This document shows, in pieces, positions 1 through 64,000 of a stretch of DNA of 64,000 bases. Position numbers and translations under genes: made by a program. This stretch comes from Paludisphaera mucosa. Lineage in GTDB: Bacteria > Planctomycetota > Planctomycetia > Isosphaerales > Isosphaeraceae. Within the stretch, counting starts at the first letter, position 1; the number at the start of each line of letters is the position of its first letter. Under the pieces are notes generated by a model that was not told the DNA's origin, made no database searches, and saw only the letters and a list, made by a program, of their open reading frames with translations. The stretch is taken from positions 1,354,808-1,418,807 of the forward strand of contig NZ_JARRAG010000001.1 of the NCBI RefSeq assembly GCF_029589435.1, given 5' to 3'.

Positions 1-2
1 AC

Positions 3-590
3 TCGAAGTACGACCAGTACGTCACCGGCGACCTGAAGGCGATGAACGAGAGCGAGAAACGCGGGATGGTCCTCTTCGGGATCCGCCCCGACCCCGACGA
101 CGAGTACGAGCCGACCGTCGAGCTTCAGAAGGCCAAGTGCACCCTCTGCCACGCCGGCGCCAACTTCACCGACGAGGAATTCCACAACCTCGGCGTCGGC
201 TGGAACGAGGCCAAGAAGAAGCACGACGACATCGGCCGCTGGGCCCCCGAGCCGATCGGCCAGAAGGACGATCTCAGCCTCGGCGCCTTCAAGACCCCGA
301 CCGTCCGCAACGCGGTGCTCACGGCCCCGTACATGCACGACGGCAGCCTGAAGACGCTCGAAGAGGTGATGGACCACTACAACAAGGGCGGCAACCCGAA
401 CCCGTCGCTCGACGAGGACATGAAGCCCCTGAAGCTGACCTCCGAAGAGATCGCCGACGTCATCGCTTTCATGAAGGCGCTGACGGGCGAGGTGAAGACG
501 ACGGCCGAACTGCTGCCCAAGGCGCTGCCGCCGGGCCCGGACGGCAAGTCCCCCGATCCCGTCGCGGCGCTGACGGCCCCCGGGGCCTGA
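3..590 (+). CDS. Di-haem cytochrome c peroxidase family protein (C-terminal part, truncated by window start)
   Basis: The reading frame is open from the first bases of the window, so the N-terminal part and first haem domain lie upstream. The visible 195 residues contain one haem-binding CxxCH motif (CTLCHAG). This is followed by the blocks FHNLGVG, KTPTVRN and APYMHDGSLKTLEEV, which are typical of the C-terminal haem domain of bacterial MauG/cytochrome c peroxidases; the Met of YMHDG is the usual distal region of the second haem. Family members act in the periplasm and reduce peroxide or oxidise partner proteins; the substrate cannot be told here. The tail is Pro/Ala-rich and ends at TGA. 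A hairpin follows, so it is the last gene of its unit. Confidence 0.85.
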   Translation, partial: SKYDQYVTGDLKAMNESEKRGMVLFGIRPDPDDEYEPTVELQKAKCTLCHAGANFTDEEFHNLGVGWNEAKKKHDDIGRWAPEPIGQKDDLSLGAFKTPTVRNAVLTAPYMHDGSLKTLEEVMDHYNKGGNPNPSLDEDMKPLKLTSEEIADVIAFMKALTGEVKTTAELLPKALPPGPDGKSPDPVAALTAPGA

Positions 591-618
591 GCCCGACTCG
601 ATACGCGAGCCTGGATCC

Positions 619-657
619 CGCCCGACACCCTCCTCGAACCGAGGTCGTCGGGCGTTT
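619..657 (+). terminator. Terminator-like hairpin after the peroxidase gene
   Basis: An 8-bp inverted repeat (CGCCCGAC at 619-626 with GTCGGGCG at 647-654) encloses a 20-nt loop that can pair further (ACC.CTC with GAGGT), and it is followed by TTT. It sits 29 bp after the stop of the preceding gene. The U-run is short, so efficiency is uncertain. Confidence 0.5.
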
Positions 658-772
658 CCACGCGCGGGCCGCCCGCTTACGGGATGCGACTGCCGACCCG
701 GAGCGTGATAGGATAGCGTCTCGTCGCCCTCATCCTCATATCCGCCTCGATCTCGGGCCTTGAGACGCCTTC

Positions 773-3700
773 ATGAACCGCGATGCCGCGCCGCTCAAAG
801 TTCTGGTCTTCGGCTGCCTGGCCGCCTTGCTGCTGGTCTGCTTCCACCGGGTCTTCTTCGACGACCACCAATTTTCCTACCGCGACGCGGCCCACTATTA
901 CTACCCCCTCTACGAACGCGTCCAGCGCGAGTGGGAGGCGGGCCGCTGGCCGCTCTGGGAAGCCGAGGAAAATGCGGGGATGCCCCTGTTGGGCAATCCC
1001 ACGGCCGCCGTCCTCTATCCCGGCAAGCTGGTCTACGCCGTCCTGCCCTACGCCTGGGCGGCTCGCACCTATATTGTGATGCACGTCGCGCTCGCGTTCA
1101 TGGCGATGCTCACCCTGATGCGATCCCTGGGAGTGAGCTGGACGGGCGCCGGACTGAGCGCGTTGTCCTACACGTTCTGCGGCCCGATCCTTTTCCAGTA
1201 CTGCAACGTCATCTTCCTGGTCGGGGCGGCCTGGCTGCCGCTGGGCTTCCTGGCGGTCGACCGCTGGGTCCGAACCGGGCGGCGGCTGGCCCTGGTCGGA
1301 CTGGCCTTCGTGCTGGGGATGCAGACGCTCGGCGGCGATCCGCAGGCGGCGTACCTGCTGGGCCTCTGCTCGCTGGCGTATGCGGCCGCAGCCGCCTGGT
1401 CTTCGGGCCGAGCGTTCCGGGAGGAAACCTCCAGGCCCGAACCCAAGAGATCGCGTCGCGTCGCGCTCGCGGCCCTCTGCCTCCTGGGAGCGGCCGCCTG
1501 GACGGCCGTCACCCTCGTCGTGGCCCATTTCGCTCCCATGTTGCGGCCCCGGCATCTCCCGGACAAGCCGACGCCTTCCCTGCCCTGGATGCTGTGGGCG
1601 CCGATGGTCGTGCCGATCGTCTGGGCGATGGTCTTGCTGATCTACTTCGGCAGGACGAGGCCGACGCCCGCGCGACGCATCCTCTGGCGGCTGACGTTCG
1701 GCCTGGGGACGGCGGCGGCGCTGGCGGCAGCGATGACGGCGGCGCAGCTCCTGCCCGTGCTCGAATTCACGCAACAAACCGTCCGCGCGTCCGAGGAAGG
1801 TCCTCACGAGATCTACCCGTTCAGCGTCGAGCCCTTCCGGATCGTCGAGATGTTCTGGCCGAACATCTTCGGGACGTATTTTCACGGCAACGCGAGCTGG
1901 ATCGACCTCATCAAGATCTCGGAGTCTCAGGGCAAGGTGTGGACGCCTTCGCTCTACCTCGGCGCGGCCGTCGTCCTCCTGGCGCTGCCGGCCCTGGCCT
2001 TTCGGAGGGGGGCCGCGATGAGGATGTGGCTCTCGTGGATCGTCGCGATCTCGCTGCTCGGCAGTTTCGGCCAGTACACCAGCCCGATCTGGGCCACCCG
2101 GCACGCGGTCAGGACTCTGCACCTCGGCGTCGGGCCGGTCGGCCCGTTCGATCCCGACGACACGACCCCCGTACGCAAGGACGGCTACCTCCGCGACGGC
2201 GACGGCGGCCTGTACTGGGCGATGACGACTTTCCTGCCGGCCTTCAAGCAGTTCCGCTTCCCCAGCAAGCTGATGACCTTTTCCGTGCTCGGGATCGCCG
2301 CTCTCGCGGGTCTGGGTTGGGACGACCTGGCCCGGGGACGCTCGCGTCCCGTGGTCCGGCTCGCCCGCGGGCTTCTCGGACTGACGATGCTGGCATTCCT
2401 CGGCCTATTCGCCGGGCGGGGATGGCTCTTTCGAGCCTTCCCGTCGGCCCAGCTCGCCAGCTCGTTCGGCCCGTTCGACGTCGAGGCGGCATATCGCGTG
2501 ACGCTGTTCGGCCTCGGGCAGGCGGCGGTGGTCGCGGCGGCCCTGCTGGGGATCGTGGCCATGGTCGCGAAGCGGCCGGCACTGGCCGGCGCCGTCGCCC
2601 TTTTGCTGGTCACGGCCGACCTCGGGATGGCCAACCGGGGCATGATCGCCACGGCCCCCCAGGCTCTCCTCGAGGTCGATCCTGAAGTCCTGGAGGTCAT
2701 CCGCGCCGCGGAGAAGGAGAAGCCGGCGGACGGCCCGTATCGCATCCATCGTTCGCCGCTCTGGAGCCCCGTCGGCTGGTCCAGCCGGAAGTCGGCCGAC
2801 CGCGTCCGCGAGTTCCTGGAGTGGGAGCGAGCCACGATCCAGCCCAAGTACGGGATCACCCTGGGCGTCGAATATACGCACACGGTGGGCGTCGCCGAGT
2901 TGTACGATTACGAGTGGTTCTTCGGCGGCTTCCCCTTCTCCACGAGCCCCGAATTCGCCCGCAGTCTTGGCATTAAGCCGGGCCAGAAGGTCGTCTATTT
3001 TCCCCGGCGATCGTTCGACATGTGGAACACCCGCTATTTCATCCTACCGTCGTTCACCAACGACTGGATGGACGAGAATCGCGGATTCGCGGCCTTTTTG
3101 GCCGAGACCGAGGTGGTCCACCCCCGCGGCGACGGCCCCGAGACGCCCCAGAAAGCCGCCGAGGCGAAGGAATGGGTGGAAACCAAGGATTACCAGATCC
3201 GCCGCAATCGTCGGCAATTCCCCCGCGCCTGGGTGGTGCGGAGCGCGAGGGCCCTGAGGCCGGTCACGGGCATGTCGCGCGCGGACCGATCCGGCCCGAT
3301 GATGGAGATCATGTACGACGACCAGGACCCCATCTGGCGGGATCCGACGATGATCTCGCACGACCCTCATCAGCTCGCCTGGGTCGAGAACCAGGACGCC
3401 GTCGCCCTCGCGCCTTACACCCGGGGCACGCCCGTCCGGCCCTCCGAGAAGGTGCAGGTCGTCTATCCCCATGCGAGTCGCGTGGAGCTTTCGGTCTCGC
3501 TCGACGTCCCCGGGATCGTGGTGCTCGCCGACGTCTTCTATCCGGGCTGGACGCTGACGATCGATGGCAAGCCCGCCCCCGTCTACCGGGTCAACCGCAT
3601 GATGCGCGGGGCGGCCGTCGAGGCGGGGACGCATAAGCTGGTCTACAAGTACGAGCCGCGGTCGTTCCGTCTCGGCCTGATGCTCTCGATCGCGGGGCTG

Positions 3701-3790
3701 CTCGCGGCGTTCGGCTTCGCACTCCATGCGTTTCGCCGCCCCGTCGTCGCGCTCCCCTGGAATGAGGCCGGCCCGAAACGAGGAGCCTAA
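773..3790 (+). CDS. YfhO family polytopic membrane protein
   Basis: A 1005-residue inner-membrane protein. The N-terminus has a hydrophobic helix (VLVFGCLAALLLVCF) followed by the DAAHYYYPLYERVQREW and PLWEAEENAGMPL blocks characteristic of YfhO/GT-C-like proteins. Many further hydrophobic segments extend to about residue 610. A large soluble domain follows (about 640-960, with FYPGWTLTIDGKPAPVYRVN), then a last helix (LGLMLSIAGLLAAFGFAL). In Firmicutes YfhO is implicated in glycosylation of teichoic acids; the planctomycete role is unknown, probably envelope polysaccharide or glycolipid modification. ATG at 773 is chosen because the hydrophobic N-terminus starts there. The next gene begins 4 bp downstream, suggesting co-transcription. 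Confidence 0.8.
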   Translation: MNRDAAPLKVLVFGCLAALLLVCFHRVFFDDHQFSYRDAAHYYYPLYERVQREWEAGRWPLWEAEENAGMPLLGNPTAAVLYPGKLVYAVLPYAWAARTYIVMHVALAFMAMLTLMRSLGVSWTGAGLSALSYTFCGPILFQYCNVIFLVGAAWLPLGFLAVDRWVRTGRRLALVGLAFVLGMQTLGGDPQAAYLLGLCSLAYAAAAAWSSGRAFREETSRPEPKRSRRVALAALCLLGAAAWTAVTLVVAHFAPMLRPRHLPDKPTPSLPWMLWAPMVVPIVWAMVLLIYFGRTRPTPARRILWRLTFGLGTAAALAAAMTAAQLLPVLEFTQQTVRASEEGPHEIYPFSVEPFRIVEMFWPNIFGTYFHGNASWIDLIKISESQGKVWTPSLYLGAAVVLLALPALAFRRGAAMRMWLSWIVAISLLGSFGQYTSPIWATRHAVRTLHLGVGPVGPFDPDDTTPVRKDGYLRDGDGGLYWAMTTFLPAFKQFRFPSKLMTFSVLGIAALAGLGWDDLARGRSRPVVRLARGLLGLTMLAFLGLFAGRGWLFRAFPSAQLASSFGPFDVEAAYRVTLFGLGQAAVVAAALLGIVAMVAKRPALAGAVALLLVTADLGMANRGMIATAPQALLEVDPEVLEVIRAAEKEKPADGPYRIHRSPLWSPVGWSSRKSADRVREFLEWERATIQPKYGITLGVEYTHTVGVAELYDYEWFFGGFPFSTSPEFARSLGIKPGQKVVYFPRRSFDMWNTRYFILPSFTNDWMDENRGFAAFLAETEVVHPRGDGPETPQKAAEAKEWVETKDYQIRRNRRQFPRAWVVRSARALRPVTGMSRADRSGPMMEIMYDDQDPIWRDPTMISHDPHQLAWVENQDAVALAPYTRGTPVRPSEKVQVVYPHASRVELSVSLDVPGIVVLADVFYPGWTLTIDGKPAPVYRVNRMMRGAAVEAGTHKLVYKYEPRSFRLGLMLSIAGLLAAFGFALHAFRRPVVALPWNEAGPKRGA

Positions 3791-3794
3791 CGCC

Positions 3795-4496
3795 ATGACG
3801 AAGAGATCGTACTTTCGCTCGGCCGCTGCGGCCCTTTCCCTCGCCATGGCGACTGTCGGCGCGGCGCCGGGCCAGACCCCCGCGCAGCCCAAGGTCGTCC
3901 CCGGGCCGAACGAGCCGGACTGGGACGTGGTCCTGCGGGATCGCTACGGGCTCTCGATGTTCGGCGACCTGCTCAACCCCGTGCGCACGACGGCCGCGCA
4001 GACGCCCGGGCTCTTTAGAAAGGCCGGTCCCGGCCCCGTCACGTACCGTCCCGTCATCGCGCTCGGCCTGGAGACCCGCAATCGCGGCGGCTGGTATCTT
4101 CCGGGCCCCGGCGCGGACGCTCCCGTCAAGGTCGAGACCTGGACTTACACCTTCAAGAATACGACCCGGGACCTCGAATCGGGCGCGAACCTGCCGCCGC
4201 CGCTCGAGCCCGGGGGCTCGCTCGCGTTCGACCCGGGCGACGCCCTTTTCGGAGTCTGGGCGTCGAACGACGCCCTGGACGACGGCGGGGTCTTCTCCGA
4301 GCCCTCGCTGGTGGCCCGCGTCAATAAGCGGCTCGCCGCCCAGCCCTACAAGGCCATGATCTACCCGAATCGCGACAAGGCCACGGGGAAGACGATCCCC
4401 AACAGCTATCTGATCGGCTGGGAATATTCGACCAACGACGATTTCCAGGACGTGGTGTGCGTCCTGGAAAACGTTAGGCTTCGGATCGAACCTTGA
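3795..4496 (+). CDS. Secreted protein of unknown function
   Basis: The 233-residue product has a clear Sec signal peptide: MTKRSYFRS followed by a hydrophobic stretch and an A-x-A type cleavage region (GAAPGQ). I do not recognise the mature domain. It is globular without further membrane segments and contains DWDVVLRDRYGLSMFGDLL near the N-terminus and NSYLIGWEYSTNDDFQD near the C-terminus. The frame is open upstream, but ATG 3795 gives the signal peptide and lies 4 bp after the YfhO gene, so the two form an operon. An extracytoplasmic role alongside the YfhO protein is an inference from adjacency only. Confidence 0.7.
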   Translation: MTKRSYFRSAAAALSLAMATVGAAPGQTPAQPKVVPGPNEPDWDVVLRDRYGLSMFGDLLNPVRTTAAQTPGLFRKAGPGPVTYRPVIALGLETRNRGGWYLPGPGADAPVKVETWTYTFKNTTRDLESGANLPPPLEPGGSLAFDPGDALFGVWASNDALDDGGVFSEPSLVARVNKRLAAQPYKAMIYPNRDKATGKTIPNSYLIGWEYSTNDDFQDVVCVLENVRLRIEP

Positions 4497-4526
4497 ACGG
4501 CCCGATTGCAGGGGACGACCGCCAGG

Positions 4527-7500
4527 TCACGGCTTCTTCTCGGCCTCCGCCTTGGGCGTCTCCACTTTCGGCTCGGCCGGCTTCGGCTCGTCGGCCTTGG
4601 CGGCTTCCGACTTGGGCTCTTCAGCCTTGAAGGCCGCGTCGGGGATGGGGACGTCGGCCGCCGGCTTGGCGGGCTCGGGCGACGGTGCCTCCGCCTTCTT
4701 GGCGGGTACAGGCTTGCCGATCTTCTCCAGGTAATACGTGATCAGCGGTCGCAGAGCGAGGTCGGGGACCAGTTCGAGGGCCTGTGTGTAGTGCTCGGCC
4801 GCGCGCTCGGGCTCGCCCCACTCCAGCAGGCACTGGGCCAGGTCGAACTCCCAGTTGGCCTGCCTCGAGACCTGCTCTGGGATCAGGCCCCCGTCGTTCG
4901 CGGCTCCGACGAGGTCGCCGCGCATCGATCGACCGGCGATGCCGATGGCCTTGGAAGTCCGGTCGAACGCCAGCCGGGGTACGGCCTGGGTCTGCCAGAG
5001 CATCGTGGCGTAGGAATAATTCCCCATCAGCTTGTACACCAGGCCCTGTCGGAACGGGGCCAGGGCGGAATCGCCGAGGTTCGGGTCAGCAGCCCCCGAG
5101 GGAGCGATGACCTCAAGAGCCCGCTCGGGCTGGCCCGTGCTGCAATACAGGTCGAGCAGGCGCGGCTTGACGACGGTCGGGCTGAGGTTGCTCCGGTTGG
5201 CGTCCTCGAACTGGGTGATGGCGAGGCCCGCCGCACCCTGGCTGAGCGCGTACTGGCCGAGTTCGATGGGACCGGCCTGACGCTCGATCTGGAGGTTGCT
5301 GACGGCCTGCTCGATCTGGGCGACCTGCTGATTGAGCTGCTCCATAAGGGCCTGATACTGGAGACGTGGCTCGGAGGCCAGGTCGCCGGGTTTGGCCGTG
5401 GCCAGAAGCGCCCTGAGCTGCTCGCGAGCCAGGTCGACGAACCCGAGTTGCAGGAATGCGTCGTAGAGTTCGTACTGGACGGACATCAGCTCCTGGCGTT
5501 CGGCCTGCGTGTGGGGCGGCGGCGACGTCTGGACCGCGTAGTTCAACGCGGTCACGAGCTGCCTAAGCCGCTCGCTCATCAGCGTGCCGCCCGGCTTGAT
5601 TGCGGCGATGCGCTCGCGGTTCTCCGGGGTCAAGGCGATACCCGAAAGGACGGCGGCCTCCTGCTGGGCCAGGGCCCGGTAGGCGACGGAGAGCAAGCGA
5701 TACGCCGTGTAGTCGTCGGGATTCTGCGCCAGTGCCGAGCGAGCCTCGCGGATCGCCAGCAGGCACCTGGCGGGGTCGGGCGGGGCGGGGGAGCCGTCGG
5801 CGCTCAGGCCGCCTCCGAGCCAGCGGCGGGCGGCGTTGGTCTGCGACCGCGGCGGCGTCAGCGAGCGGCTCTGGAGGAAGTCGTCGATGAAGTCGACCGG
5901 CGTCGGCGGCCGGTCGGCGGCCGGCGTCGGGGCGACGATCTTGTAGGCCCGGAGCTCAGGATCCAGGCGGTTCGCGCGGAAGGTCGCCACGTCGGGCTCG
6001 GCGGCGTCCGATCGGCCGAACATCACGACCTGCCCGTCGTCGTAGAATGGGATCCAGTTGGGGCTCTGGAACAGGCGGCGATAGGTGTTCCTCGCCGAAT
6101 CGGCGTCGATCATCACCGTCGAGATCTTGTGCTCGTCGAACAGCGGCTTCCAGATCGCCGGATCGTCGTCGCGCAGGGCGTTGAGGAGGGTCCGATGCTG
6201 CTCCAGCAGGGCGTTCGGGAACAGGTTCGCGCGGTTGTCGACGAACGACTTCCGCGTCGGCCCCGCCTTCCAGACCACGGCGTCGCCCTGGGCGGAGTTC
6301 CAGTTGAAGACGTTCCCCTTGATGTCGTCGTGGGCCGCCAGGTATTCGGCGGCCTTGAAGGCGAAGTCGTCGGGATCGAAGCCGAATCCGAACCGCTGGT
6401 CGCCCTTCGATTTGCCATAGCCGGTGATGGCGACCGCGACGAAGCCGAAAAGGGCCGCGAGCGAGACGAGGCGGCCGCCGGTCGACCAAAGGGTCCAGCC
6501 GCTCCCCAATCGACCCGTCACGCCGAACCGCCGCTGATACCATTCCTGGCCGTTGAGCGCGGCGACCGCAGCCAAAACCATGGCGAACCCGGCGCTGTAG
6601 CGCGTGTAGACGGCCCAGGCGAACGCGGCGAATACGAACGGTAGGAACCGTGCCCATGAGAATCGCGCGACGTTGACCACGAACGAGGCCGCGCCCAGGC
6701 CGACGAACACGACGTAGAAGAGCGCCAGCCAGTGCCACGCGCCCGGATACAGCGACCGGATCGTCCTGCCGAAGTACGAGAGCTGATCCAGGGTGGGAGG
6801 CGGAGCGTCGCTCGAGAAGAAGCTGGTCACCGGCTCCAGCGCCGCCGGGTAAATCCTGATGTGCGAGGGGTTGAGCAGGACGATCAGCGCGCTGGCCAGC
6901 AGGATCGCGGTCGCGAAGCCGGCCGAGACCGGCGGCCGGGGCGTCTCCTCACCGGCTTTGATCGGGGCGCCCGCCTCGACATCCGCCCCTCGACCGTCCA
7001 GGAACTTGCCGAGCACGGCCGACGCCAGGATGAGCAGCCCGAAGAGGAACGACTCGTCGACGTTGGCCCAGACCAGGAAGAGCGGCACGAGCGCGTAGAG
7101 CGCTCCGGCCCGCGACTGGCCGAACGCCCGGAAGAGCAGGAACAATTCCAGGGCGAGGAACAAGTCACCCCAGGTCGAGGGCCCGACGACCGCCGGCTGG
7201 GCGATCCCCCCGAGCATGAGCCCGGCCGGACCGAAGACCGCGCCCAGCGCGAGGGCCGTGCAGAGGGCAGCCCACCAGAGCCCTGGTCCCTTGTGGCGGA
7301 TCTTGATCAGGACGAAGGCCGTCGCGAGCCTGAGGAACGCCGTCAAGGCCACCAGGGCGCCGGTCGCGATCTGCTCGGCCGAGGCGCGGTTCGCCGTCGG
7401 ATCGTCGGGGGCCTCCGGCACCAGGCTGTAGGCCGCGTTGTACAGCCCCGCCGAGGCCGCCTGGAACAGCCAGGGGACGTTGACCCAGGTCTTCCCCTCC

Positions 7501-7832
7501 TCGGTGTAGGAGAACGCGTCGGCCACCAGCGGCGTCCCCCTGGCGATGATCTCCCGGCCCACCTTGAGGTTGGACCACAAGGGCGCGTGATTCGTCTTCA
7601 GGAACGAGGCGACGAACGTCAGCAAGAGCGCGGCGCCTAGCACGTACAGGTCGTAGTAGGCGTTCCACTCGGTGACGCGCTCGGGGGTCCAGGGCTCGGG
7701 TTGCGGCTCGGGCTCGGCGTCGGCGTCGAGCGGTTCGGACCCCTCGGGGACGGGGCCGCCGTGGCGGAGGTCGGCGTCGTCGCGGTCGCGTTTCTTGTCG
7801 GGGACGGGCGAGGAGGCGTCGGGTCGTGTCAT
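4527..7832 (-). CDS. Large membrane protein with C-terminal TPR-like region
   Basis: An 1101-residue protein. It has an acidic N-terminal cytoplasmic segment (about 1-50) and then at least eight hydrophobic helices between residues 55 and 480, among them YVLGAALLLTFVASFL, WWAALCTALALGAVF and LALFYVVFVGLGAASFVV. A soluble region follows, with helical repeats resembling tetratricopeptide repeats; the clearest is GEPERAAEHYTQALELVPD near residue 1020. The last 60 residues are a Pro/Ala/Lys/Glu-rich tail. The helix-rich half resembles GT-C glycosyltransferase-like proteins common in planctomycetes, but I see no unambiguous catalytic motif. It is convergent with the preceding operon and divergent from the glycosyltransferase gene at 8088. 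Confidence 0.75.
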   Translation of the reverse strand: MTRPDASSPVPDKKRDRDDADLRHGGPVPEGSEPLDADAEPEPQPEPWTPERVTEWNAYYDLYVLGAALLLTFVASFLKTNHAPLWSNLKVGREIIARGTPLVADAFSYTEEGKTWVNVPWLFQAASAGLYNAAYSLVPEAPDDPTANRASAEQIATGALVALTAFLRLATAFVLIKIRHKGPGLWWAALCTALALGAVFGPAGLMLGGIAQPAVVGPSTWGDLFLALELFLLFRAFGQSRAGALYALVPLFLVWANVDESFLFGLLILASAVLGKFLDGRGADVEAGAPIKAGEETPRPPVSAGFATAILLASALIVLLNPSHIRIYPAALEPVTSFFSSDAPPPTLDQLSYFGRTIRSLYPGAWHWLALFYVVFVGLGAASFVVNVARFSWARFLPFVFAAFAWAVYTRYSAGFAMVLAAVAALNGQEWYQRRFGVTGRLGSGWTLWSTGGRLVSLAALFGFVAVAITGYGKSKGDQRFGFGFDPDDFAFKAAEYLAAHDDIKGNVFNWNSAQGDAVVWKAGPTRKSFVDNRANLFPNALLEQHRTLLNALRDDDPAIWKPLFDEHKISTVMIDADSARNTYRRLFQSPNWIPFYDDGQVVMFGRSDAAEPDVATFRANRLDPELRAYKIVAPTPAADRPPTPVDFIDDFLQSRSLTPPRSQTNAARRWLGGGLSADGSPAPPDPARCLLAIREARSALAQNPDDYTAYRLLSVAYRALAQQEAAVLSGIALTPENRERIAAIKPGGTLMSERLRQLVTALNYAVQTSPPPHTQAERQELMSVQYELYDAFLQLGFVDLAREQLRALLATAKPGDLASEPRLQYQALMEQLNQQVAQIEQAVSNLQIERQAGPIELGQYALSQGAAGLAITQFEDANRSNLSPTVVKPRLLDLYCSTGQPERALEVIAPSGAADPNLGDSALAPFRQGLVYKLMGNYSYATMLWQTQAVPRLAFDRTSKAIGIAGRSMRGDLVGAANDGGLIPEQVSRQANWEFDLAQCLLEWGEPERAAEHYTQALELVPDLALRPLITYYLEKIGKPVPAKKAEAPSPEPAKPAADVPIPDAAFKAEEPKSEAAKADEPKPAEPKVETPKAEAEKKP

Positions 7833-8087
7833 GAGACTCAGCCGGCAAGAGAATCCGAATGATCGCGAAATCGGGCCGAGGCGGAAGGACGGCGACGCGC
7901 TCCTCGGTCGATAGGGGGAGAATTCATGCTAGAAGGCATCGCCAAGGGCGGTCAAGGGGGGTGGCCGGCGAGGCTCGTTGACTTCGACCGGGCCCGACCT
8001 AGAATGCGTAAGTTCCGAAGGGCGGCCGGCGTGGGTTCTCTTGCCCCAGGCCTCGCCAGACGACTCGATTTCTGGGAAACCCCGGCG

Positions 8088-8807
8088 ATGAAGCTTCTCA
8101 CCGCGATCCCCGTCCACAACGAGGAGAAGTACCTGGAAGAGGTGCTTCGCCAGGTCCTCCGCCACGCGGACGACGTGCTCGTGGTCGACGACGGCTCGAA
8201 AGACCGCACGCCGGAACTGCTCAAGGGCTTCCCCGAGGTCCGCGTCATCCGCCATCCGACCAACCTCGGTTACGGAGCGGGGCTGCGGACGGCCTTCGGC
8301 GCGGCCCTCGACGGCGGGTACGACGCCCTCGTCACGCTCGACTGCGACGGCCAGCACGAGCCCGCCCTGATCCCCGAGGTCGCGGCCAAGCTCGCCGAGG
8401 CCGACATGGTCTCCGGCAGTCGCTATCTCCAGGTCTTCGACCCCTCCCAACGCCCGCCGGAAGAACGTCGGCGGATCAACGTCGAGGTCACCCGCTGGCT
8501 GAACGAGTGCCTCGGGCTCAACCTCACCGACGCGTTCTGCGGGTTCAAGGCTTACAACCGCCGCGCCCTGGAATGCTTCGAGGTCACCGACCTCGGCTAC
8601 GCCATGCCCCTGCCGATCTGGGTGCAGGCGGTCCAGCATGGCCTGAGGATCGTGGAGACGCCGGTGCCTTTGATCTACCTGGACGAATCGCGCGCCTTCG
8701 GCGGCTCGCTCGACGACTCGACGTACCGTCTGAATCACTATCGCCAGGTCTTCTCCGACGCTCTCAAGGCCGCAGGCCTGGAAGTGGCCGGAGGTTGTCG
8801 CGGATGA
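8088..8807 (+). CDS. Glycosyltransferase family 2 protein
   Basis: A 239-residue cytoplasmic GT-A fold enzyme. Motifs in order are IPVHNEEKYLEEVL at the N-terminus, VVDDGSKDRT (nucleotide-sugar binding), LGYGAGLRTAFG, and LDCDGQHEP, which contains the DxD-type metal site. It resembles dolichyl-phosphate mannose synthase-like enzymes but lacks the C-terminal membrane helices of the longer members. The frame is open upstream to 7926, but ATG 8088 places the first beta strand at residue 3, as in the family. Its TGA overlaps the ATG of the next gene (ATGA), indicating translational coupling. The acceptor is unknown. Confidence 0.88.
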   Translation: MKLLTAIPVHNEEKYLEEVLRQVLRHADDVLVVDDGSKDRTPELLKGFPEVRVIRHPTNLGYGAGLRTAFGAALDGGYDALVTLDCDGQHEPALIPEVAAKLAEADMVSGSRYLQVFDPSQRPPEERRRINVEVTRWLNECLGLNLTDAFCGFKAYNRRALECFEVTDLGYAMPLPIWVQAVQHGLRIVETPVPLIYLDESRAFGGSLDDSTYRLNHYRQVFSDALKAAGLEVAGGCRG

Positions 8808-10447
8808 AAGGCACCCGCCTGCGGGCTCCCTCCAGCGACGGCGGCCTGCTGGCGACGCCTCCCCTCGATCAAGCGGCCTCGCTCGTCGACGCGAACGTCG
8901 CCCGCGCCTCGTCGTGGGATCATGACTTCCAGGGTCGCCCGGCCTCCTGGTTGCGCGGGCTCGTCCGCCGCCAGGCCGTCGAGGAAGCCCGTCTCTTCCT
9001 CAAAAGCCTGGGCATCGAGCCGACTGCCCCGACCGACGCCGAGGACGGGAATCTCGACGGCCTGGTCGTCACCGGACATCAACCCGAGCTGTTCCACCCC
9101 GGGGTGTGGGTCAAGAACTTCGCCGCGGCAGGGATCGCCGCCCGAGCGGGCACCTCGGCCCTCAACCTGATCATCGACGACGACATCCCGAAGTCGGCCT
9201 CCATCCGCGTCCCGCACCGGGAGGATGGTCGCCTGGCCCTGCGACGGATCGAGTTCGACCGCTGGGAGGGCGAAGCGCCCTATGAGGACCTGCCCGTCCG
9301 CGACGAGGCGGTCTTCGCTTCCTTCGGCGATCGGGTGCGCGATGGGCTCGGCGGCCTGATCGCCGACCCTCTGATCGACCACTTCTGGCCGGAGTTGGCT
9401 CGGTACTCCGAGAGCGGCCTGACGCTCGGCCTGAGGATGGCGGCGGCGCGTCGACGCATCGAAGCGTCCTGGGGCGTCTCGAACCTGGAAGTGCCGTTCA
9501 GCCGCCTCTGCCAGACCGAGGGATTCCACTGGTTCACTTCCCATCTGCTCGCCGAGTTGCCCCGGTTCCAGGTCATCCACAACCAGGCCCTATGGGAATA
9601 CCGCCGGCTCTATGGGATCCGCAGCAAGAACCACCCCGTATCGGCCTTGAAGGCGGAGGGCGATTGGCTTGAAGCCCCATTCTGGGTCTGGCGTGCAGGG
9701 CGTCCCCGGCGTCGGCCGCTGATGGTCCGCCAGGACGGACCCACGATGCTCCTCAAGATCGCCGAGGAACTCGAACCCTTCCTGGAACTCCCGCTCGCTC
9801 CCGGTCGCGAGGCCTGTTGCGCGGTCGAGCGTCTCATGGAACTGTCGGCGACCGACGTCCGCCTGCGCACTCGGGCCCTGACCACGACGATGTTCAGCCG
9901 ATTCCTGCTGAGCGACCTGTTCATCCACGGGATCGGAGGCGCGAAGTACGACGAGCTGGGCGACGTGGTCGCGAGCCGGTTCTTCGGGGCGTCCCCGCCG
10001 AGCTTCCTGACCCTTTCGCTGACCTCGTGGCTCGGCTTGCCCGAGTCTCCGGCCTCGGTGGAAGGGCTCTTCGCGCTTGAACGCGAGATCCGGGGCCTGG
10101 AATACAATCCCGACCGCCACCTGCCCCAATCGGCGACCGTCGAGGAGCAGGACCTCGTCGCCGAAAAGCGTCGCATCATCGCCGAAAACCCGGTCGACCC
10201 TCGCGAACGCCGGGATCGATTTCGGAAGATCCGTTCGATCAACGAGAGGCTCCATCCTCTCGTCGCGGATCGCATCCAGCTCTTGCGAGAAGAGCGCGTG
10301 CGGATGGTTCACGAACTGGACGAGAATCGGACGGCTCGCAGTCGCGAATACTCCCTGGTCTTACACTCGCATGCTCGCTTGCGACAGGTGATGCTGGGCA
10401 TCGCAAATCCGCTGCTCCAGCCGGCCGCCGAGGCGGTCGAATCGTGA
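8804..10447 (+). CDS. Conserved protein with weak resemblance to BshC
   Basis: The 547-residue soluble protein starts in a 4-bp ATGA overlap with the glycosyltransferase. Around residue 85 it carries VVTGHQPELFHPGVWVKN, followed by a hydrophobic beta segment and LIIDDDIPKS. This arrangement recalls the GQQxGLxxGPxYTxxK block and the following strand plus acidic residues of BshC, the putative cysteine-adding enzyme of bacillithiol synthesis. The C-terminal third is charged and helical, like the BshC coiled-coil region. The identity is low and no GlcNAc-malate ligand motif can be verified by eye. The coupling to a GT2 gene could fit a glycosyl-thiol or surface-sugar pathway, but this is speculative. 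Confidence 0.6.
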   Translation: MKGTRLRAPSSDGGLLATPPLDQAASLVDANVARASSWDHDFQGRPASWLRGLVRRQAVEEARLFLKSLGIEPTAPTDAEDGNLDGLVVTGHQPELFHPGVWVKNFAAAGIAARAGTSALNLIIDDDIPKSASIRVPHREDGRLALRRIEFDRWEGEAPYEDLPVRDEAVFASFGDRVRDGLGGLIADPLIDHFWPELARYSESGLTLGLRMAAARRRIEASWGVSNLEVPFSRLCQTEGFHWFTSHLLAELPRFQVIHNQALWEYRRLYGIRSKNHPVSALKAEGDWLEAPFWVWRAGRPRRRPLMVRQDGPTMLLKIAEELEPFLELPLAPGREACCAVERLMELSATDVRLRTRALTTTMFSRFLLSDLFIHGIGGAKYDELGDVVASRFFGASPPSFLTLSLTSWLGLPESPASVEGLFALEREIRGLEYNPDRHLPQSATVEEQDLVAEKRRIIAENPVDPRERRDRFRKIRSINERLHPLVADRIQLLREERVRMVHELDENRTARSREYSLVLHSHARLRQVMLGIANPLLQPAAEAVES

Positions 10448-10620
10448 CAATCGCATAAGGCGGTCCGAGGTGGGGAAAAAGCGCCTCCCGCGACCACTTT
10501 TTCGGGCGGAAGCGCCCCCCAGGCCGTACAATGGGGTGTGCACGGCGTCTCGTCGTGAGCAGCGACGCCCTCGCCGGTTCCACGGTTGACAGCCCCCGCC
10601 CCTCGCGGCGCGTCCGAAAG

Positions 10621-11901
10621 ATGGTCGACCTGATGAAAGCCTCCACCCAGGAGACGCGGCTCCCGTTTCGTCGAGGTTCGGTCGAGTACTGCCTGGGGAC
10701 CGAGGCCGACCACGAGGCGGTCTATCAGACGCTGCTCCACGTGTTTCACGGCCCGGATCGCGAGTCCTACCTGGGCACGCTGAGCGATCCCGCGTACCGT
10801 CCCGACGAGCGTTTGCTCGTCAAGGTCGACGGCCGGATCGTCAGCCACGTCCACCTCACCGAGCGGGAGATCCGCTACGGCGGCGTCACCATCCCCATGA
10901 ACGGCATCATGTGGATCGGCACCCTCCCGGAATTCCGGGGCCTCGGCTTCGCCCAGAACCTGATGCGACTCGCCGACGAACGCTCGCGCGCGACGGGGGC
11001 CGTCGTCCAGGCCCTCACCACGCGAATGCCGCGCTTCTACAAGCCGCTCGGCTGGGGCGTTTGCGGACGCCGGACCTTCGGGCAGACGCTGAGCCGAAAC
11101 CTGCCCCAGGCGACCGACGGCGTCGTCGAAGGGAAGGGAGGCGGCTGGCACGTCCGCCCCTGGCGGCAGGTCGAACTGGGCGACCTCATGGCCCTCTACG
11201 ACATGCAGTTCCGCACGACCACGGGGACGGCCGCCCGATCCGAAGAATATTGGCGCTGGCTGATCGGCCGCCGCTACGCCCACGTCATCTGGGTCGCCTG
11301 CCAGGGCGAGGCCGTGAGGGGCTATGCCTTCGTTAAAGACCATCGCATCCTGGAGATGGCCACCGACCCGGCGCAGCCGCAGGCGCTCAAGGCCCTCCTC
11401 GGCCGGGTACGCGCCGAGGCCCTGGAACGCGCCTATCCCGAGGTGACGATCAACGGCCCCGTCGACCATCCGGCGCTCGAGGCCTGTCGGGCGGCCGGCG
11501 GTCGGATCTTCGATCAGGACGCCGTCGACGGCTCGGTCTCGATGTACCACGTGCCCGACGTCGGCCGGTTCCTCAAGGCGATCCTGCCGGAACTGAGCCG
11601 ACGGGTTCAGGAGGCCGGCTCGACCGCTCCGCTCGAACTCGGCCTGACCGTCGACGACCATCGTTGGCTGATTCACGCCGACGGCAAGAACTCGAGGGTC
11701 GAGCCCGACAAGCTCAGCCGTCGTCACCTGACGCTCCGCTCGGCGACGTTCGTCCGCCTCGCCATGGGACATGTCGGCGTCGAAGAAGCGGCCGGTGAGG
11801 ACGGATTCGTGGCCTCCACAGCCACCGCCCTCGACGCCGCCCGCATCCTGTTCCCCATCCAGCCGATCTGGCGCAGCCCGCTCGACTCGGCCACGGCCTG
11901 A
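10621..11901 (+). CDS. GNAT family N-acetyltransferase, Eis-like
   Basis: The protein is about 426 residues from ATG 10621. The N-terminal acetyltransferase domain has GIMWIGTLPEFRGLGFAQNL, the acetyl-CoA pyrophosphate-binding (R/Q-x-x-G-x-G/A) region, and RMPRFYKPLGWGVCG. A second domain follows (about 170-310), and then a C-terminal region with VDDHRWLIHADGK resembling the sterol-carrier-like domain of Eis-type enzymes. The substrate is unknown. Three in-frame ATGs (10531, 10621, 10633) are possible; the residues before 10621 are Arg/Ser-rich without family character, so the later starts are preferred. Gene boundaries at the 5' end are therefore uncertain by up to 100 bp. Confidence 0.8.
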   Translation: MVDLMKASTQETRLPFRRGSVEYCLGTEADHEAVYQTLLHVFHGPDRESYLGTLSDPAYRPDERLLVKVDGRIVSHVHLTEREIRYGGVTIPMNGIMWIGTLPEFRGLGFAQNLMRLADERSRATGAVVQALTTRMPRFYKPLGWGVCGRRTFGQTLSRNLPQATDGVVEGKGGGWHVRPWRQVELGDLMALYDMQFRTTTGTAARSEEYWRWLIGRRYAHVIWVACQGEAVRGYAFVKDHRILEMATDPAQPQALKALLGRVRAEALERAYPEVTINGPVDHPALEACRAAGGRIFDQDAVDGSVSMYHVPDVGRFLKAILPELSRRVQEAGSTAPLELGLTVDDHRWLIHADGKNSRVEPDKLSRRHLTLRSATFVRLAMGHVGVEEAAGEDGFVASTATALDAARILFPIQPIWRSPLDSATA

Positions 11902-11957
11902 GCGCGGGACGAGCGAACTTCGGGCTCAGTCATAGCCTCGCCTCGACCCGCTGAGGG

Positions 11958-12386
11958 CTAGGTATTGGCTGCCGGGATAGCTCGGCGTCGCCACGAGTCG
12001 AAAGCGATCCCGGCCTCCTGCGCCCTTCGCAGGGCCGAATCCAGGATCTTCAGGGCTGCCAGCACTTCGGCGTCCTCCCTCGTGGCAGCCTCGGTCTCGA
12101 AGGAGTTTATCAGCGCGGCGAGATCGGCGCCGGCTTTGGCAGGTGTGCCCTCGCATGCGAAAGGCGCTTCGAAGGGTGGCATCCCGTCGATCGCGGCTCG
12201 CACGAATGGCGATCGCAGGATCGCCATGGCCCGTCGATCGACCTCCTCGGCCCACTTCATGACCGAGAGGTCGGCTTGGTAGGTCTCGACGCCCACGGGG
12301 GTCTCCAAGATCAGTCGGAAGCCGTGGCTGGAGACGACGTCCTGTGGCGAGCCCAGGGGGGCGAAATTCGCCGTGAGCAGAAACAT
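11958..12386 (-). CDS. Hypothetical protein
   Basis: A 142-residue protein with no recognised domain. It opens with a beta-rich segment (MFLLTANFAPLGSP, FRLILETPVGVETYQ) and continues with amphipathic helices (LAALINSFETEAATRE, LAALKILDSALRRAQEAG). No signal peptide or membrane segment is evident. The composition fits a genuine protein rather than an out-of-frame reading. It is the last gene of a possible minus-strand group with the small membrane protein at 12424 and the zinc-ribbon gene, 37 bp separating it from the former. Confidence 0.5.
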   Translation of the reverse strand: MFLLTANFAPLGSPQDVVSSHGFRLILETPVGVETYQADLSVMKWAEEVDRRAMAILRSPFVRAAIDGMPPFEAPFACEGTPAKAGADLAALINSFETEAATREDAEVLAALKILDSALRRAQEAGIAFDSWRRRAIPAANT

Positions 12387-12423
12387 AGCCCGGTCGCGAG
12401 TGCCGCCGGAAGCCCGATGAAGA

Positions 12424-12678
12424 TCAGGATGAGCGTCGGCGACCGTAAGTCTTCGACCAGTGATAGGCGCCGTAGCCGTAGGGGCGGTCCACTTCCCGGA
12501 CGGTCCAGAAGGACACCGCGGCTGAGATCAACATCAGCGGTACGCCGATGATCGGGTTCAGGGCTAAGGAACCGAGCACGACGCTCGACGTCGCAAGAGC
12601 CCAGCACGCACACCAGCGCCTTGCCCGTCGATGCTCGGCCGGCACTGTCGGGTCGACGGGCCCGGTCGCCGAGAGCAT
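12424..12678 (-). CDS. Small membrane protein with two predicted helices
   Basis: An 84-residue protein. A basic N-terminal segment is followed by two hydrophobic stretches (WALATSSVVLGSLAL and VPLMLISAAVSFW) and a Tyr/Arg-rich C-terminus (YGYGAYHWSKTYGRRR). The start codon lies 3 bp after the stop of the zinc-ribbon gene, strongly suggesting co-transcription. The family is not recognised. Confidence 0.55.
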   Translation of the reverse strand: MLSATGPVDPTVPAEHRRARRWCACWALATSSVVLGSLALNPIIGVPLMLISAAVSFWTVREVDRPYGYGAYHWSKTYGRRRSS

Positions 12679-12681
12679 CGG

Positions 12682-13704
12682 CTAAAACGCCGCCTGCCGT
12701 TTGGCGAAGAAGCGTTTCACCGGGGGCGAGTTCAGATAAACCGAGAACAAGGCGTAGACGATGATGAACGTCACGCCCAGCGTGATCCGCTGCTGATCCA
12801 GGCGGTCGACGAGCGGCTTGTACTCGTAGTCGGACAGCTCGTTCGCGTAGGGGTCGTCGGCCGTCGCGGTGGAGCGGGTCACGACGTCGCTCTGGTCGGC
12901 GAAGTTGGCCTCGAAGATCGGCACCCCGATCAGGGCGATCACGTCGACGATGGCGCCGAGCGTCAGGGCGAGGAGCAGGACCTTGAGCGACTTCCCCCTC
13001 AAGAACTGCACCGAGCCGTAGACCCCGTACCCGGCGACCACGCCCAGCATGAGCCAGCCGTACTGGTACATGCCCGCGGGGACGCGGACCGACTGGATGA
13101 TCGCGAGGAGCGTCAACAGGCCGCCGGCCAACGCGCAGAAGATCCCGGGGATGGCGATGTGGAGCGGGATGCCGGAAGGCGGGGGCGGCGGCGGAGGATA
13201 CAGGTCGTCCTCCAGGCCGATGTGCATCCCCGTGTCTTGATCGGTGCCGCAGGTCGGGCAGAGCGACATCCCCTTGGGGACGAGGCCGCCGCAGCGCGAG
13301 CAGCGTCGGGCGTGGGCGCGGGCCTCGGCGCCGACGGCCTTCTTCTTGCGGCGGGTTTCTTCCTTGAACAGGGCTGCGGCGTCGCTGATCGCGGCCGAAG
13401 CGTTCCCGATGCTCTTCTCGGCGTCGCCGGCGAGCATCGGCAGGTCGAACGTCTCGCGCAGGTCGCCTTCCGCCCGCGGCGACGGCAAGTCGTCGAGGAT
13501 GGGGAATCCACCCTTGGGTATCTCGTAGGTGGACGTGTTGGCCGCGTCGATTTCGCCGGGACGGGTCGAGGCGGAATTCGCGTCATTCGGCGTCACGGTG
13601 AAGCGATGGGCGCACTTCGGGCACTTCAACCGCTTCCCCGCCGGAACCTGGTCGGGGAGGTTGAGGACCGTCTTGCACTGTTCGCAACTGATGGTGCGCG
13701 GCAT
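12682..13704 (-). CDS. Zinc-ribbon (MJ0042-type) membrane protein
   Basis: A 340-residue protein. The N-terminal zinc ribbon has two CxxC pairs (CEQCKTVLNLPDQ and LKCPKCAHRF, residues 5-35) with the spacing of MJ0042-type fingers often found at the start of planctomycete proteins. A second ribbon is seen at about 150-180 (CSRCGGLVPKGMSLCPTCG). Several hydrophobic helices follow (HIAIPGIFCALAGGLLTLLA, LLLALTLGAIVDVIALIG and one near the C-terminus). The second ribbon is preceded by a Lys/Arg-rich linker. The frame is open 96 bp upstream, but ATG 13704 places the finger at the N-terminus as expected. Function is unknown; probably a membrane sensor or scaffold. Confidence 0.72.
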   Translation of the reverse strand: MPRTISCEQCKTVLNLPDQVPAGKRLKCPKCAHRFTVTPNDANSASTRPGEIDAANTSTYEIPKGGFPILDDLPSPRAEGDLRETFDLPMLAGDAEKSIGNASAAISDAAALFKEETRRKKKAVGAEARAHARRCSRCGGLVPKGMSLCPTCGTDQDTGMHIGLEDDLYPPPPPPPSGIPLHIAIPGIFCALAGGLLTLLAIIQSVRVPAGMYQYGWLMLGVVAGYGVYGSVQFLRGKSLKVLLLALTLGAIVDVIALIGVPIFEANFADQSDVVTRSTATADDPYANELSDYEYKPLVDRLDQQRITLGVTFIIVYALFSVYLNSPPVKRFFAKRQAAF

Positions 13705-13924
13705 GATCCCGTCGCCTATCCCTTCGGTCCGCCTGTTCCGCCCGAGGCCGCCCCGTCGTCCGGCGGGGCCGCATCGGGCCACGCCGTCCGATCGACCCAC
13801 CCACGCGATTCTATCCTACTGACGTCCGGCCGAGAAGGAACTTAGGAACCGGTGCCGGAGAAGCGCCGGCGGCTCGTCCGGAAGGAGATCACCAAGTTCA
13901 TGACGCCCAGGGGCCCTTCGGAGT

Positions 13925-14401
13925 TCAGGCGGATCCGACGACGGTCCCACCGGCCGATTGGAACACCGCGCGGATGACCTCGTGACGATGGTCGAAGAGT
14001 TTCTGGAGCTTGTGTTCAAGGAACCGGCCGCCGATCATGGCGCCCAGCAGGCCGAGCGGCGGCGCGTAGTCGATGACGTCCCTGAGCAGGGTGCCGCACC
14101 GGCCGTCGTCGGCGAACTCGTGGCGATGGGTCCAGGACGCGAACGGACCCCGGATCTGGCGGTCGACGAAGAGCCGGCCGGGTTCGTACTCGATATGCTC
14201 GACGGCCCACTCGATCGGCAGCGGACCGAGTCGCGTCCGGATCACGACCTGCGTCCCCACTTCGAGGGAATTCGGGGCCTGGACGACCTCGACCGGCTCG
14301 CCGGGCGGGATCAGTCGGTCGAAGGCGTCGGGGCGTTCGAAGAACGCGAAGACGTCGGCCGGCGACGCGTCGATCCGTGATTCTTTGATGAACCGACGCA
14401 T
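13925..14401 (-). CDS. SRPBCC/START-like protein
   Basis: The 158 residues match the polyketide cyclase/dehydrase helix-grip fold. The N-terminal strand and helix (FIKESRIDASPADVFAFFERPDAFDRLIPP) are followed by alternating beta strands (VIRTRLGPLPIEW, FVDRQIRGPFASWTHRHEF, TLLRDVIDYAPP) and a long C-terminal helix (FLEHKLQKLFDHRHEVI). The FASWTHRHEF-type strand and the PLGLLGAMIGG linker are typical of the hydrophobic ligand-binding subfamily. The ligand is unknown. It stands alone, convergent with nothing close and divergent from the oxidoreductase at 14798. Confidence 0.82.
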   Translation of the reverse strand: MRRFIKESRIDASPADVFAFFERPDAFDRLIPPGEPVEVVQAPNSLEVGTQVVIRTRLGPLPIEWAVEHIEYEPGRLFVDRQIRGPFASWTHRHEFADDGRCGTLLRDVIDYAPPLGLLGAMIGGRFLEHKLQKLFDHRHEVIRAVFQSAGGTVVGSA

Positions 14402-14797
14402 GAACCTGGCCGCCTTTACGCGCGGGGGGACCGAAAGCCTGGACTGATCATCGGGATAGACTATGGAAAGTTTGACGATCTGTAAATATCGAAGACCTGG
14501 CCGACGCTTACCGGTCCTCCCGGCGATTTCGGGCGTCGCAGGAGCGTCAGCGACGCGGCGGAGGGCCGCAGCGGGCTATAGTTGCGCCGAGGCCGGCCGC
14601 CGCGACGCATGCGTCGGCGAGTCCTTGACTGGCCGGTCCGACCAGAGTTAGCCTTGAAGGCGAACCATCGGCCGAGCGTTCCGCCCTGCACAGCCCGGAC
14701 GCGAGAGCGGGCTCCTGCCTCCCGTCGCCCCGCTGCACCGCCCGCTCGCGTCCGTCTCCCGCTCCGATCTTTTACACGTGGTCCGGAGACCTACAGC
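14402..14797. other. 396-bp intergenic region before the oxidoreductase gene
   Basis: No coding sequence is supported here. There is an AT-richer patch at 14458-14495. A weak sigma70-like pair (TTGACT at 14625-14630, TAGCCT at 14649-14654, 18-bp spacing) could serve the downstream gene with a leader of roughly 140 nt. The match at the -10 is poor, so this is only a candidate. Confidence 0.3.
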
Positions 14798-16306
14798 ATG
14801 CAGAACAAACCCCTCGTGAATCGTCGCACCTTCCTGGAGACGGCCGGCGCCGCGACCGGAGCGGCCGTGGCCGCCGGCACCTTCGCCCACCCCGCGGTCG
14901 GCGCCGTGAAGGGTGCCAACGAGCGGATCAACGTCGCCATCCTCGGCCCCGGCGGACGCGCCCAGGAGCACATCCGCATCCTGGGCCACCTGAAGGAAGA
15001 GACGAAGCTGGTCGACATCATCGGCCTCTGCGACGTCTGGGACGGCAACGACGACGCCAAGCGCGGGCTCTACTACTCCGCCAAGAAGGTGGGCCTGGAC
15101 GCCGAGGGGAAGGACAAGGACCGGATCACCAAGGATTACCGCAAGATCCTGGAGTGCAAGGACGTCGACGTCGTCCTGGTCGCCACCCCCGACCACTGGC
15201 ACGCCAAGATGTGCCAGGACGCGATGGAGGCGGGCAAGGACGTCTACTGCGAAAAGCCGATGACCCACACCATCGAGGAGGCCCGCAAGCTCGTCGAGAC
15301 GGTCAATCGGACCAAGCAGGTCTTCACCGTGGGCGTCCAGTCCACCGCCGACCCCCGCTGGCGTGAGGCCAACAAGCTCATCACCGACGGCAAGATCGGC
15401 AAGGTGATGCAGGGCCAGACGTCGTACTACCGCAACAGCAACGTCGGCCAGTGGCGGTACTACAAGCTCACCAAGGACATGACGCCCAAGACGGTCGACT
15501 GGAAGATGTTCCTCGGCACCGACTTCGGCCTGGCCCCCGACCAGCCCTTCGACCGCGCCCGCTACGCCCAGTGGCGCTGCTACTGGGACTTCGGCGGCGG
15601 CATGTACACCGACCTGTTCGTCCACCAGCTCACCCACCTGATCCTGGCGATGGGCGTCCGCCTGCCGCGGCGGGTCGTCGGCGCCGGCGGCCTCTACATG
15701 GAGTACGACGGCCGCGACGTGCCCGACGTCGCCACGGTGGTGGCCGACTACGACGAGGGCTGTCAGGTCCTCATCTCGGCCACCATGTGCAACGACGTCC
15801 AGCTCCCCGAAGTCATCCGCGGCCACACCGCGACCGTCCGGTTCGACCCCACGCCCAAGGGGGGCTACTCGGTCGTCCAGCAGAAGCTCGAAGGCCGGCC
15901 GGCCCCTCCGGGAGCCAACCAGGGCGAGGGCGGCGACAAGTTCACCCCCGAGCAGCCTCGCGAAGACACCCGCGCCCTCTGGGAGCACTTCCTCGAGTGC
16001 ACCCGGTCGCGCAACCCCGAGACCCTCTGCCCGGTCGAGCTCGGCTACGCCGCGATCGCCACGGTCAACCTCGGCGTCAAGTCTTACCGCGAAGGCAAGG
16101 CGTACTACATCAACAAGGAGAACGGCGAGGTCGTCGACGCCGACTCCGCCTGGGCCGCCCGCTGGGAAGAGCGCAGCAAGCTCCGCGGCAAGCCAAACCA
16201 GGTCATCGGCTGGAACGCCGGCGAGACCGGCTCGCTCCTCGAAGCTCCCGAGTACCAGAAGCTCGGCGGCACCTGGGTCGACGGCAAGGACCCCGCCGGC
16301 GCCTGA
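14798..16306 (+). CDS. Gfo/Idh/MocA family oxidoreductase with Tat signal
   Basis: A 502-residue NAD(P)-dependent oxidoreductase of the planctomycete exported type. The N-terminus has a twin-arginine signal (NRRTFLETAGAATGAA). The Rossmann fold begins with INVAILGPGGRAQEHI; further signatures are VDVVLVATPDHWHAKM and DVYCEKPMTHTIEEARKLV, the latter with the conserved EKP lysine. It probably acts on a sugar or sugar-like substrate outside the cytoplasm or in the periplasm; the substrate is unknown. The frame extends 216 bp upstream, but ATG 14798 gives a proper Tat peptide. A perfect hairpin follows 7 bp after the stop. Confidence 0.9.
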   Translation: MQNKPLVNRRTFLETAGAATGAAVAAGTFAHPAVGAVKGANERINVAILGPGGRAQEHIRILGHLKEETKLVDIIGLCDVWDGNDDAKRGLYYSAKKVGLDAEGKDKDRITKDYRKILECKDVDVVLVATPDHWHAKMCQDAMEAGKDVYCEKPMTHTIEEARKLVETVNRTKQVFTVGVQSTADPRWREANKLITDGKIGKVMQGQTSYYRNSNVGQWRYYKLTKDMTPKTVDWKMFLGTDFGLAPDQPFDRARYAQWRCYWDFGGGMYTDLFVHQLTHLILAMGVRLPRRVVGAGGLYMEYDGRDVPDVATVVADYDEGCQVLISATMCNDVQLPEVIRGHTATVRFDPTPKGGYSVVQQKLEGRPAPPGANQGEGGDKFTPEQPREDTRALWEHFLECTRSRNPETLCPVELGYAAIATVNLGVKSYREGKAYYINKENGEVVDADSAWAARWEERSKLRGKPNQVIGWNAGETGSLLEAPEYQKLGGTWVDGKDPAGA

Positions 16307-16313
16307 GCCGACA

Positions 16314-16353
16314 GGCGTCGATCCGCGCCGGATTTCCGGCGCGGATCGACGCC
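16314..16353 (+). terminator. Perfect 18-bp hairpin after the oxidoreductase gene
   Basis: GGCGTCGATCCGCGCCGG (16314-16331) is exactly complementary to 16336-16353, with the 4-nt loop ATTT. It starts 7 bp after the TGA. No U-run follows (GTTCCC), so it may act as a terminator or as an RNA-stabilising 3' hairpin. Confidence 0.75.
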
Positions 16354-16548
16354 GTTCCCATCAACGCCCCGCGGGACGCGCCTCTGGCCGTTACGCGGGG
16401 CGTCGTCATGCGCGAGACGTACCCGACCGCGAGGACGGCTGCCGGGCGAGGGCGGTTCGCCCGCGACGTCCGCCGCCTCGTCGGCTAAACTCCGATGCGA
16501 CATCGGCCCGCGCACGGTTTCCGACACTTCGGTCGACGGGAGTCCAGC

Positions 16549-17139
16549 ATGAATCGACGTGACTTGAACGCGACCATCGGACTGATCCTGGGAGCCCTCC
16601 TGATCCTCGGGTCGCCGGAGCAGGGGAGGGCCCAGCAGGAGAAACGAACAGAGCAGGAAGACCTACGCGCCCCCGGCGAGGAGCACAAGCGGCTCAACGC
16701 CATGGCGGGCCGCTGGGACGTGGTCGTGACCTACAGGCTGGGCCCCGATCGCGAGATGAAGGGGACCGCCCAATGCGATGCGAAGTGGGTGCTCGACGGC
16801 CGGTTCCTACGGCAGGATTACCGCAGCGAAATCCAGAAACGACCCTTCGAGGTCGTGCAGTACCTCGGGTTCGACCGCAGCAAGAAGAGGTTCGTCGAGC
16901 TGAAGATGGACAGCATGGATACCGCGGTGATGCACAACGAAGGCTCCCTCTCCGACGACGGCCGGACGATCACTTGCGTGGGAGAACGACTCGATCGTGA
17001 GGACGGCCGATCCCGTCCCCTGCGTACCGTCTACACCCTCACCGACGCCGATCACTTCACCCTGTCGTGGTACACGACCGATTCAACGGGGAAGGAAGAG
17101 AAGGCCGTCGAGCTGGTCCATACGCGCAGGGCCCCCTGA
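16549..17139 (+). CDS. DUF1579 family secreted protein
   Basis: A 196-residue protein with a signal peptide (MNRRDLNATIGLILGALLILG, cleavage near GRAQQ). The mature part begins LRAPGEEHKRLNAMAGRWDVVV, the hallmark opening of DUF1579, where the GRWDV block starts a lipocalin-like beta barrel. Later strands include WVLDGRFLRQDYRSE, VVQYLGFDRSKKRFVE and DADHFTLSWYTTD. Function of the family is unknown. An upstream in-frame ATG at 16495 would add 18 basic residues before the signal, so ATG 16549 is preferred. Confidence 0.83.
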   Translation: MNRRDLNATIGLILGALLILGSPEQGRAQQEKRTEQEDLRAPGEEHKRLNAMAGRWDVVVTYRLGPDREMKGTAQCDAKWVLDGRFLRQDYRSEIQKRPFEVVQYLGFDRSKKRFVELKMDSMDTAVMHNEGSLSDDGRTITCVGERLDREDGRSRPLRTVYTLTDADHFTLSWYTTDSTGKEEKAVELVHTRRAP

Positions 17140-17208
17140 GACGCAGGGGCGCTTATCTATCCTCGCACCGGAGCCAGGACGGCGAGAACCCGGAACATGC
17201 GCTGAACC

Positions 17209-17223
17209 TAATTCTACTGTAAC
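17209..17223. repeat. Left terminal inverted repeat of the IS701-like element
   Basis: TAATTCTACTGTAAC is repeated exactly in inverse orientation at 19080-19094. Similarity continues inward for about 8 bp with mismatches. The outer bases CTAA (17208-17211) fit the YTAR target preference described for the IS701 family. Confidence 0.75.
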
Positions 17224-17302
17224 CGATTTCTCGTGACACCCCGGGTCGGGCCTTATATTCTGACGGGTGTGGAGGATACGCACACCCCAGGGAACTGCCC
17301 CG

Positions 17303-18707
17303 ATGTCACTCCTGGATCATCACGAGGCCCAGGCCCTGCTGGCCGACGCTGTGGTCTCCACCGACGCCGTTCGGGGTCGGGACGACCGCCTGACGGATTT
17401 TCTCCAACGCTACCTGCCTCGCTTCTATCGGGTCGAGCAACGGGCGACGGCGGCCCTGGTCATCCGCGGCCGGCTCGGCGGCCTGGAGCGCAAGACCTCC
17501 GAGCCGATCGCCATCGAGGCCGGGCTGCCCCGCAAGCCGATCCAGTTCTTCGTCGGCTCGGGCAAGTGGGACGACGAGTCTGTCATGTCCGAGTTGCGGG
17601 CGCACGTCGGCGACGAGATGGCCGACTCCGACGGCGTCGTGGTGGTCGACGGCAGCTCCTTCCCCAAGAAGGGGACCGAGTCGTGCGGGGTCGCCCGGCA
17701 GTGGTGCGGCCGGCTCGGCAAGGTGGACAACTGCCAGGTCGGCGTCTTCCTCGCCTACGCGGCCGGCGACGGCTATGCCCCGCTGGACCGTCGGCTCTAC
17801 CTGCCGGAGGATTGGTCCGGCGACGCGGCCCGCCGCGAGAAGCGCCACGTCCCGCCGGAGGTCGCATTCCGCGAGAGGTGGCAGATCGCCCTGGAGATGC
17901 TGGATCGGAGCTTGCCCGGCCTGGCCCACGGCTGGATCGCCGGCGATGACGAATTCGGCCGGGCCTCCGAGTTCCGCGCGGCGTTGCGTCGGCGGAAGGA
18001 ACGCTACGCCCTGGACGTGCCGTGCAACACCACGGTGCGCGACCTGGAACGTCGGCGACCGCCGCGCAAGCGGGCCGGCGTCGGCCGCAAGCGCGAGACG
18101 CCGTTCGTCCGCGCCGACGCCTGGGCGGCGAGCCGGTCGGAGTCGCGTTGGGAGCGGATCGAGGTGCGCGACGGCGAGAAGGGCCCGCTGGTCGTGGACG
18201 CGATGACGGCCCGGGTGAGAACCAGGCAGGAAGGCCGGGTCGGTCCCGAAGAGCGCCTGGTGGTGATCCGCGTGGTCGGCGAGTCGCGGATCGACTACGC
18301 CCTGACCGACGCCGGCCCCGAGGTCCCGCTCGCGGAGGTCGTGCGAGCCCAGCGGCGACGGCACCGGATCGAGGAGATGTTCGAGGCCGGCAACGGCGAG
18401 GCCGGGCTGGACCACTACGAGGTGCGGAGCTGGGTCGGCTGGCGCCACCACATGACGCTGTCGCTGGTGGCGTTATGGTTCTTGTGCCTGGAGCGACGGC
18501 GGGTCGGGGGGGGAAACCCCGGCGATCACCGTGCCGCAGACGCGGCACATCCTGGCCCGGCTGCTCCGCGACCCGCCGCCGAGCCCGGAGGAGATCGCCC
18601 GCGTGGTGTCGCGGGTGCTGCGGCGTAACGAGGAGTCGAGGATCTACCGCTGGCACGAGGCCGCCGGGACGTTCCCCCCGCGACGGCCGAGGCCGAATAC
18701 CGGTTAG
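17303..18707 (+). pseudogene. IS701 family transposase, frameshifted at a G8 run
   Basis: Read from ATG 17303. The DDE-type core is visible: VVVDGSSFPKKGTESCGVAR (first catalytic Asp region), then HGWIAGDDEFGRASEFRAAL (second Asp), and near the end RRHRIEEMFEAGNGEAGLDHY, containing the catalytic Glu and the YREK-like segment. The frame is lost at eight consecutive G residues (18506-18513). Removing one G, or a +1 shift, restores a C-terminus beginning ETPAITVPQTRHILARLL and ending at TAG 18705-18707. In the original frame translation runs on to 18628 with a low-complexity tail. This is either a decayed copy or a case of ribosomal or transcriptional slippage. The DDE residues precede the shift, so activity is not excluded. 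Confidence 0.85.
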
Positions 18708-18719
18708 GCGGCGCCACGC

Positions 18720-19010
18720 ATGCACTACCTGAAATATCGCTGGGACGAGGATCGAGGCGACGAATACGCCGGCTGGGGTGGCTCTTGGTGGTATTTCGAG
18801 ATCGGCGACGACGGGTCTCCCTCCCGCCAAGTTGAGGAGTACGACGGCGGGGTCCGCCTCCGCTACAGCCACGAGCATCGTGAGGACCGATTCGGCGGCC
18901 TCGGTTACGGCCATGAATCCGAGATGGATCGCTCGGCCGATGCGGTGCTATCCGCCGAGGAATTCGATGTAGTGTGGCGGCGATGCCCCTGGCACAACGA
19001 TCCCGCCTGA
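18720..19010 (+). CDS. Passenger gene of the IS, DUF6881-like protein
   Basis: A 96-residue acidic protein rich in Trp, Tyr and Asp. It opens with MHYLKYRWDEDRGDEY, continues with WWYFEIGDDGSPSRQVEEYD and GVRLRYSHEHRED, and ends with LSAEEFDVVWRR. The order (short N-terminal strand, E-I-D-x-D-G-x-x-x-R-x-V-E strand pair, C-terminal EEFxxVW helix) resembles DUF6881-type small proteins, many of which look like immunity or cargo proteins. It lies 13 bp after the transposase stop and inside the right inverted repeat, so it moves with the element. Function is unknown. Confidence 0.6.
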   Translation: MHYLKYRWDEDRGDEYAGWGGSWWYFEIGDDGSPSRQVEEYDGGVRLRYSHEHREDRFGGLGYGHESEMDRSADAVLSAEEFDVVWRRCPWHNDPA

Positions 19011-19079
19011 CGTCGAAGGACGGGAAGACCGGCCGCCGGAACGATCTCCTTGGGCCGAGGTGAGGAGCCTGGAAAAACA

Positions 19080-19094
19080 GTTACAGTAGAATTA
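19080..19094. repeat. Right terminal inverted repeat of the IS701-like element
   Basis: GTTACAGTAGAATTA is the exact reverse complement of 17209-17223. Its last three bases (19092-19094) double as the TAA stop of the minus-strand NagA-like gene. Confidence 0.75.
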
Positions 19095-20234
19095 ATCCGA
19101 GCGGGGGAACCACTCGCCGCCGACGCAGGTTCGTTCGAGGGTGAGCCCCCCCGCGGGGTCGCGACGCATCAGGACGAGGTCCGCGGGCTGGCCGACCGCG
19201 ATACGGGGCTCCGGTCGCTGCAGCAGCCGGGCCGGGTTGAGCGTCACGAGGTCGAGCAGAGGGCGCGGAAACGCCGGTTCGACCGAGTTGAGGAACCGCA
19301 GCCCGGCCTCCAGGCCCTGCGTCGATCCTGCCAGGTAGGGCGTACCGGCGAGGACGATCTTCCCCCCCGGATCGACGTCCCAGGCGCCGTAATTTCCGGG
19401 GGGGAGCCCGGCGAGCCAGCCGGCGTCGCTGACCAGGATCAGCCTCCGCCAGCCCTTCGCCCGCACCAGGACGCGGAGCACGTCCGGGTCGAGGTGATGG
19501 CCGTCGGCGATCAACGATGCATTTAGCCGGTCTTCGGCGGCCTGGAACCAGATCGGGTTGGGGTGGCGGGGAAGCTCCGAGGCGATCCCGTTCCCCAGGT
19601 GTGTGCTCAAAGTCGCCCCGGCTTCCACCGCCGCCCGCAAGGTCTGGCGATCCGTCGCCGTATGACCGATGGCGACGACGACGCCCGCCGCCGTCGCCTG
19701 GCGGATGAACTCCGCCGCACCCGGACGCTCGGGGGCGAGCGTGGTCAGTACGACACGCCCTCCGGAAGCCTCTTGAAAGCGTTCGAACAGGCTCCAGTCG
19801 GGATCCCGCATCGCCTCGACGGGATGCGTGCCCCGGTACCCGGGAAGCTCGGACAGGAACGGTCCTTCCAGGTGGACGCCGACGACCATCCGGTCGACAT
19901 CGGGCTCGGCCTCGCAGGCCCGGGCGATGGTCTTGAGCCCATGCAGAGTATGCTCGACCGGGGCCGTGATGAGCGTGGGGCAGAGGCGTGCGACGCCCAG
20001 GCCGCGCTGGGCGCGGACGATGGCGACGACCTGCTCGACGGTCAGGCCCGGGCTGGAGAAGGAGTGGCCCCAGCGACCGTTCGTCTGGACGTCCCAGAAC
20101 GCCGGGGCGATGAAGCGCTCGTTTTCACCGTCCTCGGCGAGGCCGTCGAGGGGGTCGATTCGCTCGATCATGCCGGCCCGGGTCTCGATTTGGACCCGAC
20201 GTGGGCCGTCCCAATCTCGTCCCCGGACGATCAC
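19092..20234 (-). CDS. N-acetylglucosamine-6-phosphate deacetylase-like amidohydrolase
   Basis: A 380-residue metallo-dependent hydrolase of the amidohydrolase superfamily. Signatures are [20 protein letters not shown] (entry strand where NagA has D-x-Q-x-N-G), [34 protein letters not shown] and [19 protein letters not shown] (the metal and substrate region with the catalytic Asp of VSDA). NagA deacetylates GlcNAc-6-P to GlcN-6-P in amino-sugar recycling. The GTG start at 20234 overlaps the TGA of pyrG by 4 bp (GTGA), so it is translationally coupled. Its TAA stop lies in the target site of the neighbouring IS. Confidence 0.82.
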
Positions 20235-21847
20235 GACGTCGTGGCCTTCCGGCGCTGCAGGGCGGCGGTGATGAACTCGCGGAAGAGCGGGTGGGGGTGA
20301 GTCGGCTTGGACTGGAACTCGGGATGGAACTGCACGGCCACGAACCAGGGGTGGTCGGACAGCTCGACGATCTCGACGATCTGGCCGTCCGGGCTCTTGC
20401 CCGAGGCCACGAGGCCGGCCTTTTCCAGGGATTCGCGGTACGTGTTGTTGAACTCGTAACGGTGGCGATGGCGTTCGGAGATGCGTTCGACCCCGTACGC
20501 CTTGCGAGCGAGCCGGTCGGGGGTCAGCTCGCAGGGCCACGCCCCCAGCCGCATCGTTCCGCCTCGATGGGTGACGGCCATCTGCTCTTCCATCAGGGCG
20601 ATGACGGGATGGTCGCAGTCCTTCTCGAACTCGGTGCTGTTCGCGTCTTCGAGGCCGAGGACGGTGCGGGCGAACTCGATCACCGCGCACTGCATCCCCA
20701 GGCAGATGCCGAAGAAGGGGAGGCCGCGGGTGCGGGCGTAGCGGATGGCCTCGATCTTGCCCTCGATCCCCCGCATGCCGAATCCGCCGGGGACGAGGAC
20801 GCCGTCGACGCCCCCCAGCAGGGCGTCCGCCCCCCGCGCGCTCACTTCTTCGGCCTCGATGCGCACGACCGAGACCCGGGCCCGGTTGGCGATCCCGGCG
20901 TGGTCGAGCGACTCGTAGACCGACTTGTAGGCGTCGCGGTGCTTCATGTACTTGCCGACGACGGCGATCCGCACCTCGTGCTTCGGGTGCACGATCCGCT
21001 CGACCATCTCGGTCCATTCCGTCAGGTCGAGCGGGCTGGCCTTGAGGCCCAGCCGCTTGACGAGGAGGTTGTCGAGCCCGTTCTGGACCAGGCTCAGCGG
21101 CACCTCGTAGATGCTGTACTGCCGGTCGCGTTCCTCGATGACCGCCTTCTTGTCGACGTTGCAGAAGAGGGCGATCTTGTCCTTGTCGTCGGTCGGGATC
21201 GGCTGCTCGCTGCGGCAGATGAGGATGTCGGGCTGGATGCCGATCTGGCGGAGCGCGCCGACGGAGTGCTGCGTCGGCTTGGTCTTCAGCTCGGCCGCGG
21301 CCTTGAGGTAGGGGACCAGCGTCAGGTGGATGTAGACGCAGTTCTCGCGGCCCACGTCGATGGCGAACTGGCGGATCGCCTCCAGGAAGGGGAGGCTCTC
21401 GATGTCGCCGACGGTCCCGCCGATCTCGGTGATCACCACGTCGACGTCGTCGGTCGCGAGCTGGTGGACCGCCGCCTTGATCTCGTCGGTGACGTGGGGG
21501 ATGACCTGCACGGTCTTGCCCTCGTAATACCGCCCCTCGCGCTCCTTCTGGATGACGGAGAGGTAGATCTTGCCCGTCGTGTAGTTGCAGTCCTTGGTGA
21601 GCGTAGCGTGCGTGAACCGCTCGTAGTGGCCGAGGTCGAGGTCGGTCTCGGAACCGTCGTCCAGGACGTAGACCTCGCCGTGCTGGTACGGGCTCATCGT
21701 GCCCGGGTCGACGTTGATGTAGGGGTCGAACTTCTGGAGTCGCACCCGCAGCCCGCGCTGTTCCAGGATCATGCCGATCGAGGCGCAGGTGAGCCCCTTG
21801 CCGAGCGAGCTGACAACGCCGCCCGTCACGAAGATGTGCTTGGCCAT
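20231..21847 (-). CDS. pyrG: CTP synthase
   Basis: A 538-residue enzyme converting UTP, ATP and glutamine to CTP. The N-terminal synthetase domain begins [19 protein letters not shown] (P-loop), with [19 protein letters not shown] and [20 protein letters not shown]. The C-terminal class I glutamine amidotransferase domain has the oxyanion-hole region VPGGFGMRG, the nucleophile in [17 protein letters not shown], and the His/Glu pair in [13 protein letters not shown]. Length and motif order match bacterial PyrG, so it should be functional. It heads a two-gene unit with the NagA-like gene. A TATACT element on the minus strand (21895-21900) could be its -10. Confidence 0.98.
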
Positions 21848-22001
21848 CGCCTAACCTTGGTGGGTGAGCCTGGACCCGGTCGTGGTAAAAGCCCAGTATA
21901 CAAGACCCGGGCGACCACGGCGAGGCCGCCCCGGGCTCGACCGGCCCGGCGTTTACGCATCACTCGACCCCGCCCCCCGCGAAGGCGCCGGCGCGGCCTA
22001 G

Positions 22002-22547
22002 TCAGTCCTCCGAAGGCTCATCGTCGGCGACGGGCTCGACGTCGATCTCCAGGTTCATGCGATAGCCGATCTCCTCGATCCCGGCCGTCCAGGCGTCGTC
22101 GGCGTCGGGCGGGACCAGCACCAACGCCCGCATGGCGAACAGTGGCGCGGCGCTGGTGGGCGCCGGCGCCGATTCGGAGTCCATCTCCTCGATGCTGATC
22201 CCGTGTCGCGCCAGCAGGCTCGCGATCTCATGGATGATTCCTTCGTGGTCGGCTCCGTCCACCTGGATGTGGAAGGGGGCCCAGCCGACGTGGGATTCCG
22301 CGTCCGAATCGGCGTGGCCGACCGCGACCTTATAACCCCGGCCCGCCAGCCCCTCGAAATCGGCGTCGATCCCGTCGCCCTTGCCTTCGGGCGTCGAGAC
22401 GAGCATCAGGACCGCGAACTGGCCGCCGAGACGCGCCATGCGGCTGGTCTCGACGTTGCCCCCGCGGACGAGCACTAGGCGGGTCACTTCCTCGACGATC
22501 CCGATGCGGTCGGGGCCGGTCACGGTCAGGACGAAATTCTCGGACAT
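22002..22547 (-). CDS. ACT-domain (GcvR-like) regulatory protein
   Basis: A 181-residue protein with two ACT modules. The first (about 1-75) starts MSENFVLTVTGPDRIGIVEEV and carries RGGNVETSRMARLGGQFAVLM, the pattern of glycine-cleavage-system transcriptional repressor-like ACT proteins. The second (about 90-165) has IQVDGADHEGIIHEIASLLARHGISIEEM. Such proteins bind small ligands, often amino acids, and regulate partners; the target here is unknown. ATG 22547 is chosen because the first ACT strand begins there, although the frame is open upstream. The C-terminus is acidic. Confidence 0.8.
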   Translation of the reverse strand: MSENFVLTVTGPDRIGIVEEVTRLVLVRGGNVETSRMARLGGQFAVLMLVSTPEGKGDGIDADFEGLAGRGYKVAVGHADSDAESHVGWAPFHIQVDGADHEGIIHEIASLLARHGISIEEMDSESAPAPTSAAPLFAMRALVLVPPDADDAWTAGIEEIGYRMNLEIDVEPVADDEPSED

Positions 22548-22603
22548 GGCAAGCTCCAGCGGTCGAATCGAGAGGTCAAGGGGACGATCGCCAGGACTCT
22601 CAC

Positions 22604-23614
22604 CTATTTCACCCGCACAAGCTTCATGATGCGGCCCGAGACGTTCCAGTCCTGGACGTACAGGTTGCCGTCCTTGTCCCATGACGAACCATGAGTGCCG
22701 CTGAAGATCCCCTCGACCCACTGCTCCTGGGGGATGTTATAGTTGCCCCCCTTCGCCGGGTCGGGGTTGTTGCCGAGGACCGAGACGATCGTATTCGTCT
22801 TGTCGAGGATCACCACCCGGCCGTGGAGGTCCGGCACCGAGACGAAATCGCCCTGCACCGAGGCCGACGTCGGCATGCCCAGCCCGGTCACGATCTCCTC
22901 GATGAAATTGCCGTCGAGGTCGTAGTGGAGCAACCGACCCTTGGGCTGGTGGTTGCGGTCGCAGATGATCAGGCGGGGAGGCTCGTAACGCGTGTCGAGC
23001 GTCATTCCATGCGCGGTGTTGAACTCCTTCAGGCCGTTCCCCTTCACGCCGAAGTGCTTCAGGTATTTGCCCGCCTTGTCGAACTTGAAGATGTGGTCGC
23101 TGGCGTAGCCGTCCGAGAGGAAGATGTCGCCGTTGGGCGCGACGGTGATCGCCGTGGGATTGAACTTCTTGAGGTCCAGCCCCGACTCCTTCGGGAAGGG
23201 CAGGCGCAGGACGATCTCGCCGGTCCGGGCGTTGAGCTTGACCCCTTCGGCGTTGTTGTTACGCGCCCCGTAGAGGAACTCGCCGCCCGCCTCGTCACGG
23301 ATCTCGATGTCGTGCATGTCGGAGTACTGGTCGCCCAGGTACTTGCCGATCAACTTGCCCTCGGGCGAGAAGACGAAGACTCCGGCGTGGGCGCTCGTGT
23401 AGACGTTGCCGTCCTTGTCGACGGCCACCCCGCCGTGGGTCGGCCCGATGAGGGACTTCCCGTCGGTCCCCAGGCCCCAGCCCGGCACCGTGTCGAACGT
23501 CATGAGGCCGCAGCCCATGCGAACGGGCTGAGACTTGTCGGCGGCGGCCCCCGTCGACGCGAGCCCGAGGACGACGGCCGCGGCGATCGCGAGGGATGCG
23601 GAACGATGCTGCAC
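22604..23614 (-). CDS. Exported six-bladed beta-propeller (NHL-like) protein
   Basis: The 336-residue product begins at GTG 23614 with a signal peptide (SLAIAAAVVLGLASTGAAA). The rest is made of propeller-type repeats of the form GG(V/I)AVDKDGNVYxS, seen at THGGVAVDKDGNVYTSA, PTAITVAPNGDIFLSDGY, AHGMTLDTRYEPPRLIICD and GSSWDKDGNLYVQDW. This matches NHL / peptidyl-alpha-hydroxyglycine lyase-like propellers found exported in planctomycetes. Catalytic residues cannot be assigned, so a binding or scaffold role is as likely as an enzymatic one. The final LVRVK ends the last blade. Confidence 0.78.
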   Translation of the reverse strand: MQHRSASLAIAAAVVLGLASTGAAADKSQPVRMGCGLMTFDTVPGWGLGTDGKSLIGPTHGGVAVDKDGNVYTSAHAGVFVFSPEGKLIGKYLGDQYSDMHDIEIRDEAGGEFLYGARNNNAEGVKLNARTGEIVLRLPFPKESGLDLKKFNPTAITVAPNGDIFLSDGYASDHIFKFDKAGKYLKHFGVKGNGLKEFNTAHGMTLDTRYEPPRLIICDRNHQPKGRLLHYDLDGNFIEEIVTGLGMPTSASVQGDFVSVPDLHGRVVILDKTNTIVSVLGNNPDPAKGGNYNIPQEQWVEGIFSGTHGSSWDKDGNLYVQDWNVSGRIMKLVRVK

Positions 23615-23884
23615 GTTCAGGACTCCTGAGGGAGAGGATGTCGGCGCCGGAGATGCCGTACTCGGGCGCAGCGTCTCCCGCAGAGACTAACAGCCCCGGC
23701 CGGCGAGATACAGATCACGCCGCACTCACCGCCCTCCGTCTCGATTCTCCCGGTCGGACTGCGAATTGCACGCTTCCACGGTCAAGAAACGCGTCGGGTC
23801 GGCGAAGGCTTCCTGGAGAAATCCCCAAATACCGTCGACCTCGCCGAGTCCATCGGGATCGACCGGATCGAATCGGAGAAGCGG

Positions 23885-24091
23885 ATGGCCTCCCCAGAGC
23901 AAGCCCAGGCGCGTCCCTTGTTCCGCAAGCTCGCCCTCGGCATGGCGGGCGTCTGCCTCGCGCTGGGCGGGATCGTCGTGTTCGCACCCGTCGAAGCCCC
24001 GACCTTCACGGCCGGGGTGTGCCTCTTCGTCGGCTTCGTCATGCTGACGATCGGACTGACCGGTTCGTGGCCCGCGCCGAGGAAGCGGTAG
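23885..24091 (+). CDS. Small membrane protein with two helices
   Basis: A 68-residue protein with a basic amphipathic start (PLFRKLALGM), two hydrophobic stretches (AGVCLALGGIVVFAPV and FTAGVCLFVGFVMLTIGLTG) and a short basic tail. The family is not recognised. Convergent with the minus-strand gene at 24141. The upstream 270 bp (23615-23884) shows no other gene. Confidence 0.5.
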   Translation: MASPEQAQARPLFRKLALGMAGVCLALGGIVVFAPVEAPTFTAGVCLFVGFVMLTIGLTGSWPAPRKR

Positions 24092-24140
24092 CCGGGCCGT
24101 CTTTGTCCGAGTTGAGGAAGGACCGCGGGCCCGGTCCGCC

Positions 24141-24674
24141 TCAGACGTCCAGGGTCCCCTCGATCGAATCGTCGAGGGTCACGCCGATCGCGGCGCCGAC
24201 CAGCATCTTGATCCCGGCGACCATCCCGCCGTGCTTCGTGTCCCAGTAATAGCCCTCGGTCGGCGCGACCTCGATCACGGTGATGCGCGGGTCGTCCTGC
24301 CCCCCGGTGAACCAGGTTTTGAGGACGGGCTCCCACAACTCCGCGATCTTCGCCTTGTGCGCGGAAAGGGTGGCGCGGCCTTCGAGATAGAGGAAGTCGG
24401 AGTGCTGGGAGCCGTGGAAATAGAGCTTCACCGACGGGTCGCGTTGGAGCTCTTGCACCTGATGACTGTCATTCGCGGCCAGGAACCAGAGATGGCCCTG
24501 GTCGTCGACCTGCCGGACGTTCATCGGCCGGGTTCCCCGCGAGCCGGCCATCGGCACGGTGCAGAAGAAGCCGTTTTCCGCCTTGCGGACGATCGTCTGG
24601 ATCTCGGCGACGGCCTTCGGGCCGTGGAGGTCTTCGTGATTCTGTTCCGGCTGATTCTGGTTGATCGAGTCCAT
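24141..24674 (-). CDS. Pyridoxamine 5'-phosphate oxidase family / general stress protein 26-like
   Basis: A 177-residue flavin-binding split-barrel protein. Recognisable elements are GFFCTVPMAGSRGTRPMNVRQVD, then HLWFLAANDSHQVQELQRDP (phosphate-binding strand), VKLYFHGSQHSDFLYLEGRA, and a C-terminal segment with PRITVIEVAPTEGYYWD. This order is that of the general stress protein 26 branch, thought to bind FMN or F420-like cofactors. ATG 24674 is favoured; upstream in-frame residues are not family-like. The C-terminal helix has a GMVAGIKMLVGAAIG hydrophobic patch. Confidence 0.85.
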   Translation of the reverse strand: MDSINQNQPEQNHEDLHGPKAVAEIQTIVRKAENGFFCTVPMAGSRGTRPMNVRQVDDQGHLWFLAANDSHQVQELQRDPSVKLYFHGSQHSDFLYLEGRATLSAHKAKIAELWEPVLKTWFTGGQDDPRITVIEVAPTEGYYWDTKHGGMVAGIKMLVGAAIGVTLDDSIEGTLDV

Positions 24675-24883
24675 GTGAGCCGCTTCCCGGTGTGAGTCGA
24701 ATCCCTTGCAATGACTCGACCACGATCGCAATCGGCGTGCCGAGACGGGGCCGCGTGCGGCCTCATGCTAGCGGCGTCCTGGGGACGGCGTCGGGACTCG
24801 GACGAAGGGGACGTTTCCCTGCCGCGCCCTGACTCTATCCGCGACTCGTACGATACGGCCCTGGTACACTGACGCGTCGAGAT

Positions 24884-25384
24884 GTGAGTCAGACAAGCGA
24901 TCCTTGTTCCATCGGGGGGCGCATCGTGCCCGCCACGTCCAGCGCAGAAGATTCGTATCAGGCCGCCAATTTCTCGGTCGAGATCGACGGCTTCGCGAAT
25001 GTGAGGGTGTCCCGGATCAGGGGGCTCCGCCGCAGGACGAGCGTGATCGTCGTGCGCGAGGGGGGCGACCCCGGGGCCGGCCGCTCGTCGCCGGGGCTGA
25101 CCCGAATCGCCCCGATCATCCTGGAACGACCCCGCACTAACGACGACACCTTCGAGAGGTGGGCCGATCTCGTGGCCACCCGGACCGCGGGAGGACGCGA
25201 TTTTCGCCGCTCCATGGCGATCGTCCTCCTGCTGCCCGACGGCACCCCGGGGATCCAGTACAACGTCTTCGATTGCTGGCCGTCGCGGTATGAGGCGGTC
25301 GACGAACTGGACGCCCTGTCGAGCCAGGCCGTGATGGAGCGTCTGGTCGTCCAGCACCAGGGATGGGAATCCCTGCGGCTCTAA
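24884..25384 (+). CDS. Orphan phage tail tube-like protein (T4 gp19 family)
   Basis: The product is 166 residues from GTG 24884, or 152 from GTG 24926. The body matches the gp19-type tail tube fold: AANFSVEIDGFANVRVSRIRG at the N-terminus, SPGLTRIAPIILERPRTNDDTFERW in the middle (family: PGL-x-K-x-x-x-I-x-L-x-R-G-x-T-x-D), and VMERLVVQHQGWESL at the end. Such proteins build the inner tube of contractile phage tails and extracellular contraction systems. No sheath, baseplate, spike or ATPase gene is near, so this copy is isolated among metabolic genes and far from the prophage. It may be a relic, a domesticated tube protein or part of a distributed system. Confidence 0.75.
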   Translation: MSQTSDPCSIGGRIVPATSSAEDSYQAANFSVEIDGFANVRVSRIRGLRRRTSVIVVREGGDPGAGRSSPGLTRIAPIILERPRTNDDTFERWADLVATRTAGGRDFRRSMAIVLLLPDGTPGIQYNVFDCWPSRYEAVDELDALSSQAVMERLVVQHQGWESLRL

Positions 25385-25413
25385 CGACCGCCAGGAGCCG
25401 CAGGAGTCGCCCC

Positions 25414-26784
25414 TCAGCCCAGGGACCAGCCCGGACGATAGTCGCGACGGATCATCGGGTCGGCCTCGGAAGCGTTGGTCGCCTTCAGCGCGGCGGCGTC
25501 CCATTCGAGCTTCCGGCCGACGCGGTAGGCCACGTTGCCGAGGTGGTTGGCCTCGGTCAGCCATCCCGCGTACTCGAAGTTACACGTGGTCGGCGCGCCG
25601 GTCTTGCAGGCGTGGATCCACTCGGCGTGGTGGCCGAGCGACTTCGGGATCGTCGGCTCGGGACGTTTGTAGTCGCGGAACCGCTCCTCAGGCAGCAGGA
25701 GGTTGCGGCCGTAGTCGGAGAGGAGCATCCCCTTCTCGCCGACGAAGAGCACGCCGCTGTCCCACTTCGGGATCGCCCCCGTGGTCCAGGGCTCGGGCTT
25801 CATGGCGCCCTGGTACCAGGTCAGGGTCAGGGCGGGCTGCTCTCCCCGGGCCTCGTACTCGTACACTGCCTTCATGCTGGCCGGCGCGATCTCGGCGTGC
25901 GGGGGCGGGCCGAAGGCCTCGATGGTGCTGGGGGTTTTGAGCTTCAGGGCCCAGAAGGGGAGGTCGATCCAGTGGCTCCCCAGGTCGCTCATGGTGCCGT
26001 TGCCGAAATCCCACCAGCGATACCATTTCGGGCCAGGGAAATAGACCTCGTGGAAGGGCCGCGACGCGACCGGCCCGAGCCAGAGGTCCCAGTCGAGGCC
26101 GGTCGGGATCGGCGTCGAACCCGTCGGCCGCTCGGTGACCGAGACGATGTCGCCGTTGGCCTTCGCATCCTCGGGGGACTGACGCCCCCAGGCGCGGCCG
26201 ACCCACACGTGGACGTCCTTGACCGCGCCGACGGCCCCGGCCTGGATCAATTCGACGACCCGGCGGTAATTGTCGCCGGCGTGGATCTGCGTCCCCATCT
26301 GGGTGGCGACCCTGGCCTTGGCGGCGGCCTCGCGGATCAGCCTCGCCTCCCAGACGTCGTGGGTCAGCGGCTTCTCGCAGTAGACGTGCTTGCCCAGCAG
26401 CAGGGCCGGCAGGGTGGCGAAGGCGTGGGTGTGCTCGGTCGTACTCACGACGACGGCGTCGTAGCTCTTGAGGTCGTCGAACAGCTTGCGGAAGTCCTGG
26501 TATTTCTTGGCCCGGGGGTGGGCCTGCGCGGCGCGGGCGACGGCTCCCTCGTAGACGTCGCAGAGGGCGACGACGTCCTCGGAACTCACGTCGGCCAGGT
26601 TCGATCCGCCGCGGCCGCCCACGCCAATGCAGGCGATGCTCAACTTCTCGTTGAGGTTCCGCCCCCGAACCACGGCCGGGGCCGCGAACGCGCCCAGCGC
26701 CGCCGCGGTCGCCGTCCTGTGGAACTGACGCCTCGATGCGGCCCCATCCGGCGTCGGCTGGGCTTTGGTCGAATCGCTGGTCAT
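25414..26784 (-). CDS. Gfo/Idh/MocA family oxidoreductase with Tat-like signal
   Basis: A 456-residue NAD(P)-dependent dehydrogenase. The N-terminus carries [20 protein letters not shown], a Tat-type signal; the Rossmann fold begins [35 protein letters not shown] and [18 protein letters not shown] follow, with the EKP lysine. The middle contains [21 protein letters not shown], typical of the large planctomycete subgroup acting on sugar-derived substrates. ATG 26784 gives the proper signal. It is a different subgroup from the protein at 14798. Substrate unknown. Confidence 0.9.
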
Positions 26785-26959
26785 GCAGGCCTCCCGGGCT
26801 TCGGCGCGGCAAGGCCCCGGCCGGGCGTCGTCCGTCCGGTCCGCAGGGGCCACGTCAGAGCATCGCCCAGCCGGCGAGGCGACGCAAGCTACTGTCGACC
26901 CGGCGGGGCGGCGTCCGATCGGGAACCGCGGTCGCTGAGTCGAGGAACCGGAAATGCGA

Positions 26960-26992
26960 GACGCCCCGTGACGGCGAACCGTCCGGGGCGTC
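26960..26992 (-). terminator. Hairpin downstream of tRNA-Leu
   Basis: GACGCCCCG(T)GACGG and its complement CCGTCCGGGGCGTC form a 14-bp stem with one bulged base and a CGAA loop. On the minus strand it lies about 65 nt after the tRNA-Leu 3' end and is followed by TCGCATTTCC. It also separates the tRNA from the oxidoreductase gene downstream. Confidence 0.6.
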
Positions 26993-27056
26993 GGGGGAAC
27001 CAGGCCGCTTTTCGGTGAACTCGCGAGGTCGAGTTCGGCGGCTCGTCGTGGCTGAG

Positions 27057-27143
27057 TGCCGGAGACAGGACTTGAACCTGCACGGGCATGGTTAGCCCAC
27101 TAGCCCCTCAAGCTAGCGTGTCTGCCAATTCCACCACTCCGGC
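27057..27143 (-). tRNA. tRNA-Leu (GAG)
   Basis: An 87-nt class II tRNA. The acceptor stem GCCGGAG/CTCCGGC is perfect, with discriminator A and no encoded CCA. The anticodon arm CTAGC-TTGAGGG-GCTAG gives anticodon GAG, and the T-arm contains GGTTCAAGTCC. The long variable arm expected of tRNA-Leu is present (TGGGCTAACCATGCCC region). Confidence 0.95.
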
Positions 27144-27175
27144 GTCGCGGTGTTTCACTTGTTAGGTGAGGTATC

Positions 27176-27204
27176 ATTCTGTGGGCGAGATCGTGGATTG
27201 TCAA
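27176..27204 (-). promoter_or_regulatory. Sigma70-like promoter of tRNA-Leu
   Basis: Reading the minus strand, TTGACA (27204-27199) is separated by 17 bp from CAGAAT (27181-27176). The -35 is a perfect consensus, and the -10 matches TATAAT at four of six positions. The predicted start is about 25 nt before the tRNA. Confidence 0.6.
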
Positions 27205-27275
27205 GCGTTGGGCGACCCGAAGCCGCGATCTCGCATTCGTCGAGTTCCCGGCCGGGCCCATGGCGGAGGGATTCG

Positions 27276-27587
27276 ATGGTCAAGTCGTTGATCGCTCGTT
27301 TGTTCTCGAATCGGCCCGCGACGGAGCCGCTGCGGTTCGTGGTCTACTCGCGCGAGGGTTGCGGCTGCTGCCGGAAGGCGTTGGCCGTCCTGGGCGAGTT
27401 CCAGTCGCGGCATCGGTTCGTCGTCGAGGAGGTCGACGTCGACGCGTCCCCGGATGTCCGGGCCCGATACGGCGGCGATGTCCCGGTCGTGGAGGTCGGC
27501 GGCCGCGTGCGGTTTCGCGGGTCGATCAATCCGGCGATGCTCGAACGGTTATTGAAGGCGGAAGCGTCCGCCGGCGAGGCGGGATGA
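27276..27587 (+). CDS. Glutaredoxin-like (DUF836-type) thiol protein
   Basis: A 103-residue thioredoxin-fold protein. The first strand and active site read LRFVVYSREGCGCCRKALAVL, with a CxxC (CGCC) at residues 29-32. EEVDVDASPDVRARYGGDVPVVEV follows, which contains the cis-proline loop (DVPVV) of glutaredoxin/DUF836 proteins. It probably performs thiol-disulfide exchange or metal handling in the cytoplasm. ATG 27276 is preferred over the upstream in-frame start because the preceding residues lack any domain character. Ends convergent to the phosphatase gene, 10 bp apart. Confidence 0.82.
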   Translation: MVKSLIARLFSNRPATEPLRFVVYSREGCGCCRKALAVLGEFQSRHRFVVEEVDVDASPDVRARYGGDVPVVEVGGRVRFRGSINPAMLERLLKAEASAGEAG

Positions 27588-27597
27588 GCACGGCTTG

Positions 27598-28230
27598 TCA
27601 GGCGACGGGCCGCGCGGGGGAGGGGGCCACCACGAGGTTGAGGGCTTCGGCCCGCCAGCGGGAGCCGTCGTGGACCAGGTCGTTGATCGACGCGAAATCG
27701 ATGGCGATGGCGTCGAAGTCCGCGGGGGTGCGGTCGGCCAGCAGGCTCGTCAGGGCGACGCGGATGACGATCCCGTGGACGACGACCAGGAACCTGCCCC
27801 CCTTATGACGCTTCGAGAGGTCGTCGAGGATCGGCCGCACGCGGCGGTCGATGTCGGCGAACGACTCGCCGCCGGGATGCGAGAACTCGACCTCGCCGGC
27901 GATCCAGCGACGCTTCGATTCTTCGTAGACGCCCCAGCCCTCGTCGCGAGTCCGGCCGCTCAGGGGGCCGATCTTGCGCTCGTGAAGCTCGGGGATGACG
28001 ACGGGCGACTGGCCGAGGGCGTGGGCGATCGGCGTCGCGGAGGCGACCGCCCGACGGAGCGCCGAGCAGTAGACGGCCTCGGCCCCTCGCGAGGCCAGGT
28101 GATCCGCCAGCAATCCGGCCTGCTTGTGCCCCCACTCGCTCAGGCCGACGTCCGACTCGGCGCCGTGGAAGATGTTCGGCGCGGAGGTCTCCGCGTGCCG
28201 AATGAGGGACATGGCGGTTTCCTGCACCAT
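27598..28230 (-). CDS. Histidine phosphatase (phosphoglycerate mutase-like) family protein
   Basis: A 210-residue protein with the catalytic RHxE-type motif at the start (SLIRHAETSAPNIFHGAESD), the LSEWGHKQAGLLADHLASRG block, and VYCSALRRAVASATPIA, where the second active-site Arg lies. The C-terminal second His is in FLVVVHGIVIRVAL. The canonical RHG becomes RHA, which is a tolerated variant. Substrate unknown. Start ATG 28230 or 28212; both leave the catalytic strand intact. It is divergent from the adenylate-kinase-like gene at 28396. Confidence 0.85.
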   Translation of the reverse strand: MVQETAMSLIRHAETSAPNIFHGAESDVGLSEWGHKQAGLLADHLASRGAEAVYCSALRRAVASATPIAHALGQSPVVIPELHERKIGPLSGRTRDEGWGVYEESKRRWIAGEVEFSHPGGESFADIDRRVRPILDDLSKRHKGGRFLVVVHGIVIRVALTSLLADRTPADFDAIAIDFASINDLVHDGSRWRAEALNLVVAPSPARPVA

Positions 28231-28395
28231 CTTGCTCCCGGGCGCGACAGACAGAAACAATAGGGGCGGAATCCGCGAGCCCGTGGCCGCGGCCGGATGC
28301 GGGGCATCCCGGACGCCGGCGCCGAGGCCGCGGTTCCGATTCGACGCCGGTCGACCCTTCAGGCCGGGCGTCACGACTCCAAACAGGGTAACGCA

Positions 28396-29076
28396 ATGAC
28401 CGCCGACGGGAAAAGCACGGACCTCACCGGCCAGAACGCCAAGTATCGCACGATCCTCCTGTTCGGCATGCCCGGCAGCGGCAAGGGGACGCAGGGGGCC
28501 GTGCTGGGGATGCTCCCCGACCTGCTCCACATCTCGATGGGGGACGTCTTCCGCAAGATCCCCCGGCTCGGCAAGATCGGCGCGGAGATCGAGACCTACA
28601 CCTCCGACGGCAAGATGGTCCCCGACGACCTGACGGTGCGGATCTTCGAGCGCCACATCAAGATCCTGGAGCTTCAGGAGTTCTTCCTCCCCGAGCACCA
28701 CACCCTGATCCTCGACGGCCTGCCCCGCAGCTACGCCCAGGCCGAGCGGCTCGACTTCCTCCTCGACGTGGTCCAGATCTTCCACCTGAAGATCATGGAC
28801 AAGAAGCTGGCCCGCAAGCGGCTCCGGGCCCGGGCCCTGCTGGAGAACCGCCTCGACGACATGAGCGAGGACGTCATCAATCGGCGATTGAACACCTATT
28901 ACGAGGAAACGATCCAGACCCTCAGCTTTTACCCTCCCGAGCTGGTCTTCGACGTCGACGCCGGCCAGGACATGATCGACGTGCTGAAGGACATCGTGAA
29001 CCGCCTGTCTGAGATCAAGCGCGTCGCCGTCCCCGTCGCCTCGGTCCCCGAGGCGGTCGCCGACGCCCGATCCTGA
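28396..29076 (+). CDS. Adenylate kinase-like nucleoside monophosphate kinase
   Basis: A 226-residue protein. The P-loop GMPGSGKGTQ lies at about residue 24. ISMGDVFRKIPRLGKIGAEI corresponds to the NMP-binding segment, and TLILDGLPRSYAQAERLDFLL is the DG(F/L)PR motif of adenylate kinases. The LID region is short and lacks a Cys4 zinc site; RRLNTYYEETIQTLSFY provides the late Arg residues. It has a longer, polar N-terminus and a C-terminal extension compared with standard Adk, so it may be a paralogue rather than the essential adk. It is followed 103 bp downstream by the OPT transporter. Confidence 0.88.
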   Translation: MTADGKSTDLTGQNAKYRTILLFGMPGSGKGTQGAVLGMLPDLLHISMGDVFRKIPRLGKIGAEIETYTSDGKMVPDDLTVRIFERHIKILELQEFFLPEHHTLILDGLPRSYAQAERLDFLLDVVQIFHLKIMDKKLARKRLRARALLENRLDDMSEDVINRRLNTYYEETIQTLSFYPPELVFDVDAGQDMIDVLKDIVNRLSEIKRVAVPVASVPEAVADARS

Positions 29077-29179
29077 CCCGAAGGGGCCCGGCCGGCGGCC
29101 CATCCCTCTCCCCGTCGGCCTCGACGCGTCCCTCGTCCCCCCAACCTACGCCCGACGCCCCCCGCAGGAGAGCCGCCCC

Positions 29180-31417
29180 ATGGCGCACGCCCCCGTCTCG
29201 CCGACCGCCGCCGATCCCGCCGCCGCGTTCCGTCCTTACGTGCCAGCCGATCAGGAGCCCGCCGAATTGACCTTCCGGGCGGTCGCCCTCGGGTCGATCC
29301 TGGGCGTGGTGTTCGGGGCCTCGTCGCTCTACCTCTTCTTGAAGGTCGGGATGACCGTCTCGGCGTCGATCCCCGTGGCGGTGCTGGCGATCACGATCTT
29401 CCGCGGGCTCTCCTACGCGTTCGGCCTGCGACGGGCGACGATCCTCGAGAACAACGTCGTCCAGACCGCGGGATCGGCGGGCGAGTCGATCGCCTTCGGC
29501 GTGGGTGCGACGATGCCGGCCCTGATGCTGCTCGGGTACAACCTCGAATGGTCCCGGGTCATGCTCGTCTCGGTTCTCGGCGGCCTGCTGGGCATCCTGA
29601 TGATGATCCCCCTGCGCAAGGCGTTCATCGTCAAGCAGCACGGGGTCCTGCCGTATCCCGAGGGGACCGCCTGCGCCAAGGTGCTGATCGTCGGCGAGCA
29701 CGGCGGGTCGAACGCCCGGACCGTCTTCCTGGGCTTCGGCCTGGGCGCCATGTACAAGATCCTGATGCAGGGCCTGAAGCTCTGGCCGGCCGAGTGGGAC
29801 AAGGCGGTCGTCGGCATCAAGGGCTATAACAAGGCGGTCGTGGCGCTCGAGCCCGACCCGACGCTGCTGGGCGTCGGCTACATCATCGGCCCGCGGATCG
29901 CCGCGGTCATGGTCGGCGGCGGCCTGCTCACGTCCCTGATGCTCGTCCCCATGATCGCGTACTTCGGCGAGGGCCTGCCGACCGTGCTGCCGCCGGGCCA
30001 GGCGAAGATCGCCGAGATGGCCCCGGGGCAGATCTCGGGCCAGTACGTCCGCTACATCGGCGCCGGCGCCGTGGCGACCGGCGGCATCCTGAGCATGCTC
30101 AACGCCCTGCCGCTGATCTTCTCCTCGATCGCAGGCAGCCTGAAGGCCCTGCGGCCGGCCGGCGCGACGGGCGAGATCGAGGCGGGGGACACGCCCAGGA
30201 CGGATCGCGACATCCCGCTGCCCCTCGTCCTGCTGGGGACGCTCGGCCTGGTCGCCCTCATCGCGACCTCCAGCCTGATCCCCGCCGACGCGACGGGGAG
30301 GATCGCCGGGGCCTGCTTGGTCGTGCTGTTCGGCTTCCTCTTCGTGACGGTCAGCTCGCGGATCACGGGCGTCATCGGCTCGTCGTCCAACCCGATCTCG
30401 GGGATGACCATCGCCACGCTGCTCCTGACCTGCCTGATCTTCGTCGCTCTCGGCTGGGTGGGAGGCGAGTACCGCCTGATCGCCCTGTCGATCGCGGCCG
30501 TGGTCTGCATCGCCTCGTCCAATGGCGGCACGATCTCGCAGGACCTCAAAACCGGCTACCTCGTCGGGGCCACGCCCTGGCGGCAGCAGGTGGCGATCCT
30601 CGTCGGGGCTTTGCTCTCGGCCGTCGTCATGGGCGGGACGCTGCTCTGGTTGAACGACGCCTACACCACCTACTCGAACCGTCCCGAGGACCTGCCGACC
30701 GCGAGCTTCGACGTGTCGAAGGTCTCGGAGACCGACTCGTACGAAGGCCGGGAGTTCAAGGTCGTGCGCCTGACGGCCCCGATCGAGGGGGCCCTCCCCG
30801 GCACCTATTTCGTCAACGACGCCGGCAAGGCCGAATGGATCAAGGACGCCGGGATCGGCGGCCGGCTCGACCACACCACGAGCGGTGCCCCGATCCGCAA
30901 GTTCAACCCGCCCCAGCCCCGGCTGTTCGCCACGATCATCGACGGGATCATGTCGGGCGACCTCCCCTGGGGGCTCGTGATCCTGGGGGCCGTGCTGGCG
31001 ATCGTGGTGCAGCTCGCCGGGGTCTCGGCGCTGGCCTTCGCCGTCGGGGTCTACCTCCCGCTCTCGACGACCCTGCCGATCTTCATCGGCGGCCTGGTGC
31101 GCCTGCTGGTCGACCGGGCCCGGAAGTTCTCGGCCGAGGATTCCGAGACCAGCCCCGGCACCATGATGTCCACCGGCCTGATCGCGGGCGGTTCCCTGGC
31201 CGGCATCCTGATCGCCCTGTTGGTCGTCTTCGAGAACCTCGGCAAGGCGGTCGACTTCTCCAGCGTCAAGCCGGGCGGCGAGGCCGAGTACCTGCTCCCC
31301 GCCCTGGGAGCGTTCGGGGTCCTGACCGTCTCGTTGCTGGTGGTCGCCATGACGGGCAAGCGTCAGGACATGGGGCAGGGGGTCAAGGACGAGACGTCGC
31401 TCATCGACGAACCGTGA
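29180..31417 (+). CDS. OPT family oligopeptide transporter
   Basis: A 745-residue polytopic inner-membrane protein. After a short N-terminal region (ELTFRAVALGSILGVVFGASSLYLFLKVG) there are about 14-16 hydrophobic segments. Characteristic pieces are SIPVAVLAITIFRGL, ENNVVQTAGSAGESIAFGVGA and PLRKAFIVKQHGVLPYPEGTACAKVL, the last being the hallmark PEG-containing loop of bacterial OPT/YSL-like transporters. GSSSNPISGMTIATLLL repeats the NPxS/T motif. A soluble insert (about 505-570) sits late in the protein. It likely imports peptides or metal chelates by proton symport; the substrate is not deducible. Confidence 0.92.
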   Translation: MAHAPVSPTAADPAAAFRPYVPADQEPAELTFRAVALGSILGVVFGASSLYLFLKVGMTVSASIPVAVLAITIFRGLSYAFGLRRATILENNVVQTAGSAGESIAFGVGATMPALMLLGYNLEWSRVMLVSVLGGLLGILMMIPLRKAFIVKQHGVLPYPEGTACAKVLIVGEHGGSNARTVFLGFGLGAMYKILMQGLKLWPAEWDKAVVGIKGYNKAVVALEPDPTLLGVGYIIGPRIAAVMVGGGLLTSLMLVPMIAYFGEGLPTVLPPGQAKIAEMAPGQISGQYVRYIGAGAVATGGILSMLNALPLIFSSIAGSLKALRPAGATGEIEAGDTPRTDRDIPLPLVLLGTLGLVALIATSSLIPADATGRIAGACLVVLFGFLFVTVSSRITGVIGSSSNPISGMTIATLLLTCLIFVALGWVGGEYRLIALSIAAVVCIASSNGGTISQDLKTGYLVGATPWRQQVAILVGALLSAVVMGGTLLWLNDAYTTYSNRPEDLPTASFDVSKVSETDSYEGREFKVVRLTAPIEGALPGTYFVNDAGKAEWIKDAGIGGRLDHTTSGAPIRKFNPPQPRLFATIIDGIMSGDLPWGLVILGAVLAIVVQLAGVSALAFAVGVYLPLSTTLPIFIGGLVRLLVDRARKFSAEDSETSPGTMMSTGLIAGGSLAGILIALLVVFENLGKAVDFSSVKPGGEAEYLLPALGAFGVLTVSLLVVAMTGKRQDMGQGVKDETSLIDEP

Positions 31418-31920
31418 TGCCATATCGATCGGCTTCGAATCGGCTTCACTCGTCGCCGAGACCAAGGAAGCCATGCGACGTAACTATCTTCAGCATAAAA
31501 ATTTAAGGTGAAAACTCGGGCGATTTGGAGCACTCTGCAAAATCATTTTTTCGACGCACGAGAGTTCGGCCGAGCGCCCCGGAGCCCAGGGCGGGCCAGC
31601 CCGGCCTGGTGTTGAGCCTCGCCCTGGGCTTGCGTGTTCGTTGAAGAATTGGGGCGACGCGCAGGGATTGGCGCCATGGGATTTCCCGGAACCCTCGTGC
31701 ATTTCATGCCGTCCCAGGCTCGATTCGAGGTTTCCGTAAGCAATCGACCGCCCCCCGAAGTCCAACGTCCGTCGCACCAGGTCGTTTCCGCCAAACGAGC
31801 AGGATGTGCCGGCCCTTGAATGGACAGTACATCAAGATCGCCGAACGCGAACGCGATCGGCGGAGTCGGGATGGAATCGGGTCGGACGGTCGTTTCCAAC
31901 CGCTCGAAGGGAGGCCTGGC
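31418..31920. other. 503-bp intergenic region before the molybdopterin oxidoreductase
   Basis: No coding sequence is supported. An AT-rich patch at 31480-31552 (CATAAAAATTTAAGG and TCATTTTTTCG) stands out against the GC-rich background and may hold promoter elements. Short open frames on both strands (31490-31777 minus, 31634-31819 plus) have no protein character. Confidence 0.4.
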
Positions 31921-34047
31921 GTGTCGCACGAGTCGATCCTCCGGAAGAACGTCTGCCCGCTCGACTGTCCCGACACGTGCAGCATGCTCGTGACGATCCG
32001 TCAGGGGGTGGCCGTCGAGCTGAAGGGGGACCCCGACCACCCTTTCACGCGAGGGGCCCTCTGCGGGAAAATGGCCCGCTACCTCGACCGGGTCTACAGC
32101 GACGATCGGCTGATGCAGCCCCGGAAGCGCATCGGTCGCAAGGGCGAGGGACGGTTCGAGACGATCTCGTGGGACGAGGCGCTCGCGACGATCGCCGAGC
32201 GATTCCGCGCCGTCGCCGACTCGCCCGACGGCCCGCAGGCGATCCTGCCTTACAGCTACTACGGCACGATGGGCAAGCTCCAGGCCAGCAGCCTCGACCG
32301 CCGGTTCTTCCATCGCCTGGGCGCCTCGCTGCTCGACCGCACCATCTGCGCCTCGGCGGGGACCGTCGGCTATGAGTACACGATGGGCCGGGGCCGCCTG
32401 GGGGCGGACCCGCTGGCCGTTCCGGGCTGCAAGTTCGTGGTCAACTGGGGCTCGAATACGGTCAACACCAACGCCCACCTGTGGAGCCTGATGATCGAGG
32501 CCCGCAAGCGGAACGGTGCGACGATCGTCACCGTCGATCCCTACCGCAGCCCGACCGCCGAACGCTCCGACTGGCACATCCAGCCCCGCCCCGGGACCGA
32601 CGCGGCGTTGGCGCTCGGCCTGATGCACGTCGTCTGGCGCGACGGCCTCGCCGATGAGGATTACCTGGCCCGCGCGACCATCGGAGCCGACCGACTCCGG
32701 AAACGCGTCCTCGACGACTACCCGCCCGAACGCACGGCCGCCATCACGGGCGTGGTCGTCGAGACCATCACGAAATTCGCCCGCCGCCTGGCGACCGAAC
32801 AGCCCTCGTTCATCCGCCTGAACTACGGCATGCAGCGTCATCACGGCGGCGGCATGGCCGTCCGGACCATCGCCTGCCTGCCGGCCCTGATCGGCTCGTG
32901 GCGACATCCCGGCGGCGGGGCGATGCTCTCCACCAGCGGCGCCTACGACTTCGACTTGGCCCGGCTCACCCGCCCCGACCTCGCTCCCGCCGGGACCCGC
33001 ACCGTCAACATGAACCAGCTCGGCGAGGCCCTCGCGGGCGAGCTGCCGGGCCCGCCGATCCGCGCCCTGTACGTCTACAACTGCAACCCCGCGGCCGTCG
33101 CGCCCAACCAGGCGAAGGTCCTGGAAGGGCTGCGCCGGGAGGACCTCTTCACCGTGGTCCACGAGCTGTTCGCCACCGACACGGTCGACTACGCCGACGT
33201 CGTCCTGCCCGCGACGTCCCAGCTCGAACACGTGGACGTCCACGGCTCGTACGGCCATCATGAAGTGATGTACAACCCGCGATCCATCGAGCCTCGCGGC
33301 GAGTGTCGCTCGAACAACGACGTCTTCCGCGCCCTGGCCGCGCGACTCGGCTTCGAGGCCGACTTGTTCCCCGACGACGAGACGCTCATCCGCGAGGCCC
33401 TCGACGGCGGCCCGACGCTCCGCGGCGTGACCCTGGAACGGCTGAAGGAAGCCGGCTCGGTCCGCCTGAACCTCCCCGATTCGTACGCCCCGTTCGCCGC
33501 CGGCGTCTTCCCCACACCCTCGGGCAAGTGCGAGTTCTACTCCGAGCGGATGGCCCGCGACGGCCTCGACCCCCTCCCCACCTACATCCCCCCCCTGGAA
33601 GACCCCCAGTCGCGCCCCGACCTGGCCGCGCGGTTCCCGATCCAGCTCCTGAGCCCGCCCCGTCCCCAGTTCCTCAACTCCACGTTCGCGAACTCGCCCC
33701 GCCACCGCAGTCGCGCCGGCGAGCCGACCGTGGAGATGGACGCCGACGACGCCCGGTCGCGACACGTCGCCGACGGCGACCGGGTCGAGGTCTTCAACGC
33801 CCGCGGTTCGTTCCGCGCCCGCGCATCGCTCTCCGGCGCGGTCCGCCCCGGCGTCGCCGTCGCGACCGGGATCTACTGGAACAAGCTCTCCCCCGGCCTC
33901 TCCAACGTCAACAGCACCACCTCGTCCGCCCTCACCGACATGGGCGGCGGCGCCACCTTCTTCGACAACCTCGTCGAGATCCGGGCTGCGGCCGAAACGA
34001 CCGGCGAGCCGTCGAAGGTCGACGGCGCGGCGATAGGCTCGAAGTGA
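31921..34047 (+). CDS. Molybdopterin-dependent oxidoreductase (formate dehydrogenase/DMSO reductase superfamily)
   Basis: A 708-residue protein from GTG 31921. An N-terminal 4Fe-4S motif is visible (VCPLDCPDTCSMLV, with the fourth Cys in RGALCGK). GKMARYLDRVYSDDRLMQP and FETISWDEALATIAERFR follow, the usual entry into the molybdopterin domain. Mo-bis-MGD contacts include CKFVVNWGSNTVNTNAH and VVDPYRSPTAERSDWHI-like segments; a C-terminal molydopterin dinucleotide-binding domain contains SPPRPQFLNSTFAN and GDRVEVFNARGSF. No Tat signal is evident, so it is probably cytoplasmic. Substrate unknown. The frame is open upstream but the residues there are unrelated. Confidence 0.88.
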   Translation: MSHESILRKNVCPLDCPDTCSMLVTIRQGVAVELKGDPDHPFTRGALCGKMARYLDRVYSDDRLMQPRKRIGRKGEGRFETISWDEALATIAERFRAVADSPDGPQAILPYSYYGTMGKLQASSLDRRFFHRLGASLLDRTICASAGTVGYEYTMGRGRLGADPLAVPGCKFVVNWGSNTVNTNAHLWSLMIEARKRNGATIVTVDPYRSPTAERSDWHIQPRPGTDAALALGLMHVVWRDGLADEDYLARATIGADRLRKRVLDDYPPERTAAITGVVVETITKFARRLATEQPSFIRLNYGMQRHHGGGMAVRTIACLPALIGSWRHPGGGAMLSTSGAYDFDLARLTRPDLAPAGTRTVNMNQLGEALAGELPGPPIRALYVYNCNPAAVAPNQAKVLEGLRREDLFTVVHELFATDTVDYADVVLPATSQLEHVDVHGSYGHHEVMYNPRSIEPRGECRSNNDVFRALAARLGFEADLFPDDETLIREALDGGPTLRGVTLERLKEAGSVRLNLPDSYAPFAAGVFPTPSGKCEFYSERMARDGLDPLPTYIPPLEDPQSRPDLAARFPIQLLSPPRPQFLNSTFANSPRHRSRAGEPTVEMDADDARSRHVADGDRVEVFNARGSFRARASLSGAVRPGVAVATGIYWNKLSPGLSNVNSTTSSALTDMGGGATFFDNLVEIRAAAETTGEPSKVDGAAIGSK

Positions 34048-34128
34048 TCTCGACGAATCGAGGCGTTCGCCCGGCGGGATCCGGGCCGAGGGCTCGCTCC
34101 GCTTTTCCGCGATTCACCCGCCGTGATG

Positions 34129-34158
34129 TTGACAGCCCGGGGGTCGAAATCCTATCCT
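34129..34158 (+). promoter_or_regulatory. Sigma70-like promoter of tRNA-Phe
   Basis: TTGACA (34129-34134) and TATCCT (34153-34158) are separated by 18 bp, and the tRNA begins 21 nt after the -10. The -35 is perfect consensus and the -10 matches four of six positions. Confidence 0.75.
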
Positions 34159-34179
34159 GGGCCTCTCGCCAACGCGTGC

Positions 34180-34252
<73 letters not shown>

Positions 34253-34264
34253 CTCCCTCCCCTG

Positions 34265-34288
34265 CCACTCGCCCCTTCGAGTGGTTTT
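34265..34288 (+). terminator. Intrinsic terminator of tRNA-Phe
   Basis: A 7-bp stem CCACTCG (34265-34271) / CGAGTGG (34278-34284) with a 6-nt loop is followed directly by TTTT and CCC. It lies 12 nt after the tRNA. Confidence 0.75.
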
Positions 34289-34367
34289 CCCGTCGATTCG
34301 GGTTCTCATGCCCCGCTCCGGGACCCAGAGACCTCGCCGGGCTCGCTCAGGAGCGTCCGCCGCGCGA

Positions 34368-34514
34368 ATGACCGTTGATATCAATGAATTCTTTTATAAG
34401 GGCGCGAAGGACGCTGCGGCGGGTCGCTTCGAAAGCGGTGAAGCCGTCGCAGGGTGCGTCCCGGAGGAGGCTTGCGACGGCTTCGATGTTCTTCGTCGGG
34501 AGCTGGGGATCTAG
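34368..34514 (+). CDS. Possible small protein between tRNA-Phe and the prophage edge
   Basis: A 48-codon frame from ATG 34368 gives an acidic product starting MTVDINEFFYKGAKDAAAG and ending RRELGI. The stop codon lies inside the tRNA-Gln remnant. The composition is protein-like and no other gene is supported in 34289-34502, but the length is short and no family is recognised. Confidence 0.3.
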   Translation: MTVDINEFFYKGAKDAAAGRFESGEAVAGCVPEEACDGFDVLRRELGI

Positions 34515-34548
34515 GATTCGAACCTAGACTAACTGATCCAGAGTCCGT
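34503..34548 (-). other. 3' half of tRNA-Gln(CTG): presumed prophage attachment site
   Basis: On the minus strand this reads as the 3' part of a tRNA. The anticodon loop CTCTGGA (anticodon CTG) is followed by the stem half TCAGT, a 4-nt variable loop TAGT, a perfect T-arm (CTAGG-TTCGAAT-CCTAG), the acceptor strand ATCCCCA and discriminator G. The 5' acceptor TGGGGAT and a proper D-arm are absent upstream (34549-34600), so the gene is incomplete. This is the pattern left when an element integrates into the 3' part of a tRNA gene, with the intact tRNA then restored at the other end of the element. Confidence 0.65.
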
Positions 34549-34798
34549 TCTATGGCGACTTCTAAATCCGTCCCTCGGATCGGGTTAGCGGCCGGGTCCG
34601 AAACCGTGCGCTGTCGTGGCGCTGTCGGGAGCCCTCGGCGGCCTCTCGCGGGACTCCTGGAATCCTCGCGGGCGTCGATGTAAGATAAAGCGGTTTCGAG
34701 GTTTCTCGACGCGGAGAGGCCCTGCGGACGACGACCCGGTTCGCGCTTCCGATGGCACGATCACGACGATCCGACGGTCTCCGACGAAGGAACAACCC

Positions 34799-35152
34799 AT
34801 GTCATACGCCGGCCCGCAGGAAGGCCCGCCCACGATCCTGTTCGATCCCCTCGCCGCCCTCTGGCGCGAGCGGAACGACCGCCGCCGCCGGTCCTCCGCG
34901 TTCCACCCTCGGTCCGGGCCCGGGGGGACGGGCCTGATCGTCCCCGGCCCCGGGCCGGCGCCCGATCCCCAGTGGGAACGGTGGATCGAGCGGTTCCGGC
35001 TCGACCTCTCGCCGCTGATCTATCCGGTCGAGCTCTACCTCCACGCCGAGCCGCCGACGCCCCGGCCGGGCATGGACGCGCGGTGGCACGAGGCCCTAGG
35101 CTTCTGGGTGGCCGTCCGCCTGGGGCCGACCAGGTCGATGGGCTCCGGCTGA
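34799..35152 (+). CDS. Hypothetical prophage protein
   Basis: A 117-residue protein from ATG 34799, preceded by AAGGAACAACCC as a plausible ribosome binding site. It starts MSYAGPQEGPPTILFDPLAAL, has an Arg-rich stretch, a Pro/Gly linker, and a C-terminal part (WERWIERFRLDLSPLIYPVELY) that looks globular. The family is not recognised. It is the first gene inside the presumed left attachment site, with no neighbours within 200 bp. Confidence 0.5.
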   Translation: MSYAGPQEGPPTILFDPLAALWRERNDRRRRSSAFHPRSGPGGTGLIVPGPGPAPDPQWERWIERFRLDLSPLIYPVELYLHAEPPTPRPGMDARWHEALGFWVAVRLGPTRSMGSG

Positions 35153-35356
35153 CGTCCTCGCGGTGCAAGTTTCGCGGCTGCAAACAATTTTTTGAGGACG
35201 TCCTAAACGTAAGAATTTTCAGTGTTTACGCTTAAACGACGTTCGTCATATCAACGAAGTCCGGCCAATTTCCTGATCCGGTTTCCGGCGACATGGTGAA
35301 GACGGGGGCTCCGACGCGACGCCCCCGTCCACTCCTCGACCCGGAGACGCCGCTCG
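35153..35356. other. AT-rich gap at the head of the late block
   Basis: This 204-bp region is markedly AT-richer than its surroundings (TGCAAACAATTTTTTGAGG, TAAACGTAAGAATTTTC, GTTTACGCTTAAAC). It precedes the long run of closely packed late genes, so it is the natural place for a late promoter or regulatory site. No consensus pair is convincing. Confidence 0.35.
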
Positions 35357-35602
35357 ATGTCGATCGCATCCCTCGCCAAGCTCCTCCCGCTTGTGAAGCA
35401 GCTCGTCCCGATCGTCAAAGCGGCCTGGCCGATCATCCTCGCCATCCTCGCCGTCTTCCACGACGGCACGCCCGACGCCTCGACCGGGGCCGTCCTGGGC
35501 ACGATCGCCGTCTCGCACACGCTCGGCCGCCCCAACGTGCGCGGCTTCCTCGCCCGGCTTCTCGGCCGCGCCGGCAAGCCGACCCGGCCGCGCGCCGTCT
35601 GA
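35357..35602 (+). CDS. Small membrane protein, possible holin
   Basis: The 81-residue protein has one strong hydrophobic segment (LVPIVKAAWPIILAILAVFH) after an amphipathic N-terminal helix (SLAKLLPLVKQ), and a basic C-terminus (RGFLARLLGRAGKPTRPR). Its size, membrane segment and charged tail are compatible with holins, and its position just before the terminase genes is one where lysis or accessory genes occur. No sequence signature proves this, and no endolysin is next to it. Confidence 0.55.
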   Translation: MSIASLAKLLPLVKQLVPIVKAAWPIILAILAVFHDGTPDASTGAVLGTIAVSHTLGRPNVRGFLARLLGRAGKPTRPRAV

Positions 35603-35774
35603 CTCGACCGATCCCGCCCGCGATCCATCTCCACCTCGGTTCGGCCCCCGATCTCTCCGGCGGGGTCCGGGCCCACTCCCCCCGGCGACGACGAGGCCGC
35701 CGGGAAGCGGGGCCGGAGGCTCTCCCCCTCCGGCCCCGGGTTTATTCATCCCCCCGAACCGCCGAGGCCCCGCC

Positions 35775-36122
35775 GTGGACCACCCCGCGCCGATCCTTTA
35801 CGCGACCACCACGGCCTCCGGCGCGATCACGCTGGACTCGTTCCTCCGCTGGTGCGCGACGCCGAACGGCGTGGACTTCCTGAAGCTGCTCGCCGCCGGC
35901 CTGTTCACCGCGATCACGGCCGCGATCGCCCTCCGCACCCAGGTCGTCCAGGCCCGGATCGAGCGCGAGCGGATCCGCCGCGAGGAGCAGGCCGCCGTCC
36001 GCGAATCGGCCCGGCACGACCAGTGGGAGGCCGCGCTCCTGGAGCTGAAGCTGGCCAGGCTCCACGCCGTCGACCCGCGGGCGCCTCTCCCCGCCGACCT
36101 GGTCGTCCCGGAGCCACGATGA
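35775..36122 (+). CDS. Membrane-anchored coiled-coil protein
   Basis: A 115-residue protein from GTG 35775. A hydrophobic helix at about 38-56 (LKLLAAGLFTAITAAIALRT) is followed by a highly charged helix (VQARIERERIRREEQAAVRE) likely to form a coiled coil. The arrangement resembles small phage membrane proteins, including inner-membrane spanin-like or holin-associated subunits, but this is only topology. Its TGA overlaps the ATG of the small terminase gene by 4 bp. Confidence 0.55.
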   Translation: MDHPAPILYATTTASGAITLDSFLRWCATPNGVDFLKLLAAGLFTAITAAIALRTQVVQARIERERIRREEQAAVRESARHDQWEAALLELKLARLHAVDPRAPLPADLVVPEPR

Positions 36123-36604
36123 ACGACATCGTCCCGGCGCGTCCGGCGCATGAAAAAGGGGGCGACGCGGACTGGACGGAGACGTTCCTCTCCGTGCTCG
36201 CCGAGACCGGCAACGTCACGGCCGCCGCCCGGATGGCCGGCGTCAACCGCGACACGCCCTACGGCCGCCGCGAGACCGACTCCGCGTTCGCCAAGGCCTG
36301 GGCGTCCGCCCTGGAGGAGGCGTGCGACGTCCTGGAGCTGGAGGCCCGACGCCGGGCCTACGAGGGGACGAAGGAGCCCGTCTTCTACCAGGGCTACCAG
36401 TGCGGCGTGGTGAAGAAGTACTCCGACACGTTGATGATCGTCCTGCTGAAGGCGCACCGGCCCGAGAAGTTCCGCGAGAAGTTCTCGGCCGAGCACTCGG
36501 GGGAGATCAAGGTGGTCGTCGAATATGCCGACGGAGATCCGGCTTACGCTCCCCCGGCCGCACCCCGGCCAGGCGACGATCCTCCGCTCGACGGCCCGGT
36601 TTAA
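36119..36604 (+). CDS. Terminase small subunit-like protein
   Basis: A 161-residue DNA-binding protein. A helix-turn-helix is visible at about 25-50 (VLAETGNVTAAARMAGVNRDT, then YGRRETDSAFAKAWASALEEA). This is followed by the LEARRRAYEGTKEPVFYQG block and SDTLMIVLLKAHRPEKFREK, the classic small-terminase ending where R-P-E-x-(F/Y)-R recurs. It recognises the packaging site and loads the large subunit. It starts in an ATGA overlap with the preceding gene and overlaps the large terminase gene by 80 bp. Confidence 0.85.
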   Translation: MNDIVPARPAHEKGGDADWTETFLSVLAETGNVTAAARMAGVNRDTPYGRRETDSAFAKAWASALEEACDVLELEARRRAYEGTKEPVFYQGYQCGVVKKYSDTLMIVLLKAHRPEKFREKFSAEHSGEIKVVVEYADGDPAYAPPAAPRPGDDPPLDGPV

Positions 36605-37751
36605 CGTCGTCGACTGCGGGCGGCGGTTCGGCAAGACCGTCGCCGCCCAGATCCGGATCGTCAAGCCGGCGCTCGCCGGCCATCCGACGGCCTGGTTCGC
36701 CCCCGAGTACAAATTCCTGGCCGAGCCCTGGGACTCGCTCTCGAGCATCCTTCGACCGGTCGTCGTCGGCTCCAGCAAGCAGGAGCGACGCATCCGCCTC
36801 CTGGGCGGCGGGTGCATCGACTTCTGGAGCCTGGACGACCCCGACTCCGGCCGGTCCCGGAAGTACAAGCACGTCGTCGTCGACGAGGCGGCCAAGGCCC
36901 GGTACCTGGAGGCCGCCTGGACCAAGGCGATCCGGCCGACCCTGACCGACCTGAAGGGGACGGCCGATTTCTGGAGCACGCCCCGGGGCCGGGACTATTT
37001 CTGGAAGCTCTACGTCCGCGGCGAGGACGAGCTCGAGCCGGAGTACCGATCGTTCCGGTTCCCGACCCTCGCCAACCCGTACATCGACCCCGCCGAGATC
37101 GAGGACGCCCGCCGCCAGCTCCCCGACCGCGTGTTCCGCCAGGAGTACCTGGCCGAGTTCCTGGAGGACGCCGGAGGAGTGTTCAGACACGTCGCCGACG
37201 CCGTCGATCGGGGCAGGCTTCTGCCCGAGGAGCCCCGCCGCGTCGGGGCCTACGCCCTGGGCGTCGACCTCGCCCGCCTGGAGGACTTCACCGTCCTCTG
37301 CGTGCTCGACCAGTCGGGCCGGCAGGTCTACTTCGAACGCTTCAACCAGATCGACTGGACGCGGCAGGTCGCGAGCATCAAGGCCGTCGCCGAGCGATAC
37401 CGGGCGACCGTCGTCCTCGACGCCTCCGGCCTGGGCGACCCGATCTACCAGCAGCTCGCCGACCTCGGCCTGGCCGTCGAGCCCTACGTGCTGACCTCGG
37501 CGTCGAAGAAGCCGCTGATCGACGAGCTGGCGATGGGCCTGGACGCCGGCAAGATCCGCTTGATGGACGTCGCGGAGCAGGAGGCCGAGCTGGTCGCCTA
37601 CGAGTACCAGATGACCAAGAGCCGCAACTGGACCGCCAACGCCCCCGAGGGAATGCACGACGACTGCGTGATCGCCCTGGCGCTCGCGTACCACGGCTGC
37701 CAGGCCGTCCGGCCGAGCTGGGGCATCCGCACGTCGGGCCGGGCCCGCTGA
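36525..37751 (+). CDS. Terminase large subunit
   Basis: A 408-residue packaging motor. The ATPase half has Walker A at about 32 (CGRRFGKT) and Walker B at about 125 (KHVVVDEAAK), and a coupling motif at WSTPRGRDYF. The RNaseH-like nuclease half has YALGVDLARLEDFTVLC with the first metal-binding Asp, TVVLDASGLGDPIYQQL with the second, and MHDDCVIALALAYHG with the last. It cleaves concatemers and pumps DNA into the prohead. ATG 36525 lies 80 bp inside the small subunit gene, a usual arrangement. Confidence 0.96.
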   Translation: MPTEIRLTLPRPHPGQATILRSTARFNVVDCGRRFGKTVAAQIRIVKPALAGHPTAWFAPEYKFLAEPWDSLSSILRPVVVGSSKQERRIRLLGGGCIDFWSLDDPDSGRSRKYKHVVVDEAAKARYLEAAWTKAIRPTLTDLKGTADFWSTPRGRDYFWKLYVRGEDELEPEYRSFRFPTLANPYIDPAEIEDARRQLPDRVFRQEYLAEFLEDAGGVFRHVADAVDRGRLLPEEPRRVGAYALGVDLARLEDFTVLCVLDQSGRQVYFERFNQIDWTRQVASIKAVAERYRATVVLDASGLGDPIYQQLADLGLAVEPYVLTSASKKPLIDELAMGLDAGKIRLMDVAEQEAELVAYEYQMTKSRNWTANAPEGMHDDCVIALALAYHGCQAVRPSWGIRTSGRAR

Positions 37752-37827
37752 CGCTCTCGCACCGCCCCGGCGGGGCCATAGTTACCAGAGGACCAGATCC
37801 GATCCGACAGAGCAGGGGGGGGCCGCC

Positions 37828-38184
37828 TTGAATCCGACCGCCGAGCTACGCACGCCGCCGCCGACCGCCTACGTCCGCGAGCACATGACGCCCGACCAGC
37901 GCGAGAAGGTGAACCGCCTGCTCGACGCCGGCGAGCCCGTCTACTGCCACGTCGGCGTGGAAGGCGAGGTCTACGTCCTGAGCCAGGCGGAGCAGGACGA
38001 GGTCGACCCGCCCGACCTCGGGCCCGGGGCACCCGTCCCGAGCATCATGGGCGCCGGCCCGTTCCGAGGCCGCCGCGGGCCTCGCAAGGCCGAGGAGGCC
38101 GCCCTCTACCGCCCCGACGCCCCGCCGGCGACCAACCGGAAGATGCGCCGGGCCGACAAGGCGAACGCCCGGAGGGCGCGTTGA
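37828..38184 (+). CDS. Hypothetical prophage protein
   Basis: A 118-residue protein from TTG 37828, with a purine-rich G run upstream as ribosome binding site. The first half (YVREHMTPDQREKVNRLLDAG, then VYCHVGVEGEVYVLS) looks like a small globular domain; the C-terminus is basic (RKMRRADKANARRAR). No family is recognised. It is the first of four genes that start with TTG or GTG, the next three each overlapping the preceding stop codon. Confidence 0.55.
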   Translation: MNPTAELRTPPPTAYVREHMTPDQREKVNRLLDAGEPVYCHVGVEGEVYVLSQAEQDEVDPPDLGPGAPVPSIMGAGPFRGRRGPRKAEEAALYRPDAPPATNRKMRRADKANARRAR

Positions 38185-38369
38185 GCCTGCTGGAGATCGT
38201 ACCCGACGTCTGGATCGACCCCGCCGCCGTGGTCGCCGTCACCGAGCGCCACGCGGGCCGCGAGGTCGCGATCCACCTGGCCGGCCTCTGCCGGCCGATC
38301 ACCGTCCCCGGCTCCGTCGAGCTGGTCGCCCGCCTGGTCCTCAAGCATCGAGTCGGGAGGGCCGCGTGA
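38181..38369 (+). CDS. Small hypothetical prophage protein
   Basis: A 62-residue protein from TTG 38181, in a TTGA overlap with the preceding stop and with GGAGGG 5 nt upstream as a good Shine-Dalgarno sequence. The sequence (LLEIVPDVWIDPAAVVAVTE, REVAIHLAGLCRPITVPGS) looks like a compact beta domain. Function unknown. Confidence 0.6.
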   Translation: MSLLEIVPDVWIDPAAVVAVTERHAGREVAIHLAGLCRPITVPGSVELVARLVLKHRVGRAA

Positions 38370-38731
38370 CCGAAGCCGAGAAGGCCCGATTCGCCCGTCG
38401 CTTCGCCGCCAACGTCCTGGGCGGCGTCCTCAGCATTCCCGAGCCGAAGACGGGTACCGGCTCGAACATCGCACCGGAGCCGCCCCCGCTCATGACCACG
38501 CAGCGAGCCGTCCACATCGCCCTGGCCTTGCTCGTCTCGCTCTCGGGCGTCTACCTCGCCCTGGCCCCGAAGCTCGTGCTCCTGCTGGCCGGCCTGGCCC
38601 TCCGCCGCCCACTCGCCGTCACCTGGGCCTCCTGGCTCGGCGTCCACGTCTGCCTGGGCTTCGGCTGGTACGTCCTGATCCTCTGCACCGCCATCAAGAA
38701 TCCGCCGCCCTCGAACCGGAGCCGACATTGA
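38366..38731 (+). CDS. Membrane protein of unknown function
   Basis: A 121-residue protein from GTG 38366 in a GTGA overlap with the preceding gene. A charged N-terminus (TEAEKARFARRFAANVLGG) precedes two or three hydrophobic segments (VHIALALLVSLSGVYLALAP, LVLLLAGLAL, WLGVHVCLGFGWYVLILC). It could be a holin or accessory membrane protein; nothing in the sequence decides this. Confidence 0.55.
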   Translation: MTEAEKARFARRFAANVLGGVLSIPEPKTGTGSNIAPEPPPLMTTQRAVHIALALLVSLSGVYLALAPKLVLLLAGLALRRPLAVTWASWLGVHVCLGFGWYVLILCTAIKNPPPSNRSRH

Positions 38732-39450
38732 TCCCCTTCGGCTATCGAAGCGACTGCAAGGGATGCGCTCGGGGCTGTCCGGGATGCCTGAAGGTCGACC
38801 CGCCGACCAGGTACTCCGCCTTCGTTGACTACGGCCGGCCCCTGGTCGGGAAGCCGTTCCTGAAGGCGGCGATGGACGCGGTCCGGGCCGGGGCCGATAA
38901 GGCCTTCGCCGAGCGGGTCGTCGACCTGGGGAAGCTCATGGAGCCGTTCATGCTGAAGCCCGAGCCCTGCGTAACCGGCTGCGAGAACTGCCGCGCCGTC
39001 GCCTGCGACGCGAAGCCGCACCGCTTCACCGTCACCGTCAACGGGCGTCCGCGCGGACGCTGCATCGGCGTGGACCTCGGGACCGGACCCGACGTCTCCG
39101 TTTTCAGGATCACCACGAAAGAGGCCTGCATGCCGCCCGACGCCGCCGCCCCGAAGCCGACCCTGACCCAGGCGATCGCCGCCCACAAGACGAAGGCCGA
39201 CCACGCGAAGGTCGCCGACGAGCTGGCCGAGCAGGCCAGGCGGACCGCCCAGGCCGCCCGGCAGGCCGAGCAGGACGCGGCCAAGGCCGTGCTGGTGCTG
39301 GCCGGGATCCTGGACTGTGAGAAGGAGCCCGCCTTCGGCCGCCCCATCGTGCCGGTCGACCGCGAGCTGTTCGTGGTGCTCAACTGCTCCTGGATGAACG
39401 GCCCCAACCGCTACGCCTATCGCCTGGCGAAGGCCTTCGTCGCCGACTGA
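38728..39450 (+). CDS. Cysteine-rich hypothetical prophage protein
   Basis: A 240-residue protein from TTG 38728, in a TTGA overlap. The N-terminus has a dense Cys cluster (DCKGCARGCPGCLK) and a second pair at about 85-95 (CVTGCENCRAVAC), suggesting a metal-binding fold. A long Ala/Lys-rich helix follows (ADHAKVADELAEQARRTAQA), then a short C-terminal domain (FVVLNCSWMNGPNRYAYRLA). The two-part design could be a fusion. An internal ATG at 39130 could start a shorter version. Function unknown. Confidence 0.55.
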   Translation: MIPFGYRSDCKGCARGCPGCLKVDPPTRYSAFVDYGRPLVGKPFLKAAMDAVRAGADKAFAERVVDLGKLMEPFMLKPEPCVTGCENCRAVACDAKPHRFTVTVNGRPRGRCIGVDLGTGPDVSVFRITTKEACMPPDAAAPKPTLTQAIAAHKTKADHAKVADELAEQARRTAQAARQAEQDAAKAVLVLAGILDCEKEPAFGRPIVPVDRELFVVLNCSWMNGPNRYAYRLAKAFVAD

Positions 39451-39502
39451 CCCGTCCCGCTTGACGACCGTCAAGCAACCTCCTCCGCCCCGAGCCCCGC
39501 CT

Positions 39503-39763
39503 ATGTCCGTCACCCTCGCCCAGCTCATCGCCGACTCCGACGACGCCCTGGCCGCTAAGGTCGCGGCCAAGGCCGCCTACGACGCCGCCAGGGCCGCCGC
39601 CTCCGCGGCGGACGCCCTGGTGATGACCGCCCTGCTGGCCGAGCCGTCGACCCGGGCCGCCTACCACGACGCCGACGACGTGTTGCACGTCGCCGCCCGT
39701 TGGCCGGGCCCGGACGGGCGGCCGTTCGCGATCCTGGCCGTCGACGACGCCGACCCCGCCTGA
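39503..39763 (+). CDS. Small helical hypothetical prophage protein
   Basis: An 86-residue protein from ATG 39503 (a TTG at 39461 in the same frame would add 14 residues). An Ala-rich helix (LIADSDDALAAKVAAKAAYD) is followed by a short beta-like C-terminus (VLHVAARWPGPDGRPFAILAV). It sits just before the portal gene, where head accessory proteins are often found. The family is not recognised. Confidence 0.5.
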   Translation: MSVTLAQLIADSDDALAAKVAAKAAYDAARAAASAADALVMTALLAEPSTRAAYHDADDVLHVAARWPGPDGRPFAILAVDDADPA

Positions 39764-39803
39764 CGCCCGCCCCCTCCACCCCTCCCACCGGACGCCCCCC
39801 ATC

Positions 39804-41234
39804 ATGGCATTCCCATCGATCCGCGGCCTGGCCGCGAAGGCCGCGCGCGCGATCGCCGAGCAGGTGATCGCGATCGGCGGAGCCGGGCCCTGGTCGCGCT
39901 GGGGCGGCTCGGGCTGGGGCGGCCGGCCGATCCGCACGCTGGCCCCCGGGGCCACCCACGACTGGGAGCAGGAGGCCGGCAACCTCTGGCAGAACTCGAT
40001 CGTCGCCCTCTGCCTGGCGTGGATCGGCGACCGGGTCGCGAGGCCCAAGCTGAAGGTCTGCCGGATCGGCCGCAACGGCGTGCCGGTGGAGATCCCCGGG
40101 CACGGCCTGGTCGAGCTGTGGACGCGGCCGAACGAGCACTACGGGCGGCGGACCCTCGAAAAGGCGATCGTCTTGAGCCTGAAGGTCGACGGCAACGCCT
40201 ACCTCTGGAAGCGCCGCGACAACGCCGGCCGCGTCATGGAGCTGTGGTATATCCCGCACTTCCGCTGCCGCCCGCTCTGGCCGGCCGACGGCCTGGAGTA
40301 CATCTCGGGCTATCGGATCAGCGGCGACGGCCGGCTCTGGGACGTCCCCAAGACCGAGATCATCCACATCCGGGACGGCGTCGACCCGCTGAACGAGCGG
40401 TTCGGCCTGTCGGCCCTGAAGGCCCAGCTCCGCGAGGCGGCGACCGACAACGGGGCCGCGTCGCACACCGCCGGCCTGATGATGAACCAGGGCGTCCCGG
40501 CCTACGCCCTCGTCCCGGACGTGCCCGCGGGCCCAGCCTTCCAGGCGGGCCGGGGCCCGAGCGACGCCCAGGCCAACCAGATCGTCGGCGAGTGGCAGGA
40601 CGAGTTCTCGCGCGACGGGGCCGGCGGCGTCGCGGTCCTCCAAGGGCCCTGGAAGATCGAGAAGGTCGGCTACTCCCCCGAGGAGTTGATGGTCGACAAG
40701 CTCCCCCAGCAGGCGATCGCCCGGCTGGCGACCGCGACGGGCGTGGTCCTCATGTCGCTGGGCATGCCGGACCCGAACAAGACCTACGCCAACCTGGGCG
40801 AGGCCAACCGCACGAGCTGGGGCACGATCGTCGCCACCCAGGAGCTGATCGCCGAGGCCCTCCGCGACGACCTGATCACCGAGGTCATCCAGATCAAGGG
40901 AAGGATCACCCCGGCCTCGGGCCCGCTCGCCCTGGTCGTGATCTACGACTACAGCCAGGTGGCCGAGTTGCAGGAGAGCCAGGACGCCGTCATGACCCGG
41001 GCCTGCCTGGGCTTCGAGAAGGGCCTGCTGACCCGCAACGAAGGCCGCGAGATGGTCGGCCAGGACCCGGTCGACGACGGCGACGTCTTCGCCTCCGACC
41101 TGGCCGCCGCGGCGGCGCCCGAGGAGCCGGACGACGAGGAAGATCCGGCCGCCCCCGAAGAGGGCGGCGGCGAAAAGCCGGGCGACGACGAGCCCGCGGC
41201 CCCGGCGAAGAAGGGGTGGCGATGGCGCTACTGA
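39804..41234 (+). CDS. Phage portal protein (HK97 family)
   Basis: A 476-residue protein. Portal signatures include NSIVALCLAWIGDRVARPKL near the N-terminus, VELWTRPNEHYGRRTLEKAI (wing region), VDGNAYLWKRRDNAGR, LWYIPHFRCRPLW and IIHIRDGVDPLNERFGLSAL, and the stem or clip part with ANLGEANRTSWGTIV. The C-terminal 50 residues are an acidic/Ala-rich tail. Twelve copies form the head vertex through which DNA enters and leaves. It overlaps the head morphogenesis gene by 13 bp. Confidence 0.94.
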   Translation: MAFPSIRGLAAKAARAIAEQVIAIGGAGPWSRWGGSGWGGRPIRTLAPGATHDWEQEAGNLWQNSIVALCLAWIGDRVARPKLKVCRIGRNGVPVEIPGHGLVELWTRPNEHYGRRTLEKAIVLSLKVDGNAYLWKRRDNAGRVMELWYIPHFRCRPLWPADGLEYISGYRISGDGRLWDVPKTEIIHIRDGVDPLNERFGLSALKAQLREAATDNGAASHTAGLMMNQGVPAYALVPDVPAGPAFQAGRGPSDAQANQIVGEWQDEFSRDGAGGVAVLQGPWKIEKVGYSPEELMVDKLPQQAIARLATATGVVLMSLGMPDPNKTYANLGEANRTSWGTIVATQELIAEALRDDLITEVIQIKGRITPASGPLALVVIYDYSQVAELQESQDAVMTRACLGFEKGLLTRNEGREMVGQDPVDDGDVFASDLAAAAAPEEPDDEEDPAAPEEGGGEKPGDDEPAAPAKKGWRWRY

Positions 41235-42157
41235 GAAAGGCCCGGGATATTCCAAGGGATATTCCACGCCGCAAGGCGGAGGCCAACACGTTCCGCCTGC
41301 CGACCGGCGAGCCGCTCCGGAAGGAGCTGGTCAAGGCCGCCCGCGTGCAACGCCGGGCCGTCCTGGCGTGGGCACGGGCCGGCGGGACGAAGGGCGGGCC
41401 GCCGCTGGAGACGAAGGTCGAGCCCCAGGGGCCGCTGGACTTCTCCGGCTTCCCGGGCTGGGACGCCTTCCGGCTCGGCGCGCTGAATATGTCCGAGCGG
41501 ATGACCCCGGTCCTCTCCTACTTCTGGGAGTCGGCGGCGGCGGCGTTCGCCCCCCGGGTCGGCCTCGACGCCGACGCCTGGAGCGTCGTCGACGCCAACG
41601 CCGAGGCCGTCCTCCAGGAGCAGGCCCTGGCGTTCTGCCAGGCGACGCTCGACACCACCAGCCTGTCGATCGACGCCGCGGTCCGGGCCGTCCGTGCCGA
41701 GCTGCAGGAGGGGGTCGTCGCCCGCGGCGAGTCGGTCGCCGCCCTCACGAAGCGGATCAACGCGATCTTCGACGGGGCCGAGACCTGGCGGGCCCGGCGG
41801 ATCGCCCAGACCGAGACGTCCCGCACCGTCCACGCCGCCCAGGAGCGGACCGCGATCGGCTCGGGCGTCGTCGCCGGCTGGCGGTGGCTGCTCTCGGCCG
41901 ACGCCTGCCCGCTCTGCAAGACGATCGCCCGCCGCGCCCCGATCGTCCGGCTGGGCCGGCCCTTCGCGATCCTGTCCGACGACCCGCACTACGGCGTCGT
42001 GAAGTACCCGCCCCTGCATCCGCACTGCAACTGCACCGTCGAGGAGATCCTCGACGTCGACGCCCACGGCCTGGAATGGTCGCCGACCCTGGACCGCCCC
42101 GAGCCCCAGCCCGAGGACATCGACGATGGCCACCCCGACGAAGGCGGCGACGCCTGA
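41222..42157 (+). CDS. Phage head morphogenesis protein (SPP1 gp7/Mu F-like)
   Basis: A 311-residue protein. After a basic N-terminus with a duplicated RDIP unit, a helical region leads to the family core: RRIAQTETSRTVHAAQERTA, then WRWLLSADACPLCKTIARRAPI and PLHPHCNCTVEEIL. This contains the conserved D-x-C-x-x-C and the H-P-x-C-x-C site of Mu F/SPP1 gp7 proteins. Such minor head proteins bind the portal and aid early head assembly. ATG 41222 lies within the end of the portal gene; the 3' end overlaps the protease gene by 32 bp. Confidence 0.92.
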   Translation: MALLRKARDIPRDIPRRKAEANTFRLPTGEPLRKELVKAARVQRRAVLAWARAGGTKGGPPLETKVEPQGPLDFSGFPGWDAFRLGALNMSERMTPVLSYFWESAAAAFAPRVGLDADAWSVVDANAEAVLQEQALAFCQATLDTTSLSIDAAVRAVRAELQEGVVARGESVAALTKRINAIFDGAETWRARRIAQTETSRTVHAAQERTAIGSGVVAGWRWLLSADACPLCKTIARRAPIVRLGRPFAILSDDPHYGVVKYPPLHPHCNCTVEEILDVDAHGLEWSPTLDRPEPQPEDIDDGHPDEGGDA

Positions 42158-43091
42158 CGCGCTGCTGCACAAATCCTTCGACGTCGACCTGGCCGGCAAG
42201 GGCCTGGGCTTCGACGAGGACGGCTCCGGCGGCTTCACCCTGTACGCCGCGATCTTCGGCAACGTCGACCGCGTCGGCGACGTCATCGAGCCCGGCTCGT
42301 TCCTGAACCTCGACGAGTTCAGCGCCGACGGCGTCGGCCTCTACGAGCACGACCTCTCCGCCGTGCCGATCGCCTACGTCGTATCGGCCGTCCAGGACTC
42401 CAAGGGACTGAGGATCGAGGGCCGGTTCCACTCGACGCCCGAGGCCCAGAAGGTCCGGACCGTGGTGAAGGAGCGGACCGCCGCCGGCAAGTCGGTGAAG
42501 TGCAGCCTGGGCTACAAGGTCGCGAGGGCCGCGAAGGTCCAGGTCGGCGGCCGCGAGGTCCAGTCGATCCGGGCCCTCCGGGTCTACGAGTTCAGCTTCG
42601 TGAACCTCCCCGCCAACCCGCTCGCCGGCGTCGTCGACGTCAAGAGCGCGACCCGTCAAGAGGAGCCGATGGAACACGACGACGACCGCCCCGGGATGCT
42701 GGACAGCGTCAAGCAATGGCTGGGCTTCGCGACCAAGTCGGGCCGCGCGATGTCGAAGGCCAACCACGCCGCCCTGCGCTCCTACGCCGACCAGCTCGAC
42801 GAGCACGGCGACAAGGGCCTGATGCACGCCAAGAGCCTCCGGGCCGCCGCGAAGGGCCTGGAGGAGCACGGCAACGGGACGAAGGCCCTGGCCGCCGCGA
42901 TGCACAAGCACCTGGAGACGTTCGACCCCAACGCCAAGCCCGACCCCGACGACGGCGGCGACGAGCCGGACGGCGACGACGCCCCGCCGGCGAAGAAGGC
43001 CTTCGACGACGCCGGCCACCGGGCTCGCGTCCTGAAGCTCCGGCGGTTCGTCGACGGCCTGGCCGACGACGAGGACGCCGCCGCCGCCTGA
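42126..43091 (+). CDS. HK97-type prohead protease (family U35)
   Basis: A 321-residue protein with a self-contained protease domain in the first 170 residues. FTLYAAIFGNVDRVGDVIEPG is the entry block, the catalytic His is in LYEHDLSAVPIAY, the Ser in SVKCSLGYKVARAA, and VYEFSFVNLPANPLAGV closes the fold. The C-terminal half is a helical, charged extension (KSGRAMSKANHAALRSYADQ and an Asp-rich linker) that may be a scaffold. It cleaves the delta domain of the capsid protein and itself during maturation. Confidence 0.94.
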   Translation: MATPTKAATPDALLHKSFDVDLAGKGLGFDEDGSGGFTLYAAIFGNVDRVGDVIEPGSFLNLDEFSADGVGLYEHDLSAVPIAYVVSAVQDSKGLRIEGRFHSTPEAQKVRTVVKERTAAGKSVKCSLGYKVARAAKVQVGGREVQSIRALRVYEFSFVNLPANPLAGVVDVKSATRQEEPMEHDDDRPGMLDSVKQWLGFATKSGRAMSKANHAALRSYADQLDEHGDKGLMHAKSLRAAAKGLEEHGNGTKALAAAMHKHLETFDPNAKPDPDDGGDEPDGDDAPPAKKAFDDAGHRARVLKLRRFVDGLADDEDAAAA

Positions 43092-43183
43092 CCACCTCCC
43101 CCGCCGCACCCCTCAGCGACCCCCGCCGACGTCGGCGGGCGGCCCGATCGCCGCACGTCCCCCCCTCCCCGCGAGACCCACAC

Positions 43184-44629
43184 ATGACCCCGGACCAGAT
43201 CCAGGCCCTCCGCGACCAGATCGCCAGCAAGTCGACCGAGCTGTCCCGCCTCGTCAACGCCGACGCCCCCACCGGCGCGGACCTGACCAAGGCCGAGAAG
43301 CTCCACGAGGAGATCGCCAAGGCCCGCCTCGACGTCAAGGGCGCGACCGAGGACGCCCGCCGCCACGCCGCCCTGAGACTCTCCGCGAAGGACGCCCAGG
43401 AGTGGCTCGCCGCCCCCGCCGGCGACGCCCCGTTCTCGGGCCGCCAGCCGGCCGCCGGCGAGGCCGGCCGCGTCGAGGTCAAGGGCTTCGAGGAGGCCGG
43501 GCACGGCCGCTACCGCCGCGACAAGGGCGGCGACGTGCTCTGCCTGGAGGAGGTCGGCCCCGGCCAGTTCGGCGTGAAGAAGTGGGAGCTGTTCCAGTCC
43601 TTCGAGTACAAGAAGGACTTCACGCAGTACCTCCGCAAGGGCAACCGGGCGATCGACGACGTCCGGTTCAAGACGCTCGTCGAGGGCATCGACGACCAGG
43701 GCGGCGTCTTCGCCCCGGCCGAGATGATCCAGCGGATCATCGGCCGCGAGCCCGCCCCCACCCAGCTCCGGGGCCTGGTGCAGAGCATCACGACCGGCCG
43801 CGACGTGGTCGAGATGCCGCGGAAGCAGTACTCGGCCGACGACAAGTACACGACCGCGTTCCGCCCCACCTGGACGGGCGAGATCCCCTCGGACGGCACC
43901 GGGGCGCTCCACCTGGTCGACGACAAGAACCTGCTGGGCTCCATCCAGATCCCCGTCCACACGGCGATGCTCTCCGCCCCGCTGTCGAAGAACCTGATCG
44001 AGGACTCCGCCTTCCCGGTCCAGAGCTGGCTGGAGAACGAGCTGGGCCAGGTCATCGACCTGCTCTACGAGGACATGATCCTCAACGGCAACGGCGTCTT
44101 CCAGCCGACCGGCATCCTCCTGGGCGCGGCGTCGGCCAACAACGGCACGACCGTCCGGCCCGACCTGCCCGAGGTCGTGCTCTCGGGCTCGGCCGGGGCC
44201 CTGAGCTACGACGGCCTGGACGACCTCCAGACCGCCCTGGCGGCCCAGTACGAGAACGAGAACACCCGCTGGGTGATGAACAAGAAGAGCACCCTCCGGG
44301 CGATCCGGAAGCTGAAGGACTCGAACAACCGGCCGCTGTTCACCACCGGCGCGGCCGACTACGGCATCACCGGGGCCCGGGGCCGCGTCCTGCTGGGCGA
44401 CCCGATCGTGGTCTCCGCCTTCGCCCCCAACGTCGGGGCCGGGGCCTTCCCGGTGGTCTACGGCGACCTCCGCGGGTACTACCTGGCCCAGCGGATCGGC
44501 TTCTCGATCCAGGTCCTGGACCAGACCCGGGCCCGCGCCAACCAGATCGAGCTGGTCGGCCGCGTCCGCTTCGGCGGCAAGCCGGTCGAGCCGTTCCGGC
44601 TGAAGATCGGCAAGAGCGACAACTCCTGA
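43184..44629 (+). CDS. Major capsid protein (HK97 fold)
   Basis: A 481-residue protein with a coiled-coil N-terminal delta/scaffold region (TPDQIQALRDQIASKSTEL, EKLHEEIAKARLDVKGATED) and the HK97 shell domain from about residue 150. Recognisable parts are LRGLVQSITTGRDVVEMPRK, IQIPVHTAMLSAPLSKNLIE, LGQVIDLLYEDMILNGNG, RWVMNKKSTLRAIRKLKDSN and VLLGDPIVVSAFAPNVGAGA. The N-terminal region would be removed by the upstream protease. ATG 43184; 92 bp separate it from the protease gene. Confidence 0.95.
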   Translation: MTPDQIQALRDQIASKSTELSRLVNADAPTGADLTKAEKLHEEIAKARLDVKGATEDARRHAALRLSAKDAQEWLAAPAGDAPFSGRQPAAGEAGRVEVKGFEEAGHGRYRRDKGGDVLCLEEVGPGQFGVKKWELFQSFEYKKDFTQYLRKGNRAIDDVRFKTLVEGIDDQGGVFAPAEMIQRIIGREPAPTQLRGLVQSITTGRDVVEMPRKQYSADDKYTTAFRPTWTGEIPSDGTGALHLVDDKNLLGSIQIPVHTAMLSAPLSKNLIEDSAFPVQSWLENELGQVIDLLYEDMILNGNGVFQPTGILLGAASANNGTTVRPDLPEVVLSGSAGALSYDGLDDLQTALAAQYENENTRWVMNKKSTLRAIRKLKDSNNRPLFTTGAADYGITGARGRVLLGDPIVVSAFAPNVGAGAFPVVYGDLRGYYLAQRIGFSIQVLDQTRARANQIELVGRVRFGGKPVEPFRLKIGKSDNS

Positions 44630-44693
44630 CCCACGCCCCGCCGCCGCGCCCCCGGGCCGGCGGCGGGCCCTCCCCTCGTCGAGGATCCGGGCC

Positions 44694-45221
44694 TTGCAAG
44701 TCACCATCTCGCTCCCGACGCGCGAGCAGCTCGCGATCGCCCTGGTCTCGATGGTCCTGGCGGGCCTGACGGCGACGATCGTGAACCGCGTCCAGCGCCC
44801 CGACGTCCCCGCCCCGGCCCCCTCGCCGTACGCGCCGACGCCGGCCCCGACCCCCTACACGCCGCCGCCGGCCCCGCCCTCGCCCGACTGGATCCCGACG
44901 CCGACGCCCAGGCCGGCGGTGGACCCGGACGCCGGGCCGGCGGCGGCGGGCCGCTCCTACGCCGCCGCCCTGGTCCGGGGCTACTCCGCCGGCTGGCGGA
45001 CGGCCGCCGACAAGCTGGAGGCCGGGGCCGCGATCCCCGACGCCCTGGCCGCCGTCGGCCCCGCCTGGACCGCCTACCGCGTGCCGTTCTTCGACCGCGA
45101 CGTCCAGCCCGTCTTCGACCAGGTCGTCCCCTCCGACTCGCCGCCCGCCGCGGTGACGCCCGACAAGCGACGGGCCCTCGCCCGGGCGTTCCGGGCGTTC
45201 GCGGCCGGGCTCGCCCCGTAG
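44694..45221 (+). CDS. Membrane-anchored Pro-rich prophage protein
   Basis: A 175-residue protein from TTG 44694. One hydrophobic helix near the start (LAIALVSMVLAGLTATIV) is followed by a Pro/Ala/Thr-rich linker (PYAPTPAPTPYTPPPAPPSP) and then a soluble helical domain (GRSYAAALVRGYSAGWRTAA). It resembles a signal-anchor protein with an extracytoplasmic domain. Location between capsid and decoration genes is unusual; a lysis or host-interaction role is possible but not shown. Confidence 0.6.
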   Translation: MQVTISLPTREQLAIALVSMVLAGLTATIVNRVQRPDVPAPAPSPYAPTPAPTPYTPPPAPPSPDWIPTPTPRPAVDPDAGPAAAGRSYAAALVRGYSAGWRTAADKLEAGAAIPDALAAVGPAWTAYRVPFFDRDVQPVFDQVVPSDSPPAAVTPDKRRALARAFRAFAAGLAP

Positions 45222-45280
45222 CCTCCGCCCGCCGCCGCCGCCGCCGTCCCTCCCCCCTTCCATCACATCGAGGATCACGC

Positions 45281-45730
45281 ATGTTCCGCCACAACATCAC
45301 CCGAGTGGTCGGCATCGACGTCGCGATCGACCCGGTCGCCGCCGGCGCGACGGACGCGAACGGCAAGGTGATCGACACCCTGGGGTACGAGTCGATCGCG
45401 TTCGCGATCAACATCGGCACCATCACGAGCACCGCCGTCACCGGCCTGAAGATCCAGAGCGGCGCGCTCGCCAACGGGTCGGACATGGCCGACGTCGCCG
45501 GCTCCGCCGTGGCGATCGCCGACACGCAGTCCAACAAGGTCGCCTGGTCGGCCGAGGTCCACCGGCCCTCGAAGCGGTACGTCCGCGTCGTGGTCACCCG
45601 GGCCACCGCGAACGCCGTCGTCGCCGGCGGGGTCGCGATCCTGGGCCGGGCCGGGTACCAGCCCGCCGCCGCCGGCGCGAACCAGGCCGCCACCACGCCC
45701 GCCGTCCCCCCCGTCCTGCTCAACGCCTGA
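45281..45730 (+). CDS. Probable capsid decoration or head fibre protein
   Basis: A 149-residue beta-rich protein rich in Ala, Val and Thr (VVGIDVAIDPVAAGATDANG, GTITSTAVTGLKIQSGALAN, VRVVVTRATANAVVAGGVAI). Small beta proteins directly after the major capsid gene are usually head decoration or stabilising proteins. GAGGATCACGC upstream of ATG 45281 fits a ribosome binding site. No family signature is certain. Confidence 0.55.
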   Translation: MFRHNITRVVGIDVAIDPVAAGATDANGKVIDTLGYESIAFAINIGTITSTAVTGLKIQSGALANGSDMADVAGSAVAIADTQSNKVAWSAEVHRPSKRYVRVVVTRATANAVVAGGVAILGRAGYQPAAAGANQAATTPAVPPVLLNA

Positions 45731-45748
45731 TCCACCCGAGGCCCGACC

Positions 45749-46327
45749 ATGCCCGAAACCTACGCCGACCTGGCGACGGTCCTGCTGGCCTGGCCGGGCC
45801 TCGCGACCGGCCGCGACCCGATCGAGCAGCAGGCGATCGTCGACGACGCCAACGCCGCCGTCCGGGACTTCGTCGACCGCGACCTGCTCATGGCCGAGCG
45901 GACCGAGGTCCTCTCCGGCCGCGGGACCGCCCGCCTCTGGCTCTCCGTGAAGCCGGTCCTCTCGGTCGACGCCGTCTCGCTCTGGGGCTCGCCGATCGAC
46001 GGCGGCCCCGGCGAGGGCTGGGACTTCGACCCCGACTCCGGCTGCCTGGTGCGGGGCCGCCGCCTCTCCGCCGTCCGCTTCGGGCCCAAGTGGCCGGCGG
46101 GCTTCCGCAACGTCTCCGTCCGCTACACCGCCGGATACGACGCCGTCCCCGGGGCCGTGCGGCGGGCGACGATCCTGGCCGCCCGGGCGCTGCACGCGAT
46201 GGCGGAGTCGGCCGGGCCCTACAAGAGCGAGTCGCTGGGCGACTGGTCCTACACCCAGGCCGACTCCAAGCCGTTCCTCCGGGACGCCGCCGGCCTGCTC
46301 CTCCCCTACCGTCGCGTCGGGGTCTGA
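45749..46327 (+). CDS. Head-tail connector (gp6-like) protein
   Basis: A 192-residue protein whose opening (MPETYADLATVLLAWPGLA) and early helices (QQAIVDDANAAVRDFVDRDL) match the gp6/gp15-like connectors that bind below the portal. A beta insert follows (RGTARLWLSVKPVLSVDAVS), then VSVRYTAGYDAVPGAVRRATILAAR, typical of these adaptors, and a C-terminus with SWSYTQADSK-like residues. It is separated from the next gene by only 3 bp. Confidence 0.75.
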   Translation: MPETYADLATVLLAWPGLATGRDPIEQQAIVDDANAAVRDFVDRDLLMAERTEVLSGRGTARLWLSVKPVLSVDAVSLWGSPIDGGPGEGWDFDPDSGCLVRGRRLSAVRFGPKWPAGFRNVSVRYTAGYDAVPGAVRRATILAARALHAMAESAGPYKSESLGDWSYTQADSKPFLRDAAGLLLPYRRVGV

Positions 46328-46330
46328 CCC

Positions 46331-46696
46331 ATGCTGACCGACATGCTCGACGACCTGGCGACGATCTCGTCGCTGCCCGTCGCCCGCACCCCCTCGGGGG
46401 CCGCGTCCCGCTCCGCCCCGGTCCTGCTGGCCGAGGGCGTCGCGTGCAAGGTGCGGCGGACCGCCGCCGCCCTGGCCTACGGCAAGTCGCCGCGCGACGA
46501 CGCGCGACGCCAGAAGGTCGACGCCCGGATCTACTTCGCCGGCGACCCGCTCGCCGCCCTGGACCCGCCGCTCCGCCTCTCCACCGGGCACCGCATCGCC
46601 GCCGCCGGCGAGACGTTCGCCGTCCTGGGCGTCGTCGACGTGAACAACATGGGCCGGCTCCTGCACGTGGACTGCGAGGCCGTCGCCGATGCCTGA
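46331..46696 (+). CDS. Head closure / head-tail adaptor protein
   Basis: A 121-residue protein of the stopper type. The C-terminal half (KVDARIYFAGDPLAALDPPL, RIAAAGETFAVLGVVDVNN) has the beta-barrel pattern and the R-I-x-x-x-G-x-x-F-x-V-x-G-V-x-D motif found in gp16/gpFII-like closure proteins. Position between connector and gp10-like genes supports this. It overlaps the next gene by 8 bp. Confidence 0.7.
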   Translation: MLTDMLDDLATISSLPVARTPSGAASRSAPVLLAEGVACKVRRTAAALAYGKSPRDDARRQKVDARIYFAGDPLAALDPPLRLSTGHRIAAAGETFAVLGVVDVNNMGRLLHVDCEAVADA

Positions 46697-47117
46697 CGCC
46701 GAGCTGGAATGGCACGGCGACGAGGCCCTGGCGATGATCCGGGCCCGCGTCGTGCGCTGCCTCCACCGCGCGGCGATCGCCGTGAAGAACCGGGCGAAGG
46801 AGCTGCTCTCCGTGGCCGGCACCGGCCGCGTCGACGGCAAGACGGCCCGCAACGCGAAGGGCCATTTCAAGGCGACGGTCACGCGCTCGAAGCCGGGCGA
46901 GCCGCCCCGGAAGCAGACGGGCCTGCTCCGATCCAAGGTCGCCCACGAGGTCGACGAGGCGACCCTGACCGCGCGGGTCGGCACCAACCTGGAATACGGC
47001 AGGCACCTGGAGCTGGGGACGAAGCGGGGGCTGGCCCCGCGGCCCTGGCTCCGCCGGGCCCTGGCCGAGGTCGCCGCCCGCGTCGAGCAGCTCCTGGACG
47101 GCCTGGGCGAGCCCTGA
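46689..47117 (+). CDS. HK97 gp10-like tail component
   Basis: A 142-residue protein: helical N-terminus with basic residues (CLHRAAIAVKNRAKELLSVA), the PPRKQTGLLRSKVAHEVDE block, and the diagnostic YGRHLELGTKRGLAPRPWLR ending, which corresponds to the Y-A-x-x-x-E-F-G-T...P-R-P-F-x family signature. Known homologues occur at the head-tail junction or tail completion stage. Starts within the end of the previous gene. Confidence 0.85.
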   Translation: MPDAELEWHGDEALAMIRARVVRCLHRAAIAVKNRAKELLSVAGTGRVDGKTARNAKGHFKATVTRSKPGEPPRKQTGLLRSKVAHEVDEATLTARVGTNLEYGRHLELGTKRGLAPRPWLRRALAEVAARVEQLLDGLGEP

Positions 47118-47168
47118 CCGCCCGCCCGCCGCCGCCCCCGCCCCTCCCCACCCCCACAAGGCGAAACC

Positions 47169-48587
47169 ATGTCGACGCCGCTCTACATCGACGAAGCCGT
47201 CTCGACGGCCGCCGACCCGGGCCGGGCCCTCGGCGGCTCGACCATCAAGGTGGCCGCCGGCGACGGGGCGAAGTTCGTGCACCCGACGCTGGGCCCCCCG
47301 TCCCCCACCCGGCCGCTCCGCATCCAGACGGGCCCGGCCGACGCCCCGGCCGTCGGCTACTTCCTGTGCACCGGCCGGAGCGGCGACGACCTGACGGTCG
47401 CGGTCGCCGCCGGCAAGACGGACCAGCCGGTCGACGTCGGCGACCAGGTCTCCGCCGGCTGGGTCGCGGCCGACGCCGACGAGCTGTACGCCACGATCGC
47501 GAACGCCGTCGTCGGCAAGCTGGCCGCCGGCGGCGGCGTCACCATCACCGGGGCCGGGACGGCCGCCTCCCCCTACACGATCGCCGCGACGGGCGGCTCC
47601 GGCGGCTCCGGCACGGTGACGAGCGTGAACCTCACGGTCCCCGCCGGCCTGAGCGTCACCGGCGGGCCCGTCACCGGCGCGGGGACGTTCGCGATCGCGA
47701 CGACCCTCTCCGGCGTGATCGTGGGCACCGGCTCCGGGTTCGCGGCCGGGGCCGCGGGGACCGACTACGTCTCGCCCGCGGGGCTGGCCTCCGCCCTCTC
47801 CCCCTACGCCACGACGGCCGCCGTGGGCGCCGTCCTGGGCTCCTACGTTACCGCGACGACGCTCTCCTCCACCCTGTCCGGCTACGCCACCACGACGGCC
47901 CTGACGGCGGGCCTGGGGACGAAGCAGGGGACGATCACCACCGGCTCGACGTCGCAGTACCTGAAGGGCGACCTGAGCCTGGGGACGTTCGCGACCGACG
48001 TGGTCGCGGCGATGTCCTCCACCCTCTCGGGCTACGTCACGTCGTCCGCCCTGACGACGGCCCTGGGCTCCTACGTCACGTCCACCAGCCTGACGACGAC
48101 GCTGGGCTCCTACGCCTTGCTCTTGACCGCCCAGACCCTCAAAGACAAGTCGGTCCAGGCCAGCTCGACCGGCGACTCCCTGAAGATCCTGAACCAGGTG
48201 GGGACGCTCGCGAGCGCCTTCGACGCCGACGGCTTCGGCGGCGACGACGAGCTGGTCTTCCTGCTCGCCCAGGGCGTCGACCTGACGACCGGCACCGGCC
48301 TGTATCCCAACGGCCTGGTGGCCGACTGCACCGGCAAGGTCACGTCCATCTCGGTCGTCTTCCGCGTCAACGGCGGCTCGGGCGGGGCCACCGTCGTCGT
48401 CACCAAGAACGGCACCACGATCGCGACCCTGACCGTCTCGACCTCGACGACGACCCTGGTCAGGACGACGACGATCAGCGATACGGCGATCGCCAGCGGG
48501 GACGTCTACAACGTCAACGTCACCAGCGTCGGCTCCGCGGTGCAGTACGGGCGGCTGTTCATCAAGCACACGCGGAGGAACCGCTGA
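47169..48587 (+). CDS. Repetitive tail fibre-like protein
   Basis: A 472-residue protein. After a globular N-terminal domain (about 1-110) comes a Gly/Ser/Thr repeat region containing GTVTSVNLTVPAGLSVTGGP, LSPYATTAAVGAVLGSYVTA and three to four near-repeats of the form (S/T)TLSGY(A/V)T(T/S)(T/S)ALTxxLGSYV. This is the pattern of trimeric tail fibre shafts. A C-terminal beta domain (ISVVFRVNGGSGGATVVVTK) could be the tip. Such fibres bind the host. Its position before the tail tube genes, instead of after the tape measure, is unusual. Confidence 0.72.
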   Translation: MSTPLYIDEAVSTAADPGRALGGSTIKVAAGDGAKFVHPTLGPPSPTRPLRIQTGPADAPAVGYFLCTGRSGDDLTVAVAAGKTDQPVDVGDQVSAGWVAADADELYATIANAVVGKLAAGGGVTITGAGTAASPYTIAATGGSGGSGTVTSVNLTVPAGLSVTGGPVTGAGTFAIATTLSGVIVGTGSGFAAGAAGTDYVSPAGLASALSPYATTAAVGAVLGSYVTATTLSSTLSGYATTTALTAGLGTKQGTITTGSTSQYLKGDLSLGTFATDVVAAMSSTLSGYVTSSALTTALGSYVTSTSLTTTLGSYALLLTAQTLKDKSVQASSTGDSLKILNQVGTLASAFDADGFGGDDELVFLLAQGVDLTTGTGLYPNGLVADCTGKVTSISVVFRVNGGSGGATVVVTKNGTTIATLTVSTSTTTLVRTTTISDTAIASGDVYNVNVTSVGSAVQYGRLFIKHTRRNR

Positions 48588-49180
48588 TGCCGGGCGCCGC
48601 GTATCTCGGCCTCGACAAGGCCGCCAAGGGGTCCTGGAAGGACGGCACCGGGTTCGCCCGCCGCGGCGGCTACGGATACCGCTTCTGCTCCGGCAACGCC
48701 ACGTTCTTCAACTCGATGCCCGCGGGCTTTTCGGTCGCCGTCTCCTCGCCGACGACGGTGGCCTATTACGACTCCGGGACGCCGACGACGGCGTCGCTCC
48801 AGACGCCGACCACCGGCCAGTCCACCTGGCTGATGTATACGTTGGGCGCGAACGGCGTGATCGACTACGACCTCACCGCCCCGGGCTCGGAGTGGATCTA
48901 CGCCTCGGTCTATTGCTATGAGTTGTCCGGCGGCGCCCGGATCCAGAAGGTCGAGGTCTACGACGGGGCCACCTTGCTGGCGACCGGGGCCGATTCGACC
49001 GTCGTGGTGCCGGGCGTCTGGTACGTCTTCCGGGTCTGGGGGTCGGTGAAGTTCCGCGTCGGCATGGTCAATTCGTTGAGCTACGGCGTGGCGACCTCCG
49101 GCATCTTCCTGGACCGCTTCCTGCCCCACTACGCCGGCGGCGCCGCACCCGCCGCCGCCTTCGGCCATCTCGCCCTCTAA
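48587..49180 (+). CDS. Probable structural/adhesin protein
   Basis: A 197-residue beta-rich protein whose ATG overlaps the TGA of the fibre gene by one base (TGATG). Segments such as GYRFCSGNATFFNSMPAGFS, WIYASVYCYELSGGARIQKV and VYDGATLLATGADSTVVVPG suggest a jelly-roll or lectin-like domain. Coupling to the fibre gene suggests a fibre tip, accessory receptor-binding protein or chaperone. The family is not recognised. Confidence 0.6.
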   Translation: MPGAAYLGLDKAAKGSWKDGTGFARRGGYGYRFCSGNATFFNSMPAGFSVAVSSPTTVAYYDSGTPTTASLQTPTTGQSTWLMYTLGANGVIDYDLTAPGSEWIYASVYCYELSGGARIQKVEVYDGATLLATGADSTVVVPGVWYVFRVWGSVKFRVGMVNSLSYGVATSGIFLDRFLPHYAGGAAPAAAFGHLAL

Positions 49181-49204
49181 CCCCAGCCCACCGGAGCCCC
49201 GCCC

Positions 49205-49732
49205 ATGGCGCTCGTCGGACCGCACTACCACGCCGAGACCGTGACGACGTTCCCGGCCGCCTACGCCCCGCTGAACGACCTCCGAATCCTGTTCCGGACC
49301 GGCGGCCAGATCCTCCTGACCTACGACGTCTTCTCGTCGAAGGAGGCGTTCGAGTCGCCGACCGGCGGCCGGATCGGCTGGGTCGAGATCCCGCTCCAGC
49401 AGGGGCCGACGCCGGCCGTCCTGGGCCAACGGCCCGAGCTGACGCCCTTCGTCCCCGCGGTCGTCGAGCGGGTCGTGATCCGCGAGCCCGGGACCAACGG
49501 CCCCGACGACTTCGGCGAGGCCTCGGAGCGGATCGTGACGCCGGCGGTGGAGCCGACCTACGGGCCGGCCCCCGTCATCGCCCCCGCCCGCCCCGGGGTG
49601 AAGCAGATCATCGCCGAGAACCCGGACCTGTTCGAGAAGATCCGGGCGCTGGCGGACGCCCTGGCCGCCGCCGAGCCGGCCTTCGCGGGCTGGGTCGCCG
49701 TCCCGAGCCCCTACGAGACCAAGGGGGCCTGA
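49205..49732 (+). CDS. Hypothetical structural prophage protein
   Basis: A 175-residue protein beginning MALVGPHYHAETVTTFPAAY. The body includes ILFRTGGQILLTYDVFSSKE and a Pro/Glu-rich segment, and the C-terminus (VKQIIAENPDLFEKIRALAD) is a helix. No family is recognised. Part of the same three-gene block as the fibre-like genes. Confidence 0.5.
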   Translation: MALVGPHYHAETVTTFPAAYAPLNDLRILFRTGGQILLTYDVFSSKEAFESPTGGRIGWVEIPLQQGPTPAVLGQRPELTPFVPAVVERVVIREPGTNGPDDFGEASERIVTPAVEPTYGPAPVIAPARPGVKQIIAENPDLFEKIRALADALAAAEPAFAGWVAVPSPYETKGA

Positions 49733-49735
49733 CCC

Positions 49736-50275
49736 ATGATCCTCGGCGCGCTCCGCCCCCTGGGCCGGCTCCGCCCCCTGGGCTGGCTGGACGCCTACGG
49801 CCCCTCCCCGCCCGGCCCGTCGACCTACGACGCCGGCTCCCTGGTCGACGCCCTGCAACTCTGGTGGGCCGACCAGGACGCGCTGCACGGCCTGGTCGCG
49901 GCCTACGACCCGGGCGGCGACGCCGAGCCCTACGCCGCCCTCTGGCACGTCGAGGCCCCCGAGGGCCAGGACCTCCCCTACGTCGTGGTCTTCACCGCGG
50001 CCGAGGCGGAGGAGCAGCGGACGACCGCCTGGGCCTGCCTGACGACGGTCCTCCAGTTCAACTTCCACGCCCACACGCCGGACGCCGCCGCCGCCGTCCG
50101 CAAGGCGTTCCGGGCCGCCGTCAAGGGGGCCCCGCTCGCCGTCGACGGCCTGACCGTCCGGCACGTCCTCCCCTCCGGCCAGTCGCTCCAGGTCGGCGAA
50201 GGGTTCGCCCCCGGGGGCCGCGACTCCTGGGTCGCCACGCTCGAAGTCGAGATCCCCCACGAGGTCGATTACTAA
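49736..50275 (+). CDS. Tail terminator-like protein
   Basis: A 179-residue protein. The pattern resembles tail terminators (lambda gpU / DUF3168 group): DALQLWWADQDALHGLVAAY, then LPYVVVFTAAEAEEQRTTA, VLQFNFHAHTPDAAAAVRKA and a final beta strand WVATLEVEIPHEVDY. It caps the tail tube and joins the head. It lies immediately before the tail tube gene, the usual order. Assigned mainly by order and general pattern. Confidence 0.65.
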   Translation: MILGALRPLGRLRPLGWLDAYGPSPPGPSTYDAGSLVDALQLWWADQDALHGLVAAYDPGGDAEPYAALWHVEAPEGQDLPYVVVFTAAEAEEQRTTAWACLTTVLQFNFHAHTPDAAAAVRKAFRAAVKGAPLAVDGLTVRHVLPSGQSLQVGEGFAPGGRDSWVATLEVEIPHEVDY

Positions 50276-50290
50276 TCAGCGAGGGTTCAA

Positions 50291-50707
50291 ATGTCCAAGG
50301 GTTATTCGGGCGTCGACGGCAAGGTCCTGATCGGGGCCGTCGACTGCGACGTCATGGGCTGGTCCGCCGACGTCGGCAACAACACCTGGGACTCGACGAC
50401 CACCGGCGACGCGGGCTGGGACGACGTCTCGGCCTCGACGTCGAACGTGAAGGGCTCGTTCGACATGCTCTACTCGTCGGACAAGCCGGCGCTGGAGCCG
50501 ACCTCCGCCACGCCCCCGGGCGTCGGCGTCCGCCAGGGCAAGACGGTCGCCGTCCTCCACCTGAACATCAACGAGACCGACGGCGTCGAGCTGAGCGGCG
50601 CGGCCCTGCTGACCAAGATCAGCATCAAGAGCCAGGTGAAGGGCGGGACGATCCTGACCGTCTCGTTCGAGTCGAAGGGCGCCTGGGTCCTCCCCGGCGA
50701 CGCCTGA
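50291..50707 (+). CDS. Major tail tube protein
   Basis: A 138-residue beta-rich protein. The sequence MSKGYSGVDGKVLIGAVDCD, GDAGWDDVSASTSNVKGSFD and VAVLHLNINETDGVELSGAA fits the small major tail proteins of siphoviruses, where a beta sandwich with a long loop polymerises into hexameric rings. GAGGGTTCAA precedes ATG 50291. Order (terminator, tube, chaperones, tape measure) supports the assignment. Confidence 0.75.
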   Translation: MSKGYSGVDGKVLIGAVDCDVMGWSADVGNNTWDSTTTGDAGWDDVSASTSNVKGSFDMLYSSDKPALEPTSATPPGVGVRQGKTVAVLHLNINETDGVELSGAALLTKISIKSQVKGGTILTVSFESKGAWVLPGDA

Positions 50708-50787
50708 TCCCGCCGATGGTCGGATGGTCGCCGTCCGACCATCGCTCGCGCGCAGCCCCATCCCCTCCACCCGCCCGAGGCCCGCCC

Positions 50788-51378
50788 TTGAACCCGCCCA
50801 CGCTCGATTCGCTGATCGACGCCCCCGCCCTCGTCGTCGAGGTCGGCGGCCGGACCTACCGCTTCTCGGAGCTGACGCTCGCCGCCCTGGGCCGTCTCCA
50901 GGCCTGGATCAAGGCGACCTGCCCGCACCCGCTCGACGCCCTGAAGCCCCACCTGGAGGGCCTGACGGCGGCGGAGCGGCGGGAGCTGATCGCCGACGCC
51001 GTGGAGGCGGGCCGGAGCTGGCCGCCGCGGATCGGCACGAACGCCGCGTCGGAGCTGCTCCTGGGCACCCAGGAGGGCCAGCTCCTCGTGCTGCTGGAAG
51101 GGCTCCGGGCCCAGGAGCCGGCGGCGACCGACGCCGACGCCGAGGCCCTTTACTCGGGCCTGACGCGCGAGGTCAAGCGGGCCGCCCGCGAGGCCCGCGC
51201 CGCCTACGTCGCCGAGTGCGCGGCCCACGCCGCGGCGAGCGAGGCGGCAGAGGCCGCCGGCCTGAAGCCGACGCCGCCCCCCGCGCCGCCGAAGTTCGAC
51301 GGCGACGCCCGCATCGGCCGGATCTACGGCACCCTGTTCGGCACCTACGACCCCGAGGACGAAGGCCCAAAAGGCTGA
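50788..51378 (+). CDS. Tail assembly chaperone, G-like product
   Basis: A 196-residue protein from TTG 50788. The N-terminal part (VVEVGGRTYRFSELTLAALG) and the following helical stretch (ALKPHLEGLTAAERRELIAD) resemble the short chaperone of siphoviruses, and the C-terminal part is helical (AREARAAYVAECAAHAAASE). Immediately before its stop lies the slippery heptamer CCCAAAA; a -1 shift there extends the protein by 71 residues to 51587. The short and long forms would correspond to lambda gpG and gpGT, which coat the tape measure during tail assembly. Confidence 0.82.
   Translation: MNPPTLDSLIDAPALVVEVGGRTYRFSELTLAALGRLQAWIKATCPHPLDALKPHLEGLTAAERRELIADAVEAGRSWPPRIGTNAASELLLGTQEGQLLVLLEGLRAQEPAATDADAEALYSGLTREVKRAAREARAAYVAECAAHAAASEAAEAAGLKPTPPPAPPKFDGDARIGRIYGTLFGTYDPEDEGPKG
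51366..51372 (+). promoter_or_regulatory. Programmed -1 frameshift heptamer CCCAAAA
   Basis: The seven bases are in the correct phase (C CCA AAA in the zero frame), followed by GGC and the TGA stop. The -1 frame is open from here to 51587. The GC-rich bases downstream (GGCCGGCTCCGACGGGGCC, 51381-51399) can form a short hairpin and may stimulate slippage. Confidence 0.85.
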
Positions 51379-51404
51379 GGCGGCCGGCTCCGACGGGGCC
51401 CGCG

Positions 51405-51587
51405 ATGGACCTCGTCGACCTGGTCGCGGAGGCCGAGAGACGCCTCGGGATGCGGAAGTGGGAGTGGGCCCGCTACACGCTGACGGGCCTGGTCCACGCG
51501 CTCCGCGAGCGCGACGCCGACCCCCACGCCGGAAACATCCCCGTCGAGTCGTGGGCAGACCTGGACCGCCTGATCGGAGGCCGTTGA
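51405..51587 (+). CDS. Tail assembly chaperone extension (T-like domain, reached by -1 frameshift)
   Basis: The 60 codons from ATG 51405 give a small helical domain (DLVDLVAEAERRLGMRKWEW, RYTLTGLVHALRERDADPH). It is more likely made as the C-terminal part of a 266-residue fusion than as a free protein: the same frame is open back to the slippery site at 51366, giving 71 residues after the shift. If only the ATG were used the gene would be unusually short. Ends just before the tape measure gene, as in other siphophages. Confidence 0.75.
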   Translation: MDLVDLVAEAERRLGMRKWEWARYTLTGLVHALRERDADPHAGNIPVESWADLDRLIGGR

Positions 51588-51588
51588 C

Positions 51589-53109
51589 GTGTTCAAGCTC
51601 GCATCCTTATTCGTCGACATCAAGGCGAAGGACGACGCCCTGAAGGGGACGCTCGCCGAGACGAAGACGAGCCTCTCCGCCTGGGGCGTCGCCGCCGGCT
51701 CCGCCGTCGGCACGCTCGCCGGCCAGGCGATCGCCGCCGCCGGCTCGTCCATCGCCGGGTTCTTCGCCTCTGGCATCAAGGGGGCCGTCGACCTGAAGGA
51801 GACGATGAGCAAGGTCGACGCGATCTTCGGATCCAGCGCGGGGAAGATCACCGCCCAGGCCGACGAGATGGCCGCCAAATACGGGGTGGTGAAGCAGTCG
51901 TTCATGGACGCCGCCGCCGGGTTCGGCTCGTCGTTCAAGGCGGCCGGCCTGACCGGCGACGCCGCCGCCGACGTCGGCAACCAGCTCGCGAAGCTGGGCA
52001 TGGACATGGCCAGCTTCGGCAACGGCACGAACGAGGAGGTCTTCACCGCCCTGGGGGCCGCGCTTCGCGGCGAGTTCGACCCGCTGGAGCGGTTCAACGT
52101 GATGCTCAACGCCGACGCCGTGGCGCTGCACGCCGTCGCGATGGGGCTGGCGGCGAACAAGAACGAGGTCTCGGAGCTGGCGAAGAAGCAGGCGACGCTC
52201 GACCTCATCATGGCGAAGTCGATCGACCAGCAGGGCGACCTGGAGCGGACGGCGGGCGGCACGGCCAACCAGTGGCGGAAGCTGACCGGCGACCTCACGA
52301 ACGCCGCCGTCCAGCTCGCCGGCAAGCTGGAGCCGGCGCTCAACGCCGTGCTGGTCGCGGGCAACTCGCTGGTGGGCTCGGTGGGCCCCGGGATCGAGTG
52401 GCTGGGGGGAGTTTTCGAGTCGTTCGCGGCCGGCGTCTCGGAGGTCGTCGCGACCGTCGGCGTCCTGTGGCGGAACCTCGGGACCGTCTGGGAGATGACG
52501 ACGATCAAGGCCTCGGAGATGGGCCAGAACCTCATCGCGATCCTGGGCGTGCTCCCCGACAACGTGGGGAGGATCGCCGGCTGGATCGGCCGCAACTGGT
52601 ACAACCTCATCGCCGACGGCTTCTTCGCCCTGAAGGCGGTCTTCACCAACTTCACCGGCAACCTCGCGAGCCTGGCCGCCGCCGTCTACTCGTTCTTCAC
52701 CGACCCCCTCTCGGGCTTCGAGTTCGAGTGGACGCCGCTGCTCGACGGCTTCGAGGCGACGACGGAGAAGCTCCCCGAGATGCTCCGCCCGGCCCTGGTC
52801 GACCTCTCCGACGAGATCGCCGCCAAGGGGAAGGAGATGGAGGACCGCGAGGGGGCCCGCGCGGAGCGGATCGCGAACAAGCTGAAGGCCGCCCCGGCGA
52901 AGGGGGCGGCGGCGGCGAAGGCCGCGGAGGCCTCCGAGAAGGGGGGCCAGAGCTACGACTCGGCCGACTTCGCCCGCCGGCTGACGCTCTCGATCATGGG
53001 CGGCGACGACGTCCCGAAGAAGCAGCTCGCGGCGGCGGAGAAGACCGAAGCCAACACCCGGCGGACGGCGGAGGCGGTCGGCCGCGCGTCGGTCGCCCGG
53101 TTCACCTGA
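51589..53109 (+). CDS. Tape measure protein
   Basis: A 506-residue protein from GTG 51589 with GGAGG 12 bases upstream. The N-terminus (LFVDIKAKDDALKGTLAETK) and hydrophobic Gly/Ala-rich segment (GVAAGSAVGTLAGQAIAAAG) are standard for phage tape measures, as is FNVMLNADAVALHAVAMGL. The middle has amphipathic membrane-like segments (WEMTTIKASEMGQNLIAILG); the C-terminus is charged and helical. It sets tail length. At about 0.15 nm per residue this predicts a short tail near 75 nm (inference). Confidence 0.88.
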   Translation: MFKLASLFVDIKAKDDALKGTLAETKTSLSAWGVAAGSAVGTLAGQAIAAAGSSIAGFFASGIKGAVDLKETMSKVDAIFGSSAGKITAQADEMAAKYGVVKQSFMDAAAGFGSSFKAAGLTGDAAADVGNQLAKLGMDMASFGNGTNEEVFTALGAALRGEFDPLERFNVMLNADAVALHAVAMGLAANKNEVSELAKKQATLDLIMAKSIDQQGDLERTAGGTANQWRKLTGDLTNAAVQLAGKLEPALNAVLVAGNSLVGSVGPGIEWLGGVFESFAAGVSEVVATVGVLWRNLGTVWEMTTIKASEMGQNLIAILGVLPDNVGRIAGWIGRNWYNLIADGFFALKAVFTNFTGNLASLAAAVYSFFTDPLSGFEFEWTPLLDGFEATTEKLPEMLRPALVDLSDEIAAKGKEMEDREGARAERIANKLKAAPAKGAAAAKAAEASEKGGQSYDSADFARRLTLSIMGGDDVPKKQLAAAEKTEANTRRTAEAVGRASVARFT

Positions 53110-53127
53110 CCCCGAGGAGCCTGACGC

Positions 53128-54030
53128 ATGGCCGAGATCCCCCCCGGCGGAACGGGCCTGACCCTGCTGTCGGGCCTGACGACCCCGCACCGGGTCGTCC
53201 CCTCCACCTACCACATCACCGGCGACGTCGAGAGCGGCTACCGGGCGTTCGTCGAGTACCTGGTCCTCTGGGCCGACGCCTTCGTCTTCGTCGACGAGGT
53301 GATGGGCTTGTCCACGGCGGCGACGGTCTACGGCGCGATCACCTACCACGCCCCGCACCGGCTCCCCTTCACGACGGCCGCCCTCTACGCCCACGACTTC
53401 GACCTGACGCCGTGCGGGATCGACGGCGACGCGGTCGACGACGCCAGCATGCCGAACCTGGGCCTATTCCCGGGCGAATATTTCAGCTACGCGAAGGTCA
53501 CCGTCACCTACCAGACCCCCGGCCAGGGCCAGGCGCCCGGCGAGGGGACGCTCCAGCAGCTCGACCCCTCCAACCCGATCACCGTCTGCCGCCAGACGGT
53601 CCGCTCCTCCGGGAAGATGGACACGTCGAAGGCCGGCTCCTTCCAGTACACGAGCGACTCCAAGACGGTCCCGGGCGAGCACGCGATCCCCTCCTGCGAG
53701 TCGGTGCTCGACCTGGAGTTCCCGGCGATCCCCTACCTGCCCTGGCAGGCGGTCCGCCCATATATCAACAAAGTCAACTCCGTCGCGGTCCTGAACTGCG
53801 GGATCGGCGAGCTGCTCCTGGAGGGGATGACCACCCGCGTCGAGGCGACCACCCAGGGGTTCAGCCAGAACCTCGTGCTGTCGTTCGCGGTGGCGGGGAC
53901 GCCGGGCGTCACCTGGAACATGCTGCCGAGGGACGGCGTCCCGGTCGCGGTGAAGCGGGCCGGCTCGGGGGCCCCGATCTTCGCCTCGGCCGACTTCCGG
54001 GACATCTTCACCGCGCTGGATCGGAGCTGA
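53128..54030 (+). CDS. Probable distal/minor tail protein
   Basis: A 300-residue beta-rich protein directly after the tape measure gene, the place of distal tail (Dit-like) and tail-associated proteins. Segments such as VPSTYHITGDVESGYRAFVE, FPGEYFSYAKVTVTYQTPG and TWNMLPRDGVPVAVKRAGSG indicate a globular structural protein with several strands; no enzymatic motif is evident. The family is not recognised; assignment is by position. Confidence 0.6.
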   Translation: MAEIPPGGTGLTLLSGLTTPHRVVPSTYHITGDVESGYRAFVEYLVLWADAFVFVDEVMGLSTAATVYGAITYHAPHRLPFTTAALYAHDFDLTPCGIDGDAVDDASMPNLGLFPGEYFSYAKVTVTYQTPGQGQAPGEGTLQQLDPSNPITVCRQTVRSSGKMDTSKAGSFQYTSDSKTVPGEHAIPSCESVLDLEFPAIPYLPWQAVRPYINKVNSVAVLNCGIGELLLEGMTTRVEATTQGFSQNLVLSFAVAGTPGVTWNMLPRDGVPVAVKRAGSGAPIFASADFRDIFTALDRS

Positions 54031-54031
54031 C

Positions 54032-54457
54032 GTGGCCGCCAAGTTCAACCCCCGCGACGCCAGGGCCGGCGACCCGATCACCGCGGCCATGTGGAACCGG
54101 ATGCAGGAGGCGGTCCGCGACTTGCAGCGGGTGCGCTTCGGCGCCGGGCTGGCGGGCCGGGTCGGGCCCGGCGGCCTCCAGGTGACCGCGCTGCCGATCC
54201 GGCGGACCCGGGCCTCCTGGTGCCGGATCCCCTCGGGCGGGGTGCTCGCGGCGACCGGCACCTGGCCGGCGCTGACGCCGAAGACGTTCGTCGCCGACGT
54301 GTACGAGAATTCGGCCGGGGCCCTCGCCCTGGTCGCGTCCTCCGCCACGATCTACTGGTGGTACAAGGACTCGGCCCTGGCCAACAAGCTGGTGGCGTGC
54401 ATCGCCAACGACGACGGGACCTACGACGCCCTCCTCGACTCGTGCACGGTGGTCTGA
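54032..54457 (+). CDS. Minor tail-associated protein
   Basis: A 141-residue protein from GTG 54032, starting MAAKFNPRDARAGDPITAAM, with WNRMQEAVRDLQRVRFG as an amphipathic helix. The remainder is beta-rich (GLQVTALPIRRTRASWCRIP, TIYWWYKDSALANKLVACIA). Short proteins of this shape occur in the tail tip module. Function unknown. Confidence 0.55.
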   Translation: MAAKFNPRDARAGDPITAAMWNRMQEAVRDLQRVRFGAGLAGRVGPGGLQVTALPIRRTRASWCRIPSGGVLAATGTWPALTPKTFVADVYENSAGALALVASSATIYWWYKDSALANKLVACIANDDGTYDALLDSCTVV

Positions 54458-54460
54458 CCC

Positions 54461-55303
54461 ATGCCCAGCGCCGTCACCCAGGCCCCCGGGAAGTGCATGT
54501 GCACGGCCCCGACCTACCTCGTGAAGGTGATCCCCGCCGGCTGCGGCAACTCCCGCATCCCGGGGGCGACCGTCAACGTCTGGACGTCCTCCGCGAAGAC
54601 GACGCTGTTGGCGACCGGGACGACCGACGCCTTCGGGACTCCCACGTCGGGCGAGGTGATCGTGAACGTCGGGGCCGGCGGCTCGTACTGGCTGGAGGTC
54701 TCGCACCCCCGCTACGCGAGCTTCGCGGGCACCAGGACGTTCAACTCCTCGGCCACCACGACCACGTCCACGATGATCCCCGCGTCGGGCTACCATTGCG
54801 GCGTCGGCAACAATCCGTGGGCCGACGTCCTGTACTGGTCCGACTCCCTGACCGGCGCGTCCGGCGTGCTCAATTACACGAACATAACCGGCCTGCAAGG
54901 ATGGCTCGGCACAGCGACGATGACGAGCTACGGGTACTCGCCGCCGGACGGCTCCGCGAGCTGCACGCCGGTCACCGTCAACCTTCAGCTCGCGTGGAAC
55001 TGCAACTGGTCCAGCCCGTACGCCGCCGGATCCGTGTCCTTCCAGTTCGAATGGAAGTGGTCGGCCGGGGTGAGTTCCCCGAACTGCCCCACGGGGCCGC
55101 CGCCCGCCCTCGGCCAGGGGAACGTCCAGTCGAGCGGCGGGTCGATCATATCCGGAGCCGGCTTCTCGATCGCCGGCAACATCAACACGACGCTGGCCTA
55201 CAACGGGTTCGGGAACTGTACGACGCCCGCCTTCACGAGGTCGATCTACGTCCTGGGGCACCATCCGGTCGCCACGCCGTTCACGATCACGGTGAGCGAA
55301 TGA
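54461..55303 (+). CDS. Carboxypeptidase-regulatory-like (Ig-like) tail protein
   Basis: A 280-residue Ser/Thr/Gly/Asn-rich protein with many aromatic residues and at least eight Cys (GKCMCTAPTYLVKVIPAGCG, GYHCGVGNNPWADVLYWSDS, NWSSPYAAGSVSFQFEWKWS). The first 90 residues (RIPGATVNVWTSSAKTTLLA, GGSYWLEVSHPRYASFAGT) fit a carboxypeptidase-regulatory/Ig-like beta sandwich. Its codon use is visibly less GC-extreme (AATTACACGAACATAACC) than its neighbours, suggesting recent acquisition. It probably decorates the tail tip or binds the host surface. Confidence 0.6.
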   Translation: MPSAVTQAPGKCMCTAPTYLVKVIPAGCGNSRIPGATVNVWTSSAKTTLLATGTTDAFGTPTSGEVIVNVGAGGSYWLEVSHPRYASFAGTRTFNSSATTTTSTMIPASGYHCGVGNNPWADVLYWSDSLTGASGVLNYTNITGLQGWLGTATMTSYGYSPPDGSASCTPVTVNLQLAWNCNWSSPYAAGSVSFQFEWKWSAGVSSPNCPTGPPPALGQGNVQSSGGSIISGAGFSIAGNINTTLAYNGFGNCTTPAFTRSIYVLGHHPVATPFTITVSE

Positions 55304-55662
55304 CGGAGGACGACCTCGACCTGGTGATGGAGCGGACGGGCCACGAGCGATTCCGCTGGCTGGTCTCCGACGCCAACCCCGACGCCGCGAAGCGGGCCGG
55401 GGCGTGGGCGACCGTCGCTGAGATGGCGGCCGGCTTCCGGGCCGGCCCCGCCCCGCGGCCGCCGGCCTCGACGCCCGCCCGGATCCCGCTCGCGGACGCG
55501 CTCCGGGCGACGGAGCGGGCCCGAGAGTGCCCCGCGGCCGGGCCCGCGGCGTGCGGCTGCACCGGGGCCCGCAGCTGCTCCAAGCTGGGCCGCGACGTCA
55601 CGCTGGACGACTGCATCGGCTGCCCCGGGCCCGACCTCTCGACGATCGGAGAGACCCCTTGA
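55300..55662 (+). CDS. Cys-containing hypothetical prophage protein
   Basis: A 120-residue protein from ATG 55300 in an ATGA overlap with the preceding gene. The N-terminal helix (DDLDLVMERTGHERFRWLVS) is followed by a Pro/Ala linker and a C-terminal Cys cluster (CGCTGARSCSKLGRD, DCIGCPGPD), probably a metal site. Function unknown. Confidence 0.6.
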   Translation: MTEDDLDLVMERTGHERFRWLVSDANPDAAKRAGAWATVAEMAAGFRAGPAPRPPASTPARIPLADALRATERARECPAAGPAACGCTGARSCSKLGRDVTLDDCIGCPGPDLSTIGETP

Positions 55663-55934
55663 GCGACGCGACCGCCCCCCGTCCCGTCACCGCCCTGGCC
55701 GCCGTCCCCGCCACGTTCGTCGCCGACTTCAGCGTCGGCCGCCGGCCGGGCGGCTACCAGTCGGCCGACCGCGAGGTCCTGGAGGCCCTGGAGATCGGCG
55801 GCCGCGCCTACATCTGGCTCCCCTCGGGCGAGGGCCTGACCGTCCAGGCCGTCGAGATCGACCCCGACGACCCGCGGGGCGACGACGGCGGGGCGATCCC
55901 CTGGGAGCTGGTCGACTGGTGGCTCCCGATCTGA
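55659..55934 (+). CDS. Hypothetical prophage protein, last gene of the late block
   Basis: A 91-residue protein from TTG 55659 (TTGA overlap with the preceding stop). A Pro-containing strand (TFVADFSVGRRPGGYQSADR), then YIWLPSGEGLTVQAVEIDPDD, and finally EIPWELVDWW-like residues suggest a small beta domain. It ends 18 bp from the convergent minus-strand gene. Family not recognised. Confidence 0.55.
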   Translation: MSDATAPRPVTALAAVPATFVADFSVGRRPGGYQSADREVLEALEIGGRAYIWLPSGEGLTVQAVEIDPDDPRGDDGGAIPWELVDWWLPI

Positions 55935-55952
55935 GGCCGGGTCGACCGGAGG

Positions 55953-56330
55953 CTAGGCCAGGGCGACGTCGCGGGTCCTCTCGACCCGCCACTCGCGGGC
56001 CCCCTCGAACTCGGCGCGGATCGCGACCATCCGCCGGAAATGCCTGAAGACGACCTGCACCCGGGAGATCGTGCGATCGCGGCGACGCTCGACCACCGCG
56101 CAGTCGAAGAACAGCTTCTCGACGCGGGGACCGTCCTCGACCAGGTGGGGCATTTTCCGTCGACGGGCCTGGCCGGCGACGCGACGAGGGTACCAAAAGT
56201 CCTCCCCGAGGTGCTCACGCAGGGCGTCGACCAGCCCGTTCCGGTCGAATTCGTCGAGGACCCCGTCCTCGTCGACGAAGAAACTCCTACCGCTCACGAA
56301 ATCTCTCACCTGAACCTCCTGCCGTCCCAT
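55953..56330 (-). CDS. Hypothetical early prophage protein
   Basis: A 125-residue basic protein beginning MGRQEVQVRDFVSGRSFFVD. It contains DRNGLVDALREHLGEDFWYP and a string of charged strands (KLFFDCAVVERRRDRTISRV, REWRVERTRDVALA). No motif identifies it. Last gene of the minus-strand early block; overlaps the end of the zinc-ribbon gene by 25 bp. Confidence 0.55.
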   Translation of the reverse strand: MGRQEVQVRDFVSGRSFFVDEDGVLDEFDRNGLVDALREHLGEDFWYPRRVAGQARRRKMPHLVEDGPRVEKLFFDCAVVERRRDRTISRVQVVFRHFRRMVAIRAEFEGAREWRVERTRDVALA

Positions 56331-56632
56331 TCTCTCGGTCGCGTCACGATCGCCCTAGCCCTCGCCGGGACCGGCCCCGCGTCCCGGACGTCGTCGGCCC
56401 ACGCGACGCCGACGGAGGCCAGCGCCTTCAAGTCCCGCCGGCTCGCGGCGTGGCATCTCGGGCAGAGATGCAGGCCGTTGGAGCCGACCAGCCAACCCTG
56501 GTACTTCAGGATGGTCCCGAGGATCCCCGGCGAAACGCCCCCGAACTCCCCGTGAGCGGGGAAGGACGCGGGCTCGACGGCGCAGACGTCGCAGCTGACG
56601 TCGCATCGGACCTCGCAGCTCGACCGGTTCAT
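56306..56632 (-). CDS. Zinc-ribbon prophage protein
   Basis: A 108-residue protein from ATG 56632. Several Cys residues occur in the first 20 (MNRSSCEVRCDVSCDVCAVE), then LKYQGWLVGSNGLHLCPRCH with a second CxxC, indicating one zinc-binding module. A basic C-terminus follows. Similar small HTH or zinc proteins are common in phage early regions, but no family is recognised. It lies downstream of a terminator-like hairpin. Confidence 0.6.
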   Translation of the reverse strand: MNRSSCEVRCDVSCDVCAVEPASFPAHGEFGGVSPGILGTILKYQGWLVGSNGLHLCPRCHAASRRDLKALASVGVAWADDVRDAGPVPARARAIVTRPREWDGRRFR

Positions 56633-56697
56633 GGCAGCCGTCCTTTCCACCCCGTCCGTTTCCCCCCGACATCGAAACCCTAGGTCCCGGAACGAAG

Positions 56698-56743
56698 AAC
56701 GCCCCGCCCTCGTCCCCGTTCCGTGGGGCGAAGGCGGGGCGTT
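56698..56743 (-). terminator. Bidirectional terminator-like hairpin after csrA
   Basis: AACGCCCCGCC (56698-56708) is perfectly complementary to 56733-56743 (11 bp) across a 24-nt loop. On the plus strand TTCC follows, on the minus strand CTTCGTTCC. It sits in the 141-bp gap between csrA and the next minus-strand gene and would end transcripts of the int-csrA unit. Confidence 0.55.
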
Positions 56744-56773
56744 TTCCATTGCGCGGCATCGCGGCGGATCACG

Positions 56774-56971
56774 TCACGAGACGAGCTCCTCCCGCCGCTT
56801 CCGCTCGTCCGGCGCGAGCAGCTCCTCGCGGAGGATCTGGACCGTCGCCGGGGCGTGGAACCCCAGCCGGACGCGGCCCTCCCTGAGCAGGCAGAACTCG
56901 ACCTTCACGAACCGGCCGTCCCCCAGGTCGAGCCAGACCGATTCCTTCGGCTTGCGGCTGAGCACCAGCAT
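56774..56971 (-). CDS. csrA: CsrA/RsmA family RNA-binding regulator
   Basis: A 65-residue protein that begins MLVLSRKPKESVWLDL, the CsrA first strand. FCLLREGRVRLGFHAPATV contains the conserved G-x-V-R-L-G-x-x-A-P core, and ILREELL carries the RNA-contacting Arg of the fifth strand (R-E-E). The N-terminal Leu4 and Arg6 equivalents (L-x-R/K) are present. CsrA dimers bind GGA in leaders and control translation and stability. Here ATG 56971 directly abuts the integrase stop codon (56972-56974), so both genes are probably co-transcribed, with csrA downstream. No Shine-Dalgarno is obvious beyond the end of int. Confidence 0.93.
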   Translation of the reverse strand: MLVLSRKPKESVWLDLGDGRFVKVEFCLLREGRVRLGFHAPATVQILREELLAPDERKRREELVS

Positions 56972-58120
56972 TCAGTCCCCTTCCTTCGGCCCCTTGCGGC
57001 CCTCCAGGGCGTCCCGGAGGGATTGCTCGGTCTTCTTGACGTACTTGTCCATCGTCAGGGTGATCGTGCTGTGCCGCGCGAGGCGCTGCGCCTCCTTGGG
57101 GTCGGCCCCCGACTCCAGGAGGAGTGTAATATACGTCGCGCGCAACGCGTGGAAGTCGACCACGCCGTCGGCCGTCTCCGCCGCGATCCCCGCCGCCTCC
57201 AGGTCGCCCCTCAGCATCGCCGCCGTGTCCGCCGGCACGACCACGACCGCCGCCCCTTCGCGACTCGCCAGCCACTCGCGGAGGAACGCCGCGTCCTCCG
57301 CCCGCAGCGGCTGGCGGTCCTCGCGGCGGTGCTTGGAGTAGCCCGCCCGGACCACGACGTGTGGGTCGGGGCCGTCCAACTTGAACGCCGAGGCGTCGAG
57401 CGTCCGCAGCTCGTTGGCGCGAAGGCCGGTGCACGCCGCCAGCCGGTACAGCGCCGCCCGCTCGACGCCGCTGATCCGGTAGGCCGGCACCCCCCGGCGT
57501 CCGCCCCGCGCGACAGGCGGCGAGGCCGCGGCGACCTCGAGGAGCCGGGCCAGCTCGGCCGCCGTCAGCGAGCGGCGGCAGCGGCGGACGTCGACCTTCT
57601 CGTTGTAGGTCTTCACGCTCCGCAGCCACTTGGGCGCCGCCTTGATGCGGCCGGCGTCGTCGCACCACCGCAGGAACGACCGCACGGCCTTGAGCGCGTA
57701 GTTCGCCGTCCGGGCCGACCGTCGCGCCCGCAGCCGGGCCAGGGCCGCCTGCAGCGTCTCCTGGTCCAGCCCCGACAGCCGCTCGACCCCGGCGCCCTCC
57801 AGCAGGCGGAGGACGGCCCCGCGGGCCTCCCGCGCGTGCTTCTCGGTGCCCCCCTTGGCGACGATCGCCAGCCCGAAGTCCTCGACGTGCTCGGCGATCG
57901 GCCGCCGCGCCGCCTTCTCGGCCTTGTCGTCCTCAGGGGCGATCACCCCCGCGAGCACCAGCTTGGCCTTCGTCTCCAGCTCGTCGAGGATCCGCCGCGT
58001 CGCGGCCTTGTCGCTCGACCCCGTCCCCGTCCGCCGCCGGCCGTTCGCGTCGAGGTACACGAACGACCACCGCGCCGCCAACTTGCCGTCCCTGGTCTTC
58101 CTCCGGAAGAGATGACCCAC
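56972..58120 (-). CDS. int: Tyrosine recombinase (phage integrase)
   Basis: A 382-residue protein from GTG 58120. The N-terminal arm and core-binding regions are followed by catalytic residues: Arg in ACTGLRANELRTL, Lys in the beta hairpin (YSKHRREDRQPL), the His-x-x-Arg box in DFHALRATYITLLLESGADP, the second His in LARHSTITLTMDKYV and the nucleophilic Tyr in the same segment (MDKY). All catalytic positions are present. It would recombine attP with the tRNA-Gln attB. Unusually it lies 22 kb from the presumed left attachment site. Confidence 0.94.
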   Translation of the reverse strand: MGHLFRRKTRDGKLAARWSFVYLDANGRRRTGTGSSDKAATRRILDELETKAKLVLAGVIAPEDDKAEKAARRPIAEHVEDFGLAIVAKGGTEKHAREARGAVLRLLEGAGVERLSGLDQETLQAALARLRARRSARTANYALKAVRSFLRWCDDAGRIKAAPKWLRSVKTYNEKVDVRRCRRSLTAAELARLLEVAAASPPVARGGRRGVPAYRISGVERAALYRLAACTGLRANELRTLDASAFKLDGPDPHVVVRAGYSKHRREDRQPLRAEDAAFLREWLASREGAAVVVVPADTAAMLRGDLEAAGIAAETADGVVDFHALRATYITLLLESGADPKEAQRLARHSTITLTMDKYVKKTEQSLRDALEGRKGPKEGD

Positions 58121-58137
58121 CGTCGCCCCCCGTCCCG

Positions 58138-58380
58138 TCAGCCGCCGTAGTTCCTGGCGATCCACTCGTTCACGGTCTTCGTCGACCACCGCGGATCCAT
58201 CCCCGGGGGCCCGGCCCCCCGCGGGAAGAGGCCCGTCGCCGTCATCTGCCGGAACTTGCGGATCGACACCGCCAGGGCCGCCGCCACCTCGGCCGACGTC
58301 AGCAGCGTCGTCACGCCCGGGGGAGGGGAGGGGCGCGGGGCGGCGGCGGGCTTCTTCGCGGCCTTCGGTTTCGCCTTCAT
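58138..58380 (-). CDS. Excisionase-like / AlpA-type DNA-binding protein
   Basis: An 80-residue protein with a Lys/Ala/Pro-rich N-terminal tail and a winged-helix domain: VTTLLTSAEVAAALAVSIRK, FRQMTATGLFPRGAGPPGMD, RWSTKTVNEWIARNYGG. This is the arrangement of MerR/AlpA-type excisionases, with the L-T-x-x-E-x-A-x-x-L-x-(V/I)-S helix and the R-W wing. It lies just upstream of int in the same direction, where Xis normally maps. It overlaps the nuclease gene by 4 bp. Confidence 0.82.
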   Translation of the reverse strand: MKAKPKAAKKPAAAPRPSPPPGVTTLLTSAEVAAALAVSIRKFRQMTATGLFPRGAGPPGMDPRWSTKTVNEWIARNYGG

Positions 58381-58859
58381 GTCGATGCTCCATTTGGCAT
58401 GACCACGACGCAGTGGTCGTCGTCGCCGATCTCGATCGTGCACCCGCGACGCAGCAACTCCAGGACCCGGAACGTGTACTCGGGGTCGTCGCTCCAGAAT
58501 CCGTACCCCCCGTTCGCGTTCGTCTTCCGCAGGCGGGCGACCTGGGCCTCCCATCGCAGGCGGGCCGGGCCGGCGACCTTGCCCGACTTCGGCGGCCGGG
58601 GAGGCTTCCACCCCTCCCGCTTGCATTCGATGTGCACCGTGCGGCCCCGCAGCGGCCCCCAGACGGCCTCGGTCGTCCCGGCGATGTCCGAGTCGCCCTT
58701 GACCCCGAAGGCCACGTAGCGGCCCTTGTCGTTCATCATGCCGCCGGTGTTCTGCCGCTTCACGTCGATGCACCAGAATCGGCAGGCCTGCAGCGACCCC
58801 ATCAGGACCCGCGACTCGGGCATGCCGGGCTTCAAGGTCTTGGACCGGGGACGCCCCAT
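58377..58859 (-). CDS. VRR-NUC-like nuclease
   Basis: A 160-residue protein. The PD-(D/E)xK pattern is visible: VKGDSDIAGT carries the Asp, HIECKREGWKPP the E-x-K, and RWEAQVARLRKTNANGGYGF the following helix with Gln. This order is that of VRR-NUC domains, small Holliday-junction or structure-specific nucleases often carried by phages. It starts within the end of the 401-residue gene (1-bp ATG/TGA contact) and overlaps the excisionase gene. Confidence 0.75.
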   Translation of the reverse strand: MGRPRSKTLKPGMPESRVLMGSLQACRFWCIDVKRQNTGGMMNDKGRYVAFGVKGDSDIAGTTEAVWGPLRGRTVHIECKREGWKPPRPPKSGKVAGPARLRWEAQVARLRKTNANGGYGFWSDDPEYTFRVLELLRRGCTIEIGDDDHCVVVMPNGAST

Positions 58860-60064
58860 CAGACCGCTTCCTTCCGCCTCGCCCGCTTCTTCTTGGGCGG
58901 CTCGGGCGTCAGGCCGTGGTGCTTGTACGTGACGAACTCCAGCGACATCCCCTCGGGATGCTCGACGCCGGCGTGCCAGCCCTTCGACTTGTGCCACGCT
59001 TCCAGCGCGGCCCGGAACCGCAGCTTGGCATCCTCGTCGATCTCCATATCGCCGATCTTGAGGCCGGCCTGGAATGCCCCGTCGACCAGGTCCATCGTCA
59101 CGTCGATCTCGCCCAGGGCGAGAGCCTCCGCGATCGACGAGGCGATGTCCTCCGAGTATTCGTCCCGGCCGCCGAGGACGTCGAAGAGCAGCTCCTCCCG
59201 CCAGTCGGACGGCTTCACAACCTCGGCGTCGACAGCCTCCTCCGGCTCGTCGTCCTCGACCTCCTCAGCCGTCGGCTCGGGGACGGCGGCCTCCCGGACC
59301 GTCGGGGCGTGCGTCTCGGCCGGCTCGTCCCGCTTCGCGAACAGCGGCCGGACGCTCATGCCGACCAGCTCGCCCGTCAGCTCCTCCAGGGTGGAGCAGG
59401 CGTCGTCGAACGCCTCCTTCTTCTCGGCCACCATCTGTTTGGCCTCGGCCTTGGCGTCCGTCCACTCCCGGTAGGCCTCCAGCTTCAGGCGGCGGAACTC
59501 GGCGATCTGGCGGATGAGCGAATCCTGCTCCTCACGCCGCCGCTCTTCCGGCGTGATGCTAGGGAAGCCCGCCGGGACCTCGGTCGCCGGCGCCATGGGC
59601 TCGATGGTCGGCGGCGGCCCGAGGGGCGCGGGCTCCTCGGCGACGACCTGGTCGTCGAGCAGCTCGAGAGGGAAGCCGGGATGATCGGCAGACCAGGCCC
59701 GAACGTCGCTCTTGATCGACTTATGCCACGACAACGGGACGTTCCAGCGGGCCCAATCCTTGAACGCCGTCGCAAGCCCGCCCCCCTCTTTCAGGACGCG
59801 AGCCAGGTCGCCGAGCGTCTTCAACCCGACCTCTTCGAACCGCGTTGGAATGATCGTCGCGCTGGTGAAAACGGCCTTGGTCGGCGTCGACTCCCAATCG
59901 TGCGGAAAGCCCGCATCGAACGCGTCTGATGCGGGCTTTCCGCATCCCACCCGATCGGCTTCGTCGGGGGCCTCCACCGTCGCCGTCGGCACCTTCGCCG
60001 CGCCCATCGGCTTGCGGGGCTTCCTGGGCTTCTTCGTCTCGTCCGTCATCGTTTCCGTGGTCAT
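58859..60064 (-). CDS. Hypothetical charged prophage protein with internal palindromic insert
   Basis: A 401-residue protein. A Lys/Pro-rich N-terminus (DETKKPRKPRKPMGAAK) is followed by a region containing the palindrome-encoded peptide CGKPASDAFDAGFPHDW (about 41-57), then helical segments (FEEVGLKTLGDLARVLKEGG, RRLKLEAYREWTDAKAEAKQ, KKEAFDDACSTLEELTGELV), an acidic linker (EEVEDDEPEEAVDAEVV), and a C-terminal globular part with ALEAWHKSKGWHAGVEHPEG. Function unknown; possibly a DNA-binding or recombination protein by position between methylase and nuclease genes. Confidence 0.68.
   Translation of the reverse strand: MTTETMTDETKKPRKPRKPMGAAKVPTATVEAPDEADRVGCGKPASDAFDAGFPHDWESTPTKAVFTSATIIPTRFEEVGLKTLGDLARVLKEGGGLATAFKDWARWNVPLSWHKSIKSDVRAWSADHPGFPLELLDDQVVAEEPAPLGPPPTIEPMAPATEVPAGFPSITPEERRREEQDSLIRQIAEFRRLKLEAYREWTDAKAEAKQMVAEKKEAFDDACSTLEELTGELVGMSVRPLFAKRDEPAETHAPTVREAAVPEPTAEEVEDDEPEEAVDAEVVKPSDWREELLFDVLGGRDEYSEDIASSIAEALALGEIDVTMDLVDGAFQAGLKIGDMEIDEDAKLRFRAALEAWHKSKGWHAGVEHPEGMSLEFVTYKHHGLTPEPPKKKRARRKEAV
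59901..59944. repeat. Perfect 17-bp inverted repeat within a coding sequence
   Basis: TGCGGAAAGCCCGCATC (59901-59917) is exactly complementary to 59928-59944 across a 10-nt loop. It lies in frame inside the 401-residue gene and encodes part of VGCGKPASDAFDAGFPHDW. It resembles small palindromic elements inserted in frame. Confidence 0.85.
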
Positions 60065-60101
60065 CGAATCCGCTCCCTTGCATAAGAAAGCTGGCGAGGC
60101 T

Positions 60102-60851
60102 TCAGTCAGTCAAAGCACCGTGCAACTCGATCAATCGTCTTCCGATGAACTCGGCGACCTGGGGGACGACGGCGTTTCCGAGCCCTCGCAGTCGGTCCAC
60201 CCGGGAGGGAATCCCATGAGCCACTCGCGGTATTCCGGGTTCAACGGCCCACGGTCCCCCAGAGATGCAATCTCGGCCTCGAACGTCGCGCAACCGCCTT
60301 TGGAATTCTTGACGCGAGCCGTTTTGTACTGACCTCGACGAGACGCCACGGGGGTCGAAAACCTCCACGGCGGTCGCAAGGATAAAAACGCGTTCGCGAA
60401 GGTGACGGGCACCAACGGCGGCCGCCGGAATGCAGTCCCACTCCGCGTCGTACCCGAACGAGGCCAGCGTCCCGAGAATGGAATCCAGCCCCCGAGTAAT
60501 GAGCGCTGAGACGTTCTCCACGAGGACGAGACGGGGTCGTAGCACGCGAACGATTCGCGCGAACTCGGACCAGAGTCCGGACCGCTCGCCGGCGAGTCCC
60601 GCCCCTCGCCCGGCATAGGAGAGGTCCTGACAGGGGAAGCCTCCGCAGACAAGGTCGACCCTCCATTCCTCGGGATCAGTGGGCGGGAAGGTCCGGACGT
60701 CGTCGTGGCGACGGACGTCAGGCCAATGCTTGGCGAGCACGCGGCGGGCGTAAGGATCGCGCTCGACCTGCCAACGACACTGCAGGCCGGCTCGCTCCAG
60801 ACCCAGGTCGAGCCCGCCGATCCCGGCGAAAAGACTTCCGAAGGTCGTCAT
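60102..60851 (-). CDS. DNA (cytosine-5-)-methyltransferase
   Basis: A 249-residue C5-MTase. Motif I FGSLFAGIGGLDLGLERAG, motif IV LVCGGFPCQDLSYAG with the catalytic PCQ Cys, motif VI LVLVENVSALI, motif VIII GARHLRERVFILA, and IX/X RLRGLGNAVVPQVAEFIGR are in the usual order; the target-recognition region is short (about 175-215). It probably methylates phage DNA against host restriction. No cognate restriction enzyme is next to it, so it is a solitary methylase. Starts at ATG 60851 in an ATGA overlap with a small upstream gene. Confidence 0.93.
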   Translation of the reverse strand: MTTFGSLFAGIGGLDLGLERAGLQCRWQVERDPYARRVLAKHWPDVRRHDDVRTFPPTDPEEWRVDLVCGGFPCQDLSYAGRGAGLAGERSGLWSEFARIVRVLRPRLVLVENVSALITRGLDSILGTLASFGYDAEWDCIPAAAVGARHLRERVFILATAVEVFDPRGVSSRSVQNGSRQEFQRRLRDVRGRDCISGGPWAVEPGIPRVAHGIPSRVDRLRGLGNAVVPQVAEFIGRRLIELHGALTD

Positions 60852-60970
60852 TCGCCGCCCTCCCACTCCTCGTCGTCCCACTCGGGCTCACCGGACGTCG
60901 CCAACGCCCAGACCAGGAGCGCCGCGAAGAAGCACGCCATGACCGCCAGCTCCCAGGACCGCTCGCCCAC
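60848..60970 (-). CDS. Small acidic-tailed membrane peptide
   Basis: A 40-residue product from GTG 60970, preceded by GGAGGTGATCG, a nearly perfect Shine-Dalgarno sequence at good spacing. A short charged start (GERSWELAV) is followed by a hydrophobic helix (ACFFAALLVWALAT) and a very acidic end (EPEWDDEEWEGGE). The stop overlaps the methyltransferase ATG (ATGA), so the two are coupled. The strong ribosome site argues that it is a real gene; function unknown. Confidence 0.6.
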   Translation of the reverse strand: MGERSWELAVMACFFAALLVWALATSGEPEWDDEEWEGGE

Positions 60971-60987
60971 CGATCACCTCCCCTCGC

Positions 60988-61215
60988 TCATTCCGCCGGC
61001 TCCACCCCCACCAGGCCCACGCGACCCCGCGCCGTCTCCACCGTCCCCAGGTGCTCGCGGCGGCCCGCGTGCGGGCCCTCGGCGACCAGGCCGTACAGCG
61101 GCCGGGACGCCCGACGCCGGGGCTGATCCGCCGCCTCCCTCCCGAACCTCCGCAGCACCTCCCAGAGGCCTGGAAACTCCATCCCGTCCACGTCGAAAGC
61201 CCTGTAACGCGCCAT
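60988..61215 (-). CDS. Small hypothetical prophage protein
   Basis: A 75-residue protein from ATG 61215, starting MARYRAFDVDGMEFPGLWEV, with a basic middle (REAADQPRRRASRPLYGLVA) and a C-terminal strand pair (EHLGTVETARGRVGLVGVEP). It overlaps nothing and is separated from the 40-residue gene by 17 bp. Function unknown. Confidence 0.55.
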   Translation of the reverse strand: MARYRAFDVDGMEFPGLWEVLRRFGREAADQPRRRASRPLYGLVAEGPHAGRREHLGTVETARGRVGLVGVEPAE

Positions 61216-61229
61216 GGTCGACCGCCCCC

Positions 61230-61565
61230 TCAGGCCGCGTCCTGATCCGCGACCAGGCCGTCGCGTAGTCCCGCCGCGCGAGCCTCGACTCCCTTGCGGG
61301 CGTCCCGACGGGCCGCGATTCGCTCGCGGCCCAGGATTTCCACGCGCCCATCGCCGTCCTCCAGCCGCTCGCCCGACTCGACCCCCGGATGGTCCCAGCC
61401 CCTGCCGTGGAGCAGGCCCTCGACGTCGACCCCCTCGCGGGCTAGCCCCGGGTCGGTCCACGCGCGACCGAGTGCGGCGGCGACGAGGAATCCGCGGGGA
61501 TGAGCTGCAAAGAAATCCGCCCGGCCGTCGGCCTCGTCCGGACCAGGCTCGGGAAACTCCGGCAG
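61230..61565 (-). CDS. Possible hypothetical protein with unclear start
   Basis: This frame gives a protein-like sequence (DGRADFFAAHPRGFLVAAAL, LLHGRGWDHPGVESGERLED, ERIAARRDARKGVEARAAGL) but no ATG, GTG or TTG close to where the character begins; a CTG at 61565 or an upstream frameshift are options. It overlaps the end of the 104-residue gene at 61442, whose last 40 residues have poor protein character. The two may be parts of a single gene broken by a frameshift. Confidence 0.4.
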   Translation of the reverse strand: MPEFPEPGPDEADGRADFFAAHPRGFLVAAALGRAWTDPGLAREGVDVEGLLHGRGWDHPGVESGERLEDGDGRVEILGRERIAARRDARKGVEARAAGLRDGLVADQDAA

Positions 61566-61756
61566 CGGCCCTCGAGCTGGAACCGGACCTCCTCCAGCCA
61601 CACCCGGTAGGGGTGGTTCGACCGAGAGAACGGGCACCGCCTGCGGACGGCCCGCTCCAGGTCCCGGCCCGACAGCCCCGCCGCCATGGCCTCGGCCATG
61701 GCCGCCGCCACCGCGTCCCGCGCGATCCGCCGCCAGTATCCCTGCGTCCGCGACAT
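61442..61756 (-). CDS. Small helical hypothetical prophage protein
   Basis: A 104-residue protein from ATG 61756. The first 65 residues look genuine: SRTQGYWRRIARDAVAAAMA, LSGRDLERAVRRRCPFSRSN, then HPYRVWLEEVRFQLEGR. The remainder (SFPSLVRTRPTAGRISLQLI, then a Ser/Pro-rich end) does not, and the overlapping frame at 61230-61565 takes over the protein-like character. Function unknown. Confidence 0.5.
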   Translation of the reverse strand: MSRTQGYWRRIARDAVAAAMAEAMAAGLSGRDLERAVRRRCPFSRSNHPYRVWLEEVRFQLEGRCRSFPSLVRTRPTAGRISLQLIPADSSSPPHSVARGPTRG

Positions 61757-61820
61757 CGCTCTCCTCCAGAAGCCACCCCGACATCCAGCCCGCCATGGGT
61801 CGGACTCCGATCGATTCGTT

Positions 61821-64000
61821 TCAGTAGGCCGCCAGGTCGTCCCGCAGCTTGAGGCCCTTCCACGCCCGCACCCGCCGCTCGCCGTCGCGAGGGACGACTT
61901 CCCCAAACTCGACGCCCAGGCCCTCCAGGACCGTCGAGATCCCGATCGACAGGCCCTGCTTGCTGCCGGGGTGGTCGCGGCCGTTGGCCTTGCACCAGGT
62001 CGTCCAGGCCTCGTACAGCTTCGACTTGCTGACGAGGTGGTCGACGCCCGTCTCGCAGCACTCGGCGAGGAACGCCCCGATCGGGTTGTTCGCCTCCTTG
62101 AACTGGGCGATCTTCTCCAGCCCGCTCGCCGGCTGGACGAACCGGCCGGCCTCGCGGAGCCGCTCCCAGCCCCGGACGGCCCAGAGCAGGATCCCCGAGG
62201 TCTCGGCGTCCAGCTTCGACCGCAGCTCCGTGTCCTCGCGGCCCACGAAGCTCCGCAGGAACCGCAGCACGATCAGCCGGTTCGGCATCGCGTTCGAGTA
62301 GTCGCCCAGCCGGGGCAGCTCGTTGGCGCTCATCACGAACCGGGCCGTGATCCGCCCCTCCCAGTCGACGAGGTTCTTGCGCTCGATCGACTGCGGGTCC
62401 TCGCCGCTGATCGACAGCAGCCGCTCGACGATCGCCTGCGAGTCCGACCGCCCGCTCATCCGCGACTCGCCGCAGAAGGCCGCCAGCTTGCCGATCAGGG
62501 CCTGGCAGCCGAACTGGCCGCCCAGCTTCGACAGCGTCGGCGCGGTCGTGTTCTCGCGGCCCAGCAGCCGCCGCAGCACGTGCACGATCGTGCCCTTGCC
62601 GGCCCGGCTCGGGCCCAGCATGAGCAGGATCTTCTGCTGGCTGGTGTCGGGCGTCAGCAGGTACCCGAACCACTGCTGCAGGCAGAGGATCGACTCGGGA
62701 TCGTCGGGCCAGACCTCCTTCAGGAATGACAGCCACCGCTCGGGCCTCGGCGCCTCGGGGTCGAAGTCGTAGTCCAGCACGTTGGCCGCGAAGAACCGCG
62801 GCGTCGGCGGGGTAAGCGCCGCCTCGGGGCCCTTCTCGATCGCCGTCGGCAGGTGCAGGATCCCGTTGCGGCAGTTCAGGCACTCGGCGGGCGGCGGGCC
62901 GGCGACCCCCAGCCAGGCCGGCTGCTCCAGGACGTCCCGCGGGTCGACCAGCGCCTTCGCGCCCAGGATCGTCATCACGTTGCCGACGGTCCGCGTCCCG
63001 ACGTTCCGCATCGTCGCGCCCGTCGCCTTCGCCCGGCGGCGGAAGTGGGCCAGGCAGTGCTTCGTCACGCCGGCGCTCACCACCCGCGGCGAGGTCCGCG
63101 ACCAGGCCCCGGCGTCCCAGGTGTGCCACTCGTCGTTCCAGAACAGGATCGTCGAGTTCTCGCCGTGCCGGCGGCGCTCGCGCATGTAGCCCTCGGCCAG
63201 CAGCTCCCAGTCCTCCTCCCCCTTCCGGACCTGGTCGTCGGCCGGGTCGACCACCGTCCGCGTCGCCGGCCGGCCCACGTGCTCGAGGCTCCGCGACTTC
63301 CCCTGCGTCTTCCGCCGGGCCGAACCCAGCGTCGTCTCGATCTCGGCGTCGGCCAGGCCGGCGATCCGGGCCGCGTCCCGCAGCCGCCACTCGACCGTCG
63401 GCCCGTCGAGCGTCCCCGCATTCACCAGCTCGCGGAGCGCGGCCGACGACTTGAAGAGCTGGTGGTTGCGGTGGCCGTTGGGGGTCGTCGAGACCAGCCG
63501 GACCTCCTCCTCCAGCGCCTTCGTCGCGTAGGCCTCGACCGGGTCCTCGCCCAGGTCGCGTGCCACGATGCCGCCGGCCGACGGGGCGGGGCGGGGGGCC
63601 TTCGTCGCCGCCGTCCCCTCGGCCGGGCCGGCCAGGCCTTCCAGCAACGCCGTCGGCACGACCTCCATGGGGTGGAAGGCCTCCAGCACGAATGCCGCGC
63701 GGTGGGGCCGCTCGGCCGTCGACCGCCCCTTGCGGGCCAGGGTGCCGTAGAGCTTGCAGATCCGGGATGAGTTGCCGATCGTCCGGTCGACCTTCGCCAG
63801 GTCGGTGTCGAACTCGGCGCCCAGCGCGGCCAAGACCCGCGCGACCAGGCCGCCGTCGTCGGCCGGCAGGTCGACCCGGTAGAGCAGGTGGAAGCCGTTG
63901 CCGCTGTCGGCCAGGATCGGCCGCGGCCAGCCCCGCCCCTCGAGGCCGTCGCGGATCGACAGGGCTACCTGCCACGCCGCCTGCTTCTCGGCGTCGGTGG
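61821..64000 (-). CDS. Primase-polymerase / SF3 (D5-like) helicase, 5' end outside window
   Basis: 726 codons are visible and the frame continues past the window. The N-terminal visible part has ILADSGNGFHLLYRVDLPAD, the last conserved part of an archaeo-eukaryotic (PrimPol) primase domain. A linker and D5_N-like region follow (VVSAGVTKHCLAHFRRRAK), and an SF3 helicase with Walker A ILLMLGPSRAGKGTIVHVLR, Walker B region LAAFCGESRMS, and the sensor ARFVMSANELPRLGDYSNAM with arginine finger NRLIVLRF. It would prime and unwind phage DNA at the replication origin. The TAG/TGA end is at 61821. Confidence 0.93.
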   Translation of the reverse strand, partial: TDAEKQAAWQVALSIRDGLEGRGWPRPILADSGNGFHLLYRVDLPADDGGLVARVLAALGAEFDTDLAKVDRTIGNSSRICKLYGTLARKGRSTAERPHRAAFVLEAFHPMEVVPTALLEGLAGPAEGTAATKAPRPAPSAGGIVARDLGEDPVEAYATKALEEEVRLVSTTPNGHRNHQLFKSSAALRELVNAGTLDGPTVEWRLRDAARIAGLADAEIETTLGSARRKTQGKSRSLEHVGRPATRTVVDPADDQVRKGEEDWELLAEGYMRERRRHGENSTILFWNDEWHTWDAGAWSRTSPRVVSAGVTKHCLAHFRRRAKATGATMRNVGTRTVGNVMTILGAKALVDPRDVLEQPAWLGVAGPPPAECLNCRNGILHLPTAIEKGPEAALTPPTPRFFAANVLDYDFDPEAPRPERWLSFLKEVWPDDPESILCLQQWFGYLLTPDTSQQKILLMLGPSRAGKGTIVHVLRRLLGRENTTAPTLSKLGGQFGCQALIGKLAAFCGESRMSGRSDSQAIVERLLSISGEDPQSIERKNLVDWEGRITARFVMSANELPRLGDYSNAMPNRLIVLRFLRSFVGREDTELRSKLDAETSGILLWAVRGWERLREAGRFVQPASGLEKIAQFKEANNPIGAFLAECCETGVDHLVSKSKLYEAWTTWCKANGRDHPGSKQGLSIGISTVLEGLGVEFGEVVPRDGERRVRAWKGLKLRDDLAAY

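Follow-up and report, generated by a model that had tools for sequence, protein, structure and literature searches.

A temperate tailed phage has very probably integrated into a host tRNA-Gln(CTG) gene, the 3' part of the gene (attB) recombining site-specifically with a 46-bp copy brought in by the phage (attP). The window is the whole stretch of 64,000 nucleotides analysed here (G000:C1:1354808-1418807, in a genome of 8.21 Mb), and positions past its end are given as window-equivalents. We observed two cores, an intact tRNA, phage genes between the cores and one integrase with catalytic residues; the element is an ordinary tRNA-targeting prophage. Its features and those of its flanks are:

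31921..34253, plus strand: host block in the opposite orientation to that in congeners G001, G003 and G005; encodes molybdopterin oxidoreductase and tRNA-Phe
34253..34499: flank outside the left core, up to tRNA-Phe, with a strong hairpin and the 15-mer GTTGATATYRATGAA
34500..34545, minus strand: left attachment core, a displaced tRNA-Gln(CTG) 3' part that begins with the final two bases of the anticodon stem's 5' strand and ends three bases past the discriminator
34546..64000, onward to window-equivalent 77319: prophage between the cores, 42,774 bp
36525..37751, plus strand: terminase large subunit (phrog_2, 1.5e-36; Terminase_6C)
39804..41234, plus strand: portal protein (Phage_portal, 1.3e-37; PHROG)
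41222..42157, plus strand: head morphogenesis or minor head protein
42126..43091, plus strand: HK97-type prohead protease (TIGR01543, over cut-off)
43184..44629, plus strand: HK97-type major capsid protein (Phage_capsid, 1.3e-43)
45749..47117, plus strand: head-tail adaptor (45749-46327) and neck or tail completion (46689-47117)
49736-50275, plus strand: weak tail match, tail completion gp17-like (under the Pfam cut-off)
50291-50707, plus strand: weak tail match, major-tail-like
56774..56971, minus strand: csrA-family gene, directly after the integrase (PF02599, 1.4e-12)
56972..58120, minus strand: tyrosine integrase INT57
58138..58380, minus strand: helix-turn-helix gene adjoining the integrase, weakly excisionase-like (phrog_597, phrog_66; HTH_17 under cut-off); best PHROG match, DNA-binding protein
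61821..64000, minus strand: primase-helicase (DUF5906 / D5-like), the gene running on to window-equivalent 64370
Window-equivalent 77320-77365 (G000:C1:1432127-1432172): right core, inside an intact tRNA-Gln(CTG) at 77322-77393

Attachment cores and the intact tRNA-Gln(CTG)

The left core is an exact 46-bp copy, on the minus strand, of the 3' part of tRNA-Gln(CTG). The original prediction had placed a tRNA half at 34548-34503 of this strand; its presence and place were confirmed, but the exact shared unit is 34500-34545, as identity with the intact gene stops at 34545 and on the other side extends three bases beyond the discriminator at 34503. The half was also correctly described as having anticodon CTG and a perfect T-arm and lacking the D-arm and 5' acceptor strand, and it aligns to the intact gene over tRNA positions 29-71 only. 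ARAGORN called no tRNA at the left core, and the Rfam tRNA model gave the half 18.7 bits against a gathering score of 29.

Searching the whole genome, we found a single other copy of the core, identical at 46/46 positions, at G000:C1:1432127-1432172, all remaining listed matches being weak (E 0.06 or worse); base composition alone predicts about 4e-18 matches of this length per genome. This copy sits within an intact tRNA-Gln(ctg) gene, 13.3 kb past position 64,000, where a repeat had been forecast to lie some 10-60 kb beyond that point in an intact tRNA-Gln. The spacing between the cores is 42,774 bp, and apart from the core the interval 34-78 kb has no exact direct repeat above 18 bp (copies at least 3 kb apart). 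The proposal that the left half is one att core of a prophage therefore holds, given the exact repeat and the phage genes between its copies. The arrangement that would have spoken against it, another intact tRNA-Gln(CTG) with the prophage flanked by a different repeat, was not seen: a second tRNA-Gln(ctg) in a tRNA array at C1:837-843 kb is unrelated in sequence to the split-site tRNA, and the prophage is flanked by no other long direct repeat. The earlier reading of the att site and the prophage is thus supported as a whole.

Two other arrangements of repeats were considered and rejected. No further piece of the core of at least 12 bp was found within the 82 kb examined, including near INT57, where a third copy or fragment could have joined two tandem prophages. 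A 16-bp repeat at 36142 and 73683, taken as a pair of inner att sites, is at chance level by a hand estimate, and its flanks do not match. Separately, the array at G000:C1:836800-843800 contains 23 tRNA genes called by ARAGORN, several with low covariance scores, and is probably part of another mobile element.

Integration of this kind would generate an intact hybrid tRNA at the right end, with its 5' half from the host and its 3' half from the phage, and would leave the host's original tRNA 3' end at 34500-34545. The crossover would have taken place at the anticodon-loop end of the core, catalysed by INT57, which in the prophage would act on an att site about 20 kb away. Insertion at the tRNA is as first proposed, although the word "split" is slightly misleading, since the far end has a complete tRNA and only a displaced 3' copy lies here.

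Gene content and the position of INT57

Genes were predicted with a custom script, and several small proteins were left out of the Pfam scans. Structural and packaging genes are present between the direct repeats: packaging, structural and tail genes occupy the plus strand and are followed on the minus strand by the csrA-family gene, INT57, the excisionase-like gene, the primase-helicase and a UvrD-like helicase, with a sigma-factor-like match also on that strand. Several proteins of the structural block gave no match to anything. The csrA-family gene is followed by a hairpin that looks terminator-like by eye. The stretch at 68-74 kb has a G+C content of 60-65% versus 71-72% in the phage modules; this lower-G+C stretch (window-equivalent 68450-74000, L039:6257-11807) encodes AbiU2-like (HEPN) and trypsin-like genes, possibly a defence cargo. 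When we searched for genomes sharing this layout, relatives of the primase-helicase were found in 66 of 297 genomes, own genome included, and the best of them, on a 10.4-kb contig (G016:C156), was accompanied by no INT57 match.

In tRNA-targeting prophages the integrase gene usually, though not universally, lies beside the attachment site. This is not so here: 22,427 bp separate the left core from the C-terminal end of INT57, and 19,200 bp lie between its N-terminal end and the right core. The original caution that the integrase lies 22 kb away was therefore justified, and a family profile built here, run on frames of at least 60 residues, detected no second integrase in the element or near the cores. 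Pfam scans likewise named no recombinase among the other predicted proteins that were scanned. INT57 itself retains R234, K263, H324, R327, H350 and Y360, which are invariant across nine aligned integrases and which we take to be the catalytic residues of the tyrosine integrase family.

Relatives of INT57 occur in 60 of 99 genomes (own included), and none was found in viral contigs. Loci were examined for 29 of these relatives. In 18, a tRNA encoded on the opposite strand lies at a distance of 8-592 bp from the integrase C-terminal end; for the other 11 ARAGORN called no tRNA in a flank of up to 1.5 kb, and one of these, L075, has a tRNA-like half in its flank. We then placed INT57 in a tree of 39 integrase rows (34 different) out of 45, six having been dropped for an extracted segment below 250 residues (L080 and L084 among them) and one row with a very long branch, L069, having been kept. 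INT57 groups with L071 and L075 (support 95/90 for the trio, 90/78 for INT57 plus L075). L071 lies beside tRNA-Lys(ctt) in an element with a 46-bp repeat, and L075 is 240 bp away from a 3' half that resembles tRNA-Lys and has a 20-bp repeat. The tRNA-Lys(CTT) sequence beside these two nearest relatives also contains GACTCT..ATCAG. As another branch of the tree (L082, L085 and L093) is also found at tRNA-Lys(ctt), target and lineage do not correspond one to one, and the likeness to tRNA-Lys lends weak support. At G035:C16:39209 and 74362 (L358 and L360), a tRNA-Lys-like 3' half is seen at 240 bp from an integrase, and a 20-bp repeat occurs 35 kb away; in the 80 kb read there ARAGORN called no tRNA.

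Insertion at tRNA-Gln(CTG) in relatives and the flanking DNA

The tRNA-Gln(CTG) gene is a recurrent insertion site in relatives. It was matched in 54 of the 59 genomes searched, seven of which (own included; six of the other 58) also have a copy without the 5' part that reaches the end of the tRNA; in G003 and G044 this 3'-half copy is on a different contig from the tRNA. Five of the six other genomes with such copies have an integrase at the 3' end of the intact gene. Of 30 tRNA-Gln loci, own included, two of which offered less than 450 bp to examine, ten gave an integrase-profile match within 1.5 kb of the tRNA 3' end, five strong and convergent and five weak (E 1e-5 to 1e-10). The five strong integrases form one clade (support 99/94), and INT57 is outside it. 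The islands in G003, G008, G013, G017 and G028 resemble our element in having the same tRNA and the same kind of 3'-half duplicate; they differ in length, 7-15 kb in the four with both copies on one contig (in G003 the copies are on two), and in carrying, at the tRNA 3' end, an integrase of this separate clade, unlike INT57.

The gene on the 5' side of tRNA-Gln, which we take to be LemA-like and which the NCBIfam MamQ model matches below cut-off, adjoins tRNA-Gln in four of five congeners. A genome scan with this gene revealed no close relative among the matches listed, the best identities being 62-68%. On the other side gene order is rearranged. The oxidoreductase of the host block is 25 kb from tRNA-Gln in G001, 12 kb in G005 and more than 200 kb in G003, is megabases off in G002 and is on another contig in G004. 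None of the five congeners yielded a clean empty site, the kind of evidence that had been suggested as alternative support. In G001, an integrase lies alongside tRNA-Phe, which has a partial copy 14.5 kb away.

The DNA just outside the left core resembles that just inside the right core. The 15-mer GTTGATATYRATGAA is found at 34374-34388 and at window-equivalent 77122-77136, in the same orientation relative to the core; these are the only two exact copies in the genome, and there are five in 45 genomes, these two included. Both flanks also contain strong hairpins, with z values of -3.4 outside the left core and -4.0 inside the right core. A plain alignment of the two flanks was equalled in score by 28 of 500 random genomic pieces and by at least 1 of 200 shuffles, therefore only the hairpins and the 15-mer support the likeness. 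These two features indicate that DNA left of 34500 may be derived from the element, possibly as a remnant of an earlier related one. We set aside the idea that the 15-mer encodes a protein C-terminus: FI(D/N)IN closes both frames, but these are short, and the other three genomic hits are in unrelated frames.

Alternative explanations and comparison with known phages

Integration of the phage at tRNA-Gln(CTG) is supported by the exact 46-bp direct repeat, one copy of which is in an intact tRNA-Gln(CTG) while the other is a bare 3' half. It is further favoured by the phage modules between the two copies, the G062 prophage flanked by tRNA-Arg(tcg) copies, the conserved gene on the 5' side of tRNA-Gln, the 3'-half copies of this tRNA in six other genomes, the retained catalytic residues of INT57 and, weakly, the tRNA-Lys sequences beside its nearest relatives. 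Against it stand the 22.4 and 19.2 kb between INT57 and the cores, the placement of INT57 outside the tRNA-Gln clade, the hairpin and 15-mer shared by the flanks and the lack of a clean empty site. That the tRNA-Gln half has nothing to do with the phage, being a decayed tRNA or resembling one by chance, would fit its score under the Rfam tRNA cut-off, but is extremely improbable given its exact identity to the intact gene over 46 bp, at about 4e-18 expected by chance, at the very edge of the phage genes. The distance of the integrase leaves three accounts: int and att may be truly separate, the element may be nested, or its right half may have been inverted. Under the account of a real separation, INT57 would belong to the early genes, together with the excisionase-like gene and csrA, and would act on att at a distance of about 20 kb, which would free the control of integration from the usual int-att module; its lineage would have moved from tRNA-Lys(CTT) to tRNA-Gln(CTG) by way of their near-identical anticodon stem-loops. 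We put this forward tentatively, as a possibility that may well prove wrong. Our literature search found no paper on this prophage or on an integrase so distant from att.

It is unlikely that the element is nested, i.e., that the tRNA-Gln repeats bound an older island which has lost its integrase and into which a phage with INT57 came later by another site. The relatives' tRNA-Gln islands, with their own integrase clade and 7-15 kb in the four single-contig cases, would be a precedent, the central position of INT57 and its place outside that clade point the same way, and the lower G+C content at 68-74 kb makes the element patchy. However, no second pair of direct repeats above 18 bp is present in 34-78 kb (a few exact 16-bp repeats would arise by chance, by hand estimate), no integrase-profile match lies near the cores, and any inner element reaching from terminase to helicase would again have INT57 at its centre. 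An inversion after integration, in which the right half (about 56-77 kb) flipped and carried the integrase from beside the right core to the centre, appears rather improbable. With this block flipped back, INT57 would be on the plus strand, its C-terminal end about 1 kb away from the tRNA, and would be oriented as in the 18 relatives that have a tRNA nearby. Yet no inverted repeat longer than 12 bp connects 55401-57100 with 76501-77330, three small genes follow INT57, unlike in those relatives that have a tRNA within the next 600 bp, and INT57 stands close to the end of a series of minus-strand genes.

The portal gene is present in three of 45 genomes of the family, own included, and the terminase search of viral contigs returned at least 80 loci; one viral contig, IMGVR_UViG_3300036792_000278, matches nine genes over the compared stretch and also gave two integrase matches of its own. 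A related prophage in a genome of the same family (G062:C360) shares with ours 15 homologous packaging and structural genes in the same order, the orientation of the core and a tRNA target. In contrast to ours, it is at tRNA-Arg(tcg) with a core of 57 bp, one copy inside that tRNA; of its two integrase-profile matches, the weaker (E 5e-9) is in a frame starting 88 bp from the left core and the stronger (E 1.5e-15) is 5.6 kb from that core.

Here, both ends have been fixed for a prophage with most of the modules to be expected, in a probable planctomycete. The best plasmid match of a 3-kb piece from a small contig was 'Isosphaeraceae bacterium EP7' (69.7% over 26%), which weakly supports this placement. 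The report on mycobacteriophage Boilgate describes a tyrosine integrase for which attB is the 3' half of a tRNA gene (PMC10865867). Like Boilgate as described there, ours is a tRNA-targeting temperate tailed phage with a tyrosine integrase, the core here being 46 bp (PMC10865867). The tRNA-dependent lysogeny set out in that source, in which a short core fails to rebuild the tRNA and the phage carries a replacement (PMC10865867), is not matched by our element, with its 46-bp core and intact tRNA at one end; ARAGORN called no tRNA inside the element, either in its window part or in L039. The mechanism of integration is already textbook, and the separated integrase is the unusual point: in Boilgate the attP region is immediately upstream of int (PMC10865867), whereas some 20 kb lie between integrase and att site in our element.
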